A DNA stretch of 47,326 nucleotides, taken from the IMG/VR virus record IMGVR_UViG_3300030331_001567, positions 1 through 47,326 of that record; one strand, given 5' to 3'. This document shows, one piece after another, positions 1-47,326 of this stretch. Source of the stretch: a virus. Positions within the stretch are counted from its first letter, which is position 1. Every line of letters begins with the position of its first letter. The notes beneath the pieces were generated by a model that saw only the letters and a list, made by a program, of their open reading frames with translations, was not told the DNA's origin and searched no databases. Made by a program: the position numbers and the translations under genes.

Positions 1-11
1 ATACTTTTTTT

Positions 12-58
12 TGTGACATAAGCCTATTAATAATACTTAGTAACTACCTATTGTCACA
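12..58. repeat. Inverted repeat in the left leader
   Basis: TGTGACA at 12-18 and its exact reverse complement TGTCACA at 52-58 lie in the 95-base gene-free stretch before the first gene. A/T-rich sequence with TATATA runs follows up to the start codon. It could be an operator or part of a promoter, but the 33-base gap between the arms is wide and no Bacteroidota-type -33/-7 promoter boxes were recognised. Nothing else is visible in this leader. Confidence 0.25.
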
Positions 59-95
59 TTTTTAAATAAACGAGTATATAAGTAACTATATATAT

Positions 96-542
96 ATGAA
101 CAAAATAATAATTACAATTTTACTATGCTTTAATTATGTTAGCGCACAAACCTTATGCGACTCTCTATCTTTTAGTGTAGAAACAAGTTCAGCACTAGCG
201 GTTGTAGGTGTAAACAGTTCTTCAGATAGTACTAATTTTATGTGGGGCGTTTGTGATAACAGCATGTGTTATTCAGCAAGTGGTGATACTGCATATTTCT
301 TTTTAGTTAACCCGTTAGACACTGTAAAAGTATGTTATGATATTTCACCTCAATGGTCATGTACTGAGTGTCACTACGTTATATTTAACGGTTTTACGTG
401 GCAATTACTTGATCTTACTACACATGTTAATGAAGTAAAACCTCAACTACATAATAATAAAATATACGACTTATTAGGAAGAGAATTAAAAAGTATACCT
501 AAAGGTAAGTTATATATTAAAAATGGTAGAATATATAAATAG
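96..542 (+). CDS. Exported Cys-rich protein with T9SS-like C-terminal sorting tail
   Basis: 148 residues. The N-terminus is a signal peptide (MNKIIITILLCFNYVSA, cleavage probably before Gln18). The body is Ser/Thr-rich with several Cys and short alternating hydrophobic stretches, suggesting a small beta-sandwich; a CHYVIFNGFTWQLLD segment resembles modules of secreted Bacteroidota proteins. The last ~35 residues (KIYDLLGRELKSIPKGKLYI, then KNGRIYK) have the layout of type A T9SS sorting domains: a DLLGR motif, a Gly/Pro turn and a basic end. In such hosts the tail directs cargo across the outer membrane, usually with tail removal and surface attachment. It is the first gene of the window and could be a surface-modifying or superinfection factor. 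The function of the body is unknown. Confidence 0.72.
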   Translation: MNKIIITILLCFNYVSAQTLCDSLSFSVETSSALAVVGVNSSSDSTNFMWGVCDNSMCYSASGDTAYFFLVNPLDTVKVCYDISPQWSCTECHYVIFNGFTWQLLDLTTHVNEVKPQLHNNKIYDLLGRELKSIPKGKLYIKNGRIYK

Positions 543-577
543 TGTAAATTACTTCTTTACTATGTAATAATAGAGGT

Positions 578-814
578 ATGGCAAAACAGAAACTATCAAC
601 TAAAGCGAAAGCAGCGAAAAAAGCAAGAGATTTAGCGTTTGCTAAAACATTTGCTCGTAGACGTAAAAAAGCTGAAAACCAGAGGTTGCGTAGAGAAGCT
701 ATTAAAGCCGGTGAAAATATAAGTGGTAAAGATTACGACCATAAAGATAAAAAGTTTAAATCAATAAAAGCTAACCGCGGTAACGACGGTAAAGGCACTA
801 AAAAAGAAAAATAA
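578..814 (+). CDS. Small Lys/Arg-rich basic protein
   Basis: 78 residues, strongly basic throughout, with Lys/Ala helix-forming sequence at the N-terminus (KAKAAKKARDLAFAKTFARR) and a disordered, highly charged C-terminus. There is no signal peptide, membrane segment or known enzyme motif. One base separates its stop from the next start, so the two genes are probably co-transcribed and translationally linked. The composition fits a nucleic-acid-binding or DNA-packing role and resembles the basic protein cluster further right, but no family was recognised. Confidence 0.6.
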   Translation: MAKQKLSTKAKAAKKARDLAFAKTFARRRKKAENQRLRREAIKAGENISGKDYDHKDKKFKSIKANRGNDGKGTKKEK

Positions 815-815
815 T

Positions 816-1124
816 ATGAAACCTTTTAAATTAAAATCAGGAAACAAACCCTCTATTGCAAAGCTAGCTGGTGTTTCACCTATGCGTGACATGATAAAAA
901 AAGAAGAGTCGAAACTTGAAAAGATTGAAAAAAACAGAGAAAGTAAAATGGATCAAGTTTATGCAGAAGTAACGAAAAAAATGGGACCTACAGGCGGAGG
1001 TTACACTGCAAGAGACGTAGCAGCTATGTCTGAAAAAGAAAGAATAGGTAATATAGACGACTATGAACCTGGTTCTTTTCAAAAATTAATGAACGCTGCT
1101 AAAGAAAAGTTTAACATTTCTTAA
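816..1124 (+). CDS. Small phage protein with N-terminal SGNKPS/SPM module
   Basis: 102 residues. Residues 3-24 contain FKLKSGNKPSIAKLAGVSPM, which recurs almost unchanged at the N-terminus of the protein starting at 4193 (FTLRSGNKPSVAKLMGASPM). A charged Lys/Glu helix follows (about residues 28-55), then a Gly-rich segment with GGGYTARDVA. No catalytic motif is seen. The shared module ahead of unrelated bodies suggests a sorting or docking tag, for example for virion incorporation; that is inference. It follows the basic 78-residue gene after one base and ends before a short hairpin. Confidence 0.65.
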   Translation: MKPFKLKSGNKPSIAKLAGVSPMRDMIKKEESKLEKIEKNRESKMDQVYAEVTKKMGPTGGGYTARDVAAMSEKERIGNIDDYEPGSFQKLMNAAKEKFNIS

Positions 1125-1131
1125 AAAATAA

Positions 1132-1148
1132 ATAGGGAAAGTCCCTAT
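1132..1148 (+). other. Short perfect hairpin between genes
   Basis: ATAGGGA-AAG-TCCCTAT forms a perfect 7-bp stem with a 3-base loop just after the SGNKPS gene. It has no following T-run, so it is not a standard intrinsic terminator. It might stabilise the upstream mRNA end or be chance. Confidence 0.3.
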
Positions 1149-1179
1149 ACCAATAAGTATTAACCAAAAACAAACCAAA

Positions 1180-1470
1180 ATGACTTATTTATACTACAAG
1201 ACTAGTACATATACTAGCGCAAACAAACCTAATGACAAAACTATTAACCAGTGGAAGCACATAGCTGATAAAAAAAACTGGAGAATTACACAATTACCTA
1301 ACGGTTTTTACCAAACTGAGGTAAATGATCCAGAAAATGACAAAAATTGGCATGATGTTACACGTAGAGAAACCTTAGAAGGTGCAGAAGCTGCAATCGA
1401 TGGCAGCATCGACCATTTCTCTAAAAAATTAGAGGCTATAAAAGGACCAAAAGTTGTAAAAACGTTCTAA
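1180..1470 (+). CDS. Hypothetical phage protein, 96 residues
   Basis: Compact, probably soluble and mixed alpha/beta protein with no signal peptide or membrane segment. Aromatic residues are frequent in the first half (MTYLYYKTSTYTS, then WKHIADKKNWRITQLPNGFY). The second half has an acidic helix around residues 65-90. The repeated Trp/Tyr/Phe with an LPNGFYQTEV turn gives the impression of a small beta-sheet fold. It lies directly upstream of the phage groEL gene across a 32-base A/T-rich gap. No family or function was recognised. Confidence 0.6.
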   Translation: MTYLYYKTSTYTSANKPNDKTINQWKHIADKKNWRITQLPNGFYQTEVNDPENDKNWHDVTRRETLEGAEAAIDGSIDHFSKKLEAIKGPKVVKTF

Positions 1471-1502
1471 TAGAACAATAATTTAATTAAATTTAATCAA
1501 AT

Positions 1503-3065
1503 ATGGAATACAATCAGCCTAGCGAGATTGTCAAAGACATAAATTTTGGCGATATTGCTAAAAATAAAGTAATTACAGGCGTAGAAAAGCTTGCAAAAGC
1601 AGTAAAATCAACCTTAGGAGCGTCTGGTAAGTGTGTTATTTACGAAGACGCAAGAGGTTTACCGGTAATAACAAAAGACGGTGTAACAGTAGCAGAATCT
1701 GTTGTCTTATTTGACCCGGTTGAAAATATGGGTGCAACCCTTATTAAAGAAGCCGCAAGAAATACAGTAAGAGAAGCAGGTGATGGTACTACTACAGCTA
1801 CTGTTCTTGCTGAATCTTTACTAAAAAGAGTTAACAACTGTAATGTTAACACAAGAGAAATAAAAGACGGGATTAATTCTGGTCTTAAAAAAGTAAATAA
1901 TTACCTTGATAAGATTTCTGTCAAGATCGAAGGCGATATGCTTGAATCTGTTAGTTCAATTAGTTGCAACAATGATGCAGAACTAGGAAAGATTATAGCA
2001 GAAGCTTATACTAAAGTAGGTAAAGATGGTGTGGTATTAATGGAAGAGTCACCAACTGAAGAAACATACGTTGAAATTGTTGATGGCGTGCAGATAGACT
2101 CAGGACTCACATCACCACATTTTATTACCGATAAAGATAAACAAGTTTGTGAACTTGATAATCCGTTAGTATTGATCGTTACATCGGAAATACCTAATAT
2201 AAGAAAAATACAAAAGATACTAGAGCATGTTATTAAAAACAAAAGATCGTTGTTAATAGTAGCTCCTGTTGAGCAGCAAGTTAAAGCTGCACTTCTTATG
2301 AATAAAGTAAAAGGTAACATTAAAGTTAATATAGTTGATTTACCAGGCTTTGGTCCTACTAAGCAAGACACATGTGAAGACTTTGCTTTTTTAACAGGTG
2401 CTAAAGTTATTAATGAAGAACTTGGTGATGATCTTGATTTAATAGATATTGATTGTTTAGGTGAAGCGCATACAGCTATAACTGATAGCAAAAATACTGT
2501 ATTAACCGTAGACACTATAAAAGAAGATTTAGAACAAAGAATTAGTAGCATACAAAAGTTGATTGATAAAGAGGATAAAAATCCTTTTATTAAGAAAAAA
2601 CATCAGCAAAGACTTGCTATGTTATCAGGTAGTGTTGGTATAATAAAAGTTGGTGCTAACTCTAAAGTTGAGATGAAAGAAAAGAAAGATAGAGTAGAAG
2701 ACGCGATATATGCTACTAAAGCAGCTTTGAAAGAAGGTATTGTGCCTGGCGGTGGTGTCGCATTATTAAACGCTTCTCAAAATTTACTTTCAGAAAAAAT
2801 AGGTGAAGAAGTACTATTTCAAGCTATAACAGCGCCTTTTCATACTGTACTTAATAATGCAGGTTTAGAACAAGCAGATCTAAAGCTTAAAAACGGTTTA
2901 GGTTTAAATGTAGTAACAGGTGAAAAAGTTGACATGATTAATGCTGGTATTATTGATCCTGTGCTTGTTACTAAATCAGCGCTTAAAAATGCAGTAAGCG
3001 TTGTAAATACTATTATATCTGCAGACTGTGTAATTTCAAATATGAGATTAAATGAAAGCGATTAA
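1503..3065 (+). CDS. groEL: Phage-encoded chaperonin GroEL (Hsp60)
   Basis: 520 residues, close to the usual ~540. ATP-dependent group I chaperonin that folds proteins in a double-ring cage. Equatorial ATP-site motifs are intact: TKDGVTVAE (Asp59), AGDGTTTATVL (Asp94), and the VEDAIYATKAA segment whose Asp400 matches catalytic Asp398 of E. coli GroEL; GIVPGGGVALL follows. The C-terminal Gly-Gly-Met tail of cellular GroELs is absent; the protein ends RLNESD. By hand alignment, apical client-binding positions differ: E. coli Tyr199, Tyr203, Leu234 and Leu259 are Leu202, His206, Gln237 and Lys261 here. It overlaps the groES gene by 14 bases, reversing the usual cellular groES-groEL order. It may fold the very large virion proteins encoded downstream. 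Confidence 0.97.
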   Translation: MEYNQPSEIVKDINFGDIAKNKVITGVEKLAKAVKSTLGASGKCVIYEDARGLPVITKDGVTVAESVVLFDPVENMGATLIKEAARNTVREAGDGTTTATVLAESLLKRVNNCNVNTREIKDGINSGLKKVNNYLDKISVKIEGDMLESVSSISCNNDAELGKIIAEAYTKVGKDGVVLMEESPTEETYVEIVDGVQIDSGLTSPHFITDKDKQVCELDNPLVLIVTSEIPNIRKIQKILEHVIKNKRSLLIVAPVEQQVKAALLMNKVKGNIKVNIVDLPGFGPTKQDTCEDFAFLTGAKVINEELGDDLDLIDIDCLGEAHTAITDSKNTVLTVDTIKEDLEQRISSIQKLIDKEDKNPFIKKKHQQRLAMLSGSVGIIKVGANSKVEMKEKKDRVEDAIYATKAALKEGIVPGGGVALLNASQNLLSEKIGEEVLFQAITAPFHTVLNNAGLEQADLKLKNGLGLNVVTGEKVDMINAGIIDPVLVTKSALKNAVSVVNTIISADCVISNMRLNESD

Positions 3066-3309
3066 TAGATATATAATAGTAGATAAAATAAAAACAAAGC
3101 CTAAAAAGGTTGCTGGTTTAATTATGACAGATGATACTGATGTTGACAATAGGTATTTAAAAGCAAAAATAATATCGTGTGGTAATTTAGTTGAAGGATT
3201 AAAAGATGGTGACACGATATATTACGATAAACACGCTGGACACGATATATCTTTTAAAGATACTCTTTATAGAGTTATTCGCGATATAGATGTTGTTCTA
3301 GTAGATTAA
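3052..3309 (+). CDS. groES: Phage-encoded co-chaperonin GroES
   Basis: 85 residues, slightly shorter than the usual ~97. GroES-type lid of the GroEL chamber. Residues 2-12 match the first barrel strand (AINRYIIVDKI). The mobile loop that contacts GroEL is visible around residues 14-31, with the hydrophobic tip GLIM in place of the usual GGIVL. A GDTIYYDK strand corresponds to the GDIVIF strand of cellular GroES, and the end (YRVIRDIDVVLVD) matches the closing strand. Translation starts inside the end of groEL, so the two are coupled. The loop tip change may match changes in the phage GroEL. Identification is by motif order and gene context. Confidence 0.92.
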   Translation: MKAINRYIIVDKIKTKPKKVAGLIMTDDTDVDNRYLKAKIISCGNLVEGLKDGDTIYYDKHAGHDISFKDTLYRVIRDIDVVLVD

Positions 3310-3383
3310 GCCCAAACCATAATCCAAAAACTTTAAACTCAAAAACGACAATTAACCTAATTATTAACTAAAAAAGTAAAACT

Positions 3384-3752
3384 ATGAAGATTATGTTATA
3401 CTTTGCAGAAGCAAACGGTGCAGACGCAGAAGCAGATGCAGTAGTTGTTCCAGCTGAAAACATATTGGGTATACACCCAACAGCTGCTACTACTTGTAAT
3501 GTCTACTACAAACACACTAAAGTTGTTGAAGGTACTGATGCTGACGCTACATTTAACTATGTAGAGTTAACTTTCACGTCTGGTAAATTCAAAGAAGTTT
3601 GTGAAGCTATTGTAGGCGCTATGAATGGTGCACCTGCTACTAACAGCGGCTTTGTTGTTATAGCTGACGGAGATAATAGTAAGTTTATTTCTTCTCACAT
3701 CTCAGCAGCGCTTCTTGCAATTGGTGACTCTAACGTTAATCCAGATGATTAA
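3384..3752 (+). CDS. Hypothetical protein, possible minor virion protein
   Basis: 122 residues, soluble, rich in Ala, Val, Thr and Asp and short of Lys and Arg. The pattern of alternating strands (MKIMLYFAEANG, ILGIHPTAATTCNVYYKH, FNYVELTFTSGKFKEV) followed by a helix (ISSHISAALLAIG) suggests a small beta-rich fold with one or two helices. This composition is common in capsid decoration or tail-associated proteins, but no specific family was recognised. It is preceded by a 74-base gap without a clear hairpin, so it may have its own promoter, and is followed four bases later by the winged-helix-like gene. Confidence 0.55.
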   Translation: MKIMLYFAEANGADAEADAVVVPAENILGIHPTAATTCNVYYKHTKVVEGTDADATFNYVELTFTSGKFKEVCEAIVGAMNGAPATNSGFVVIADGDNSKFISSHISAALLAIGDSNVNPDD

Positions 3753-3755
3753 TAA

Positions 3756-4196
3756 ATGAGACTAACCGCGCAAGATCTGCGTGAAATGAATATCCTTAAG
3801 TATTACAGGCTCACGCGAAAGTGGGTCTGTAAAACTTACGGGTTGAAAGACGCAGACTTAGAATTATTAATTTATTTAGATTGTAAAGGAAGATTTACAC
3901 GAAACGATTTTATCAACGGAGTTTATACATATTCGTGGGATAAAGCAAGGTGGGACAGGTTAAGAAACGAAGGTTGGATCGATGTATGGAGACATAGAAA
4001 CAGAACAACTATAATGTACTCTGTATTTAAAACCTCGTGGAAATGTTCTCAAATGATAAGTAGGATATATAGAATCTTATTAGGTGAGGAAGACTTACCA
4101 ACTTCAGAAAGAAGTATATTTTATAAAAATAAATCATATACAGACAAAGTTTATAATAAAGCTATAGACGATATGATTAAAGACAATACAAGATGA
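3756..4196 (+). CDS. Winged-helix-like DNA-binding protein
   Basis: 146 residues, basic. The arrangement suggests a MarR-type winged helix: a helix with LELLIYLDCKGRFTRNDF, a second helix (WDKARWDRLRNEGWIDVWRH), and a beta wing (RNRTTIMYSVF), followed by a helical C-terminal arm (CSQMISRIYRILLGEEDLPT). The RLRNEGWIDVW...RTTIMYSV portion is the typical 'lower strand plus wing' layout of winged-helix regulators. It may regulate phage transcription or act in DNA packaging. I have seen similar proteins in marine and crAss-like Bacteroidota phages, but a precise family name is not claimed. Its last codons overlap the next gene by four bases. Confidence 0.6.
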   Translation: MRLTAQDLREMNILKYYRLTRKWVCKTYGLKDADLELLIYLDCKGRFTRNDFINGVYTYSWDKARWDRLRNEGWIDVWRHRNRTTIMYSVFKTSWKCSQMISRIYRILLGEEDLPTSERSIFYKNKSYTDKVYNKAIDDMIKDNTR

Positions 4197-4495
4197 AAAA
4201 ACAAAGTGCATTTACATTACGATCTGGTAATAAACCTAGTGTAGCTAAACTTATGGGTGCTTCACCAATGAAAGTTGATGAAACAGTTGGTTTGTCTAAA
4301 GAAGAAAAAGAAAAAGGAACAGAAATTACTGGAGGTAGTAAACAAGAGGCTATAACTGATTTAAGAGATAGAATAGAGTTTTTAGAAAGTGATATTGCGG
4401 ATGAGAAAATGGCAATGAAAAGAGGTAAAATGAGATCTCAAGTAAAAAAACTCAGAAAGAAACTAAGACAACTTACAAAGGATAATGGGATTTAA
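4193..4495 (+). CDS. Second SGNKPS/SPM-module protein
   Basis: 100 residues. The N-terminus (residues 7-26) repeats the module of the 816 gene: FTLRSGNKPSVAKLMGASPM. The rest is a highly charged coiled-coil-like helix (about residues 50-95: LRDRIEFLESDIADEKM, then KKLRKKLRQL). There is no enzyme motif, signal peptide or membrane segment. It overlaps the upstream gene by 4 bases and the downstream HExxH gene by 11, so these form one translation-coupled set. The conserved tag plus coiled coil suggests an adaptor or virion-incorporated protein; this is inference. Confidence 0.65.
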   Translation: MKKQSAFTLRSGNKPSVAKLMGASPMKVDETVGLSKEEKEKGTEITGGSKQEAITDLRDRIEFLESDIADEKMAMKRGKMRSQVKKLRKKLRQLTKDNGI

Positions 4496-4919
4496 ACTAG
4501 GCACAAGTAGAGGTAATTTTGCTTCAAAAGGAGAGATAAAAACAAAGCTACGCTTTGGCAACGAGTCAGGGCACGAAGGTTCTGTACCTGGTACGCCTGT
4601 TATAAGAAAGCCTCTAGCTGAAGGTATATTAGGAGAGGCTAATATGGATGGAACTATATTTATTAACGAAAACTTAGATCCAAACAGTGCAGAGTATAGA
4701 CAAGTGTTAATTCACGAGATGAAACACTCTACAGATATGAAAATAGGAAAACTAGCTTATGATGATGATACCGTTTATTATAACGGACAAGAATTTCCAA
4801 GAAAAGATATAGATGGTAAAGATATGATATTAGTAGATGGTAAATGGAAAGAAGCAGGTAGCGAAGGTTTTCCTTGGGAAAAAGAAGCTAATAACGGAAA
4901 TAATCACGGAACAGTATGA
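4485..4919 (+). CDS. HExxH zincin-like metalloprotein
   Basis: 144 residues. A zinc-binding and catalytic HExxH motif is present as LIHEMKHSTD (His77, Glu78, His81), with Asp84 a possible third ligand. It is preceded by a beta-strand pair (GTIFINENL) and a helix, the usual layout before the active-site helix in zincin peptidases. The N-terminus (GFKLGTSRGN) resembles a diverged form of the SGNKPS module in its neighbour. There is no signal peptide. Possible roles include processing of a head or ejection protein, or cell-wall or host-protein cleavage. Gene starts inside the upstream coding region and overlaps the next gene by four bases. The family is not recognised, but HExxH within a helix is clear. 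Confidence 0.65.
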   Translation: MGFKLGTSRGNFASKGEIKTKLRFGNESGHEGSVPGTPVIRKPLAEGILGEANMDGTIFINENLDPNSAEYRQVLIHEMKHSTDMKIGKLAYDDDTVYYNGQEFPRKDIDGKDMILVDGKWKEAGSEGFPWEKEANNGNNHGTV

Positions 4920-5194
4920 GCGTATTAACAGTTATAGATGGTATACCTTTATTTACAACAATAGATCAAGCTTTAGCTTGGGGCCAAAATTATAATATAG
5001 TAGGTTATCACACACACTCTTATCAAGGACAAATAGGATATATGAGTGGTACTAACCACGCTGTTATAACTCAAGCCCTTCAAGCTCTTGGAATTATACA
5101 ACCAACCGCAGATCAAGCAAACACAATAGTTAATATTCCGCAGGCATCTAGTGGTAGTAGCGGAGGAACTGGTGGAAGTGGTGGCGGTTATTAA
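4916..5194 (+). CDS. Small phage protein with GYHTHxYxGQxGYM motif
   Basis: 92 residues. A short helix (TIDQALAWGQNYNIVG) is followed by GYHTHSYQGQIGYMSG and NHAVITQAL. The spaced His residues in GYHTHSY could bind metal or shape a tight turn. The C-terminus is a Ser/Gly linker (SSGSSGGTGGSGGGY), typical of flexible surface tails. I recall similar GYHTH...GYM proteins in other phages, usually near structural genes, but cannot assign a role. It overlaps the HExxH gene by four bases and precedes the holin-like gene by nine bases. Minor virion protein is the best guess. Confidence 0.55.
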   Translation: MSVLTVIDGIPLFTTIDQALAWGQNYNIVGYHTHSYQGQIGYMSGTNHAVITQALQALGIIQPTADQANTIVNIPQASSGSSGGTGGSGGGY

Positions 5195-5203
5195 AATAAA
5201 AAA

Positions 5204-5590
5204 ATGTTAGATAAAATATTTGGAGGTGGCGCGGCTGACCTCGTTAAAAATGTAGGTGGAGTTATAGATAACTTACACACATCAAAAGAAGAAAAATTAG
5301 AAGCAGAAAAACAAATTAAAGACATGATAATGGGTTACGAAGCACAAATGCAAAAAGAAGTAACCAACAGATGGAACGTTGATATGAGCTCTGATTCATG
5401 GCTTAGTAAAAATATAAGACCTTTAGTGCTTATATTTCTAGTAGTATCAACAGTGTTAATGATATTTATTGATGCTGGCGTTATTGCTTTTGAAGTAAAA
5501 GATACTTGGGTAGACTTATTACAACTAGTATTAATAACCGTGATCGGTGCTTATTTTGGCGGTAGATCACTAGAAAAAGTAAAAAAATAA
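5204..5590 (+). CDS. Three-TM holin-like protein (GTA holin type)
   Basis: 128 residues. The first 60 residues form an amphipathic, charged helical region; NRWNVDMSSDSWLSKNIRPL then leads into hydrophobic segments (LVLIFLVVSTVLMIFIDAGV and LLQLVLITVIGAYFGG). The SDSWLSKNIRP...AYFGGRSLEK pattern is characteristic of the 3-TM holin family described for gene transfer agents and many phages. Holins open the inner membrane at the end of infection so that lytic enzymes reach the cell wall. The C-terminus is basic (RSLEKVKK), consistent with a cytoplasmic tail. No endolysin was recognised beside it. Assignment is by motif pattern. Confidence 0.8.
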   Translation: MLDKIFGGGAADLVKNVGGVIDNLHTSKEEKLEAEKQIKDMIMGYEAQMQKEVTNRWNVDMSSDSWLSKNIRPLVLIFLVVSTVLMIFIDAGVIAFEVKDTWVDLLQLVLITVIGAYFGGRSLEKVKK

Positions 5591-5594
5591 AATT

Positions 5595-6026
5595 ATGACA
5601 AGTATACACGGAGGCTCAGGTAATGAGCTATTTTATCATGGCTCAACACTTTTAAACGGTGACGGAGCTAAAATAGATTTAGATGGTGATACAGCTAAAT
5701 ATTTTGTTTGCGCTATAACTGTTTTAGCAGCAGCAAAATTTGAAGTTTTAAATATACTAGACGGTGGTATAGATCTTGGTTTAGGAAATACACATTTTGT
5801 TTCTACAGAAGACACTCAAACTGTAGATACAGACTGGGGCGGTGTAACCGCTGAAAGCGATGATGATCAAACTGTTCTAACCGCTGGTGGTAGTGGTGTT
5901 GAGTTTCCAGCTGGTGTAACAATTTATGGAATGTGGGATAATGTAGAGCTACATGCTGGTAGCGTTATATGTTATGTAGCACCAAGACCAGATTATTTTA
6001 CAAAAACTAGAGCTGCACAAATATAA
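5595..6026 (+). CDS. Probable small virion structural protein
   Basis: 143 residues, acidic, Gly/Asp/Thr-rich and beta-stranded with no signal peptide. Stretches such as TAKYFVCAITVLAAAKFEVL and GVTIYGMWDNVELHAGSVIC alternate strands and turns; the end is YVAPRPDYFTKTRAAQI. The 'G-x-TIYG-W-x-V-L-x-G-x-VICY' pattern occurs in small beta-rich proteins near phage structural genes, sometimes called decoration or tail proteins, but no function is established. It follows the holin-like gene by four bases. Confidence 0.6.
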   Translation: MTSIHGGSGNELFYHGSTLLNGDGAKIDLDGDTAKYFVCAITVLAAAKFEVLNILDGGIDLGLGNTHFVSTEDTQTVDTDWGGVTAESDDDQTVLTAGGSGVEFPAGVTIYGMWDNVELHAGSVICYVAPRPDYFTKTRAAQI

Positions 6027-6053
6027 ATAAAAAATTAACTTAAATTAAATTAA

Positions 6054-6335
6054 ATGGCAAAAAAAGAAAAGGTTATAGACTTAAAACCTGAAAAAATAAC
6101 CGACGAACAATTAAAAAAAATTCAAGATACTGTAAATGGCATGAATAGAGCTCAACTAGAAATAGGTACAATGGAGCTTAAAAAACACGAAATGTTACAC
6201 GGTATATCTGGTCTTAGAGAGCAATTAGTAGTTTTACAAAAAGAGCTTGAAAAAGATTATGGTACTTTTGATGTAAATATAGTAGATGGAACAATAAATT
6301 ACCCGGAAAATGGCAAAGTTAATAAGAAAGATTAG
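6054..6335 (+). CDS. Coiled-coil hypothetical protein
   Basis: 93 residues, charged and helical. Residues 15-70 form a predicted coiled coil (KITDEQLKKIQDTVNGMNRA, then LREQLVVLQKELEKDYG). The C-terminal 20 residues are a short beta-like segment (TFDVNIVDGTINY) followed by a polar tail. The layout of a helical pair plus beta hairpin resembles other small phage coiled-coil proteins of unknown role. It overlaps the next gene by 26 bases. It may be a scaffolding aid or adaptor. Confidence 0.55.
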   Translation: MAKKEKVIDLKPEKITDEQLKKIQDTVNGMNRAQLEIGTMELKKHEMLHGISGLREQLVVLQKELEKDYGTFDVNIVDGTINYPENGKVNKKD

Positions 6336-6531
6336 CGTAGGTAAAGATTATAAAAACGACGCTATGCACTATGCTGTTGGTCAAGAAGTTTACGGTGGAC
6401 ATACTATTTGCGATATATTAGAAGAAGAAGATAAGTACTCTATATATATTAAAAAAAACAAAGATGTTTTACCTTGGAAAGACTTTAATAAAAATATGGC
6501 TGTATCTGTAGAATACAATCTTGAATACTAA
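6310..6531 (+). CDS. Small hypothetical beta-rich protein
   Basis: 73 residues. Starts inside the coiled-coil gene (26-base overlap) and ends with a TAATG junction to the next gene, so it is translationally coupled on both sides. The sequence has a basic N-terminus (MAKLIRKISVGKDYKND) and a compact core with MHYAVGQEVYGGHTICDI and YSIYIKKNKDV, ending VSVEYNLEY. The GQxVYGGxT...IYI pattern looks like a small beta-barrel. I have seen similar short proteins in flavobacterial phages without known function. Confidence 0.55.
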   Translation: MAKLIRKISVGKDYKNDAMHYAVGQEVYGGHTICDILEEEDKYSIYIKKNKDVLPWKDFNKNMAVSVEYNLEY

Positions 6532-7121
6532 TGAAAAGTGTTCATAACTTTGTTATAACACCAAAAGGCAAAAGATATAATAACACAAAAAAAGTTGGTG
6601 ATTCAGAATTAATTCTTAATACAGAAATATTTAATCATCAGTATGTAAACAGAGAAGCAACTGTTATATCAACGCCAATAGCAGGTTATACTGAAATACA
6701 ATCAGGAGACACCGTTTTAGTGCACCATAATATTTTTCGTAGATGGCATGATATTAAAGGCGTTGAAAAAAACAGTAAAAGTTATTTTAACGAGTCAATA
6801 TATTTTGTAAACAAAGATCAGATATTTTTATACAAAACAGAAGACAAATGGATAGCGCCAAAAGGGTATTGTTTCGTAAAGCCTTTAAAATCTATAGATA
6901 AATTTAATATTGAGCGAGAAAAACCATTACAAGGTGTGGTTAAATATTCTGATGGCACTGTAAACGTTAATGATCTTATAGGTTTTAGACCAAACAGCGA
7001 ATATGAATTTATAGTTGATGGCGAAAGACTATATAGAGTTTTATCAAATTTTATTACAATTAAATATGAATATCAAGGAGACGAAAAAGAATATAATCCA
7101 AGCTGGGCGAAAAGCAGTTAA
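6531..7121 (+). CDS. Probable tandem GroES-like (two-barrel) co-chaperonin
   Basis: 196 residues. Each half has the GroES strand order. First half: a loop with ELILN, then REATVISTP, IQSGDTVLVHHNIF and SIYFVNKDQIFLY. These match the mobile loop, the GEVLAVG strand, the VGDIVIFN strand and the closing strand of GroES. Second half: KGYCFVKPL, QGVVKYSDG, VNVNDLIGFRPNSEYEFIVD and YRVLSNFITIKYE, the same series again. A duplicated GroES fold in one chain would be unusual; phage co-chaperonins such as T4 gp31 are also very diverged. It may pair with the phage or host GroEL. Identification rests on pattern, not similarity search. It overlaps the next gene by 56 bases. Confidence 0.55.
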   Translation: MKSVHNFVITPKGKRYNNTKKVGDSELILNTEIFNHQYVNREATVISTPIAGYTEIQSGDTVLVHHNIFRRWHDIKGVEKNSKSYFNESIYFVNKDQIFLYKTEDKWIAPKGYCFVKPLKSIDKFNIEREKPLQGVVKYSDGTVNVNDLIGFRPNSEYEFIVDGERLYRVLSNFITIKYEYQGDEKEYNPSWAKSS

Positions 7122-7344
7122 TGAACTTATTAAAGTAGCTGAAGAAAAAATAATAACTAATACCGAAGACGATGTATCAGCTGATAGATTAAAAAATGCA
7201 GCCGCAACTAAAAAGCTAGCTATATTTGATGCATTTGAAATACTTAACAGAATCCAAGAAGAAGAAAACTTGCTTGAAGGTAAAACGCCTGAAGAAAAAA
7301 AAGTAAAAGTATTTAAAGGGTTTGCAGAAGGAAGATCTAAGTAA
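7066..7344 (+). CDS. Candidate small terminase subunit
   Basis: 92 residues with the start placed at MNIKETKKN (an upstream ATG at 7015 would add 17 residues deeper inside the preceding gene). It is helical and charged: IIQAGRKAVNELIKVAEEKI, then ADRLKNAAATKKLAIFDAFE. Small size, helical content and a position immediately upstream of the large terminase with a TAATG junction fit a TerS that recognises the packaging site. No helix-turn-helix could be confirmed by eye. It overlaps the GroES-like gene by 56 bases in another frame. Confidence 0.5.
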   Translation: MNIKETKKNIIQAGRKAVNELIKVAEEKIITNTEDDVSADRLKNAAATKKLAIFDAFEILNRIQEEENLLEGKTPEEKKVKVFKGFAEGRSK

Positions 7345-9557
7345 TGTACGAGCAAAGTTTAATTAAAATAATAGAACCTATTAAAAAGACTACTATTAGT
7401 AGGCTTAATAAATCTAAAAAATGGAAATATGGATACAATAAAGAAAACGATATCATTGTTATATCAAAAACTGGTAAAATTGGTGAGATCATTGAAATAC
7501 AAGGGTTGCGAATTGCTTTGCCGCTGGAACCAATGCACGTGCACACCAATAAAAAAAGCAAGTGGCAAAAAATAGAATATCCAAAAGAATTAAGTAGATT
7601 AAAAAATATATTTGATTGGAGATCATATCCTGAAGATCAAAAAGAAAAATGGTATGATTATATAAACGAAGAATTTAAACGTAGAGAAGAAGGCTTTTGG
7701 TTTATGAATAATAAAAAGCCTACGTATATAACAGGTACTCATTACATGTATTTGCAATGGAGTAAAATAGATGTAGGTGCACCTGATTTTAGAGAAGCAA
7801 ACAGACTGTTTTATATATTTTGGGAAGCGTGCAAAGCAGACAAAAGGTGCTACGGTATGTGTTATCTTAAAAACAGGCGTAGTGGATTTAGTTTCATGTC
7901 TTCAGCAGAAACAGTTAACTTAGCTACAATATCAAGTGATAGTAGATATGGTATACTATCAAAAACAGGTGCTGATGCTAAAAAAATGTTTACAGATAAA
8001 GTAGTACCTATTAGCATAAATTATCCTTTCTTTTTTAAACCTATTCAAGACGGTATGGACAGGCCAAAATCAGAGCTTGCGTATAGAGTACCAGCTAGTA
8101 AGTTTACAAGAAAAAAGATAACTGCTAACGAGCAGATAGAAGATATACAAGGCTTAGATACAACTATAGACTGGAAAAACACAGGTGATAATAGTTATGA
8201 CGGTGAAAAATTAGCTTTACTTGTACACGATGAAAGTGGTAAATGGGAAAGACCTGATAATATATTAAACAACTGGCGAGTAACTAAAACTTGTCTTAGA
8301 CTTGGTAGTAGAATTATAGGTAAGTGTATGATGGGTAGTACGTCAAACGCTTTAGATAAAGGAGGTGATAACTTTAAAAAATTATACAATGCATCAGATG
8401 TCACTAAAAGAAATAGAAATGGTCAAACAAAATCTGGTTTATATTCTTTGTTTATCCCAATGGAATGGAACTACGAAGGATTTATTGACGAGTATGGAGT
8501 TCCAGTATTCAATAGTCCTGACGTCGACGTGTTTGCCCCAGATGGTGAATTAATTGATATAGGAGTTATAGATCACTGGCAAAACGAAGCTGACGGTTTA
8601 AAAAACGATCAAGACGCTTTAAACGAATTTTACAGACAGTTTCCACGTACTGAAGAACACGCGTTTAGAGATGAAACAAAAAACAGTATATTTAATTTAG
8701 TAAAAATATACGAACAGATAGATTACAACGAAGAAATGTCAAGATCGTTAGGTATTACTACAGGTAACTTTCAGTGGGTAAAAGGAGCTAAAGATACGCA
8801 AGTTATATTTTATCCTGATCAAAATGGTAGATTTAAAGTTAGTTGGGTGCCACCTCAAAGATTACAAAATAGAATAATTATAAAAAACGGTATAAAATAT
8901 CCTGGCAATGAACATATGGGTGCTTTTGGATGTGACAGTTATGACATATCAGGAACTGTAGATGGCAAGGGATCAAAAGGAGCTTTACACGGATTAACTA
9001 AGTTTAGCATGGAAGATGCACCTGCTAATAGCTTTTTTTTAGAATATTTATCAAGACCACCTACTGCTGAAATATTTTTTGAAGATGTATTAATGGCCTT
9101 AGTTTTTTATGGCATGCCAATACTCGCAGAAAATAATAAACCTAGATTATTATACTATTTAAGACGTAGAGGTTATAGAGGTTTTAGTATGAATAGACCA
9201 GATAAAGTTTGGAACAAATTATCTGTTGCAGAAAAAGAAATAGGTGGTATACCAAACTCAAGCGAAGATATAAAACAAGCTCATGCATCAGCAATAGAAA
9301 TGTATATACAAGATCACGTTGGTATAAGACAAGATGGTAGTTTTGGTGATTTATATTTTAATGAATTATTAAACGATTGGGCTAAATTTGATATTAATAA
9401 AAGAACAAAGTTTGACGCTACAATAAGTAGTGGTTTAGCTATTATGGCAAACAATAGACATTTATATGCGCCAAACGTTAAAATTGAAAAACAAAGTTTA
9501 AACTTAAACATATCCAGATATAACAACACTGGAACAAATTCACAAATAATAAAATAA
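7344..9557 (+). CDS. terL: Terminase large subunit (TerL)
   Basis: 737 residues. ATP-driven packaging motor and nuclease that translocates and cuts concatemeric DNA. Walker A variant KNRRSGFSF is near residues 176-184, and Walker B ALLVHDE near 291-297 with catalytic Glu297. GSTSNALDKG (331-340) fits the coupling motif. RNase H-fold nuclease acids are probably Asp531 (GAFGCDSYD), Glu580/Asp581 (FEDVLMAL) and Asp691 (KFDATISSG). The first ~110 residues are an N-terminal extension. TerL is followed two bases later by the portal gene. The gene order terminase-portal-scaffold-capsid supports the call. Confidence 0.92.
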   Translation: MYEQSLIKIIEPIKKTTISRLNKSKKWKYGYNKENDIIVISKTGKIGEIIEIQGLRIALPLEPMHVHTNKKSKWQKIEYPKELSRLKNIFDWRSYPEDQKEKWYDYINEEFKRREEGFWFMNNKKPTYITGTHYMYLQWSKIDVGAPDFREANRLFYIFWEACKADKRCYGMCYLKNRRSGFSFMSSAETVNLATISSDSRYGILSKTGADAKKMFTDKVVPISINYPFFFKPIQDGMDRPKSELAYRVPASKFTRKKITANEQIEDIQGLDTTIDWKNTGDNSYDGEKLALLVHDESGKWERPDNILNNWRVTKTCLRLGSRIIGKCMMGSTSNALDKGGDNFKKLYNASDVTKRNRNGQTKSGLYSLFIPMEWNYEGFIDEYGVPVFNSPDVDVFAPDGELIDIGVIDHWQNEADGLKNDQDALNEFYRQFPRTEEHAFRDETKNSIFNLVKIYEQIDYNEEMSRSLGITTGNFQWVKGAKDTQVIFYPDQNGRFKVSWVPPQRLQNRIIIKNGIKYPGNEHMGAFGCDSYDISGTVDGKGSKGALHGLTKFSMEDAPANSFFLEYLSRPPTAEIFFEDVLMALVFYGMPILAENNKPRLLYYLRRRGYRGFSMNRPDKVWNKLSVAEKEIGGIPNSSEDIKQAHASAIEMYIQDHVGIRQDGSFGDLYFNELLNDWAKFDINKRTKFDATISSGLAIMANNRHLYAPNVKIEKQSLNLNISRYNNTGTNSQIIK

Positions 9558-9558
9558 T

Positions 9559-11979
9559 ATGGCATATACTAGTAAAAGTTATTTTCCTAGCCAAACAGTA
9601 AGCGATGCTGAAAAGTTGAGTTATGACTATGGTTTAAAAGTAGCTAAAGCTATAGAAATGGAGTGGTTTAATGATGAAAGAACAACTAATAGATATAGCT
9701 CATATAGAAACGATTTTCATAATTTAAGATTATACGCTAGAGGTGAACAAGCAATACAAAAGTACAAAGATGAGTTATCTATTAATGGTGATCTGTCTTA
9801 TTTAAATTTAGACTGGAAACCAGTACCTATTATATCTAAGTTTGTAGATATAGTTGTAAACGGTATAGCTGAAAGAACATACGATATACAAGCTTTTTCT
9901 CAAGACGCATACGGTGTTGAACAACGTACTAAGTATATGGAGGATATACTTTCTGATATGGAAACTGAACAGTTTGATCAACAAGCAGCTCAACAATTTG
10001 GTATAAACACTAGACAGAGTGAAATAAAAGAATTACCAGAAACACCTGAAGAGTTAGGTTTACATATGCAGTTAGAATATAAACAATCTGTAGAGATAGC
10101 TCAAGAACAAGCTTTGGCTTTATTGTTTGAAGGTAGTAATTACGAGTTAATTAAAAAACGTTTTTATAGAGACTTAACAGTGCTAGGTATTGGTGCTGTA
10201 AAAACTAATTTTACAACTTCAGAGGGTGCTACGGTTGAATATGTTGATCCAGCTAACTTAGTATATTCTTATACAGACTCGCCTTATTTTGAAGATATAT
10301 ATTATGTTGGAGAAGTTAAAACTATACCTGTAAACGAATTAGCAAAACAATTTCCTCATTTAACTGAGTCTGATCTTGAGGAAATAATGAAAAACAAAGG
10401 TTATAATAGAATTAATTATAACAACAGATACTCTACAAAAAAAGAAGATGTAAACACTATACAAGTTTTATATTTTGATTTTAAAACTTATATGAACGAA
10501 GTTTACAAAATAAAAGAGTCTAAAAGTGGTTCTGAAAAAGTTTTACCTAAAGATGATACTTTTAATCCACCAGAAGGAAAAGAAGGTGAGTACTCAAAGT
10601 TAATGAGATCAATAGAAACTATTTATGAAGGAGCTATAATTTTAGGTACAGATAAGCTGTTAAAATGGGAGATGGCTACAAATATGATGAGGCCAAAAAG
10701 TAATTTTACTAAAGTTAAAATGAATTACGCTATATGTGCTCCTAGAATGTATGAAGGCCGCATTGATTCATTAGTAAGACGTATAACTGGTTTTGCTGAT
10801 ATGATACAGCTTACACATTTAAAACTACAGCAAGTGATGTCTCGTATGATACCAGATGGTGTTTATTTAGACGCAGACGGACTTGCTGAAATAGATTTAG
10901 GCAACGGTACTAACTACAACCCACAAGAAGCTTTAAATATGTTTTTCCAAACTGGTAGTGTTATAGGAAGAAGTTTTACTAGTGATGGAGATATGAATCC
11001 TGGTAAAGTACCTATACGTGAAATACAGTCTGGTACTGGTGGCGGTAAAATGCAAGCTCTTATAGGTAATTATAACTATTACATGCAGATGATACGTGAT
11101 GTGACTGGTTTAAACGAGGCTAGAGATGGTAGCACGCCAGATGTAAATGCTTTAGTAGGTGTTCAGAAACTAGCAGCTGCAAACTCAAATACAGCTACAA
11201 GACATATATTACAAGCAGGTTTATTTTTAACAAATGAAACAGCAGAAAGATTGTCTCTTAGAGTTTCTGATATTATAGAGTATTCTCCAACAAGAGAAGC
11301 ATTTATACAAGCTATAGGTGCTCACAACGTTGCTACACTAGGTGAGATGTCAGAATTACATTTATATGATTTTGGTATTTTTATACACTTACAACCAGAC
11401 GAAGAAGAAAAGATGAAGTTAGAAAATAATATTCAAATGGCTCTGCAGCAAAAAACCATAGATATTGAAGATGCTATAGATCTTAGAGAAATTAAAAACA
11501 TAAAGCTAGCTAATCAACTTCTAAAACTTAGAAGAAGTAAAAAGATGGAGAAAGATCAAGCGATGCAACAACAAAACATACAAGCACAATCTCAAGCAAA
11601 TGCCCAAGCTGCTCAAGCTGCTTCACAAGCTAAAATGCAAGAACAACAAGCTATTACTCAAAGCAAAATGCAATTAGAGCAAATGAAAAGTCAAATGGAA
11701 GTTCAAAAAATGCAACAAGAAGCAATGTTAAAAAAAGAACTTATGGCTTTAGAGTTTCAATATAATATGCAACTAAAGGGTATAGAGGTTGAAGGTTTGA
11801 AAACTAGAGAAAAAGAAAAAGAAGATCGTAAAGATCAAAGAACAAAAATACAAGCTAGTCAACAATCTGAATTAATAGAACAAAGAAAAGGCAATAAACC
11901 TGCTAAAAACTTTGAATCATCAGGTAACGACTTAATGAGTGGTGGTTTTAATATAGACAAATTTGACCCATCATCTTAA
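9559..11979 (+). CDS. Portal protein (head-tail connector)
   Basis: 806 residues. Portal proteins form a 12-fold ring at one capsid vertex through which DNA is packaged and ejected. The assignment rests on size, position directly after TerL and overall layout: a large alpha/beta domain (WKPVPIISKFVDIVVNGIAE near residue 91; ITGFADMIQLTHLKLQQVMS near 410), and a long C-terminal Gln/Ala/Met-rich coiled coil (about residues 663-765). The C-terminal helix extension resembles the 'barrel' of podovirus portals such as P22 and crAss-like phages. It is followed by a 30-base A/T-rich leader and the scaffold gene. Confidence 0.85.
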   Translation: MAYTSKSYFPSQTVSDAEKLSYDYGLKVAKAIEMEWFNDERTTNRYSSYRNDFHNLRLYARGEQAIQKYKDELSINGDLSYLNLDWKPVPIISKFVDIVVNGIAERTYDIQAFSQDAYGVEQRTKYMEDILSDMETEQFDQQAAQQFGINTRQSEIKELPETPEELGLHMQLEYKQSVEIAQEQALALLFEGSNYELIKKRFYRDLTVLGIGAVKTNFTTSEGATVEYVDPANLVYSYTDSPYFEDIYYVGEVKTIPVNELAKQFPHLTESDLEEIMKNKGYNRINYNNRYSTKKEDVNTIQVLYFDFKTYMNEVYKIKESKSGSEKVLPKDDTFNPPEGKEGEYSKLMRSIETIYEGAIILGTDKLLKWEMATNMMRPKSNFTKVKMNYAICAPRMYEGRIDSLVRRITGFADMIQLTHLKLQQVMSRMIPDGVYLDADGLAEIDLGNGTNYNPQEALNMFFQTGSVIGRSFTSDGDMNPGKVPIREIQSGTGGGKMQALIGNYNYYMQMIRDVTGLNEARDGSTPDVNALVGVQKLAAANSNTATRHILQAGLFLTNETAERLSLRVSDIIEYSPTREAFIQAIGAHNVATLGEMSELHLYDFGIFIHLQPDEEEKMKLENNIQMALQQKTIDIEDAIDLREIKNIKLANQLLKLRRSKKMEKDQAMQQQNIQAQSQANAQAAQAASQAKMQEQQAITQSKMQLEQMKSQMEVQKMQQEAMLKKELMALEFQYNMQLKGIEVEGLKTREKEKEDRKDQRTKIQASQQSELIEQRKGNKPAKNFESSGNDLMSGGFNIDKFDPSS

Positions 11980-12009
11980 CAAATTTATTAATTATTATTA
12001 TATTATATT

Positions 12010-13182
12010 ATGGAAGAAAACAAAGAAAACGTAGTTGAAGAAACTACACAAGAAACAACTGAAAAAGTTGAAGAAACAAAAAAACCAAATATTAATGAAG
12101 ACGGCGATTATGTCGTTAATTTAAATAAACCAGAAAACAATGAACAACCAGAAGAAAATACAGAAAGTAACACTGACGACAGCGGAGTGGCTGCAGAGCC
12201 TGAAAATGCCGAGCCCGTACAAAAACAAGAAGAAGTACAACCGGAAGCAGAAGCACAAGAAATTTCAGTACTAGAAGAAATAAAAGAGGAAGACGTTGTT
12301 GAAGAAATAACAGAAGAAGTTGAAGAAGCTATAGCTAAGTCAGAAGCTACTGGAAAACCACTACCAGAAAACATACAAAAACTTGTAGACTTTATAGAAG
12401 AAACTGGTGGTGATATAAATGATTATGTAAAATTAAATCAAGATTACAGCAAGTTAGATAATCAAGATTTATTATACGAATACTACAAACAAACAAAACC
12501 TCATCTAAACGCGGAAGAAATAAACTTTTTAATGGAAGATACATTTTCTTACGATGAAGACGTAGATGAAGAAAAAGATATAAGAAGAAAAAAATTAGCG
12601 TTAAAAGAGCAAGTTGCCAGCGCTAGAGCCCACCTGGAAGGGCAAAAATCCAGATACTATGAAGATATCAAAGCTGGTTCAAAGCTAACGCCTGAACAAC
12701 AAAAAGCTATAGATTTTTTCAATAGATATAACAAGGAGTCAGAAGCAAAAAAAGAAACAGTTAAAAAGAACTCACAAATTTTTACACAAAAAACTAATCA
12801 AGTTTTTAACGACAAGTTCAAAGGTTTTGAATATAATGTTGGTGATAAAAAATACAGGTTCAATGTAAACAATGCTGAAGAAGTTAAGACAACACAGAGC
12901 GATATAAATAATTTTACTAAAAAGTTTTTAGATAAAAATTCTACATTATCAGACGCTAAAGGTTATCACAAATCTTTATTTACAGCAATGAACGCAGATG
13001 CTGTTGCAAAACATTTTTATGAGCAGGGTAAAGCTGATGCTTTAAAAGATAGCGTCACTAAATCTAAAAACATTGATATGAGCCCAAGGCAAAGCCACGG
13101 GGTTGTTGAAGCGAATGGTATAAAAGTAAAAGTGTTAGATAATTCTTCTGATTTTAAGTTTAAAATTAAAAACAATAACTAA
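12010..13182 (+). CDS. Acidic head scaffold-like protein
   Basis: 390 residues. The first ~120 are very acidic and disordered (Glu/Thr/Pro-rich, for example EEIKEEDVVEEITEEVEEAI), followed by helical segments, and the final third is more basic (YRFNVNNAEEV, SDFKFKIKNNN). Position between portal and major capsid genes, an acidic N-terminus and a basic C-terminus match internal scaffolding proteins such as T7 gp9, which guide capsid assembly and leave before DNA packaging. A role as a prohead core protein with processing by a protease is also possible. A repeated A/T-rich leader precedes the start. Confidence 0.72.
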   Translation: MEENKENVVEETTQETTEKVEETKKPNINEDGDYVVNLNKPENNEQPEENTESNTDDSGVAAEPENAEPVQKQEEVQPEAEAQEISVLEEIKEEDVVEEITEEVEEAIAKSEATGKPLPENIQKLVDFIEETGGDINDYVKLNQDYSKLDNQDLLYEYYKQTKPHLNAEEINFLMEDTFSYDEDVDEEKDIRRKKLALKEQVASARAHLEGQKSRYYEDIKAGSKLTPEQQKAIDFFNRYNKESEAKKETVKKNSQIFTQKTNQVFNDKFKGFEYNVGDKKYRFNVNNAEEVKTTQSDINNFTKKFLDKNSTLSDAKGYHKSLFTAMNADAVAKHFYEQGKADALKDSVTKSKNIDMSPRQSHGVVEANGIKVKVLDNSSDFKFKIKNNN

Positions 13183-13202
13183 CAATTTAAAATTACAAAA
13201 TT

Positions 13203-14711
13203 ATGGCAATTAATGCAGGAAGTAATTTGAATAGCGTTCCAGCTTCACAGAAGCAAACGCTTGAGTCAAATTATATAGATTTTACAAGTGCTACAACTAA
13301 AGGTTGGGCACAGCAGTACGTGCCAGACTTGATGGAGAAAGAAGCTGAGGTTTTTGGGCCTCGTACAATTTCTGGTTTCCTTGCTCAAGTCGGTGCAGAA
13401 GAGTCAATGACAGCTGATCAAGTTATTTGGTCTGAGCAGTCAAGACTACATATATCAGTTAAAGGTACATTAAACACAGGTACATCCGTATTTACTGTAA
13501 CTTCTGATATTGATGGAAACAATGCTTCATCTACCAACGTATTTACTTTAGCTAACCACGGTGTTAGATTAAATGATATCGTTTTAGTAGCTGTAGCTGG
13601 TAGAGTTATAAGAGCTCACGTAACTAAAGTTGATGGTGTAGCTATTACAGCTCAACCATATAGTGTTGAAAACTTTGATGATGACTCATCTATAGCAACA
13701 GGTTCATCAACAGCTGCAACTTTATTAGTTGTAGGTTCTGAGTTTAAAAAAGGTGTTAACGGTCAAGGTAGTTATGGATCAGGAACTGGTTCTGCAAGAA
13801 CTGTAAAACCAACTCACGTATCATTTACTAATAAGCCAATTATTATGAAAGATGTTTATGAGATCTCTGGGTCTGATGCATCTCAAATTGGTTGGGTAGA
13901 AATTACAGGTGAAGCTGGTCAATCAGGTTACTTATGGTACTTAAAAGCAGAAGGCGAAACAAGATCTCGTTTTACTGATTACTTAGAAATGACAATGATG
14001 GAAGCTGAGAAAACTAATGCAAACTCTCACATTGTTGACGCTGGTGGTACTAACGACACTGACTACGCTGCTCTAGGTGCTATATCTGGTACTGAAGGTT
14101 TATTTGCTGCTATCGAAGATAGAGGTAATGTAACTACAGGTGTTAATGGTGTTAACGCTGCTACTGATTTAGCTGAGTTTGATGCTATTTTAGCTGAGTT
14201 TGATTCTCAAGGAGCTATTGAAGAAAACATGTTATTTGTTAATAGAGCTACTAGTTTAGCTATTGATGATATGTTAGCTTCAATGAACTCTTATGGGGCT
14301 GGTGGTACTTCTTATGGAGTATTTAACAACTCAGAAGATATGGCACTTAATTTAGGCTTTTCAGGTTTCCGAAGAGGTTCTTATGACTTTTATAAGACTG
14401 ACTTTAGATACTTAAACGACAAAGCTACTAGAGGAAGTATTAACGAAAGAGGTACTACAGATGCTATCAGAGGGGTTATTATTCCAGCTGGTGTATCAAC
14501 AGTTTATGATCAAACTTTAGGTTCTAACTTAAAACGACCGTTTTTACATGTTAGATTTAGAGCTTCACAAACTGACGATAGACGTATGAAAACTTGGACT
14601 ACTGGTTCAGTTGGTGCGGCTACTTCTGAGTTAGATGCAATGCAAATACACTATTTATCTGAAAGATGTTTAGTTGTACAAGGTGCAAATAACTTTATGT
14701 TAATGAAGTAA
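13203..14711 (+). CDS. Major capsid protein (HK97-fold, inferred)
   Basis: 502 residues. Directly after the scaffold gene, and followed at once by a terminator-like hairpin with a UUCG loop, an arrangement often used for highly expressed capsid genes. N-terminal helix and E-loop-like strands (YVPDLMEKEAEVFGPRTISG), a Thr/Ser/Gly-rich beta insertion (~90-200), then an alpha/beta core (EIEE-like region with TDYLEMTMMEAEKTNAN) and a C-terminal ISYLSER-like strand region (MQIHYLSERCLVVQGANNF). No motif alone proves an HK97 fold; the call rests on gene order, size and composition. The inserted domain could be a surface knob. Confidence 0.82.
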   Translation: MAINAGSNLNSVPASQKQTLESNYIDFTSATTKGWAQQYVPDLMEKEAEVFGPRTISGFLAQVGAEESMTADQVIWSEQSRLHISVKGTLNTGTSVFTVTSDIDGNNASSTNVFTLANHGVRLNDIVLVAVAGRVIRAHVTKVDGVAITAQPYSVENFDDDSSIATGSSTAATLLVVGSEFKKGVNGQGSYGSGTGSARTVKPTHVSFTNKPIIMKDVYEISGSDASQIGWVEITGEAGQSGYLWYLKAEGETRSRFTDYLEMTMMEAEKTNANSHIVDAGGTNDTDYAALGAISGTEGLFAAIEDRGNVTTGVNGVNAATDLAEFDAILAEFDSQGAIEENMLFVNRATSLAIDDMLASMNSYGAGGTSYGVFNNSEDMALNLGFSGFRRGSYDFYKTDFRYLNDKATRGSINERGTTDAIRGVIIPAGVSTVYDQTLGSNLKRPFLHVRFRASQTDDRRMKTWTTGSVGAATSELDAMQIHYLSERCLVVQGANNFMLMK

Positions 14712-14718
14712 CATTTTT

Positions 14719-14748
14719 AAAAGACCGGGGCTTCGGCCTCGGCCTTTT
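14719..14748 (+). terminator. Intrinsic terminator after the capsid gene (UUCG loop)
   Basis: AAAAGACCGGGGC-TTCG-GCCTCGGCCTTTT, a 13-bp stem with one A/C mismatch and one G-U pair, closed by a C(UUCG)G tetraloop, starting 8 bases after the capsid stop. The 3' side ends in TTTT and continues TATTTTATT. Placed to end or attenuate transcription after the most abundant protein. The symmetrical A/T ends mean it could also act as an mRNA 3'-end stabiliser. Confidence 0.85.
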
Positions 14749-14777
14749 ATTTTATTAATTTTATTATATATTATATT

Positions 14778-15605
14778 ATGGCAAAAAAACAAGAAACAAA
14801 AAAAGAAAAGGTAGAGGTACCTGTTGTCGAAACACCAGTTGTTGAAACACCAAAACCTAAAAAAATTCAAAACAAAAAAGATAATTGGGAAATAAAAGAT
14901 AGAATTTACTATTTATTAAGAGACAGAAAACCTCTTAGTCACACGGTAAAATCTTCAAATATACATTGGTTTGATGAAGAAAAAGGTTATGAAAGAGAAT
15001 TAAAATATACTTCTAACCAAAGAACGCCTTTTGTTGACGAAATGGTAGGTGATCAAAGACTAGAACATATAGTTTTTAGAAATGGTTATCTTATGGTTCC
15101 TAGGGAAAAGACAGTTTTACAAAAGTTGTTATCATTGTACCACCCACATAAAGATATTTTATTTTATGAATATCAAGCTGAAGAAGAAGCAAAATCAGAA
15201 GTTGAAGTAATTGAATATGAAATAGAAGCTTTGATGGCTGCTAAAAGCATGGATATAGATACAGCTGAAGCTATAATGCGAGCAGAGATAGGATCTAGCG
15301 TATCAGATTTAAGTTCTAAAGAACTTAGAAGAGATTTGTTACTGTTTGCTAAGTCAAATCCTTTTTTATTCTTAGAATTAGCTTCTGATGATAACGTACA
15401 GCTTAGAAATTTTGGTATTAAAGCTGTTGAACATGGTATTATTAAACTATCTTCAGATCAAAGAACTTTCATGTGGGGTTCTAACGATAGAAAACTAATG
15501 AACGTACCTTTTGACGAACACCCATATTCAGCATTAGCTGCTTGGTTTAAAACAGACGAAGGTATGGAAATTTATTCCAATATAGAAAAAAGATTAAATA
15601 ACTAA
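14778..15605 (+). CDS. Hypothetical protein downstream of the capsid gene
   Basis: 275 residues. Starts with a Lys/Pro/Val-rich linker (about 1-35, with two copies of PVVETP), then an alpha/beta domain (DNWEIKDRIYYLLRDRKPLS; GDQRLEHIVFRNGYLMVPR), an acidic helical region (AEEEAKSEVEVIEYEIEALM) and a terminal helix-rich domain. No enzyme motif or membrane segment. Position between the capsid and head-tail adaptor genes suggests head completion or decoration. Both flanks carry UNCG-loop hairpins, so its transcript level may be set separately from the capsid gene. The start is preceded by an A/T-rich leader resembling that of the scaffold gene. Confidence 0.65.
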   Translation: MAKKQETKKEKVEVPVVETPVVETPKPKKIQNKKDNWEIKDRIYYLLRDRKPLSHTVKSSNIHWFDEEKGYERELKYTSNQRTPFVDEMVGDQRLEHIVFRNGYLMVPREKTVLQKLLSLYHPHKDILFYEYQAEEEAKSEVEVIEYEIEALMAAKSMDIDTAEAIMRAEIGSSVSDLSSKELRRDLLLFAKSNPFLFLELASDDNVQLRNFGIKAVEHGIIKLSSDQRTFMWGSNDRKLMNVPFDEHPYSALAAWFKTDEGMEIYSNIEKRLNN

Positions 15606-15611
15606 TCAAAC

Positions 15612-15649
15612 TGTAGAGGTGATCGCCCTACGGGGCGATTACAACTACA
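15612..15649 (+). other. Two-part RNA hairpin with UACG tetraloop
   Basis: Inner stem GTGATCGCCC/GGGCGATTAC (10 bp, one G-U pair) closed by C(UACG)G, plus an outer 5-bp stem TGTAG/CTACA separated by a small A/G internal loop. It lies 6 bases after the 275-residue gene's stop. There is no T-run after it, so it is more likely an mRNA stabiliser, processing site or weak terminator than a standard intrinsic terminator. The GC content contrasts with the A/T-rich surroundings. Confidence 0.65.
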
Positions 15650-15662
15650 ATAAAAAAATAAT

Positions 15663-16400
15663 ATGGTAAGAGTAGACGCAGTATATCAAAAAGTTTTAGC
15701 TTTAGCTAACAAAGAGCAGAGAGGTTATATAACACCTCAAGAATTTAATTTGTTTGCAGACTTAGCTCAACAAGAAATTTTTGAACAATATTTTTACGAT
15801 ATAAACCAGTTTAGAAGAGTGCCTGGTAATAATCATGAATTTAGTGATCCATTAAAAAACTTAGATCAAAAAATATCTATTTTTGAAATATATGATACAA
15901 AGCTTTCGCCTATTAACATATTTAGTGATGTAATTTTACCTAACAATGTTTATAGGCTTGGTATGATAAGAGTTAAGTACAGAGGAAATCCTAAAAGTAT
16001 TATAGCGGAAAAATTAGATTTCAGGCAATTGATGACTTATAACAGCTCTCCTTTAGTTACAGCTAGCAAAAATCTTGTAGCTTATTACACTCAATACCCA
16101 ACAGGTGCAGGTGATAATAGAATAAAAATATATCCAACTGTTTCTCAAGATGAAAATGTAGATTTTGTTTTAGTTAGTTACATACGTAAACCTGTTAAAC
16201 CTAAGTGGGCTTATGTAGTTATAAATGATAAGCCTATATATAATGGTACTAACGCAGTTGACTTTGAACTACATCAATCAGAAGAATCAGAACTAGTATA
16301 TAGAATATTAGTTTTAGCTGGAATAGCTATAGAAAAACCAAATCTTACGCAATCAGGCGCTCAATTAGCAAGCGCGCAAATTCAACAAGAAAAATCATAA
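15663..16400 (+). CDS. Head-tail adaptor-like structural protein
   Basis: 245 residues, mostly soluble. The N-terminal segment AVYQKVLALANKEQRGYITP, continuing EFNLFADLAQQEIFEQYF, matches a conserved beginning seen in Bacteroidota podovirus and crAss-like structural proteins that sit between capsid and tail-tube genes. The rest is alternating strands (VYRLGMIRVKY, NVDFVLVSYIRKP) and a helical C-terminus with QSEESELVYRILVLAG. Position just before the gp11-like tube protein suggests it fits between portal and tail tube. No formal family name is claimed. Confidence 0.7.
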   Translation: MVRVDAVYQKVLALANKEQRGYITPQEFNLFADLAQQEIFEQYFYDINQFRRVPGNNHEFSDPLKNLDQKISIFEIYDTKLSPINIFSDVILPNNVYRLGMIRVKYRGNPKSIIAEKLDFRQLMTYNSSPLVTASKNLVAYYTQYPTGAGDNRIKIYPTVSQDENVDFVLVSYIRKPVKPKWAYVVINDKPIYNGTNAVDFELHQSEESELVYRILVLAGIAIEKPNLTQSGAQLASAQIQQEKS

Positions 16401-16403
16401 TAA

Positions 16404-18035
16404 ATGGCATTATTTAATGGAACACAAAACGAATATTACAGTGGTAATAATCATGGTAGTTATCAATTTATTTCTTTGCAAGATCTTATAACTCAATTTG
16501 AAATAGCCTATGTTGGCGAAGGTAAAGTAATACCTAAAATAAAAAGAGCTGATATATCTTTTTTTGCACAAAGAGCTTTACAAGAATTATCATTTGACAC
16601 TTTTAAATCTATAAAATCTCAAGAAATACAAGTACCACCTAGTTTACAGATGATACTACCTCATGACTATGTAGGTTATACTAAGTTATCTTCTGTAGAT
16701 GCTTCTGGAGTAAAACGTATTTTATATCCTACTACAGATACTAATAATCCTTTTCAAATAAAACAAAATGATGATGGTAGTTACTTTTTTGGTGAAGAAA
16801 CTAATATAGTAAATAACTTTGATTTTACAGCAGATTTAAATGCTTCTGACTGGAACTTCAATAGTATTACTTTTGGTAATGGTGCTTGGGATAGTATTAG
16901 TTTTAACTCTAATGGTAACGGTGGTAATGGTCAATACAGGTTTAATTACATAAAAGATACACTGCAAATAATAAATCAAGAACTTGAGTTTTCAATATTA
17001 TGGCATAATAACGCTCAGAATACTGGTGGTAGTAAAGCCTACGGCGCTTGGCAAAAGCTAGATGTTAGTAACGCTGATATTGTTACTTTAAAAGCAACTG
17101 CTAAATCTGGTGATAGACAAACAGATGATAGCGGTAATTTACTATGTGACTATGGTGTTATTAGAGTAGGTTTAAGTGATAAAAATCCAGGTGTTGGCTT
17201 TGAGCTAGCAAATGGAAATATAGTAAATGCTAATCACACAAATCCTTATAATACTAATTATCCTTCACCAAACGTAGATGCTTCAAGATTAAATTTAGGT
17301 TATGCAGAGTGGAGCGATGGTACGGCTAGTCAAAAAGAATTAGAAAATATAGATGTTTCTTCGTATGACGAGATTTGGATTTACATACAGTCATTTTCAC
17401 CTTGGCAAGCAAGTGCTGTAACAGAGGCTACATCAGGGGCTCAAGGTGGTACAGTGGCTATACTGCCAACTTCATCAGTAAACAATACTCCACAAAAAAA
17501 CACTGTTAATGAAGTTCAAGTTTTAGTTGATGGTTTATTTCCTAGTTTAACTGAAAACAACGAAGACGGTATATCATCAACTTGGAATAAATATAAATCT
17601 ATAACTCCATCAGAAGATAGAAACGATAATTACGATGATGACGATCATGTATTTGATGGTAACGTTGGTAACAGATATGGTATAGAACCTTCTCACGCCC
17701 AAATAAATGGATCGTTTTATATTGATGAGCTTAGAGGAAAAATACATTTTAGCTCTAACATTTCAGGAGAAACTGTGATATTAGATTATATAAGTGATAG
17801 CTTAGGTACAGATGAAGAAATGCAAGTACATAAGTTTGCAGAAGAAGCTATGTATAAACACATTGCTTACGCTATATTATCAACTTCTTCAAATCCACTT
17901 CATCAAAACTTAGCTGGAAGAGTAAAAAGAGAAAGATTTGCAGCTACTAGACAAGCTAAATTAAGATTATCAAATATAAAACTAGAAGAATTAACTCAAA
18001 TACTTAGAGGTAAATCTAAGCAAATAAAACACTAG
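16404..18035 (+). CDS. Tail tubular protein A-like (T7 gp11 class) with CBM-like insert
   Basis: 543 residues. The N-terminus (FISLQDLITQFEIAYVGEGK, then IKRADISFFAQRALQELSFD) and C-terminus (FYIDELRGKIHFSSNISGET, then HKFAEEAMYKHIAYAILS) form the adaptor/gatekeeper body, helical at both ends. Between about residues 130 and 370 sits an insert rich in Asn, Asp, Trp and Gly (DLNASDWNFNSITFGNGAWD and later) with the strand/aromatic pattern of carbohydrate-binding or galactose-binding-like jelly rolls. Such an insert would sit on the outside of the tail near the nozzle and could bind surface sugars. Four bases separate it from the giant gp12-like gene. Confidence 0.75.
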   Translation: MALFNGTQNEYYSGNNHGSYQFISLQDLITQFEIAYVGEGKVIPKIKRADISFFAQRALQELSFDTFKSIKSQEIQVPPSLQMILPHDYVGYTKLSSVDASGVKRILYPTTDTNNPFQIKQNDDGSYFFGEETNIVNNFDFTADLNASDWNFNSITFGNGAWDSISFNSNGNGGNGQYRFNYIKDTLQIINQELEFSILWHNNAQNTGGSKAYGAWQKLDVSNADIVTLKATAKSGDRQTDDSGNLLCDYGVIRVGLSDKNPGVGFELANGNIVNANHTNPYNTNYPSPNVDASRLNLGYAEWSDGTASQKELENIDVSSYDEIWIYIQSFSPWQASAVTEATSGAQGGTVAILPTSSVNNTPQKNTVNEVQVLVDGLFPSLTENNEDGISSTWNKYKSITPSEDRNDNYDDDDHVFDGNVGNRYGIEPSHAQINGSFYIDELRGKIHFSSNISGETVILDYISDSLGTDEEMQVHKFAEEAMYKHIAYAILSTSSNPLHQNLAGRVKRERFAATRQAKLRLSNIKLEELTQILRGKSKQIKH

Positions 18036-18038
18036 TAT

Positions 18039-21000
18039 ATGCCAGAAATTAAGCATAATTTTACAAGTGGCAGAATGAATAAAGATTTTGACGAAAGAAT
18101 AGTCAAAAACGGTGAATATAGAGATGCCACGAACATACAAGTTTCAACATCAGAAGATTCTGAAGTTGGTACTGTCCAAAACTTATTAGGTAATTCTTTA
18201 ATAAGTGGACAAGATTTTTTATCAGATAGAGCTATTTGTATTGGTAGTATTTCTAACGAAAGAGAAGATAAAGTTTATTATTTTGTTACAAACAAAGAGT
18301 TTGTCAAAAACCCTAACTTTTCAAGAGATTTAAACGAGGATGGATCACCTGATCGTTGGACTTTAGGATCTGGTTGGACTTGGGACAGTAATAATAAAGT
18401 TATTAAGGGTAATAACCCAGATCAATATATTAAATTTAGACAAACCGTACCTAACGTAGGTGGTCAAGGTTGGCCTGTTACTATTAGAATAACTCTTAGT
18501 GGTGTAGAACCAAATATTGATAACGGAAGACTAACTGTTCAGTTAAACAATGAAGTTGGTAAAGGTGTTAGGTTTGCTATTAACGATGTGCAAAACAAAA
18601 CATACGAGTTTACTGGTAAAATAGGTGATGTTTCAACTAGTACAGCAACTCTTTTTAATCAAGTTTATGTACAAAGAAGTAATGCTAGTGGCGATGGTTA
18701 TCAAGGTAATATAGAAAGTATTTCTGTCTCTGAAGGTTATGATTATATTATAGAGTACGATAAAACTCTAAATAAAATAACACCTGTTTTTGTTGATCAC
18801 ACTAAAGAGGTTTTAAGATTTAATCACAATAATTTAATAACTGGTATTAACATTATTGATGATATGTTGTTTTTTACAGATGGCAATAGTGAACCTAAAA
18901 AAATAAATATACCAAGATCTATAAAAGGTACTAATTCTAGTGGTAATGTAAAAACTAATTTTATAAACGAGTTTACAGAAACACAAGTTGTTTGCAAAGA
19001 AGAACACATAACAGTAATAAAAAGAAAACCTGTATCTGAGCCTATTATAAGCTTAATACAAGAAGTTGATCCAACTAAAACTAATTCAGCTATAACTAGA
19101 ATACTAGACCAACCAAGTAATATAATTAAAGATGGTATAGTTGGACCTGATATTAATTTTAATAATTTTGAAGTAGGTAACGAAAAAACTATAGAGTTGT
19201 TTACAAATTTAAATGGTGAAAGCGGTTTTACTTTAGATTGGGCTGTTGGAGATTTAATAGGTATAAAAGCTTTTGAAGGTGTTGATTTTGATGAACAACC
19301 TTCTTTACCACTTCTTGATTATAATATAAAAGGTAAAATAGTAGCTAGCAATGAAAATGATTTTACTGATTTAGCTTTAGAAGTAATTCCTAATAATGAT
19401 TTTGCTATTTCTAACTCTACAGGTGTTAAGCCAAAATTTTGGACTAATTTACCAAATAACTGGAATTATAATCATCAAACTGCTACAGTTGAAGTTGACG
19501 CAGGTGAATACCAATCGTGGCAAGGACCATCATTAACAAATACACTCGTAGCTAATGGAGAGTACGTACTTTCTATAAAAATAAATAACTATGTACAAGG
19601 AGGTCTTAACGTGTGGCTTTGTACTACTCCAGCTATAGTTGGTGATACTACTGATTACAGTAATACTACAGAGCCTAGATATTTGTTTAAACTAACTGAC
19701 ACTACTATTGTTTCAAATGGTGTTTTTGAAAAAGAATTTAATCTTTCACCGGGTAATCAAACACAGTTATTTACACAAACAAACCATAGTAAATATTACG
19801 CTGGTACAGATAGTAGAGTATATATACAAACAGCCGGTATTTCAGGCCCACAATCACTGCAAAACGAGTGGGATATAGAATATATTTCTTTAATAAGAAA
19901 AGACCAAACAAATGCTAAGTGTAGAATAGAAGTATTATCTGTTCCTAATCCACCACCAGTTGTTCCTACTGGTAAACAAACAATAAATTTTATCGTTAGT
20001 AAGCTAGCTCAAGCTAAAAAAATATTTGAGTTTAAGTTTCCTAGAATAGCTTATAGATACAAGTATCAAGATAATGAGTATTCTGCTATATCTCCATTTT
20101 CACAAGTTGCTTTTGCGCCAGGATCTTTTAACTACCATCCTAAAAGAGGTTATAATTTAGGTATGGCAAATCAACTTAATTCTATAGAAATAACAAACTT
20201 AAAATCTTTAATACCTGATGGTGTAAAAGAAATAGATATAATATACAAAGAAGATACTTCACCTAATTTATATGTTGTTGATACTATTAAACCAAACACA
20301 GGTTCTACTCAAGCATCTGATTCGTGGCAACAAGGTATTTATACTATAAGTTCAGAGCAAATATACAAAGCTATATCTTCTAATCAATTATTAAGACCAT
20401 ATGACAATGTTCCTAAAAGTGCTTTAGCTCAAGATGTTAGTGGTAGTAGAGTAATTTATGGTAACTACACGCAAGGCTTTGACTTGCTTCGTAACAACCA
20501 AAATTATTACCCTGACTTTAACTTTAATTTTAAAAGTACAAACGTACAAACCATAACGCTACCTTCTGTAAAAACATTAAGAGAGTATCAAATAGGTGCT
20601 GTCTTTGTAGATGAGCACGGTAGAGAAACGCCTGTTATTTCTAGTTCTGTAGGTAGTAAAACTTTAGACAAAGAGTTTTCAAATAAAAGAAATCAAATAA
20701 GTGTGTCTTTTAGTAATACTAGTAGCCCTGAAGGTTTAAAATACGTTAAGTTTTATATAAAAGAAACTTCTGGTGAATATTACAATATGGCTATGGACCG
20801 TTTTTACGATGCCGGTGATAATCAGCTATGGTTAGCTTTTCCTTCTTCTGATATAAACAAAGTTGATATTGATGACTTTTTAATATTAAAAAAAGGTAGT
20901 GAAAGCAACGTTTTAGTAAAAAACGAAGCTAAATATAAAATACTAGATATACAAAGAGAAGCTCCAGATCATATAAAGCAAAATAAAATATTAATAGAAA

Positions 21001-24000
21001 AAATAACGCATAACACTGATTCTACAATAGGAACTATAAGAGATATATTTGATGACGCTGATAATTTACCTTTATCTGGCCAGCAAATATTTAGAATGAA
21101 CTATGAAGAGTTTACTAAATCTTTAAGTAGAGATTTACATAATATAGAAGAAGGTTTATTATACATTCAATTTACATCGCCTGTTGATAATAACGCTTCT
21201 AAAAGATATAGAATAAACAAAATACAAAGTACATTTGGTCAAGATGGAGTTACTTTACCTACTGCTCAATACATTTTAATATTGCAAGATGTTTTAGGTG
21301 ATGATGTTAATTGGATGACTAATGATGTAACGGGTAATAATTCTAGCTCTATAATTGATAATGTTACTGTTAATGTATATAATTATAGGGTTGAAAACTC
21401 AGCAAAGTTTGATGGTAAATTCTTTATTAAAATAGATGCTGACGGTATAGCTAATAGCAATTTACTAAGTGGGTTTTTATCTGGTAGTAGAAGCTATAGA
21501 CAAGTGCTTAGCAAAAGGCTTTACATGTTAGATCAAGAAATAGAAACTAAATCTAACAAGCAGTTAACAGGTATGAGACTAGGCCAGTACAGTAATCTTT
21601 TTGGTAGATACGCGCCATTTTTTAGAAACTACTGGTCAAAGCCAAGTAGATTTACAATGCAAGAAGCAGGTGGCTCTGCTTTTAATGCTGGTCAATATGC
21701 TTTTGCTGAAGATCAAGTTGATAATAATTATAATACTTTCCATCAACAAACTTACATACAATCAGATCTTTGGAGAGATGAGCTTGCTTATATTACTGTT
21801 GGACTAGATGTTGAAGCTGCAGAGCCTAATTATAGTGGTAATGGTTTTGTTGGTTACAACCTTAGTCAAACACTGCCAAATAACACTTTTCAAGCAAACG
21901 CTAGGTTAGCAGATTCACATGGTTGGACAAAAAGAAATAGAGAAAATAATAGTGTTTGGTTTATTGACAAAGGCTATTTTTCTGGCAAAGTAAGAAACAA
22001 TGATAGTACGCTTCGTTATGGTAATGATTTTATAATAGGTTTTGATTATGAAGGTGAGCAACAAGGTATTAAAGGCACGGCTACTTCAACTAACTCAACG
22101 TTTAATATATCTATAGGTGGTATTTTAAGAAACTCTGAGTATACAACTCAAGATGGAGAAGAAGTAGTTACTAAAGTTAAACATTTGTTTTCTAAAATTG
22201 ATCCTGCCCCATATTCACAAGCTCAAATTGGCGACACAACACAACCTAATTATTTTAACGTTGGTCAAAACGGTGGAAATAATAACTACAACACGAATGA
22301 TACTGAAGATTTAATACAGTCTTTTGTTCCTGGTACTTATTTTAGATTTAGAGAAGACCCTACAAATGAGATATATAAAATAGTAGACCCAGTAGCACCT
22401 GATGGTTATTTGAGGTTTGAAGATGGGTTTACTAATAGTAATCATTGGGATGCAAAAAGAACACAAGACACAGCTGATGATGTTGATTATCCTAGCAATT
22501 GGCTTTGGAAAGACACAGTTAAGCCCGCTGAAAACTTTAACACGCCTGTTCAATTTGACAATTCCCTCCCACCACAGCCAAATCTTACAGCAGCGTGGGG
22601 CAATGATGTAGAACCTATTGATGACGGTGAAACTGGTTTTGTAAGTCCTGGTGGCGCATTCTTTTTTAATAGCAATATAGATTGGCAGCCAGACACAAGA
22701 AAAAGAACAGCTCAACTATCACCTAATTATAGTACAAACTGGAAATTAAAATGCGTTAACTCTAGTAATGATGGTGAAGTAACTTGGAATCCAGCAGGTA
22801 CTATAGGACCAATACCTGGTGGTTTAAAATTAACTAAAGCACACTCTGCATATTCTTCTGGATCTACTGCTGAGCCAAAAGCTAATTATTCAGCAACTGG
22901 ATCAGAGTGTTATATTTTTGTTGATAGCTTAGAAGCAACAAACCACGATGGTACAACTAAACGAATAACTACAGGTTTAATACTAACAACACACTCTGGT
23001 AGTGATAATTTAGATTTTTCAGGTACTGACAATAGTAAACAACCTCTTTTAATATGGAAGATAGAAGAAATTAGTGGTGTATTTAAACTTTGGCTTTGTG
23101 GTTATAAAGTTCCTTTGTGTTTAAGTGGTACTCAAGGCGTAGCTGCTAATTTAAGTTTTTTAGCTACACACGATATAGTTAGTAATTTACCTTCTAGTGG
23201 CGGTGACTTAATATTTGAACAGCCAGCAATGAACGGTTATTCTCAATATCTTTGTAATAGAGTAAATGCTCAAGACGCTATGAATCATGGTTATGAAGTT
23301 TTTGACCCTGACATGGGTGTTGACAACGGTGTGCCTGGTATAATGCCTGTTTATTATCATTTTGAAACTTTAGAATTAATTGAAAGAGAAGCTCTTTTAC
23401 CTAGTAATCCTGCTATTTGGGAGACAGAGCCAAAAAATAATGTTGATTTAGATATTTACTACGAGGCGAGTGGGTATAATCCTTTGTATATAAGTGATGA
23501 TACAAAAAGTTTAGTAGTACCAATAGGTTCTAATATCGTGCATTTAAATGGTAATATCAGTATAGAAAGCAACACTTTAGTTAGCGACGTGGATGAAGAC
23601 AACAATGGTTGGTATTTAACAACTGATAAATCATTTTTTGCTGGAAGTGGCTATATAGAAATAGGTGATAAAGTGCAGGTAAATAAACAAAACGGTAGTT
23701 CTGTAATACTAATAGTAGAAAACTACGGAGCTTTAACAAATAGTAAAACAAATAAATTATATTTTAAATCAAACCTTTATGGGCCAGATGTATCTTATGT
23801 TTTAAATTGGCACAATTGTTTTAGCTTTGGAAATGGTGTAGAATCTAATAGAATTAGAGATAATTTTAACTTACCATTTATTGCCAACGGAGTTAAAGCT
23901 TCTACCACAGTAGAGTTTTCTAATTATGAAGAAGAAACAAGAAAATATGGTTTAATATATTCTGGTTTGTACAATGCTAATAGCGGTATTAATGAACTAA

Positions 24001-25382
24001 ACCAGTTTATAGCTGCTGAAAAAATAACTAAAGATTTAAACCCGACTTACGGTAGTATACAAAAGCTACACGCTAGAGACTCAGATTTAGTTGCTCTTTG
24101 TGAAGATAAAATTGTACAAATACTAGCAGATAAAGACGCTTTGTTTGAAGCAAACAACGACGTGCGTTTAGTTTCTACTAATAGAGTTCTTGGTCAGTCT
24201 AGACCTTTTGTTGGTGAATACGGTATATCTAAAAATCCAGAATCTTTTGCTTCGGAGTCTTATAGAGTTTATTTTTCAGATAAAGTTAGAGGCGCTATAC
24301 TTAGATTATCTAAAGATGGTTTAACAGCTATATCTGAAGCTGGCATGAAAGATTGGTTTAAAGACAATTTAAAGTTAAGCACTAAAGTTATAGGTAGTTA
24401 TGATGACAAAAAAGATGAGTACAATGTAACTATTTATAAAGAAAACGGTAATCCTGATAACACAGATGTAAATGAAGTTTTTGTAAATACTGTTTCGTTT
24501 AAAGAAAGCGCTAAAGGTTGGGTTAGTTTTAAATCTTTTGATCTAGAAAATGGTGTTAGCTGCGCAAATGATTATTATACTTTTAAACAAGGTAAAATAT
24601 ATCAACACCACTCAGAAGACGTAGACAGAAATACTTTTTACGATAATTTTAAAAATTCTACTATTAGTGTATTATTAAACGATATGCCTAGCAGTGTTAA
24701 AAGTTTTCACGCTTTAGGTTATGAAGGTAGTCAAGCTAGAGTCAATGGCTTTGCAACACACGGCCCAACTGGTTTAACTGATTATAGTTTATATAATATA
24801 GTTAATAAAAACGGTTGGTTTGTTAGCTCTATAGAAACAGAACAAGCAATAGGTAGTTTAAATGAGTTTATAGAAAAAGAGAGAAAATGGTTTAACTACA
24901 TAAAAGGTGTAAAAAATATAGAACAAGGTGATTTACTGCTTGAGTTAACTGATTTTTCAACTTTTAATATTCAAGGTGTAGGCGTTGTTGCTAGCATAGA
25001 AGAAGACTTTATTGATTTTGATATTGAAGTTAATAGCTCTATAGATATTGGTGATATGTTATATTTTAGTGAGTTTAATTTAGGTATGGTAAGTACAAAT
25101 GATCCTGATGCTTCGCAAACACAGTTAATAGATAATACAAGCTTGAAGTTAGCAGGTATTGTAAGTTTTGCTAGTGGAGATACAATACAAGTAAATAACA
25201 CACAGGCAAATATAGGCGGTACAATACCTTCTGTTGGTAACTACTGCTTCTTTGTAAAAAATCAAATAGTAAACATGGCTAACTTATTAGGTTATTATGC
25301 TAACGTTAAGTTTGAAAATAATTCTAGAAACAAAGTAGAACTTTTTGCTGTTTCTGCAGAAGTAACTGAAAGTAGTAAATAA
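18039..25382 (+). CDS. Giant tail nozzle/stabilization protein (T7 gp12 class)
   Basis: 2447 residues, about three times T7 gp12. The N-terminal signature IKHNFTSGRMNKDFDERIVK, then YRDATNIQVSTSEDSEVGTV, is the typical start of podovirus nozzle proteins in crAss-like and related Bacteroidota phages (P22 gp10-/T7 gp12-like). A C-terminal region (DSDLVALCEDKIVQILADKD; SNRVLGQSRPFVGEYGISK-like, 24090-24400) has the fold's repeated strand-turn elements. At least two inserted segments near residues 86-235 (FVKNPNFSRDLNEDGSPDRW) and 450-635 (FWTNLPNNWNYNHQTATVEV) look like carbohydrate-binding modules. The long middle part (21600-24000) may hold further host-contact domains. Forms the distal tail tip through which DNA exits. 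Confidence 0.85.
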   Translation: MPEIKHNFTSGRMNKDFDERIVKNGEYRDATNIQVSTSEDSEVGTVQNLLGNSLISGQDFLSDRAICIGSISNEREDKVYYFVTNKEFVKNPNFSRDLNEDGSPDRWTLGSGWTWDSNNKVIKGNNPDQYIKFRQTVPNVGGQGWPVTIRITLSGVEPNIDNGRLTVQLNNEVGKGVRFAINDVQNKTYEFTGKIGDVSTSTATLFNQVYVQRSNASGDGYQGNIESISVSEGYDYIIEYDKTLNKITPVFVDHTKEVLRFNHNNLITGINIIDDMLFFTDGNSEPKKINIPRSIKGTNSSGNVKTNFINEFTETQVVCKEEHITVIKRKPVSEPIISLIQEVDPTKTNSAITRILDQPSNIIKDGIVGPDINFNNFEVGNEKTIELFTNLNGESGFTLDWAVGDLIGIKAFEGVDFDEQPSLPLLDYNIKGKIVASNENDFTDLALEVIPNNDFAISNSTGVKPKFWTNLPNNWNYNHQTATVEVDAGEYQSWQGPSLTNTLVANGEYVLSIKINNYVQGGLNVWLCTTPAIVGDTTDYSNTTEPRYLFKLTDTTIVSNGVFEKEFNLSPGNQTQLFTQTNHSKYYAGTDSRVYIQTAGISGPQSLQNEWDIEYISLIRKDQTNAKCRIEVLSVPNPPPVVPTGKQTINFIVSKLAQAKKIFEFKFPRIAYRYKYQDNEYSAISPFSQVAFAPGSFNYHPKRGYNLGMANQLNSIEITNLKSLIPDGVKEIDIIYKEDTSPNLYVVDTIKPNTGSTQASDSWQQGIYTISSEQIYKAISSNQLLRPYDNVPKSALAQDVSGSRVIYGNYTQGFDLLRNNQNYYPDFNFNFKSTNVQTITLPSVKTLREYQIGAVFVDEHGRETPVISSSVGSKTLDKEFSNKRNQISVSFSNTSSPEGLKYVKFYIKETSGEYYNMAMDRFYDAGDNQLWLAFPSSDINKVDIDDFLILKKGSESNVLVKNEAKYKILDIQREAPDHIKQNKILIEKITHNTDSTIGTIRDIFDDADNLPLSGQQIFRMNYEEFTKSLSRDLHNIEEGLLYIQFTSPVDNNASKRYRINKIQSTFGQDGVTLPTAQYILILQDVLGDDVNWMTNDVTGNNSSSIIDNVTVNVYNYRVENSAKFDGKFFIKIDADGIANSNLLSGFLSGSRSYRQVLSKRLYMLDQEIETKSNKQLTGMRLGQYSNLFGRYAPFFRNYWSKPSRFTMQEAGGSAFNAGQYAFAEDQVDNNYNTFHQQTYIQSDLWRDELAYITVGLDVEAAEPNYSGNGFVGYNLSQTLPNNTFQANARLADSHGWTKRNRENNSVWFIDKGYFSGKVRNNDSTLRYGNDFIIGFDYEGEQQGIKGTATSTNSTFNISIGGILRNSEYTTQDGEEVVTKVKHLFSKIDPAPYSQAQIGDTTQPNYFNVGQNGGNNNYNTNDTEDLIQSFVPGTYFRFREDPTNEIYKIVDPVAPDGYLRFEDGFTNSNHWDAKRTQDTADDVDYPSNWLWKDTVKPAENFNTPVQFDNSLPPQPNLTAAWGNDVEPIDDGETGFVSPGGAFFFNSNIDWQPDTRKRTAQLSPNYSTNWKLKCVNSSNDGEVTWNPAGTIGPIPGGLKLTKAHSAYSSGSTAEPKANYSATGSECYIFVDSLEATNHDGTTKRITTGLILTTHSGSDNLDFSGTDNSKQPLLIWKIEEISGVFKLWLCGYKVPLCLSGTQGVAANLSFLATHDIVSNLPSSGGDLIFEQPAMNGYSQYLCNRVNAQDAMNHGYEVFDPDMGVDNGVPGIMPVYYHFETLELIEREALLPSNPAIWETEPKNNVDLDIYYEASGYNPLYISDDTKSLVVPIGSNIVHLNGNISIESNTLVSDVDEDNNGWYLTTDKSFFAGSGYIEIGDKVQVNKQNGSSVILIVENYGALTNSKTNKLYFKSNLYGPDVSYVLNWHNCFSFGNGVESNRIRDNFNLPFIANGVKASTTVEFSNYEEETRKYGLIYSGLYNANSGINELNQFIAAEKITKDLNPTYGSIQKLHARDSDLVALCEDKIVQILADKDALFEANNDVRLVSTNRVLGQSRPFVGEYGISKNPESFASESYRVYFSDKVRGAILRLSKDGLTAISEAGMKDWFKDNLKLSTKVIGSYDDKKDEYNVTIYKENGNPDNTDVNEVFVNTVSFKESAKGWVSFKSFDLENGVSCANDYYTFKQGKIYQHHSEDVDRNTFYDNFKNSTISVLLNDMPSSVKSFHALGYEGSQARVNGFATHGPTGLTDYSLYNIVNKNGWFVSSIETEQAIGSLNEFIEKERKWFNYIKGVKNIEQGDLLLELTDFSTFNIQGVGVVASIEEDFIDFDIEVNSSIDIGDMLYFSEFNLGMVSTNDPDASQTQLIDNTSLKLAGIVSFASGDTIQVNNTQANIGGTIPSVGNYCFFVKNQIVNMANLLGYYANVKFENNSRNKVELFAVSAEVTESSK

Positions 25383-25389
25383 ATAAATT

Positions 25390-26769
25390 ATGGCTAAAAA
25401 AATAACTAATTTTGAAATAGATACTAGTAATATACCTCAAATTGGTGGAACTAGAAACTTTACTGTTTATGGCGAAGATGGAGCTGGGTTTTATTTAGTG
25501 GTAAAAAATGAAGATCCAAAATGGTATAATTTTACTACAAACACTTTTCAATCAGCGGAAATAAATTTAAAAGCAGAGGCTAGTGTTGCTGGATATACAG
25601 GCACTATATTTTTTCCGCAAGTTTCAGATGCTGATCAATATGAAATATACTTAATAACAGATATAAGTTTAGACTCTGAACATGAAAGGTTTGTTCCTGC
25701 TTTTGACGAGTCTGGTGCTATAGATATAAACAGAAGCTTTGGTTCTAATTCTAATTTTTTAAGTAAAAGAATATATCAAACTCTTGATTCTGTTCTTACT
25801 ATAACACCGTCAGAATTATCTTCAGATGCTGGTTTTAATAGTATGAGTGTTATAAGTGATACTATTACAGCCTCTATAGATGGTTCTGCTCCAGTAATAG
25901 ATTTTGAAATAGCTGTAACAGCTACGAATGGTAGTGCTTTTAAAATAGACAGGCAACCTACTCCAAGTGATTTTTATGTTGCTGTTGATAGAACTTTAAC
26001 TACTTTTTTTAAAACAGGTTTAGCAGGAGAAGGAAGTAATGCTAGATTTGGTTTTAACTGTACTAATATATCTCTTTTAGAAGAAGGCATGTCTGTTACC
26101 GGTACTAATGTTACCGCTAATACTATAGTATCAAGCAAAGAAGATATTGTTGTTTCAAAAGCAGGCACAGATCAAGAAGAAACTATTGTTTTAAAATCTA
26201 AAAAAGGCTTGAGACCTATTGGTGCAACTTCTATATCTTATGATAGCACTACAAAAGTAAAAACTGTTTCTACAGCAGGTGAAGTTATTTTTGACAAAGC
26301 ACAAGTAGATGCTTTGCAGCTTGGTACTGTTACTTTTTCTGGTTATGGTACTGATCAAATAAACAGGTTAACAGGCTGGGATGTTAGTATTACTGATTTA
26401 AAAGCAGAAATATTACCAGCAAACCGTATATCAACAACAACTACTAGTGGTGTAAGCAACAGTACTAGTGTGCCTATAACAAATGCTTTTGGCATAATGG
26501 ATGACGTTAGCACAGTAAGCAGTGTTAATATAATAGGTGATAGCCCTACTGTTACCGCTATAGGTAGTTACAATGTAAGTTCAGCAAATACAGCTACTTT
26601 AACGTTAAGCTCTGCTCAAACATTAGAGTCTGGTGAAACTTTAAACTTTGACGGCGCTGCTGGGCGTATAACTATAACTGGAAAAATAAGAACTAATAAA
26701 GCTTCTTCTGCTGCAACTATAAATATAGACGTTAGTAGATTTATAACTGCTACTGTAGAAACAGCTTAA
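25390..26769 (+). CDS. Beta-rich virion protein following the nozzle gene
   Basis: 459 residues, rich in Thr, Ser, Ala and Ile with few Cys and no signal peptide. Recurrent strand-turn stretches (TITASIDGSAPVIDFEIAVT; SSTSVPITNAFGIMDDVSTV-like region) suggest stacked beta domains. It begins 7 bases after the nozzle gene and precedes the ejection block, so a tail-tip, minor structural or appendage role is likely. It shares the Thr/Ser/Val composition of the small proteins near 44782-46070. No family was recognised. Confidence 0.62.
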   Translation: MAKKITNFEIDTSNIPQIGGTRNFTVYGEDGAGFYLVVKNEDPKWYNFTTNTFQSAEINLKAEASVAGYTGTIFFPQVSDADQYEIYLITDISLDSEHERFVPAFDESGAIDINRSFGSNSNFLSKRIYQTLDSVLTITPSELSSDAGFNSMSVISDTITASIDGSAPVIDFEIAVTATNGSAFKIDRQPTPSDFYVAVDRTLTTFFKTGLAGEGSNARFGFNCTNISLLEEGMSVTGTNVTANTIVSSKEDIVVSKAGTDQEETIVLKSKKGLRPIGATSISYDSTTKVKTVSTAGEVIFDKAQVDALQLGTVTFSGYGTDQINRLTGWDVSITDLKAEILPANRISTTTTSGVSNSTSVPITNAFGIMDDVSTVSSVNIIGDSPTVTAIGSYNVSSANTATLTLSSAQTLESGETLNFDGAAGRITITGKIRTNKASSAATINIDVSRFITATVETA

Positions 26770-26824
26770 TAGTAAAAAAATAGCAAAAACTGTGACTATA
26801 TTACTTATAATTAAATAATATATT

Positions 26825-27226
26825 ATGAGTAACGAATTAAAAATTCGTAAAATAGAAACAGAAGATTACAAGTATATAAATAAGTGGTGGGTGGAACAAG
26901 GTTTTAAACCTGTGAGTTTAGATGTTTTACCAATGCAAGGTTTAGGTGGCTTAATCATAGAAAAACAAAAACCTATAGCTGTTGCTTATTTATATTTAAC
27001 AAATTCAAAAATGGGTTATATAGATAATCTAATATCAGACCCTAAATATATATCAAAAGATAGATTTAATATTATACTACAACTTATATCAGCATGTAAA
27101 CAAATGGCTATAGAAACAGGTTGTTTAGATGTTTGGGCTGTTACAAATAGTAAAGGCATAATAAAAAGATGTAAAAAGTTAAAGTATAATATAACAGAAA
27201 ATAATTACGCATTAATATCAATATAA
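26825..27226 (+). CDS. GNAT-like protein at the T7 gp13 position
   Basis: 133 residues, length close to T7 gp13 (138). The pattern LKIRKIETEDYKYINKWWVE, GLGGLIIEKQKPIAVAYLYL, MGYIDNLISDP, then a long helix and IIKRCKKLKYN follows the GNAT acetyltransferase strand/helix order. The usual acetyl-CoA loop (Q/R-x-x-G-x-G/A) is not seen (YISKDRFNIIL instead), so catalysis is doubtful. T7 gp13, which has a GNAT-like fold in family databases as I recall, helps assemble the internal core; this gene holds the same place in order. It has a 55-base leader with TGTGAC and A/T runs, possibly a promoter. Confidence 0.68.
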   Translation: MSNELKIRKIETEDYKYINKWWVEQGFKPVSLDVLPMQGLGGLIIEKQKPIAVAYLYLTNSKMGYIDNLISDPKYISKDRFNIILQLISACKQMAIETGCLDVWAVTNSKGIIKRCKKLKYNITENNYALISI

Positions 27227-27227
27227 T

Positions 27228-27992
27228 ATGGATCCAATGACAGCCATGCAGATAGCAGGCACAGCTTCTAGCATTATAGGCGGTAAAAGACAAAAAAGAG
27301 AAGCGGCAAAAGCCGCTAGACAAGCTTTAGCAGAAAGACAAGAACAACAAAAAAGAGTTGACGAACAAGTAGCTGAGTATAAAGCTATGAAGTTTGAAAA
27401 CCCTTATGCTAATTTAACAAACGTAGCTGAAGACATGAGAGTTTCTACTCAAGCTGCTGATTTTCAAATGCAACAAGCAGCGCAAACAAGAGCTAATATA
27501 TTAGGTGGTCTACGTGGTGCCGCTGGTTCTAGCGGTATAGCTGGTTTAGCTCAAACTTTAGCAAATCAAGGTGCACTGCAAGCACAAAAAGTATCAGCTG
27601 ATTTAGCAAAACAAGAATTACTTAATGAAAAAGCAAGAGCACAAGCAGAGGGTAATTTACAATTGAAGAAAGCTGAAGGAGATATAATGGTTCAACAAGC
27701 AGAAACATCTAGACAGGCTACAATATTAGGCATGCAAATGGGTCAATCACAAGCTGCCAATACGGCTTACCAAACACAGTTACAAAACAAAAGACAAGCT
27801 GATTTATATGGTAATCAAATGATGATGTCTGGTGTAAAAAATTTAGCTAATATAGATTTTAGTCAATTTGGAGGTGGTGATATCCCTGTAGATACCCCTA
27901 TAGATACTACAGGAACTGAAATTGACTTTGGTGATTTAAGCAAGTTTCAACAAGGAACTCTTTTAGATGAAGGGTTTGATTTTATAGATTAA
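27228..27992 (+). CDS. Internal virion / ejection protein, T7 gp14-like
   Basis: 254 residues, Ala/Gln-rich and mostly helical. The N-terminus includes a short hydrophobic stretch (MTAMQIAGTASSIIGG) followed by charged helix (KRQKREAAKAARQALAERQE). A central LGGLRGAAGSSGIAGLAQTL segment is a Gly/Ala-rich, possibly membrane-interacting helix, as seen in podovirus gp14-type ejection proteins. The C-terminus is acidic (SKFQQGTLLDEGFDFID). It follows the gp13-like gene after one base. In T7, gp14 forms an outer-membrane pore on ejection. Position and composition support the call; sequence similarity to T7 itself is not evident by eye. Confidence 0.7.
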   Translation: MDPMTAMQIAGTASSIIGGKRQKREAAKAARQALAERQEQQKRVDEQVAEYKAMKFENPYANLTNVAEDMRVSTQAADFQMQQAAQTRANILGGLRGAAGSSGIAGLAQTLANQGALQAQKVSADLAKQELLNEKARAQAEGNLQLKKAEGDIMVQQAETSRQATILGMQMGQSQAANTAYQTQLQNKRQADLYGNQMMMSGVKNLANIDFSQFGGGDIPVDTPIDTTGTEIDFGDLSKFQQGTLLDEGFDFID

Positions 27993-28003
27993 ATAATTAA
28001 AAC

Positions 28004-30304
28004 ATGGCAACAGGAAGTTTATTAGGAAAAGCAGATGCAACTTTAGTAGGTGCTGCAGAAAGACAAGCAAAAGCAAACGTACCAAGTGATCTTGGCGAAA
28101 TATATAAAAGCGAAGCTGTTTCTGCTGAATTATTTCAAACAGAAATAAATACTTTTTTTGACGAGTTGTATGCAGAGCATAATAAATTATCTGATGATTT
28201 AAAAGCTTCTGTAGCTACAGTTACAGAAAATTTATCAGCAGGTACAATGCCTAATGATGAGCAAATAGACCTATTTACAGACTATATAGGTAGTTTGAAA
28301 GATAAATTAAAAACTATACCTAAAGGACCAAAAGGTGAAAGAGAAAGACAAAAAATAACAGCAGAGCTTAATAGGTTGAAAAACTCTACAGATCAGATGG
28401 ACGCTACTATAACTGATTTAACTACAAAAATAAATAACAACGATTATATACCAAACGCAACAGGTAGTAACAATATGAAGTTATTAACTGCAATATCTAA
28501 CGGTAGTGCTAAACAAGAAATAGTTAATGGTAATTTAGTTTACACACTACCAGGTACTGATTTAAGAATTACTCAAGCTGATTTGAAAAAGATGGTAGTT
28601 TCTAATGATCCTACAGTAAATGCAAACTTTAATAAAGTACATCAGTTTGCTGGAGATCAAAGTGAAGCAGACTGGAACAATGAAAGACAAGGTATTATAA
28701 ATAATTACGAAAACGCTTTTAATACTAGAGAAGGTTACGCGCAAAACATACATCAAAAACAAGGTAACATGTCTCATACTTTTGCTGAAATTTTACAAGG
28801 CAAAGGTGATCCAGCTATGAATTTACAAATTTTTGAAACATTAAAAGAATTAGGTGTTGATGTACCAGAAGATACAAGTGGACCGGATGGTAAGCCAGAT
28901 GGTAAAATTACTGAAGCTGATTTTGCAACTCCAGAAAACGGTATTGCTTTAATAAGATCTTTGACAGATATAACTGATCCTAATTTTAACTTTCAAGCAG
29001 CTAAAAAAATAGCGGCTGAATTTTATACAGATAATATTGCTGCAAAAGAATTTGAAGAAGCTGGCGGTGTTATAGGTGGCGCGGATATGAGTGATTTTGA
29101 TAAAGCTTTTGCTAAAGCTAGAAAAGATGGTGTAGAAACATTTATATACAACGGTAAAGAATATGGTACTGAACTTGCCGAAGATGATGGTACTGGTACT
29201 AGCACTGGTACTGGTACTACAACCGTGCCTACTGGAACTAAAGTAAAAACCGGGCAAACAATTGGAAGTTATGGAATTGATTTATCTTTAGATGAAGCTA
29301 CAGAATTTCAAAAAGCAATAGCAAGTACTTCTGAAGGTACTGCTACTGAACCTATGGAGTTTACATTTACTGGAGGTAAAAGTGGAGGAGCAGACGCAAC
29401 AGTAACATATGCTTGGACTCCTGAAACTGGTTGGACACAAAATGGCAAGCAAGTTCCTAAACCAAAAAATCTATATGAAGGTATGGAAGGTTATTACGCA
29501 CCAGGAGGGCCTGAAGCTTTAGTTAACGCATTAGGTTGGCAAAACAAGCCAGAGTTTAAAGGATATACAGATTTTGTAAGTGAAGAAACTATTGCGCAGC
29601 AAAATCAAGAAATTTTTAAAGTAATTAGAAAAGTTGAATCAGGTAATTATTATAATAATTATACTTATTATACATCTGGCCGTGGAGAAAGTACTAAGAC
29701 TAAAAAGACGTGGTCTGGTAAAATAGATGGTGTTAGAATTGGTGATTTATTAAAAGACGATAAAGATCCTAATAGAGATGCTAAAGGAACTACAGAAAGA
29801 AATATGGAAATAGCTGCTTCAAACGTTATTGTTTCTGATAAACTGTATGAAGGTAATCCTAGAAAAGATATATTGAACAAAAAAACCCCAAAAAATGTTC
29901 AAATGGCGTTAGTTTCAGCTTGGACTAGTGAGTCTGATTTCTTTGCTTTCTCTCGTGAAGGCAGTGATAGATTTGACTTTAAATTAGACCCAAGGCGTAT
30001 TAATAGAACATATGGACCAGGTTTTGTAGATTGGTTAAAAGGTTCAGAATACGGTTGGCTACTTAATGAGTCTTTAACAGAGCAAGGACAAGGCATGCCA
30101 AGTAATTACTTTAAAGGATTAGCAGCAGGCGGAAAGACAAGAGGTATTAAATGGTCTTATGAAAATGGAGGTGCTAAATATTCAATGGACATGATGGTAG
30201 GTTTACAAAATAAACTCATGAAAGATATTAGTGCTGCGTTTACTGTATACCAAGGTGAAATTGGTGAAGGTGGAGGAGTAATAAATGACCGAAGTCTTTT
30301 GTAA
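28004..30304 (+). CDS. Internal virion / ejection protein, T7 gp15-like position
   Basis: 766 residues, close in length to T7 gp15 (747), and in the matching gene order. N-terminal part is helical (EAVSAELFQTEINTFFDELY; LIGSLKDKLKTIP-like). Residues 290-307 hold DTSGPDGKPDGKITEADF, which contains a 12-residue EF-hand calcium loop pattern (Asp295, Asp299, Gly300, Ile302, Asp306). A Gly/Thr linker (GTGTSTGTGTTTVPTG) near residue 397 separates a C-terminal half with aromatic and charged strands. No enzyme was recognised. In T7, gp15 is part of the periplasmic tunnel during genome ejection; this role is inferred from context. Confidence 0.65.
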   Translation: MATGSLLGKADATLVGAAERQAKANVPSDLGEIYKSEAVSAELFQTEINTFFDELYAEHNKLSDDLKASVATVTENLSAGTMPNDEQIDLFTDYIGSLKDKLKTIPKGPKGERERQKITAELNRLKNSTDQMDATITDLTTKINNNDYIPNATGSNNMKLLTAISNGSAKQEIVNGNLVYTLPGTDLRITQADLKKMVVSNDPTVNANFNKVHQFAGDQSEADWNNERQGIINNYENAFNTREGYAQNIHQKQGNMSHTFAEILQGKGDPAMNLQIFETLKELGVDVPEDTSGPDGKPDGKITEADFATPENGIALIRSLTDITDPNFNFQAAKKIAAEFYTDNIAAKEFEEAGGVIGGADMSDFDKAFAKARKDGVETFIYNGKEYGTELAEDDGTGTSTGTGTTTVPTGTKVKTGQTIGSYGIDLSLDEATEFQKAIASTSEGTATEPMEFTFTGGKSGGADATVTYAWTPETGWTQNGKQVPKPKNLYEGMEGYYAPGGPEALVNALGWQNKPEFKGYTDFVSEETIAQQNQEIFKVIRKVESGNYYNNYTYYTSGRGESTKTKKTWSGKIDGVRIGDLLKDDKDPNRDAKGTTERNMEIAASNVIVSDKLYEGNPRKDILNKKTPKNVQMALVSAWTSESDFFAFSREGSDRFDFKLDPRRINRTYGPGFVDWLKGSEYGWLLNESLTEQGQGMPSNYFKGLAAGGKTRGIKWSYENGGAKYSMDMMVGLQNKLMKDISAAFTVYQGEIGEGGGVINDRSLL

Positions 30305-30326
30305 ACTAAAATAATAAAAATTTAAT

Positions 30327-33300
30327 ATGGCGATAAGAACTTATAAAGTTGATGATAAAACCATTAGGGTTAACGATAGAAAGTTTGAAATATTTATACA
30401 AAAGTACCCTGATGCTACTGGTATGGACGGGGAAACGCCAGCGCGTGAAGCTTTTTCTGGAGCTGTGGAGTTTGATAGAAAACAGAAAGTAGCTGAAGAA
30501 GTTAGTGATAAACTTAGTCAAGAAGAAGATACAGCTATAGAGCGGGCTTTTGGTAAAAATGTTTTTACTGATTTTGTTGGAGATATATGGAGAGCAGGAA
30601 AACAAGGTTATTTACAAGGTAGTACTGTAGACGAGTCTTTTGATGTTTTTGCAAAAGGTAAAGATATTTCAGAGCAAGATTTAAGAGACTTTGTAGAAGT
30701 ACAAAAAGAACTACAAAAATATGGGCCTTCTGATGAAATGCGTGAGTATGAAAGAATAAAAGAAGAAGCTGGTGGTGGTGTTTGGGGTTTTATGAAAGGT
30801 ATGGTAATGACAAGAGGTCAAGTTATACCGCAAGTTATAGTTAGCTCTATGGCTAGTTTAGCTACTACTTTAATTGATTCTGACGAGGCTAGAAAAGCAG
30901 CTGGTGCCAGTGCTGTTGTAGGTGCTGCTGCTGGTACAGCAATACCAATACCAGGCGTTGGCACTATAAGTGGTGGTATAGCTGGTGCTTTTGCTGGTGC
31001 TACTGGTTCACTTGAAACAGCTATGACAATGACAGAGCTTTTGCAAGATAAGTTAAACGAACAAGGCCTTGAGTTTAACGAAGAAAATATAAGAGATTTA
31101 TTAGAAAACGAAGATGAGTTTAATAAAGTAAAAACAAAAGCGTTAAACAGAGGTTTAGCTATTGGTGCTGTTGAAGGTTTAACTTTTGGTTTGTCAAGAG
31201 GTGTAGGTTCTAAGCTTATTAGTAAAGGAGCATCAGCGGGTAAGCTAGCAAAAACAACAACAGCTATTGAGGTAACAGGTGGTATGGGTGGTGAGCTTGC
31301 CGGTCAAATAGCTGCTGGTCAAGATATAGATGCCGCAGAAATATTAATGGAAGGTATTGCCGAAGCAAAAGGTGTTGTGAACGTTGCAGATCTTATAAAA
31401 AAACCAACATATATAGTAAATGGTGAAACTAGAAAAAACGGTAGAAAAGAAATACTTAGAATATTAAACGATGTTGAGTCTGGAAAATTAGAAGCCAGAG
31501 ATATAGCTAATATAAAAATGAAGGCTACTAATGATCAAAACTTACAAGCTAGAATAGAAAAAGTTTTAGGTAATGCAGAGCTTGAAACACAAATAGATGA
31601 AAGAGTATCTGGTGATGATAGAAAAAAGTTAGTTGATTTAGAAAATCAAAAGAAACGAGCAGAATCTGATGTTAATAAAAAAGGTATATTTAAAAAGCCT
31701 GGCTCTCAAGGTAGATTAGATAATCTCAACGCACAGATAGAAGAAATAATGAACAAGTATGAAGGTGTTGACATTACAGATACAGATGTTCAAGCTAGGA
31801 AAAAATTAGCAGAAGATGTAAGAAGTATAAAACTAGATGCTACAAAAAAGTTTGCAAAAGTATCTAGTGAGCAATTAGGTTTTGATCCTTTTTCAAGTTT
31901 TAGAAGTAACGATGATTTTGTAAGTAGTTATGTTGAAAGATCTATGGCTGGTTTAGATATATCTAACATGACAGATGAACAAATAAACGCTCAAGCAAAT
32001 GAATTTGCTAATGATGCTAATAATGCTGATGCTACAATTATAGATACTCCAGATGGTAATAAAGCTATAATGATAAATGAAGAAATAGCTTATAAATATG
32101 GAGCTTTAGAAGCTGGTTCTCACGAAGTGTTACATGGTGTATTAAGAGGTTCGTTTGCTAAAATGGATGATGCTACAAAAGCACCTATTATTAAAGATTT
32201 TAAAGCTGCTATTCAAAAAGACTTAGGCGCAAATGTTGTTACACAAATAGAAAACAGATTAAAAACTGCTTATGGTATGACTGATGAGCAGATAGGTGTT
32301 TCAGAGGAATATTTTACAGCATTGTCAGATATTATTAACGATAAAAACAATCCTATAACTTTTGAAAAAAACAAAGGATTTTTTGGTAGTATAAAAGATA
32401 AAGTAGCAAGTGTATTTAATAGAAATACGCCTTACAAACAATTAACAGTAAGTACCGGTCAAGATGCTTATAACTTTATAAAAGAATATAGTAAAAGCGT
32501 TAAAGAAGGTAAACTTAGTGAAGCTATGGTTGCATTTGCAGAAGGTAAACCTCAACCAACTACTCAGCCAACAGCTCAACCTACAGCCCAACCAACTGCT
32601 AAACCTGTAGAGGTTTATGAAACAACAAGTGCTGATGGCGCCCCTGTTACAGTTGAGGTTAAAACAGAAACAGACGGAGTTAGAAACTTTGTTGCAAAAA
32701 CTGAAGGTAAGCCAGACCAAACTTTTGGTTTAACTGCAAAATCTAAAAGAAAAACTAAAGATTTTATAAAAACAGCATTAGGTACTAAAGAAGCTGTTAC
32801 GTTAAAAACTAAACCAGCGGCTAAACCTGGTAAATTTTCTAAAACAAGTCCAAGAGCGCAAGAGTTTTTAAATCTTACAAAAGAAGGTATATTAACTAAT
32901 GAAGGTTTAGTCGATATAGTAAACTCTAAACAATCGTCACAAGAAGATAAATTTGCAGCTGTAGAAGCTATAATAGAAAATAATTTTCCTGTAATTAGTA
33001 AATCTTTAAAGTTTAATCCAACTGGTGATATAACAATGGCATCAGTAAAAGAAGCTGTATCTGAACAAATGTTAGGTATATTTCCTAAAGTTACACTACC
33101 AAACGGTAATGTTGTAAATCGTAAAGGCAAACGTTTACTTGATACTTATAATAAAACACAAAAACTGACAACTTTTTTAAATGCTACTTTAAGTCCTAGA
33201 CAAGCTGAAATATTTACTAGAGCTACAGCTTTAGATGCTGATACTAAAGGAATAAGTATAGATGCTAAAGAAACAAGACAAATAGCCGATACTCAAGAAA

Positions 33301-36300
33301 CTACAGCTAAAGCGCCTGATAAAGCTAGAAGAAAAACAAATGTTCTTAAAATTGGTAAAATAGAACAAAAAGCAAGCGCTATAAAAAAACTAGTTAAAGT
33401 TAAGCCTGGTGATACTTTTAAAGAAGTTAGCGATAATAATACTGGTAAAGTAGCACAAGAAATATTTGATGTACCTGGTGATAAAATTACTGACCCAAAG
33501 AAAAACTTAACTTATGCTAAAAAAATAGTTAATGGTATACCAGAAGCATCTGAAGCTGGTAACATACAGTCTTTTTATAATAACGAACAAACCGTTGATA
33601 AACTTGTAAAAATACTTCCAATAGAAAACGTTACAGCTAGTAATGCTGATATAAGTGAGATAGGAGAAAATATAGATGTTGATGTAGAAGTTTTAGGTAG
33701 AAGTATAGGTTTAAATAATAGGATGTTAAATTACTTTTATAACAAAACAAATAAAAGATCAAAAGGTAAAACATCACAGCCGTTTATATGGGAGTTAAAA
33801 CCACAGTTTAGAACACCATCTTCAGAAGTTATAAAACAAGTGCAGCAAGATCTTGGTATAACGCCTCGTGGTGAATTAAACAATTATGATAGAAATATAG
33901 GCCAGCTTTTAAAAGGCATAGCTAAATTTCAAGCACAGCAAGTTTCTTTGTCTACAGCACAAAGAATTTTAACAGAACAAAAAGCACCTAAAAAACAAAT
34001 AGCTAGCGTAACAGCTGCGCAAAGTAAAGCTGCTTTTAGTAAAACATACAAGCTAGGTGACTTGTCAAAAACTGAAGGTGTTAAAATGGCTCCGTTAATG
34101 TATTTTCAAAAAGAAGGCAAAGACAAGCTTTATACTTCACAAAGAGATATGGACGCTATGTATACTGTAGATGGAAAACAAACAGGTGAAACATATCAGC
34201 AAGCTTACAGTAGAATATTAAATAATTTTTTAAAAACAAACCCACAGTTTAGAAATTTATTTAGAAGAACAACAACAGGTGGTGTTACAGGTGGTATATT
34301 TTTAACAACACCTGAGTTTAATAAAGTTATTGATTCAGCAAATGTTGAACAAAAAACATTTTTTAGACAAGCTTATAATAAATCTAAAAGACTTACAAAA
34401 GATTTTGTAAACTTATCAAAAAAAGATACTTTTATTAAGTCTGAAAATAAAAAATTACCTTTATTAGAAGAAATTTTTATAGCTATAGAAAAACACTTAA
34501 AACAAAATCCAAAAGATATAGGTTTTTTTGAAGATGTATTAAAAGACACTGGAAAACAACAAGATACATTTACTAGAGTTTTAGCACCAATAAAAGCTTT
34601 TCCTGTTAATAAAAATCGTAAACCAATTTACAACCAAGAAGTTGTTGAAGAGCATACTAATCCACAAAATGAAATAGGTAAATCTTCGTTAGCAGCGGCT
34701 AAAATAGGTGAGTTTAAAAAACAATGGAAAGCTATAGGTAAGTCTTACATGCAAATGTCTTTGTTAAAAACAGATGATAAAAAAATAAACGATGCTGGAT
34801 ATCAAACTTCTATGCCAGAAGTTTATTATGAAAAAATACTGCCTAGACTTTTAAACGGTGATTTAAACTTACCTGATGGTTTGGTTTCTGTTGTAAGACT
34901 TGCTGAATCTGGTGTAAATTTAAATAATTATTATTTAATAAACGAAAAACAAACAATAGCAGAGTTTTTTGGTGTTGATGGTATTAAAAATATTAAAAAA
35001 GCAAATGAGCTAGTTACAAAGCAGTTAACAGGAGAAGTTACAGCTAATTTTTCAAAAAGTATTTCTAAAGTTAATTTTAAAGAAAATACTGATAGTTTTA
35101 AAACACTAGATAAAGCTGTATTATTTTCAAGATCTACTCAAAACGAAACAAGAGGTATTACAGTTTTAGATTTTGATGATACATTAGCAACAACAGAATC
35201 ACTAGTTAAATATACTACACCAGATGGTAAAACAGGTACTTTAAACGCAGAACAGTTTGCTAGTACATATGAAGATTTACAAGACCAAGGTTATACATTT
35301 GATTTTTCTGATTTTAATAAAGTTGTAAAAGGTAAATTAGCGCCACTATTTAATAAAGCTATGAAGCTACAAAAAAAGTTTGGCCCTGAAAATATGTTTG
35401 TGTTAACAGCAAGGCCGCCAGCAGCTCAAAAGCCTATATTTGACTTTTTAAAAGCTAATGGCTTAAACATACCTTTAAAAAATATAACAGGTTTAGGTAA
35501 TAGCACAAGTGAAGCTAAAGCGCTTTGGATAGCTGATAAAGTAGCAATAGGTTATAATGATTTTTATTTTGCTGACGACGCTTTACAAAACGTACAAGCT
35601 GTTAAAAATATGTTAGATCAGTTTGATGTTAAATCAAAAGTACAACAAGCTAAAGTTAATTTTAGTAAAACAATGAGCAAAGAATTTAACAACATACTAC
35701 AAGATGTAGTTGGTGTTGATTCAGAGCAAGTGTTTTCAAAAGCTCAAGCAAAATTAAGAGGTAAGAAAACAAAATACCAATCAATAATACCACCTTCTGC
35801 ACAAGACTTTATGGGGTTATTGTATAATTTCGTAGGTAAAGGTACAAAAGGTGAAAAACAAATAGCATTTTTAAAGAAAGCTCTTGTTGATCCTTTTGCT
35901 AGAGGTATAAAAGAATTAAACTCAGCAAAACAAAATACAGCTAGTCAGTACCAAATATTGCTTAAACAGTTTCCTAAAGTTAAAAAGAAACTAAAAAAGA
36001 AAGTGATGCAGTTTTACACTAACGATCACGCTATAAGAGTTTATTTATTTAATAAAGCAGGTTTTGAAATACCAGGTATGTCACAAAAAGATGTAGATGC
36101 TTTAGATAATATTGTAAAAAGTGATCCAGAATTACAAGCTTTTGCAGAGACTTTAGGTGCTATATCAAAAAAAGATGAAGGTTATTATGCACCTAGCGAA
36201 CATTGGATAGCTGAAAGCATAACATCTGATGTTTTAAGTGATGGCTCTCTTGGTGAAGCTAGATCAGTATACTTAACAGAGTTTCTTGAAAATAAAAATC

Positions 36301-37937
36301 AAATATTTTCCGAGCAAAACTTAAATAAAATAGAAGCTGTATATGGCAGTAAGTTTAGAGAAGCTTTAACAGATATTTTATATCGTATGGAAAGCGGTAG
36401 AAGTAGACCTGCTGGTGGTGGTAGATTAATGAATATGTATATGAACTGGACTAACAACTCTGTTGGTGCTATAATGTTCTTTAATATGAGATCTGCAGTG
36501 CTACAGACTATATCTGCTATTAACTATATCAACTGGAGTGATAATAATCCTTTAAAAGCAGCTGCAGCATTTGCTAATCAAAAGCAATACTGGAAAGACT
36601 TTAGCATGATATTTAATTCTGACTTTCTAAAACAAAGACGAGCTGGTAATCAAAGAGGTATTAATGAAGCAGAGTTATCAGCAGCTGTAGCAGGTTCTAG
36701 TAATAAAGCAAAAGCCGCTTTAGCTTGGTTACTTAGAAAAGGATTTTTACCTACACAAATAGCTGATAGTTTTGCAATTGCTAGTGGTGGTGCTACATTT
36801 TATAGAAACAGAGTTAAAGCTTTAATGAAGCAAACGAATCCTAATACTGATGAAAAATACACTGCAAAAGAAGCAGAAGAAAGAGCGTTTTTAGATTTAC
36901 AAGAAACTACAGAAGAGTCACAACAGTCAGCGAGACCAGACATGTTATCACAGCAACAAGCATCTCCACTTGGTAGATTAATATTATCTTTTCAAAATAC
37001 ACCAATGCAGTATGCTAGAATAATGAACAAAGCTGCTAGAGACATAGTTAATGGTAGAGGTGATCTTAAAACAAATGTATCTAAAATATTATATTATGGA
37101 GCTATTCAGGGTGTAATATTTGGAGCTTTACAACAAGCTATATTTGCTTCACTAGGTGAAGAAGAAGAAGAAGATTTTGATAGAAAAAAAGAAAGAATAC
37201 TAAACCAAATGTTTGATTCTGTTATGTCAGGTATTGGTTTTGGTGGTAAAGCAATAAGCACGCTTAAAAACACTACTTTAGAATTTTTAAAACAAAAAGA
37301 CAAAGGTTATACTGCTGATCATGCTTATACTTTGCTACAAGCTCTTAGTTTTTCACCACCTATTGGATCTAAACTACGTAAAATATATCAAGCGATACAA
37401 ACAGATAAATTTAACGAAGGTGTATTTACAGAAAGAGGTTTTACTTTAGACAACCCAATATGGAACGTTATTGGTAATGTAATAGAAGGTACTACTAACT
37501 TACCGCTCGGTAGACTTTCAAACAAACTGTTAAATATTGATAATGCTCTTGACTCTAGTAATGAAACTTATAAACGAATAGCTTTGTTATTAGGTTGGAA
37601 TACTTGGGATTTAGGTATTAGAGATAAAGACATAGAAGGTATAAAGAAAAAAGTAAAACAACAAAATAAAGAAGAAAAAAAGCAAAAAGAAAAAGAAAAT
37701 AATAAGCAAAAAATAGAAGAAAATAAAAAGAAAGATGATGGAAGATGTGCGGCTATAAGCGGAAGCGGTGAAAGATGTAAAAACGATGCTGTTAGTGGTA
37801 GTTTTTGTAGTGTACATGAAGAAGTAAAACAAAGAAAAGATGGTAAAGAAGTTCAATGTAAAAAAATTAAAAACAATGGTAAAAGATGTAAAATGAAAAC
37901 ATCTAACCAGTCTGGTCTTTGTTACTACCATGATTAA
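30327..37937 (+). CDS. Giant multidomain ejection (polyvalent-type) protein
   Basis: 2536 residues, in the T7 gp16 position. Visible parts: helical N-terminus; Gly/Ala-rich hydrophobic stretch (~190-230, AAAGTAIPIPGVGTISGGIA); zincin motif SHEVLHG (His599-Glu600, His603); a PTAQP linker (~745); HAD phosphatase motifs VLDFDDTLA (Asp1615, Asp1617), LTARPPA (Thr1694), a Lys before ALWIADK, and FADDALQNV (Asp1750-1751); a hydrophobic segment near 2255 (GAIQGVIFGALQQAIFA); and two Cys/His knuckles in the last ~65 residues (C-x9-C-x9-C-x2-H and C-x9-C-x10-C-x2-H). No lytic transglycosylase was recognised. This layout fits 'polyvalent proteins' (Iyer, Aravind and colleagues): several effector domains on one chain delivered with phage DNA. 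Confidence 0.75.
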   Translation: MAIRTYKVDDKTIRVNDRKFEIFIQKYPDATGMDGETPAREAFSGAVEFDRKQKVAEEVSDKLSQEEDTAIERAFGKNVFTDFVGDIWRAGKQGYLQGSTVDESFDVFAKGKDISEQDLRDFVEVQKELQKYGPSDEMREYERIKEEAGGGVWGFMKGMVMTRGQVIPQVIVSSMASLATTLIDSDEARKAAGASAVVGAAAGTAIPIPGVGTISGGIAGAFAGATGSLETAMTMTELLQDKLNEQGLEFNEENIRDLLENEDEFNKVKTKALNRGLAIGAVEGLTFGLSRGVGSKLISKGASAGKLAKTTTAIEVTGGMGGELAGQIAAGQDIDAAEILMEGIAEAKGVVNVADLIKKPTYIVNGETRKNGRKEILRILNDVESGKLEARDIANIKMKATNDQNLQARIEKVLGNAELETQIDERVSGDDRKKLVDLENQKKRAESDVNKKGIFKKPGSQGRLDNLNAQIEEIMNKYEGVDITDTDVQARKKLAEDVRSIKLDATKKFAKVSSEQLGFDPFSSFRSNDDFVSSYVERSMAGLDISNMTDEQINAQANEFANDANNADATIIDTPDGNKAIMINEEIAYKYGALEAGSHEVLHGVLRGSFAKMDDATKAPIIKDFKAAIQKDLGANVVTQIENRLKTAYGMTDEQIGVSEEYFTALSDIINDKNNPITFEKNKGFFGSIKDKVASVFNRNTPYKQLTVSTGQDAYNFIKEYSKSVKEGKLSEAMVAFAEGKPQPTTQPTAQPTAQPTAKPVEVYETTSADGAPVTVEVKTETDGVRNFVAKTEGKPDQTFGLTAKSKRKTKDFIKTALGTKEAVTLKTKPAAKPGKFSKTSPRAQEFLNLTKEGILTNEGLVDIVNSKQSSQEDKFAAVEAIIENNFPVISKSLKFNPTGDITMASVKEAVSEQMLGIFPKVTLPNGNVVNRKGKRLLDTYNKTQKLTTFLNATLSPRQAEIFTRATALDADTKGISIDAKETRQIADTQETTAKAPDKARRKTNVLKIGKIEQKASAIKKLVKVKPGDTFKEVSDNNTGKVAQEIFDVPGDKITDPKKNLTYAKKIVNGIPEASEAGNIQSFYNNEQTVDKLVKILPIENVTASNADISEIGENIDVDVEVLGRSIGLNNRMLNYFYNKTNKRSKGKTSQPFIWELKPQFRTPSSEVIKQVQQDLGITPRGELNNYDRNIGQLLKGIAKFQAQQVSLSTAQRILTEQKAPKKQIASVTAAQSKAAFSKTYKLGDLSKTEGVKMAPLMYFQKEGKDKLYTSQRDMDAMYTVDGKQTGETYQQAYSRILNNFLKTNPQFRNLFRRTTTGGVTGGIFLTTPEFNKVIDSANVEQKTFFRQAYNKSKRLTKDFVNLSKKDTFIKSENKKLPLLEEIFIAIEKHLKQNPKDIGFFEDVLKDTGKQQDTFTRVLAPIKAFPVNKNRKPIYNQEVVEEHTNPQNEIGKSSLAAAKIGEFKKQWKAIGKSYMQMSLLKTDDKKINDAGYQTSMPEVYYEKILPRLLNGDLNLPDGLVSVVRLAESGVNLNNYYLINEKQTIAEFFGVDGIKNIKKANELVTKQLTGEVTANFSKSISKVNFKENTDSFKTLDKAVLFSRSTQNETRGITVLDFDDTLATTESLVKYTTPDGKTGTLNAEQFASTYEDLQDQGYTFDFSDFNKVVKGKLAPLFNKAMKLQKKFGPENMFVLTARPPAAQKPIFDFLKANGLNIPLKNITGLGNSTSEAKALWIADKVAIGYNDFYFADDALQNVQAVKNMLDQFDVKSKVQQAKVNFSKTMSKEFNNILQDVVGVDSEQVFSKAQAKLRGKKTKYQSIIPPSAQDFMGLLYNFVGKGTKGEKQIAFLKKALVDPFARGIKELNSAKQNTASQYQILLKQFPKVKKKLKKKVMQFYTNDHAIRVYLFNKAGFEIPGMSQKDVDALDNIVKSDPELQAFAETLGAISKKDEGYYAPSEHWIAESITSDVLSDGSLGEARSVYLTEFLENKNQIFSEQNLNKIEAVYGSKFREALTDILYRMESGRSRPAGGGRLMNMYMNWTNNSVGAIMFFNMRSAVLQTISAINYINWSDNNPLKAAAAFANQKQYWKDFSMIFNSDFLKQRRAGNQRGINEAELSAAVAGSSNKAKAALAWLLRKGFLPTQIADSFAIASGGATFYRNRVKALMKQTNPNTDEKYTAKEAEERAFLDLQETTEESQQSARPDMLSQQQASPLGRLILSFQNTPMQYARIMNKAARDIVNGRGDLKTNVSKILYYGAIQGVIFGALQQAIFASLGEEEEEDFDRKKERILNQMFDSVMSGIGFGGKAISTLKNTTLEFLKQKDKGYTADHAYTLLQALSFSPPIGSKLRKIYQAIQTDKFNEGVFTERGFTLDNPIWNVIGNVIEGTTNLPLGRLSNKLLNIDNALDSSNETYKRIALLLGWNTWDLGIRDKDIEGIKKKVKQQNKEEKKQKEKENNKQKIEENKKKDDGRCAAISGSGERCKNDAVSGSFCSVHEEVKQRKDGKEVQCKKIKNNGKRCKMKTSNQSGLCYYHD

Positions 37938-37971
37938 GTAAAGATTTAAAAAAATAAGTGATTATATAACA

Positions 37972-39069
37972 ATGGTGAAGAAATTTATAATATTATTAGC
38001 AACAATTTTAATAGCTTGCTCAGCTCCTAAAAAATGTTGTTCTCAAACGTTTAAAAAAGAAGACTTTGAAGATTTATTAAAGTTTTCTACGTTTTATGCC
38101 GCGGTTAATGGTGGTACATCATTGTCTGATGTTGACGTGTTTTCTGTAGATAATGGTTTATCTATACAAACTATTTCAACTCCTTATGATTACAACTTTA
38201 CCGTAGGTTTACGTAAGATAGGTAGGTTTGGATATGAGAACAAAGCAAATACTTTTTATGATGGAACGGAGTCTAATTACAGTGACGCGGCTACTGTAGG
38301 TAAAGTTAGAGGAGTTGAATATTTATTCGAAGTAGATTACAAAAGACAAGAAGGTGTAGATTATTTAGATCAACATCATTTTATTAGATTTAGTTCTGAT
38401 GACGGTTGTCCTGACGAGTTGTGTGTAAACTTTTTTGCTTTAAAGCTAGAATATCTTGAAGATGGTTTTGCAGATGTAAAATACTTTGAAGCATCAGAAC
38501 GTTATAGACATCGTAAAAATAGAAACTTATCATGGAATATAGGATTAACTCATAGACTTGCAGAGCCTTATGGTTACAACGCTTTAGACGAGTGGCTATT
38601 AAGTAATGGTAATATACATTATACGTATTTAGCGTTACAAGAAGGTTATACTGTAGATGTTTACAATAATCAGTATTATAATCCCGCGGGTGAGGTTGTA
38701 GCAACAAGTGCTGAAGTTTGGGAAGCTGTAGTTATACCACAAGTATTATCTGATTATACAGAAAAAAAAAGAAATGAGTTAAAGAAAACAATACAACACT
38801 CTTTAGTGTTAGGTTTTGATTACTATAAATATAATAAAAACACATGGTTACACGCTTGGGGAAGTTTAATGCCTTGGCATTATGATGATGGTGGTGAGTT
38901 TAGTTATCATAATTATGTTGATGGCCAGTGGTATGATTATTCAGGTGGTTTAATATATGGTATAAAAATAAATAAGCAGTTAGGTTATTTTGTTGAAGGT
39001 AAATATAACAAGTACTGGAACAGAGAGTGGTACGATTTTAAACTAGGAGTTAATTATATAATAAGATAA
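37972..39069 (+). CDS. Exported outer-membrane-like protein
   Basis: 365 residues. Hydrophobic N-terminus MVKKFIILLATILIACSAPK ends in a lipobox-like LIAC (Cys16) and a second possible signal-peptidase site before Gln25 (KKCCS/Q). The body alternates strands with aromatic residues (FTVGLRKIGRFGYENKANTF; HSLVLGFDYYKYNKNTWLHA) and ends with GVNYIIR, as outer-membrane beta-barrels often do. A helical section lies near residues 240-275. I have seen closely patterned proteins in other marine flavophages. Possible roles: receptor masking, superinfection exclusion or lysis support. It heads the envelope cluster and overlaps the next start by one base. Confidence 0.68.
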   Translation: MVKKFIILLATILIACSAPKKCCSQTFKKEDFEDLLKFSTFYAAVNGGTSLSDVDVFSVDNGLSIQTISTPYDYNFTVGLRKIGRFGYENKANTFYDGTESNYSDAATVGKVRGVEYLFEVDYKRQEGVDYLDQHHFIRFSSDDGCPDELCVNFFALKLEYLEDGFADVKYFEASERYRHRKNRNLSWNIGLTHRLAEPYGYNALDEWLLSNGNIHYTYLALQEGYTVDVYNNQYYNPAGEVVATSAEVWEAVVIPQVLSDYTEKKRNELKKTIQHSLVLGFDYYKYNKNTWLHAWGSLMPWHYDDGGEFSYHNYVDGQWYDYSGGLIYGIKINKQLGYFVEGKYNKYWNREWYDFKLGVNYIIR

Positions 39070-39380
39070 TGGCAAAAGAATTAAATGAAGATACAGCGTT
39101 TAAGTTAAGTATAAAAACTATAATAGGTGCTGGCTTTGCAATAGCAACTCTAGCCGGTATGTGGTTTACATTACAAGCAGATATAGCAGAAGCTAAAGAG
39201 TTACCTGCTAATGAATGGAATGAAGAGTGGATAGAAAAATTACCACCAGATGAAGTTACACGTATGGAGTTTCAAATGAAAGACGAAATGATACGTAATA
39301 CTATTATGTCTACACAAGAAGATGTTAAAGAAATAAAAGAAACATTAGAAAAAATAGAAGACAAGCTTTATGATAGATAA
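39069..39380 (+). CDS. Single-TM coiled-coil membrane protein (spanin/lysis candidate)
   Basis: 103 residues: a cytoplasmic N-terminus (MAKELNEDTAFKLSIKT), one membrane segment (IIGAGFAIATLAGMWFTLQA, ~19-38), and a long charged C-terminal coiled coil (TQEDVKEIKETLEKIEDKLY). This topology resembles inner-membrane spanin subunits (Rz-like), but could also be a membrane anchor of unknown role. A partner lipoprotein of Rz1 type is not evident, although the next gene overlaps by 11 bases and encodes an exported protein. The holin-like gene is far upstream. Confidence 0.55.
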   Translation: MAKELNEDTAFKLSIKTIIGAGFAIATLAGMWFTLQADIAEAKELPANEWNEEWIEKLPPDEVTRMEFQMKDEMIRNTIMSTQEDVKEIKETLEKIEDKLYDR

Positions 39381-39729
39381 TATTAACTGGCAAACAAGGG
39401 TTATGTACATGTTAATAATTATTATCATGTTATCTTGTAGTGTCTGTTTTAGTCAAATAAAAGTAATACAGTTTAATGCTAGTTGGAATAAAGTTAACGA
39501 TGTACCATGGGTTATGAGTTTAAAAGACTGTAAGACTATAAGTTACACAGATGTTGCTAGTGATAAAAAAGCACAAACAAAATACAAGATAGCATCTGTA
39601 CCTACGATAATAATATTTAAAGATGGTGAAGAAGTTGCTAGGTTTCAAGCTGATCTTAGCTTTACATTAGTAGCAACAAAAGAAGAAGTACAAGAAGAAA
39701 TAGATAACATAATAATGAGTGACTTTTAA
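39370..39729 (+). CDS. Exported thioredoxin-like protein lacking CXXC
   Basis: 119 residues from 39370; an internal ATG at 39406 would give MYMLIIIIMLSCSVCFSQ as N-terminus. Hydrophobic signal peptide with likely cleavage before Gln29 (CFS/Q). The mature part follows the thioredoxin fold: IKVIQFNASWNKVNDVPW, then YKIASVPTIIIFKDGEEVAR with the cis-proline loop (SVPT). The WCxxC active-site region reads ASWNKVND, so there is no redox Cys pair. It may act as a binding or structural module in the periplasm, or may be an inactive decoy. It overlaps the preceding coiled-coil gene by 11 bases. Confidence 0.72.
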   Translation: MIDNINWQTRVMYMLIIIIMLSCSVCFSQIKVIQFNASWNKVNDVPWVMSLKDCKTISYTDVASDKKAQTKYKIASVPTIIIFKDGEEVARFQADLSFTLVATKEEVQEEIDNIIMSDF

Positions 39730-39731
39730 TT

Positions 39732-40181
39732 ATGCCAGGATCAACTAGACAAAATAAAATGTTTGAACCATCACCTGTAAAAAATTACATACAGGAAGGT
39801 AATCCATTTGCTGTGACTAGTTGTGGTAGACGTAGAAATTTAGGGCAAAAGCTTTTTGAAATAGACTCACCATTAGAAAAAAGAAAAAGAAAAAGAAAAA
39901 GAAAACCAGATGTTCGTAGAACTATAGGTCCTGGTAAAAACTTTAATAAAGCTAAGTCTACAGGTACTGGTGGTAAAGCTGGTGGTGGTATGACTGAAAA
40001 AGGTGTAAAAGAATATAGACGTAAAAACCCTGGTAGTAAATTAAAAACAGCAGTAACTACACCACCATCAAGATTAAAACCAGGTAGTAAAGCTGCTAAA
40101 CGTAGAAAATCATTTTGCGCTAGATCAAGAGGTTGGAAAAGTAAAAGAGGTCTAGCTGCTAGAAGAAGGTGGAACTGTTAA
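39732..40181 (+). CDS. Basic protein with KRRKSFCAR-type C-terminal motif
   Basis: 149 residues, very basic. N-terminus has MFEPSPVKNYIQEGNPFAV, with SPVK somewhat like the SPM end of the SGNKPS module. A KRKRKRKRKPD run lies at ~50-60. The C-terminus, KAAKRRKSFCARSRGWKSKR, then AARRRWNC, matches a small motif I have seen in basic proteins from marine phages and some giant viruses. Two Cys and the C-terminal Cys could form a disulfide or metal site. A DNA- or capsid-binding role is inferred only from charge. First gene of the basic block. Confidence 0.62.
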   Translation: MPGSTRQNKMFEPSPVKNYIQEGNPFAVTSCGRRRNLGQKLFEIDSPLEKRKRKRKRKPDVRRTIGPGKNFNKAKSTGTGGKAGGGMTEKGVKEYRRKNPGSKLKTAVTTPPSRLKPGSKAAKRRKSFCARSRGWKSKRGLAARRRWNC

Positions 40182-40191
40182 AAAAAATAAT

Positions 40192-40527
40192 ATGGCTGAT
40201 TTAAGAAAAAAAATGGGATTTGGCCCTAGAGCGGCAAAAGGTAGTGACGATCAAAGTTTTGAACTAGCTAAATCAAGATATGAAATGGGTATGTATAAAA
40301 ATGATCCTACTGAAATGAGTGCTTTGCCAATGCAAAAAATGAAAAGCTCTGCGCTTAAAAAAATATCTGCAGCTTGTAAAACCGCTGCTAAACGTAAGTT
40401 TAAAGTATGGCCTAGTGCTTATGCTTCTGGCTGGGGCGTAAGATGTACTAAAGCTGGTGGTCCAAGTAATTTTGGTGGAGGTAAAAAGAAAAGCAAGTTT
40501 GGCGGTAAAAAAAGAAAAAGAAAATAA
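40192..40527 (+). CDS. Basic protein with WPSAYASG motif
   Basis: 111 residues. Residues 57-90 contain KISAACKTAAKRKFKVWPSA, then YASGWGVRCTKAGG, a small conserved motif found in basic proteins of marine phages and giant viruses. The C-terminus is Gly/Lys-rich and disordered (GGGKKKSKFGGKKRKRK). The Cys residues of the motif may be structural. Role unknown; likely nucleic-acid or capsid binding by charge. Starts after a run of A residues and TAATATG; the following gene starts one base after its stop. Confidence 0.65.
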   Translation: MADLRKKMGFGPRAAKGSDDQSFELAKSRYEMGMYKNDPTEMSALPMQKMKSSALKKISAACKTAAKRKFKVWPSAYASGWGVRCTKAGGPSNFGGGKKKSKFGGKKRKRK

Positions 40528-40528
40528 T

Positions 40529-40876
40529 ATGTTTTTTAAGTTAAAGAATAGCGAAATTAAAAAAATTGTTAAGCAATTAAAAAAATCTGTTAAATCACAT
40601 GCTGCTCAAGCCAAAACTTTAGAAAGCGCTTTACCTAAACGTATGGGTAAGTTTCAAGAGTCTGATGCTCCAGATGCTAAAGGTAAGTTTAAAAATTTAT
40701 CTGCTTCAGCTTTAGCTACTTGGATGATTAAATCTCGTAAAGGTAATTTATCTAAAATTATTAGTAGCTTAAATCAACAAGTAGTTTTTAGAAGAAACAA
40801 AGATCCTAAGTATGCTGCTAAAATGCGTAGAACTATGGATATAGTTAGAAAACGTTTAGGTAAAAAGAAAAAATGA
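40529..40876 (+). CDS. Basic helical protein
   Basis: 115 residues, with start chosen at MFFKLKNSEIKK, one base after the previous stop; a longer reading from 40457 would add 24 residues overlapping that gene and is less likely. Basic helices are seen (IKKIVKQLKKSVKSHAAQAK; AAKMRRTMDIVRKRLGKKKK) around a small alpha region with FKNLSASALATWMIKSRKGN. No motif or membrane segment was recognised. The C-terminus overlaps the next start by four bases (ATGA). Confidence 0.6.
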   Translation: MFFKLKNSEIKKIVKQLKKSVKSHAAQAKTLESALPKRMGKFQESDAPDAKGKFKNLSASALATWMIKSRKGNLSKIISSLNQQVVFRRNKDPKYAAKMRRTMDIVRKRLGKKKK

Positions 40877-41331
40877 GTAAAGCTTACAGAGGTGTTTTAA
40901 AAGCTAGAATAAATAAAATTTATGGCGGCGATGTAACTGTGTCTAAATGCAGAAAACTTAAAGCAAGACCTAAAGCTACGCCTAGAGACAAACAATTATG
41001 TAATTGGTTTATAAATATGCAAACAAACAGACCTAGCCCTTTTAACAAACGTAAAGATCCATTAGTTGGCACAGGTAAAAAGCCTAAAGGCAGTGGAAGG
41101 CGTTTATACACAGATGAAAATCCAAAAGATACTGTACGTATCAAGTTTGCTACGCCAGCAGACGCTAGGGCAACCGTAGCTAAAGTAAAAAAAATAAACA
41201 AGCCTTATGCACGTAAAATACAAATATTGACTGTGGGAGAGCAGAGAGCAAAAGTAATGAAAAAAACACAAGTAGCAGCAATATTTAAACGTGGTAAAGA
41301 GGCAATAAGAAAAGCAAGAAAAAATGTTTAA
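40873..41331 (+). CDS. Basic protein of unknown function
   Basis: 152 residues, basic, without signal peptide. Contains CRKLKARPKATPRDKQLCNW with two Cys, a Lys/Arg/Gly linker (KDPLVGTGKKPKGSGRRLYT), and a small alpha/beta C-terminal half (DTVRIKFATPADARATVAKV; ARKIQILTVGEQRAKVM). The strand-helix-strand layout may be an RRM- or ferredoxin-like fold, but no family was recognised. Starts in the overlap with the previous gene and ends in an 8-base overlap with the PAP2 gene. Confidence 0.58.
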   Translation: MSKAYRGVLKARINKIYGGDVTVSKCRKLKARPKATPRDKQLCNWFINMQTNRPSPFNKRKDPLVGTGKKPKGSGRRLYTDENPKDTVRIKFATPADARATVAKVKKINKPYARKIQILTVGEQRAKVMKKTQVAAIFKRGKEAIRKARKNV

Positions 41332-41854
41332 AGATTTTGATAAAAAGCCGTTTAAAAAAAAGAAACCACCAGTTGATAGTGGTTATACTACGCGTACAGA
41401 AATAAACGAGCTTAAAAAAATACCTTTACGAAAAGATTTTGTAAAAAAGTTTGATAATCAAGAAAAAGCTTTTAAAGACACCGCTGAAAGAGAAGGTATA
41501 AAAGATTATGATAAAAAAATTGCTGCTAAGCTTATAAAAGATTCTGCGCCTGTGATATTAGAAATAAAGAGATATCACGATAGACCTAGGCCTTACGAAC
41601 TAGATAAATCAATGGCTCATTATAAATTGAAGTCTATGGAAACTCCTTCGTATCCATCAGGACACTCTGTTCAAGGTATGTTAATAGGTAGAGTGTTAAG
41701 CGATAAGTATCCTAGATCAAGAAAAGGTTTTATGGCTACAGCAAGAAATATATCTTATAGTCGTAGAGTTGCCCGCGCTCACTATAAGTCTGACAGCAAG
41801 ATGGGCGAAGAATTAGGTAACTCAATGTATGAACATATAAAAAACAAAATTTAA
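41324..41854 (+). CDS. PAP2-family phosphatase
   Basis: 176 residues, soluble and basic, no signal peptide or membrane segments. It has a complete PAP2 signature, K-x6-RP, then PSGH, then SR-x5-H-x3-D: Lys82/Arg89/Pro90 (KRYHDRPRP), Pro111-His114 (PSGH), Ser146-Arg147 with His153 and Asp157 (SRRVARAHYKSD). Spacings are 20 and 31 residues, within the family range. His153 is the expected nucleophile and His114 the acid. PAP2 enzymes remove phosphate from lipid phosphates, nucleotides or small esters; with no membrane part this one resembles soluble acid phosphatases or haloperoxidase-fold enzymes. Overlaps the previous gene by eight bases in the basic block. Substrate unknown. Confidence 0.85.
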   Translation: MFKDFDKKPFKKKKPPVDSGYTTRTEINELKKIPLRKDFVKKFDNQEKAFKDTAEREGIKDYDKKIAAKLIKDSAPVILEIKRYHDRPRPYELDKSMAHYKLKSMETPSYPSGHSVQGMLIGRVLSDKYPRSRKGFMATARNISYSRRVARAHYKSDSKMGEELGNSMYEHIKNKI

Positions 41855-41858
41855 AATC

Positions 41859-42338
41859 ATGAAAAAACCAATGAAAATGAAAAAGGCAGCTCCTGCTAAA
41901 ATGGGACATAAATCTGCTTCTAAAATGAAAAAAGCAGCTACTAAAATGAAAAAAGCACCAACTAAAAAAGCTATAACAGCTAAACAAGAAAGAATGGCTA
42001 AAGCTATATTAGCTAAAGGTAAAAGTAGTATGGCTACACTTAAAAAATCAATGGCTAAGCTTAAAAAAGATGAAAAGTCAGCTATGTCTATGAAGAAAAA
42101 AGGAGCAATGATGATGAAAAAAGCTTCTGCTATGGCTATGAAAACTAAAAAGTCTATGGCTGCAATGAAGAAAAAATCAGCTGCGATGATGAAAAAAATG
42201 GCTGCTGTTAAAATGGGACATAAAAAAGCTCCAACAAGACATACTAGTGGCGAAGGTGTAAACCAGCATCACATAATACAACACCAGTTCGACGGGCCAG
42301 ATCATAAGAACTTCGCTCGAGGCAAAAAACAGAAGTAG
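41859..42338 (+). CDS. Histone H1-like Lys/Ala/Met-rich protein
   Basis: 159 residues. Repeats of KMKKA/AMKKK dominate the sequence (KPMKMKKAAPAKMGHKSASK; KKAATKMKKAPTKKAITAK), with many Met and almost no acidic residues until the C-terminal ~25. GHKKAPTRHTSGEGVNQHHI and a more polar tail follow. Composition matches bacterial H1-like (Hc1-type) and phage DNA-condensing proteins. It may compact phage DNA or bind host nucleoid. Four bases after the PAP2 gene and three bases before the next gene. Confidence 0.7.
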   Translation: MKKPMKMKKAAPAKMGHKSASKMKKAATKMKKAPTKKAITAKQERMAKAILAKGKSSMATLKKSMAKLKKDEKSAMSMKKKGAMMMKKASAMAMKTKKSMAAMKKKSAAMMKKMAAVKMGHKKAPTRHTSGEGVNQHHIIQHQFDGPDHKNFARGKKQK

Positions 42339-42341
42339 TAT

Positions 42342-42623
42342 ATGTTCAAAATGAACAATCCTTTAAAAAAACGTAGTAAGGTCAAAGGTGGAGGTACTAA
42401 AAAAGTATGTCTACCTGCGGCCAAAGTACGTTCTATGAGTAAAGCTGAAAGAGCTAAAGTTGTTCGTGCTAAACGTAAAGCTGCTAAAGGTGGTGGCTAT
42501 AAAAGATCAAGCAAATCATTTGTTAAAGGTGCTCGTAAAAAAGGTGCTACATTACGTGATTGGTTTCAAAAAGAAAACTGGGTACAAGTTGGTAACCCAA
42601 GCAAAAAATGTGGAGAAAAATAA
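42342..42623 (+). CDS. Small basic protein with LRDWFQKENW motif
   Basis: 93 residues. Basic N-terminus (PLKKRSKVKGGGTKKVCLPA), a Lys/Arg-rich helix (SKAERAKVVRAKRKAAKGGG), and a conserved C-terminal motif KKGATLRDWFQKENWVQVG followed by KKCGEK. This arrangement recurs in proteins of marine phages and large algal viruses (reminiscent of the DUF5872-type family; recalled, not searched). The two Cys near the ends may pair. Function is unknown; charge suggests nucleic-acid binding. One base separates it from the next gene. Confidence 0.62.
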   Translation: MFKMNNPLKKRSKVKGGGTKKVCLPAAKVRSMSKAERAKVVRAKRKAAKGGGYKRSSKSFVKGARKKGATLRDWFQKENWVQVGNPSKKCGEK

Positions 42624-42624
42624 A

Positions 42625-44778
42625 ATGAAAAAAATACTACTATTATTATTATTACCAATATTTAGTTTTGCACAAAACTGTGCGCCAACACTAATAGCTA
42701 CTGATACATGTATGTATGGTTATGCTAGAACGTGGGTTGAGTGGCAACCATTAGATAGTGGTTGTGTTATAGCTAATGTTCACAGAGGTACACCGTATAA
42801 CACGTACTCTTGGAACTGGTATGATCAAAATGTTACTAATTATTCTTTTTATAATAATTATAGCCCCGGCGATCCTTTTGCTAGTTCAGAAGGTTTTTGG
42901 ATGGTTTTAGAAATGGCTGACGGTACTTTTACAGATACAATATATGCTAATGAATTTACATGTATTGAAGGTTGTATGGATGCGTCATATGATAATTACA
43001 ATCCATTAGCTAATATACCAGATGTTTGTTTAGCGATACCACCACCTCAAGATGATTGTGAAGATACTACAAAAACATCTATAACTATTGAGTTTGTGCC
43101 AGATACATACGCAGGTGAAACATCTATGCGTATATTAAATCAAGATGATAGTGTTTTATATAATATACCACAAGGATTTTTTGGTAGTGTAGGCACTGGT
43201 AATATGTATACCGAAACAATATGCGTACCAATAGGTGATACAATAGAGTTTATGATATATGACTCTTATGGTGATGGTATATGTGGTAGTTGCTTTGGTG
43301 GCGTTGATGGTTACGCTTTAATTACAGATGAGTGTGGTGATACTATATATAGCTTAACGCCAGGTGATAATTTAAACTTTGGTCATGGTGATACATCAGA
43401 TGTGTTTGTAATGAAAGACTGTAGCTGGATACCTGTTGTTGGTTGTCCAAACCCTGGTTACTTAGAGTTTAATCCTTCTGCTGATATAATGAATCCAGCT
43501 TTATGTATAACGCCTAGAGTTATAGGTTGTATGGATAGCACTATGTTTGATTTTAATGCTAGTGCTAATACACCACTAATGGAAGACACTTGTGGTTATG
43601 TGCTAGAACTTACTGATGGTGGTGGTGATGGTTGGTTAGGTGCTTACGTTGTGGTAAATCAATTAGGTAACTCATATGGACCTTATACTAACATAAGTTC
43701 TTTTGTTGAAACTATAAACTTAGAATTAAAATCAAACCACCCAGTTACAATTAGAGCTTACTCACAAACAAGCTCTGATGCTACTATAGATCAAATAGGT
43801 TTTAGATTAATAAATCCAGAAGGTGTTGTTATAGCTTCAGGTGGTACAAACCCTTGGAGTGACAGAATAATGTTGTTTCCAGATAAATATATAGCTTTGC
43901 CAAACTGTCCTACTATATGTACGCCTTATGTCTACGGTTGTATGGACGTTACAGCTTATAATTACGATAACACTGCAAATACTAGTGACGGTAGTTGTTA
44001 TTATACGCCTGGTTGTACAGATCCACAGTATTTAGAGTATTATACTCAAGGTTATGTAGCTGATTACAATAACGGTGATTGTAAAACAGAAGCTATATGG
44101 GGTTGTACTGACAGTACAGCATTTAACTATGATAGCTTAGCTAACTTAGATAATGGTGGTTGTACACCCGTAATATTAGGTTGTATGCAGCCTTTAGCGT
44201 TTAATTATGATGCAAATGCAAATACCGATGACGGTAGTTGTGTACCTTATATATATGGTTGTATTGATCCAACAATGTTTAACTACGACCCAACTTGTAA
44301 CACTGATGACGGAAGCTGTATACCTTATAGCTATGGTTGTATAGATTCAACTGCTTTTAATTATGATCCAAACGCTAATGCAGACAACGGATCTTGCATT
44401 GAAATAGTACATGGCTGTATGGATCCAAACGCGTATAACTATGATTTAACTGCTAACGTTAATGATACTCTTGCTTGTTTATATGATGCTGGTTGTATTA
44501 CTGGTGCAGGCTTTCCTTATTGGTTAAATGATGAGTGTTATGCCTGGGTAATTGAAGTAGATGAATATTGTTGTGAAAACGAGTGGGATACAATATGCCA
44601 AGCAACATATGATTATTGCGCAGGTACTTGGTCTGGTCCTGTACAAAGCAGATACGTACAAAAGAAACTAATAGCTGTCACTGATTTATTAGGTAGACCA
44701 ACTAAAATAACTAAAAATAAATTACTAATCTACATATATAGTGATGGTAGTGTAGAAAGAAAATTAATAAAAGAATAA
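42625..44778 (+). CDS. Exported repeat protein with T9SS-like sorting tail
   Basis: 717 residues from MKKILLLLLLPIFSFAQ, chosen because it gives a clean signal peptide; a longer reading (42460) adds 55 residues inside the upstream gene and is unlikely. Cleavage probably falls before Gln17 (SFA/Q). About ten copies of a ~20-residue Cys-paired repeat (GCMDPxAYNYDxxANxDDGSC type) alternate with two larger Gly/Asp-rich domains (DSYGDGICGSCFGG; DGGGDGWLGAYVVV). The C-terminus, KKLIAVTDLLGRPTKITKNK, then IYIYSDGSVERKL, matches T9SS sorting tails in Bacteroidota surface proteins. Likely displayed or released outside the host. The repeats also occur in host adhesin-like proteins, so the gene may be host-derived. 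The function is unknown; lying beside tail-fibre genes suggests receptor-related activity. Confidence 0.8.
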   Translation: MKKILLLLLLPIFSFAQNCAPTLIATDTCMYGYARTWVEWQPLDSGCVIANVHRGTPYNTYSWNWYDQNVTNYSFYNNYSPGDPFASSEGFWMVLEMADGTFTDTIYANEFTCIEGCMDASYDNYNPLANIPDVCLAIPPPQDDCEDTTKTSITIEFVPDTYAGETSMRILNQDDSVLYNIPQGFFGSVGTGNMYTETICVPIGDTIEFMIYDSYGDGICGSCFGGVDGYALITDECGDTIYSLTPGDNLNFGHGDTSDVFVMKDCSWIPVVGCPNPGYLEFNPSADIMNPALCITPRVIGCMDSTMFDFNASANTPLMEDTCGYVLELTDGGGDGWLGAYVVVNQLGNSYGPYTNISSFVETINLELKSNHPVTIRAYSQTSSDATIDQIGFRLINPEGVVIASGGTNPWSDRIMLFPDKYIALPNCPTICTPYVYGCMDVTAYNYDNTANTSDGSCYYTPGCTDPQYLEYYTQGYVADYNNGDCKTEAIWGCTDSTAFNYDSLANLDNGGCTPVILGCMQPLAFNYDANANTDDGSCVPYIYGCIDPTMFNYDPTCNTDDGSCIPYSYGCIDSTAFNYDPNANADNGSCIEIVHGCMDPNAYNYDLTANVNDTLACLYDAGCITGAGFPYWLNDECYAWVIEVDEYCCENEWDTICQATYDYCAGTWSGPVQSRYVQKKLIAVTDLLGRPTKITKNKLLIYIYSDGSVERKLIKE
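42970..44477 (+). repeat. Cys-paired GCMD...DDGSC repeat array (coding)
   Basis: About ten copies of a ~20-residue unit, each starting GC[MIT]D and ending in Cys, often DDGSC or DNGSC. Early copies are diverged and separated by two larger domains; the last six (from about 43935) are nearly contiguous, for example GCMQPLAFNYDANANTDDGS. Asn/Asp content suggests calcium binding. Copy number may vary between relatives. Confidence 0.85.
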
Positions 44779-44781
44779 AAT

Positions 44782-45186
44782 ATGGCAACAACAACAGCAA
44801 CAATAACATTAGCTAGTGCTGATTTATTATCAGATCCTATATCATTTTCAACAACAGCTGAGCTAACTACAGCAGGAACAGCAACCGGGCTTTCTAATAC
44901 AGCAGGTTTAGCTAGAAAAACAACAGGTGATACTTCTGAATATACTTTACTTGCAGCAGCAAATTACACAGACGATAAGGCTCATAAAATATATTTAAAA
45001 AACATATCAACTACATCAGCGCAATTTTTTGAAGTACAAATAGCAGGCGTTGTAGTAGGTAGACTGTATGCTGGTGATTGGGCGTTTTTTCCTTGGTCAG
45101 CAGATACAACCGGTACTAACTGTGATGTAGATATAACTCCATCAGCAGCAGATATGACTTTAGAGTATATGCTTTTACACGAATAA
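44782..45186 (+). CDS. Tandem small beta-rich protein, copy 1
   Basis: 134 residues, Thr/Ala-rich. Shares the frame MATTTATITLASADLLSDPI, TTAGTATGLSNTAGL and VVVGRLYAGDWAFFPWS, then MTLEYMLLHE, with the next two genes. Predicted beta-rich without signal peptide. Position between the repeat protein and tail-fibre genes suggests a tail or capsid appendage component, perhaps a multi-copy decoration or fibre-base protein. No family was recognised. Confidence 0.62.
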   Translation: MATTTATITLASADLLSDPISFSTTAELTTAGTATGLSNTAGLARKTTGDTSEYTLLAAANYTDDKAHKIYLKNISTTSAQFFEVQIAGVVVGRLYAGDWAFFPWSADTTGTNCDVDITPSAADMTLEYMLLHE

Positions 45187-45210
45187 TAACTAAATAACAA
45201 ATAAAACAAT

Positions 45211-45645
45211 ATGGCAACAACAGCAACGATTACATTAACGAGTGCAGACATTGCTGGTGATCCAGTAAATGTTTCTAAAACTGCTACATGTACAAAAGCA
45301 GGCACAACAACAGATTTAGATCAAACAACTGGATTAAGTAGAGTTCATTTAAGATCAACTACAAACAAAGTATTATTAGCAGCTAACGCTGAAGGTAATG
45401 ATTTAGCAGCTAAAGTTTATATTATAAACAAAGCTACAGATCCTACGCTTTATTGTACAATAACAATAAACGCTCAAACAATAGGTAAACTCTATGCGGG
45501 TGACTGGATGTTTATTCCTTGGAGTCAAACAGATACTTCTGCTAATATAGAAATAGCAGCTACAAACTGGACTGCTTCGACTGGAGACATACCTGTAGAA
45601 TATGCTGTATTCCACGAAGATACTGATTTACTAACTGACGCATAA
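45211..45645 (+). CDS. Tandem small beta-rich protein, copy 2
   Basis: 144 residues, paralogue of the neighbours: MATTATITLTSADIAGDPVN, KAGTTTDLDQTTGLS and TIGKLYAGDWMFIPWSQTDT. The C-terminus is longer (YAVFHEDTDLLTDA). The second half begins with an extra strand pair (AKVYIINKATDPTLYCTITI). Likely arose by duplication with copies 1 and 3. Preceded by a 24-base A-rich gap with an AATATGG start context. No known function. Confidence 0.62.
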   Translation: MATTATITLTSADIAGDPVNVSKTATCTKAGTTTDLDQTTGLSRVHLRSTTNKVLLAANAEGNDLAAKVYIINKATDPTLYCTITINAQTIGKLYAGDWMFIPWSQTDTSANIEIAATNWTASTGDIPVEYAVFHEDTDLLTDA

Positions 45646-45662
45646 TAAATAAATAAATAAAT

Positions 45663-46070
45663 ATGGCAACAACTAACGCAACAATAAGTTTGTCTAGTGA
45701 TATATCTGATAACACTTTAACTGTAGCAAATACTTCTGAGTTATATACAGCGGGTACTACAACAGGTTTAAACACTATGACATCTGTAACTAAGGTTTTA
45801 GCAAGTACTAACCAAGTAGATTTAATAACAACTGGTAGCGTATCAACTACTCACGCTTATGTATATATTAATAATCCTTCAACAGATCACACAGAGTATT
45901 TTATAATAACAATAGGTAATGCTGGTGGAGGATCAGCAACTGATACAGAAGAGATAGGTAGGTTATATGGTGGTGATTGGATGTGGTTCCCTTGGGACGT
46001 AGATGATGATATCTGTATTACACCAAGTGTTTCTACAGACATGACAGTAGAGTACCAAGTATTTAGCTAA
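45663..46070 (+). CDS. Tandem small beta-rich protein, copy 3
   Basis: 135 residues, paralogue of the two preceding genes: MATTNATISLSSDISDNTLT, TAGTTTGLNTMTSVTKV and EIGRLYGGDWMWFPWD, then MTVEYQVFS. It carries a Gly-rich insertion (GNAGGGSATDTEEIGRL). A 17-base gap of AAAT repeats precedes the start. Three tandem, diverged copies suggest either a hetero-oligomeric structure or diversification of a receptor-contacting element. Confidence 0.62.
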   Translation: MATTNATISLSSDISDNTLTVANTSELYTAGTTTGLNTMTSVTKVLASTNQVDLITTGSVSTTHAYVYINNPSTDHTEYFIITIGNAGGGSATDTEEIGRLYGGDWMWFPWDVDDDICITPSVSTDMTVEYQVFS

Positions 46071-46072
46071 AC

Positions 46073-46375
46073 ATGGCTAGACATCATAATATAACAGGTG
46101 AATTAACTCAAGAGCTTTTAGCTGCAGGTGATGCTGTAGCTGTAAGCTCTATATCTTTAGCAAACGTTGAAGGTTCTAATAGTGTTTCTGTTGATTTGTT
46201 TATACAGAAACAAGGTACAGGTAGATTTTACTTTTTTAAACAATTATTACTACCAGCTGATACCTCTTATATATATGATACTACTTTTAATAACAACGCT
46301 GGTCAGTTTGGTTTATTTATTAAACTAACTAAAACAGCATCTGAAACGCCAGCGGTAGATGTAATAATATCTTAA
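46073..46375 (+). CDS. Small beta-rich structural protein
   Basis: 100 residues: MARHHNITGELTQELLAAGD, SVSVDLFIQKQGTGRFYFFK and QFGLFIKLTKTASETPAVDV. Beta-strand pattern with a Tyr/Phe-rich core (GRFYFFKQLLLPADTSYIYD) is common in small proteins encoded next to phage tail fibres. Two bases after copy 3 and one base before the fibre gene, so it is part of the same transcript. No function assigned. Confidence 0.58.
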   Translation: MARHHNITGELTQELLAAGDAVAVSSISLANVEGSNSVSVDLFIQKQGTGRFYFFKQLLLPADTSYIYDTTFNNNAGQFGLFIKLTKTASETPAVDVIIS

Positions 46376-46376
46376 T

Positions 46377-47326
46377 ATGGGAAAGTGGATCGGGCAACAC
46401 ATATTTGATTTAGTAGCTAAGTTTCGTAGTGATGTATACTTAACTAATCAAAGCGCTTTGTATTCTGGAGAAGATGGATTAGGTGACTTAACCATAGTAG
46501 CTAGAGATGTTTTTATAAAAAATGATGAAGTAGATAGCTCTGGAGATACTACTTCTGGTGATCCAACTTTTCGTATAGGATCTAGTGACACTGAATGTTT
46601 ACAAATAGCTAGTAATTACCAAACTAGTACCAAAAGTATGCAGATTGCGCAATTTGCTACTAAAACTGAATCGTCAACTCCTAATGACGGAAGGTTTAGA
46701 TTTTTAGTGGATCAAGTCTCAATATTAGAAATTGATGATGGTGGAATAGATTTTTTCTCAGGATTTGCTGGTGGTATTTCTTTTAACGGAACAGATGTAC
46801 TAACAGATAATGGAAGTGGCAGAACAACTCTTGCTAATATAGATGCTTTAGATGCTACAACTATATCAACAATTAGTAGCGCTGTAAGTTCTGATATAAA
46901 TCACGATTCATTAGAAGGTTTTGTAACAGCAGAACACGTTGACTGGGCTAGTGCTAGCGCAGGTACAATACACTCTACCAATATACCTACATTAAATCAA
47001 AACACAACTGGACAGGCTGGCACTGTAGCTACAATAGCTGGACTAGCACCTAATACGGCTACTACCGCAGCCTCACAACCAAACATTACTTCACTAGGAA
47101 CTCTTACAGCTTTAACTGTTGGTGGTGATTTAACAGTAAATGGCGATACTATTACATTTGAGTCTACAGCTGCAAATGATCCTACAATAACTATACAAAA
47201 TACTACTGACGACACTAATTCACCAAGGCTTAGGTTTTTTAAACGAAGAGAAGATGGTGGTACGCTGCAAGCAGGTGAAGATGGAGACGGTGTCGGTGAA
47301 ATATTATTTAATAGTTTTGACGATAA
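46377..47326 (+). CDS. Tail fibre protein, partial (runs off the window)
   Basis: Open from ATG at 46377 to the end of the window: at least 316 codons, no stop. The N-terminus (MGKWIGQHIFDLVAKFRSDV) is a short helix that may attach the fibre to the tail. After that the sequence is low-charge, Ser/Thr/Gly-rich and beta-like: SLEGFVTAEHVDWASASAGT and SLGTLTALTVGGDLTVNGDT are typical of phage fibres that end in a self-cleaving (S74-type) chaperone or receptor domain, which would lie beyond the window. An acidic Gly stretch (QAGEDGDGVGEILFNSFDD) is at the cut edge. Presumed receptor-binding protein. Confidence 0.75.
   Translation, partial: MGKWIGQHIFDLVAKFRSDVYLTNQSALYSGEDGLGDLTIVARDVFIKNDEVDSSGDTTSGDPTFRIGSSDTECLQIASNYQTSTKSMQIAQFATKTESSTPNDGRFRFLVDQVSILEIDDGGIDFFSGFAGGISFNGTDVLTDNGSGRTTLANIDALDATTISTISSAVSSDINHDSLEGFVTAEHVDWASASAGTIHSTNIPTLNQNTTGQAGTVATIAGLAPNTATTAASQPNITSLGTLTALTVGGDLTVNGDTITFESTAANDPTITIQNTTDDTNSPRLRFFKRREDGGTLQAGEDGDGVGEILFNSFDD

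Follow-up and report, generated by a model that had tools for sequence, protein, structure and literature searches.

An open reading frame (ORF) at positions 96 to 542 of a viral genome raised the question of whether a phage can address a protein of its own to the type IX secretion system (T9SS) of its host. The window analysed was the whole 47,326-nt stretch of IMG/VR record IMGVR_UViG_3300030331_001567. The original prediction held that the encoded protein combines a signal peptide and a cysteine-rich, beta-like body with a T9SS sorting domain of type A, and that the phage uses the host system to place this protein outside the cell.

A conserved phage protein with a predicted signal peptide and Ig-like body

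The ORF starts MNKIIITILLCFNYVSAQTLCDSL and ends KIYDLLGRELKSIPKGKLYIKNGRIYK (Table 1). The expected signal peptide was recognizable as MNKIIITILLCFNYVSA followed by QT, a cut before Gln in the style of Bacteroidota; this assignment was made by eye and hydropathy, and is a heuristic rather than a SignalP result. Among homologues of the protein Gln18 was invariant, and an A-Q junction was present in nearly all. A lipoprotein reading of C11 was considered and dropped, because there is no lipobox and the cysteine is not kept in L012 or L013.

The cysteine-rich body was likewise borne out, and a beta-like fold is predicted for it. Its six cysteines are C21, C53, C58, C80, C89 and C92; across 17 phage and bacterial homologues, C21, C53, C58 and C89 were invariant and C80 and C92 nearly so. 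An AlphaFold2 model built from 10 sequences had a mean pLDDT of 75 and placed a confident beta sandwich at residues 20-105, with values of 80-92 per ten-residue block over residues 21-100. Foldseek matched the body to Fn3 domains with a probability of 1.00 but an E-value of 0.03, and VIA-align returned Z-scores of up to 8.4; the matches from these programs include a domain of a Bacteroides surface glycan-binding protein. As the Fn3-like fold is common, no function can be deduced from it.

Two relatives in IMG/VR were 84% identical to the protein, and dN/dS for the ORF was 0.09-0.13 (~0.1). Together with the score against a profile of bacterial tails (below), these values argue that the tail is more than chance. 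Within the family the body and the tail were conserved, and the linker between them was more variable. No family in Pfam, NCBIfam or PHROGs corresponded to the protein, and NCBIfam matches to ABC transporters were attributed to chance. A protein search of a phage collection with the full ORF gave only two matches, to Lak phages and at chance level; the tail alone and the long domain alone gave none.

Table 1. Positions of the predicted features in the window.
Feature	Position	Strand	Basis
Putative T9SS cargo protein, 148 aa (whole ORF)	96..542	+	homologues, dN/dS
Signal peptide, residues 1-17, predicted cut before Gln18	96..146	+	inspection and hydropathy, homologue conservation
Body, residues 19-105, six-cysteine, predicted Fn3/Ig-like beta sandwich	150..410	+	AlphaFold2, Foldseek, VIA-align
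Linker, residues 108-121, variable, low-confidence; possible sortase cut region T-x-V-N-E	417..458	+	
Putative class 1 short sorting tail, residues 122-148, KIYDLLGRELKSIPKGKLYIKNGRIYK; motif B-, D- and E-like	459..539	+	
Second putative T9SS cargo, 717 aa: signal peptide, GC[MT]D-x-x-A-x-NYD repeats, class 2 short tail	42625..44778	+	
Putative class 2 short sorting tail, about residues 680-717, LIAVTDLLGRPTKITKNKLLIYIYSDGSVERKLIKE	44662..44775	+	bacterial-tail model

A short tail in place of the canonical sorting domain

The DLLGR motif and basic last residue named in the original prediction were both found, within 27 residues at the extreme C-terminus of this putatively Sec-exported protein (the class 1 tail). 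Elements resembling motifs B, D and E follow one another in that order, closely spaced and behind a flexible linker; motif D is mostly GxxY, not GxY. The assignment to a type A sorting domain did not hold. The ORF had no match to PF18962 or TIGR04183 at E<=10, the two models found nothing on the virus record and two relatives, and against a model combining 40 long sorting domains of related bacteria the ORF scored 3.6-4.8 bits, within the range of shuffled sequences. Since neither PF18962 nor TIGR04183 matched, the tail fails the usual test for a type A sorting domain. In the AlphaFold2 model the tail has short strands. We conclude that the tail is short, unlike the domain of ~75 residues, and probably a sorting signal.

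Linker residues 108-119 were modelled as disordered (pLDDT <50). The linker of one relative, L017, contains TVGIEEL, which resembles the PT/GI site of Prevotella intermedia, and comparison with that site suggests a candidate cut position in the linker of ORF 96..542. The tail was present in every phage relative read to its end, and dN/dS for residues 122-148 was 0.06-0.15, a value drawn from few sites. Partial stretches of the GenBank relatives MW202828, NC_055853, PP540027 and KC821614 had no convincing tail.

The same tails on secreted bacterial proteins

A search with the tail alone recovered 16 viral loci, in one of which the body was unrelated (L019/L035), and one bacterial locus, L020. 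The phage protein at L035:3019-3591 has 191 aa, a cysteine-rich start, an acidic middle and the same class 1 tail, with no relationship to the body of ORF 96..542; its gene sits between homologues of the window genes 37972 and 39069. The L020 gene is chromosomal. Its product is homologous to the phage family in both body and tail, and the two neighbouring genes encode exported proteins with a second type of tail, KIRDILGRET...LLFYIYNDGTVEKKVVIE (class 2). The L020 sequence (CAMBDW010000009.1) belongs to a metagenome-assembled genome of ~1.5 Mb titled Chryseobacterium gleum, which clusters with other genomes of small size and is very likely mistitled.

In the family of this bacterium (G003, 52 genomes), the full model matched 27 genomes and the tail model matched 27. 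A phylum-wide search with the class 1 tail model gave strong matches in G003 only, and three further marginal ones. The class 1 tail is therefore lineage-restricted, which makes a wide test of co-occurrence with PorU uninformative. Among the same-tail, small-genome Bacteroidota, ten genomes were tested: PorU was over the cut-off in all ten, SprA was found in seven, and TIGR04183 had 41-87 matches per genome (E<=1).

In bacteria the class 1 tail forms the C-terminus of unrelated proteins of ~160 to 800 aa, and a signal peptide with an A/G/S-Q junction was present wherever the tail was confirmed and the N-terminus lay within the fetched locus. The bodies include M43 metalloproteases (PF05572, E ~1e-15) and a leucine-rich-repeat-like protein; the class 2 tail was found on a Porphyromonas-type peptidyl-arginine deiminase (PF04371, 1.7e-86). 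M43 proteases and Porphyromonas-type peptidyl-arginine deiminases are familiar types of T9SS cargo.

A profile built from eight bacterial tails with unrelated bodies scored ORF 96..542 at 29.1 bits (E=2.5e-9), and the next best of the 85 ORFs in the window at 3.2 bits; because it was resemblance to the phage tail that led to these eight tails, the score demonstrates sharing and not an independent discovery of the signal. These short tails went unrecognized by NCBIfam even in bacterial proteins. Judged by the shared tails, the small-genome lineage of G003 is a candidate host; phages related through their terminase infect Flavobacterium, Cellulophaga, Tenacibaculum and Maribacter.

A second putative cargo with exchangeable tails

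Scanning the ORFs of the window for signal peptides identified a second candidate, ORF 42625..44778, which ends in ...KLIAVTDLLGRPTKITKNKLLIYIYSDGSVERKLIKE, the second bacterial tail type. This tail scored 54.9 bits (E=2e-17) against a model made from bacterial tails only. Relatives of the protein were present in 79 fetched viral loci. A secretion tail was found in 75 of the 76 complete members (the window's own included), 43 short and 32 canonical long, with one member having neither; all were scored with models from bacterial sequences only. The proteins of L149, L152 and L160 are about 73-81% identical to that of the window and lie in the same gene neighbourhood, and their C-terminal domains exceed the PF18962 and TIGR04183 cut-offs.

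In a phylogeny built from the body alone, tail type changed at least six times on well supported branches and nine times by parsimony; this was a quick tree with some long branches, and the minimum counts starred branches only. Of all the evidence here, the exchange of short and canonical tails on one protein speaks best for a T9SS role of short tails: it is strong, though computational, and direct for class 2, whose tails swap in orthologues. For class 1, short and long tails on one cargo type were seen only among distant M43 proteases (24-31% identity).

Other ORFs lie in the same part of the window. A small thioredoxin-like protein at 39370-39729 (+) carries an export signal but no CxxC pair, and matched PF00085 at E=1.7e-4 (just under the cut-off); many related phages keep it close to the second cargo gene. 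The product of the gene at 37972-39069 (+) is exported, has 365 aa and may be a lipoprotein (LIAC-S start); it matched no family and is conserved in related phages. The ORF at 46377-47324 (+) continues to the window end.

Genomic context of the family

In several related viral contigs ORF 96..542 stands first in a rightward module, ahead of groEL and groES, and its place upstream of groEL is constant within its lineage. Structural genes also belong to this module. Full-length tailed homologues were found on bacterial chromosomes, and the family occurs in viral contigs with unrelated neighbours (L030-L034), indicating that the gene has moved between viruses and hosts. An inverted repeat, TGTGACA...TGTCACA (12-18 and 52-58), lies just upstream of the ORF; its halves are largely kept in four of the five relatives aligned, and it is a possible operator. 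In a sister phage group (L022-L025, L027, L028), the gene directly after the tailed homologue overlaps or adjoins it and encodes a 104-aa protein that begins MVRIIGLLLISISCNAQSLNVLSLHQDKQLHVGYTYI and bears an export signal.

Alternative explanations

Bacterial homologues of the family have the same tail, so the tail could be a nonworking scrap of a host cargo gene, with export ending in the periplasm and the body acting there, for example in lysis or on the entry of superinfecting DNA. Against this, the tail was kept in all phage relatives read to their ends, its low dN/dS indicates purifying selection, an identical type of tail sits on an unrelated body in another phage (L035), and the second phage protein retains a secretion tail in all but one of its complete members; we therefore regard a relic as unlikely. 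Still less probable is a virion component, such as a small Ig-like decoration protein whose tail serves assembly. Ig/Fn3-like domains are common on phage particles, and the gene lies in a structural-gene module before groEL, but the protein has a Sec signal peptide, normally absent from virion proteins assembled in the cytoplasm, and its tail is shared with secreted bacterial enzymes.

The failure of standard T9SS models to detect this tail class, even in bacteria, would also fit recognition by some other export or sorting route of the Bacteroidota outer membrane. We give this reading very little weight: the order and short spacing of the motifs fit the short T9SS signals of P. intermedia, one and the same protein can end in a class 2 tail or in a canonical T9SS domain, and the tested genomes with such tails possess the T9SS.

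A model for export and its possible benefit

We conclude that ORF 96..542 probably encodes a phage-borne T9SS cargo with a short signal, and put the probability of the four export steps that follow at about 0.8. The Sec pathway would export the protein, with removal of the signal peptide before Gln18, and in the periplasm the body would adopt its Fn3/Ig-like fold, linked by disulfides. Next, the short tail, which has motifs B, D and E but nothing else of the long domain, would be recognized by the T9SS translocon together with the PorV/PorU machinery. After passage across the outer membrane the tail would be cut in the linker at about residues 109-110, and the body either attached to surface polysaccharide or released. 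The proposal that the phage uses the host T9SS for its own protein is well supported by comparison, through tail reuse, the second cargo and tail swaps.

What the surface protein might do is a guess, and a doubtful one: it may alter the infected cell to the benefit of the phage, the likeliest means being to mask glycans or receptors on the surface or to compete there, with superinfection exclusion, or the avoidance of progeny loss to doomed cells, as the outcome. The hosts of this virus would be marine flavobacteria-like bacteria, and with at least two phage genes bearing putative T9SS address tags, live infected cells probably display or release viral proteins. A broader reading, tentative and less likely than not, is that this marine Bacteroidota phage lineage runs a small secretome of its own through the host T9SS: each genome would encode several disposable surface proteins, which freely recombine their short or long tails and recoat the living cell, for example excluding competing phages or altering cell-cell contact.

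Comparison with known systems

The locus offers a testable case of a phage exploiting a secretion machine found only in Bacteroidota. Natural swaps of short and canonical tails on one viral protein provide evidence beyond annotation, and short T9SS signals, known experimentally in P. intermedia, are extended to another bacterial lineage and to viruses. Because standard models miss short tails, counts of T9SS-secreted proteins in such bacteria and phages are probably too low.

In P. intermedia, 48 short T9SS signals of about 40-55 aa were predicted, and cleavage sites were found experimentally for five (PMC11969387). Motif B, motif D (GxY) and motif E make up these signals together with a cut region; a three-stranded sheet is predicted for them, and short and long signals alike support cleavage and glycosylation (PMC11969387). 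According to earlier results cited there, GFP could be secreted and attached only if the last 22 residues of Hbp35 were present, no other part being absolutely required, but changes in motif B blocked secretion of RgpB (PMC11969387). The phage tail is likewise C-terminal on exported proteins, with closely spaced motifs B, D and E and few beta strands. Counted from the cut site, it would measure about 39 residues if cut at T109/H110, against ~40-55 in P. intermedia. It differs in being phage-borne rather than bacterial, in having mostly G-x-x-Y rather than G-x-Y at motif D, and in that its cleavage is a prediction from comparison. With the type A domain (PF18962/TIGR04183) the phage tail shares its place, its presumed role, motif B (xxDxxGR), a G..Y motif and the basic end, and class 2 short tails alternate with that domain in phage orthologues; ORF 96..542 nevertheless lacks both a profile match and the YPNP-containing first half.

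The original prediction also took no phage system of this kind to be known; two precede it. Cryophage encodes T9SS-tagged cargo proposed to use the host system (PMC7468147), so phage-encoded T9SS cargo as such is not new. Phages with crAss-BACON ORFs carry proteins with T9SS sorting domains upstream of head genes, on annotation only (PMC6949934); they are Bacteroidota phages, as here, but from the gut, and the accessible part of that report describes no short tails. The Cryophage cargo consists of endoglucanase, glycoside hydrolase and PA14 proteins with type A domains, and is highly variable among cryoconite phage variants (PMC7468147). Here, in contrast, the putative cargoes are a small Ig-like protein and a repeat protein, both with short tails, and the first occupies a fixed place before groEL. 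As far as our literature search reached, the new elements are short signals in a phage, two cargoes per genome and natural tail swaps.

Follow-up and report, generated by a model that had tools for sequence, protein, structure and literature searches.

Does the gene at 42625-44778 of the analyzed stretch (the window, a linear virus record of 47,326 bases) encode a protein that an infected host would export through its type IX secretion system (T9SS), and is such a gene an occasional acquisition or a constant part of the phage? The window carries a terminase, a portal and a capsid-type structural protein, together with a weak crAss-muzzle match, and a preliminary description had regarded the gene product as a surface repeat protein with a T9SS-type tail. 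Our analysis indicates that the product (hereafter the cargo) is probably a phage-encoded T9SS client, exported by the host and belonging to a four-gene envelope module that is kept across divergent flavobacterial phages. The features concerned are listed in Table 1.

Table 1. Features of the cargo, its module partners and a second cargo candidate, with positions in the window.
Feature	Position	Strand	Basis
Main cargo gene, putatively secreted protein of 717 aa with Cys repeats and a short putative sorting tail at the C-terminus	42625..44778	+	sequence, relatives
Sec signal peptide, residues 1-17, MKKILLLLLLPIFSFAQ	42625..42675	+	sequence; kept in relatives
GC...C repeat 1, residues 116-135	42970..43029	+	repeat count
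Beta-sandwich domain 1 (predicted), ~residues 145-265, Gly/Asp-rich	43057..43419	+	AF2 model; weak C2-like match
GC...C repeats 2-3, residues 273-323	43441..43593	+	repeat count
Beta-sandwich domain 2 (predicted), ~residues 320-425, Gly/Asp-rich	43582..43899	+	AF2 model
GC...C repeats 4-10, residues 438-618	43936..44478	+	repeat count; bacterial proteins share repeats
Cys-rich segment C...YWLNDECYAW...YCCENEWDTICQATYDYC preceding tail, residues 623-665	44491..44619	+	alignment: invariant Cys, Trp columns
Short C-terminal sorting tail (putative), 38 residues (680-717)	44662..44775	+	conservation; TIGR04183 tails in orthologs instead
Module partner: signal peptide and outer-membrane beta-barrel protein (predicted), 365 aa	37972..39069	+	fold model, linkage
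Module partner: 103 aa, one N-terminal TM segment, C-terminal coiled-coil-like region	39069..39380	+	sequence, conservation
Module partner: exported thioredoxin-fold protein without CxxC motif	39370..39729	+	domain scans, relatives
Smaller second cargo candidate, 148 aa, signal peptide and different short tail	96..542	+	sequence, relatives

The coordinates and length (717 aa) given in the preliminary description proved exact on re-reading, with the ATG of the cargo ORF at 42625, the end of its stop codon at 44778 and the stop of the upstream gene at 42623. The build described there was also recovered, including a plain signal peptide, two Gly/Asp-rich stretches, both predicted by AlphaFold2 (AF2) to be beta-sandwich domains, and a real DLLGR...YIYSDGSVERKLIKE tail that is strongly kept across cargo relatives. 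For the repeats, put at "about ten", we counted ten GC-x(n)-C units of 20-24 residues each plus one shorter GC...C, while 2000 residue shuffles of the mature protein gave a mean of 1.8 and a maximum of 7, and all 39 Cys are located within the mature part. The AF2 model (43 sequences) has a mean pLDDT of 64.9, with 81-89 for the first beta-sandwich and 69-88 for the second, poorly modeled repeats and three strands in the tail. No match was obtained for the cargo, its tail included, among Pfam, NCBIfam and PHROG models, and a sequence search of the PDB returned nothing useful. A fold search with the cargo model yielded only a weak likeness to a C2 tandem (probability 0.90, TM <=0.20), which was not used to propose calcium or lipid binding.

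A scan of IMG/VR found cargo relatives in 106 stretches, from which 79 loci were kept (best segments 33-95% identical), and the presence of relatives on more than 100 viral contigs bears out the claim that the cargo is phage-encoded. Relatives in GTDB genomes were limited to one distant bacterial contig, and INPHARED held none except one repeat match in a single-cell virus. All sequences of this phage group are metagenomic, and the contigs often break at the cargo repeat gene. A clear signal peptide, judged by hydrophobicity score, is present in 70 of the 73 complete relatives, and of the three exceptions two seem to start at a codon other than ATG and one is a broken ORF. The C-terminal tails fall into two classes, namely a short one, as in the window, and a long one that nearly always carries YPNP; among 51 phage records, 35 have the short tail, 16 have the long tail and none is tailless. 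Nine of the ten long-tailed orthologs scanned exceed the curated cut-offs of both TIGR04183 (27.7-47.6 bits, cut-off 23) and PF18962 (31-52 bits, cut-off 27), the models of the T9SS type A C-terminal domain (CTD), at the same position, and two of the long tails do not reach the TIGR04183 cut-off or have an E-value near 1e-3, yet carry YPNP. The long tail occurs in L006, whose body is 74-77% identical, as well as in L009 and L017, so that close orthologs differ in the tail they use. When tail type was mapped onto a quick-search tree of the barrel proteins encoded by these contigs (92 sequences), at least 13 changes were counted, of which at least 6 are forced by well-supported branches.

The short tail itself is not recognized by the catalogued T9SS models. 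The window cargo stays below the curated cut-offs of TIGR04183 and PF18962, with no match, and has no match above cut-off to the type B CTD (TIGR04131/PF13585) or to type C (NF033708). The type A CTD occupies the same position in the long-tailed orthologs and has repeatedly changed places with the short tail; relative to it, the tail in the window has roughly half the length and lacks both YPNP and the 'sxLpxGvY' region. Since no library model matches and a profile comparison of short with long tails by hhalign was not significant (probability 3.4%), homology between the short and type A tails is not claimed, and a T9SS role of the short tail rests on interchangeability instead. The T9SS tail of the preliminary description stands insofar as the tail appears to behave as a sorting tail, but it is not among the catalogued T9SS domains.

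The preliminary description hinged on similar sorting tails existing elsewhere, and the same short tail was found in 94 of 296 sampled Flavobacteriales genomes, mostly of 0.8-2 Mb, with up to at least 25 copies per genome. In the bacterial proteins fetched, which are otherwise unrelated and many of which have signal peptides, the tail lies 0-2 residues before the stop codon; one of them resembles an extracellular PHA depolymerase, and one chromosomal LRR protein combines the short tail with the same Cys repeats as the cargo. The repeats, which the preliminary description ascribed to surface proteins of marine Bacteroidota, are indeed shared with marine flavobacterial proteins. Flavobacterial surface proteins with GCxD...DGSC repeats (e.g., L244 and L246) share with the cargo the repeats and the short or type A tails, but they are chromosomal and larger and have other domain sets (LRR, for instance). 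Each of the 94 short-tail genomes has at least one T9SS component, namely SprA in 87, GldM in four of the other seven and PorV in the last three. SprA was found in 87 of 94 tail-bearing and 149 of 202 tail-less Flavobacteriales genomes (odds ratio 4.4, p = 9e-5), a comparison that is supportive only and discriminates weakly, because most tail-less genomes also have SprA. The cargo thus combines two properties of a T9SS client, a Sec signal peptide and a conserved domain at the extreme C-terminus that is common to unrelated proteins of T9SS-positive hosts. Together, these observations support a T9SS sorting function of the short tail, which we consider a candidate uncatalogued sorting domain, present in multiple copies in small-genome marine-type Flavobacteriales. 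No match to Pfam or NCBIfam was found for this tail in the bacterial proteins tested, and because current domain libraries miss it, counts of T9SS-secreted proteins in marine flavobacteria with small genomes are probably too low.

The likely hosts of the cargo-bearing phages are flavobacteria, as suggested by the terminase. Among INPHARED records with a related terminase, 86 of 87 are phages of Flavobacterium, Cellulophaga, Tenacibaculum and Maribacter and one is an environmental genome; every cultured phage among those with a related terminase infects a member of the Flavobacteriia. The marine label comes from the preliminary description and the relatives' hosts, not from sample metadata. A search for TIGR04183 tails in seven terminase-related INPHARED records and L150 found none, the cultured relatives covered including Elemovirus, phi13:2, phi38:1, Calle, Gundel and Panino. 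The window also possesses a GroEL gene and a GroES-like neighbor (1503-3065 and 3052-3309), and the same pair is annotated in Manatee Spring phage MW202828.

The cargo gene is found together with three other envelope genes. In 67 of the 79 loci, it lies within 10 kb of the genes for the beta-barrel protein, the one-TM protein and the thioredoxin-fold protein; the barrel gene and the thioredoxin-fold gene are each present in 72 of the 79 loci, and six of the remaining loci have none of the three. The reciprocal linkage test started from the barrel (431 relatives, 80 kept) and found a cargo relative in each of the 47 barrel loci whose downstream sequence extends for 3 kb or more; the 24 barrel loci that lack a cargo all end within 2.9 kb. 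In these loci the tail is present wherever the cargo C-terminus is complete, except in the odd locus L206. Seen from both directions, the linkage marks the cargo as part of the phage core, embedded in an envelope module, and not as an accessory adhesin. Across 50 module-bearing records, the terminase of the window has counterparts at 83-91% identity in 31, at 42-50% in four and at 24-28% in ten, and none in five, a spread that indicates that the module spans divergent phages. The cargo body is more divergent than the barrel, with median identities of 61% and 85%, respectively, at loci whose barrels are at least 80% identical.

One locus, L243 (G122 contig 32, in a flavobacterial genome bin), has the module directly beside an endolysin with PG_binding_1 and Amidase_2 domains. 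It was at first taken for a full-length bacterial cargo homolog and is actually a phage contig in the bin; in the 15 kb read, no gene besides the module matches the window, which suggests that the module has been exchanged between phage lineages. Because of this endolysin neighbor we retain, as an unlikely alternative, a role of the exported cargo in lysis or release, in which it would coat or cross-link the envelope late in infection or stop progeny from sticking to debris. The topology of the one-TM partner is known from lysis accessory proteins, and the holin-like gene that the window has at 5204-5590 frequently lies close to the cargo in relatives. However, domain scans of the four module proteins revealed nothing related to lysis, and an external repeat protein is not obviously needed for lysis. 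As for the thioredoxin-fold partner, a conserved CxxC is absent among 73 relatives, which makes it unlikely to be a disulfide catalyst, and that function for the Cys repeats was rejected.

The barrel partner has a signal peptide and aromatic residues at its C-terminal end, and its model, like that of the cargo of moderate confidence, is a porin-like barrel of ~12 strands (mean pLDDT only 66), for which Foldseek gave a probability of 1.00 to NanC, EstA and NalP. With both a signal peptide and a predicted porin-like fold, the product is taken to be an outer-membrane beta-barrel. No Pfam or NCBIfam family was matched, PorP/SprF and PorV included, nor were relatives found by sequence in the PDB or in INPHARED. 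Type B CTD proteins often adjoin, and depend on, cognate PorP/SprF barrels (PMC9143113, PMC12618676), and the phage could similarly bring its own anchoring step, with a barrel devoted to shuttling or anchoring the cargo. The barrel is always near a T9SS client here, and its porin-like model agrees with such a function. Nevertheless, this appears quite improbable to us, because the barrel matches no PorP/SprF or PorV model and nothing in the PDB by sequence and has ~12 predicted strands versus 14 in PorV/PorP (PMC9143113). Moreover, a single barrel family partners both tail types and is therefore not tail-specific.

It is also very unlikely that the cargo is a virion protein, such as a fiber or decoration, whose repeats were derived from host surface proteins and whose signal peptide and tail are leftovers. 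Such a protein would suit the position of the gene among late structural genes in the late half of the window, where small genes of putative structural function and one that weakly matches tail fibers follow directly, as well as the modular and fast-evolving body, which is often seen in receptor-binding proteins. Leftovers, on the other hand, would hardly be retained by nearly all relatives, in which a type A tail is substituted rather than the tail being lost; the 39 Cys fit an oxidizing compartment, and the cargo is linked to exported partners. Finally, although the repeats and the tail are widespread in marine Flavobacteriales, the notion that the cargo is simply bacterial, with the window derived from host DNA or from a chimeric assembly, is refuted by linkage to phage genes in many independent contigs, as over 100 viral contigs carry the cargo, 45 of 50 tested have a terminase related to that of the window, which itself holds portal, capsid and terminase, and the sole bacterial-bin copy of the whole module sits on a phage contig.

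We thus favor the reading of the cargo as an exported T9SS client. According to established T9SS biology (PMC10202324, PMC12618676), Sec would export the cargo, its cysteines would probably pair in the periplasm, and the host type IX secretion system would recognize the C-terminal tail and carry the protein across the outer membrane, after which it would stay on the flavobacterial cell or be released. That the cargo reaches the surface of infected cells is likely, and there it might remodel the cell. The computation shows the signals, the tail interchange, the module linkage and the likely host group, whereas export and remodeling are inferred. Given a gene fixed in the module of many related phages and provided with entry and exit signals, infected flavobacteria probably display a phage protein. 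The favored role of such a surface coat, made late in infection, would be receptor masking against superinfection or against rebinding of progeny, with adhesion as an alternative; the decoy, adhesin and debris-binding functions proposed in the preliminary description were not directly supported. More tentatively, and with some doubt on our part, the short tail might be an undescribed class of T9SS signal of marine Flavobacteriales with small genomes, and the phages might carry an export-and-anchoring cassette, in which the barrel holds the cargo on the cell as a fixed late takeover of the host surface.

Phage-encoded T9SS cargo is not a new principle. In 2020, Cryophage cargo genes with type A sorting domains were reported, and hijacking of the host system, with superinfection exclusion or competition as the role, was proposed (PMC7468147); in gut crAss-like phages, T9SS sorting-domain proteins were placed near BACON ORFs, upstream of head genes (PMC6949934). 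Like Cryophage, the phages studied here have genes with T9SS sorting tails, which are also type A in the long-tailed cargo orthologs. Unlike the Cryophage cargoes, which are an endoglucanase, a GH39 enzyme and a PA14 protein and vary between strains (PMC7468147), a single Cys-repeat family is involved here, which is fixed in a module and mostly carries an uncatalogued short tail. The gut crAss-like phages likewise belong to Bacteroidota phages with T9SS sorting-domain proteins, but the portions of that report available to us describe neither Cys repeats nor a barrel/TM/thioredoxin module, and those phages are from the gut versus marine here (PMC6949934). Type B systems (PMC9143113, PMC12618676) share with the window the linkage of a T9SS client to an outer-membrane barrel gene, but here the tail is not type B and the barrel matches no PorP/SprF model. 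A search of open-licence papers found none on flavobacterial phages with T9SS cargo or on marine crAss-like phages. In view of the earlier Cryophage and crAss-like reports, what is new is a cargo family that is core and tied to a module in divergent phages of marine flavobacteria, together with a short putative sorting tail absent from the libraries. Use of host type IX secretion would accordingly be a fixed trait of a widespread flavobacterial phage group and not an odd acquisition, and the question of whether infected marine bacteria wear a phage-made coat becomes testable.

The second cargo proposed in the preliminary description, at 96-542, is real, with a signal peptide and a short tail that differs from that of the main cargo (kIYDLLGReLk.ipkGklYIkNG), and its relatives occur in cargo-carrying phages. 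Close relatives (84%) occur in L150 and L151, and L151 shares its contig with cargo L002; more divergent ones are located directly upstream of the main cargo in L014, L055, L056 and L160. The suggested pairing of the two genes in related phages thus recurs, although it is not universal. Of the 296 Flavobacteriales genomes, 25 contain this second tail type, generally in a single copy.

Several other genes close to the module were also recorded. The product of 41324-41854 resembles a PAP2-superfamily phosphatase (PF01569, 33 bits) with KxxxxxxRP / PSGH / SRxxxxxHxxxD motifs, which is unusual for a phage late region and is kept in several relatives. The region between the module and the cargo (39732-42623) contains small, very basic Lys/Arg-rich proteins, one with DUF6321, whose order varies in relatives and which are possibly DNA-condensing or packaged proteins. 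As well, a 2536-aa protein encoded at 30327-37937 has several Cys/His motifs at its end (CAAISGSGERCKNDAVSGSFCSVHE...) and is fast-evolving, with a median identity of 52% in relatives.
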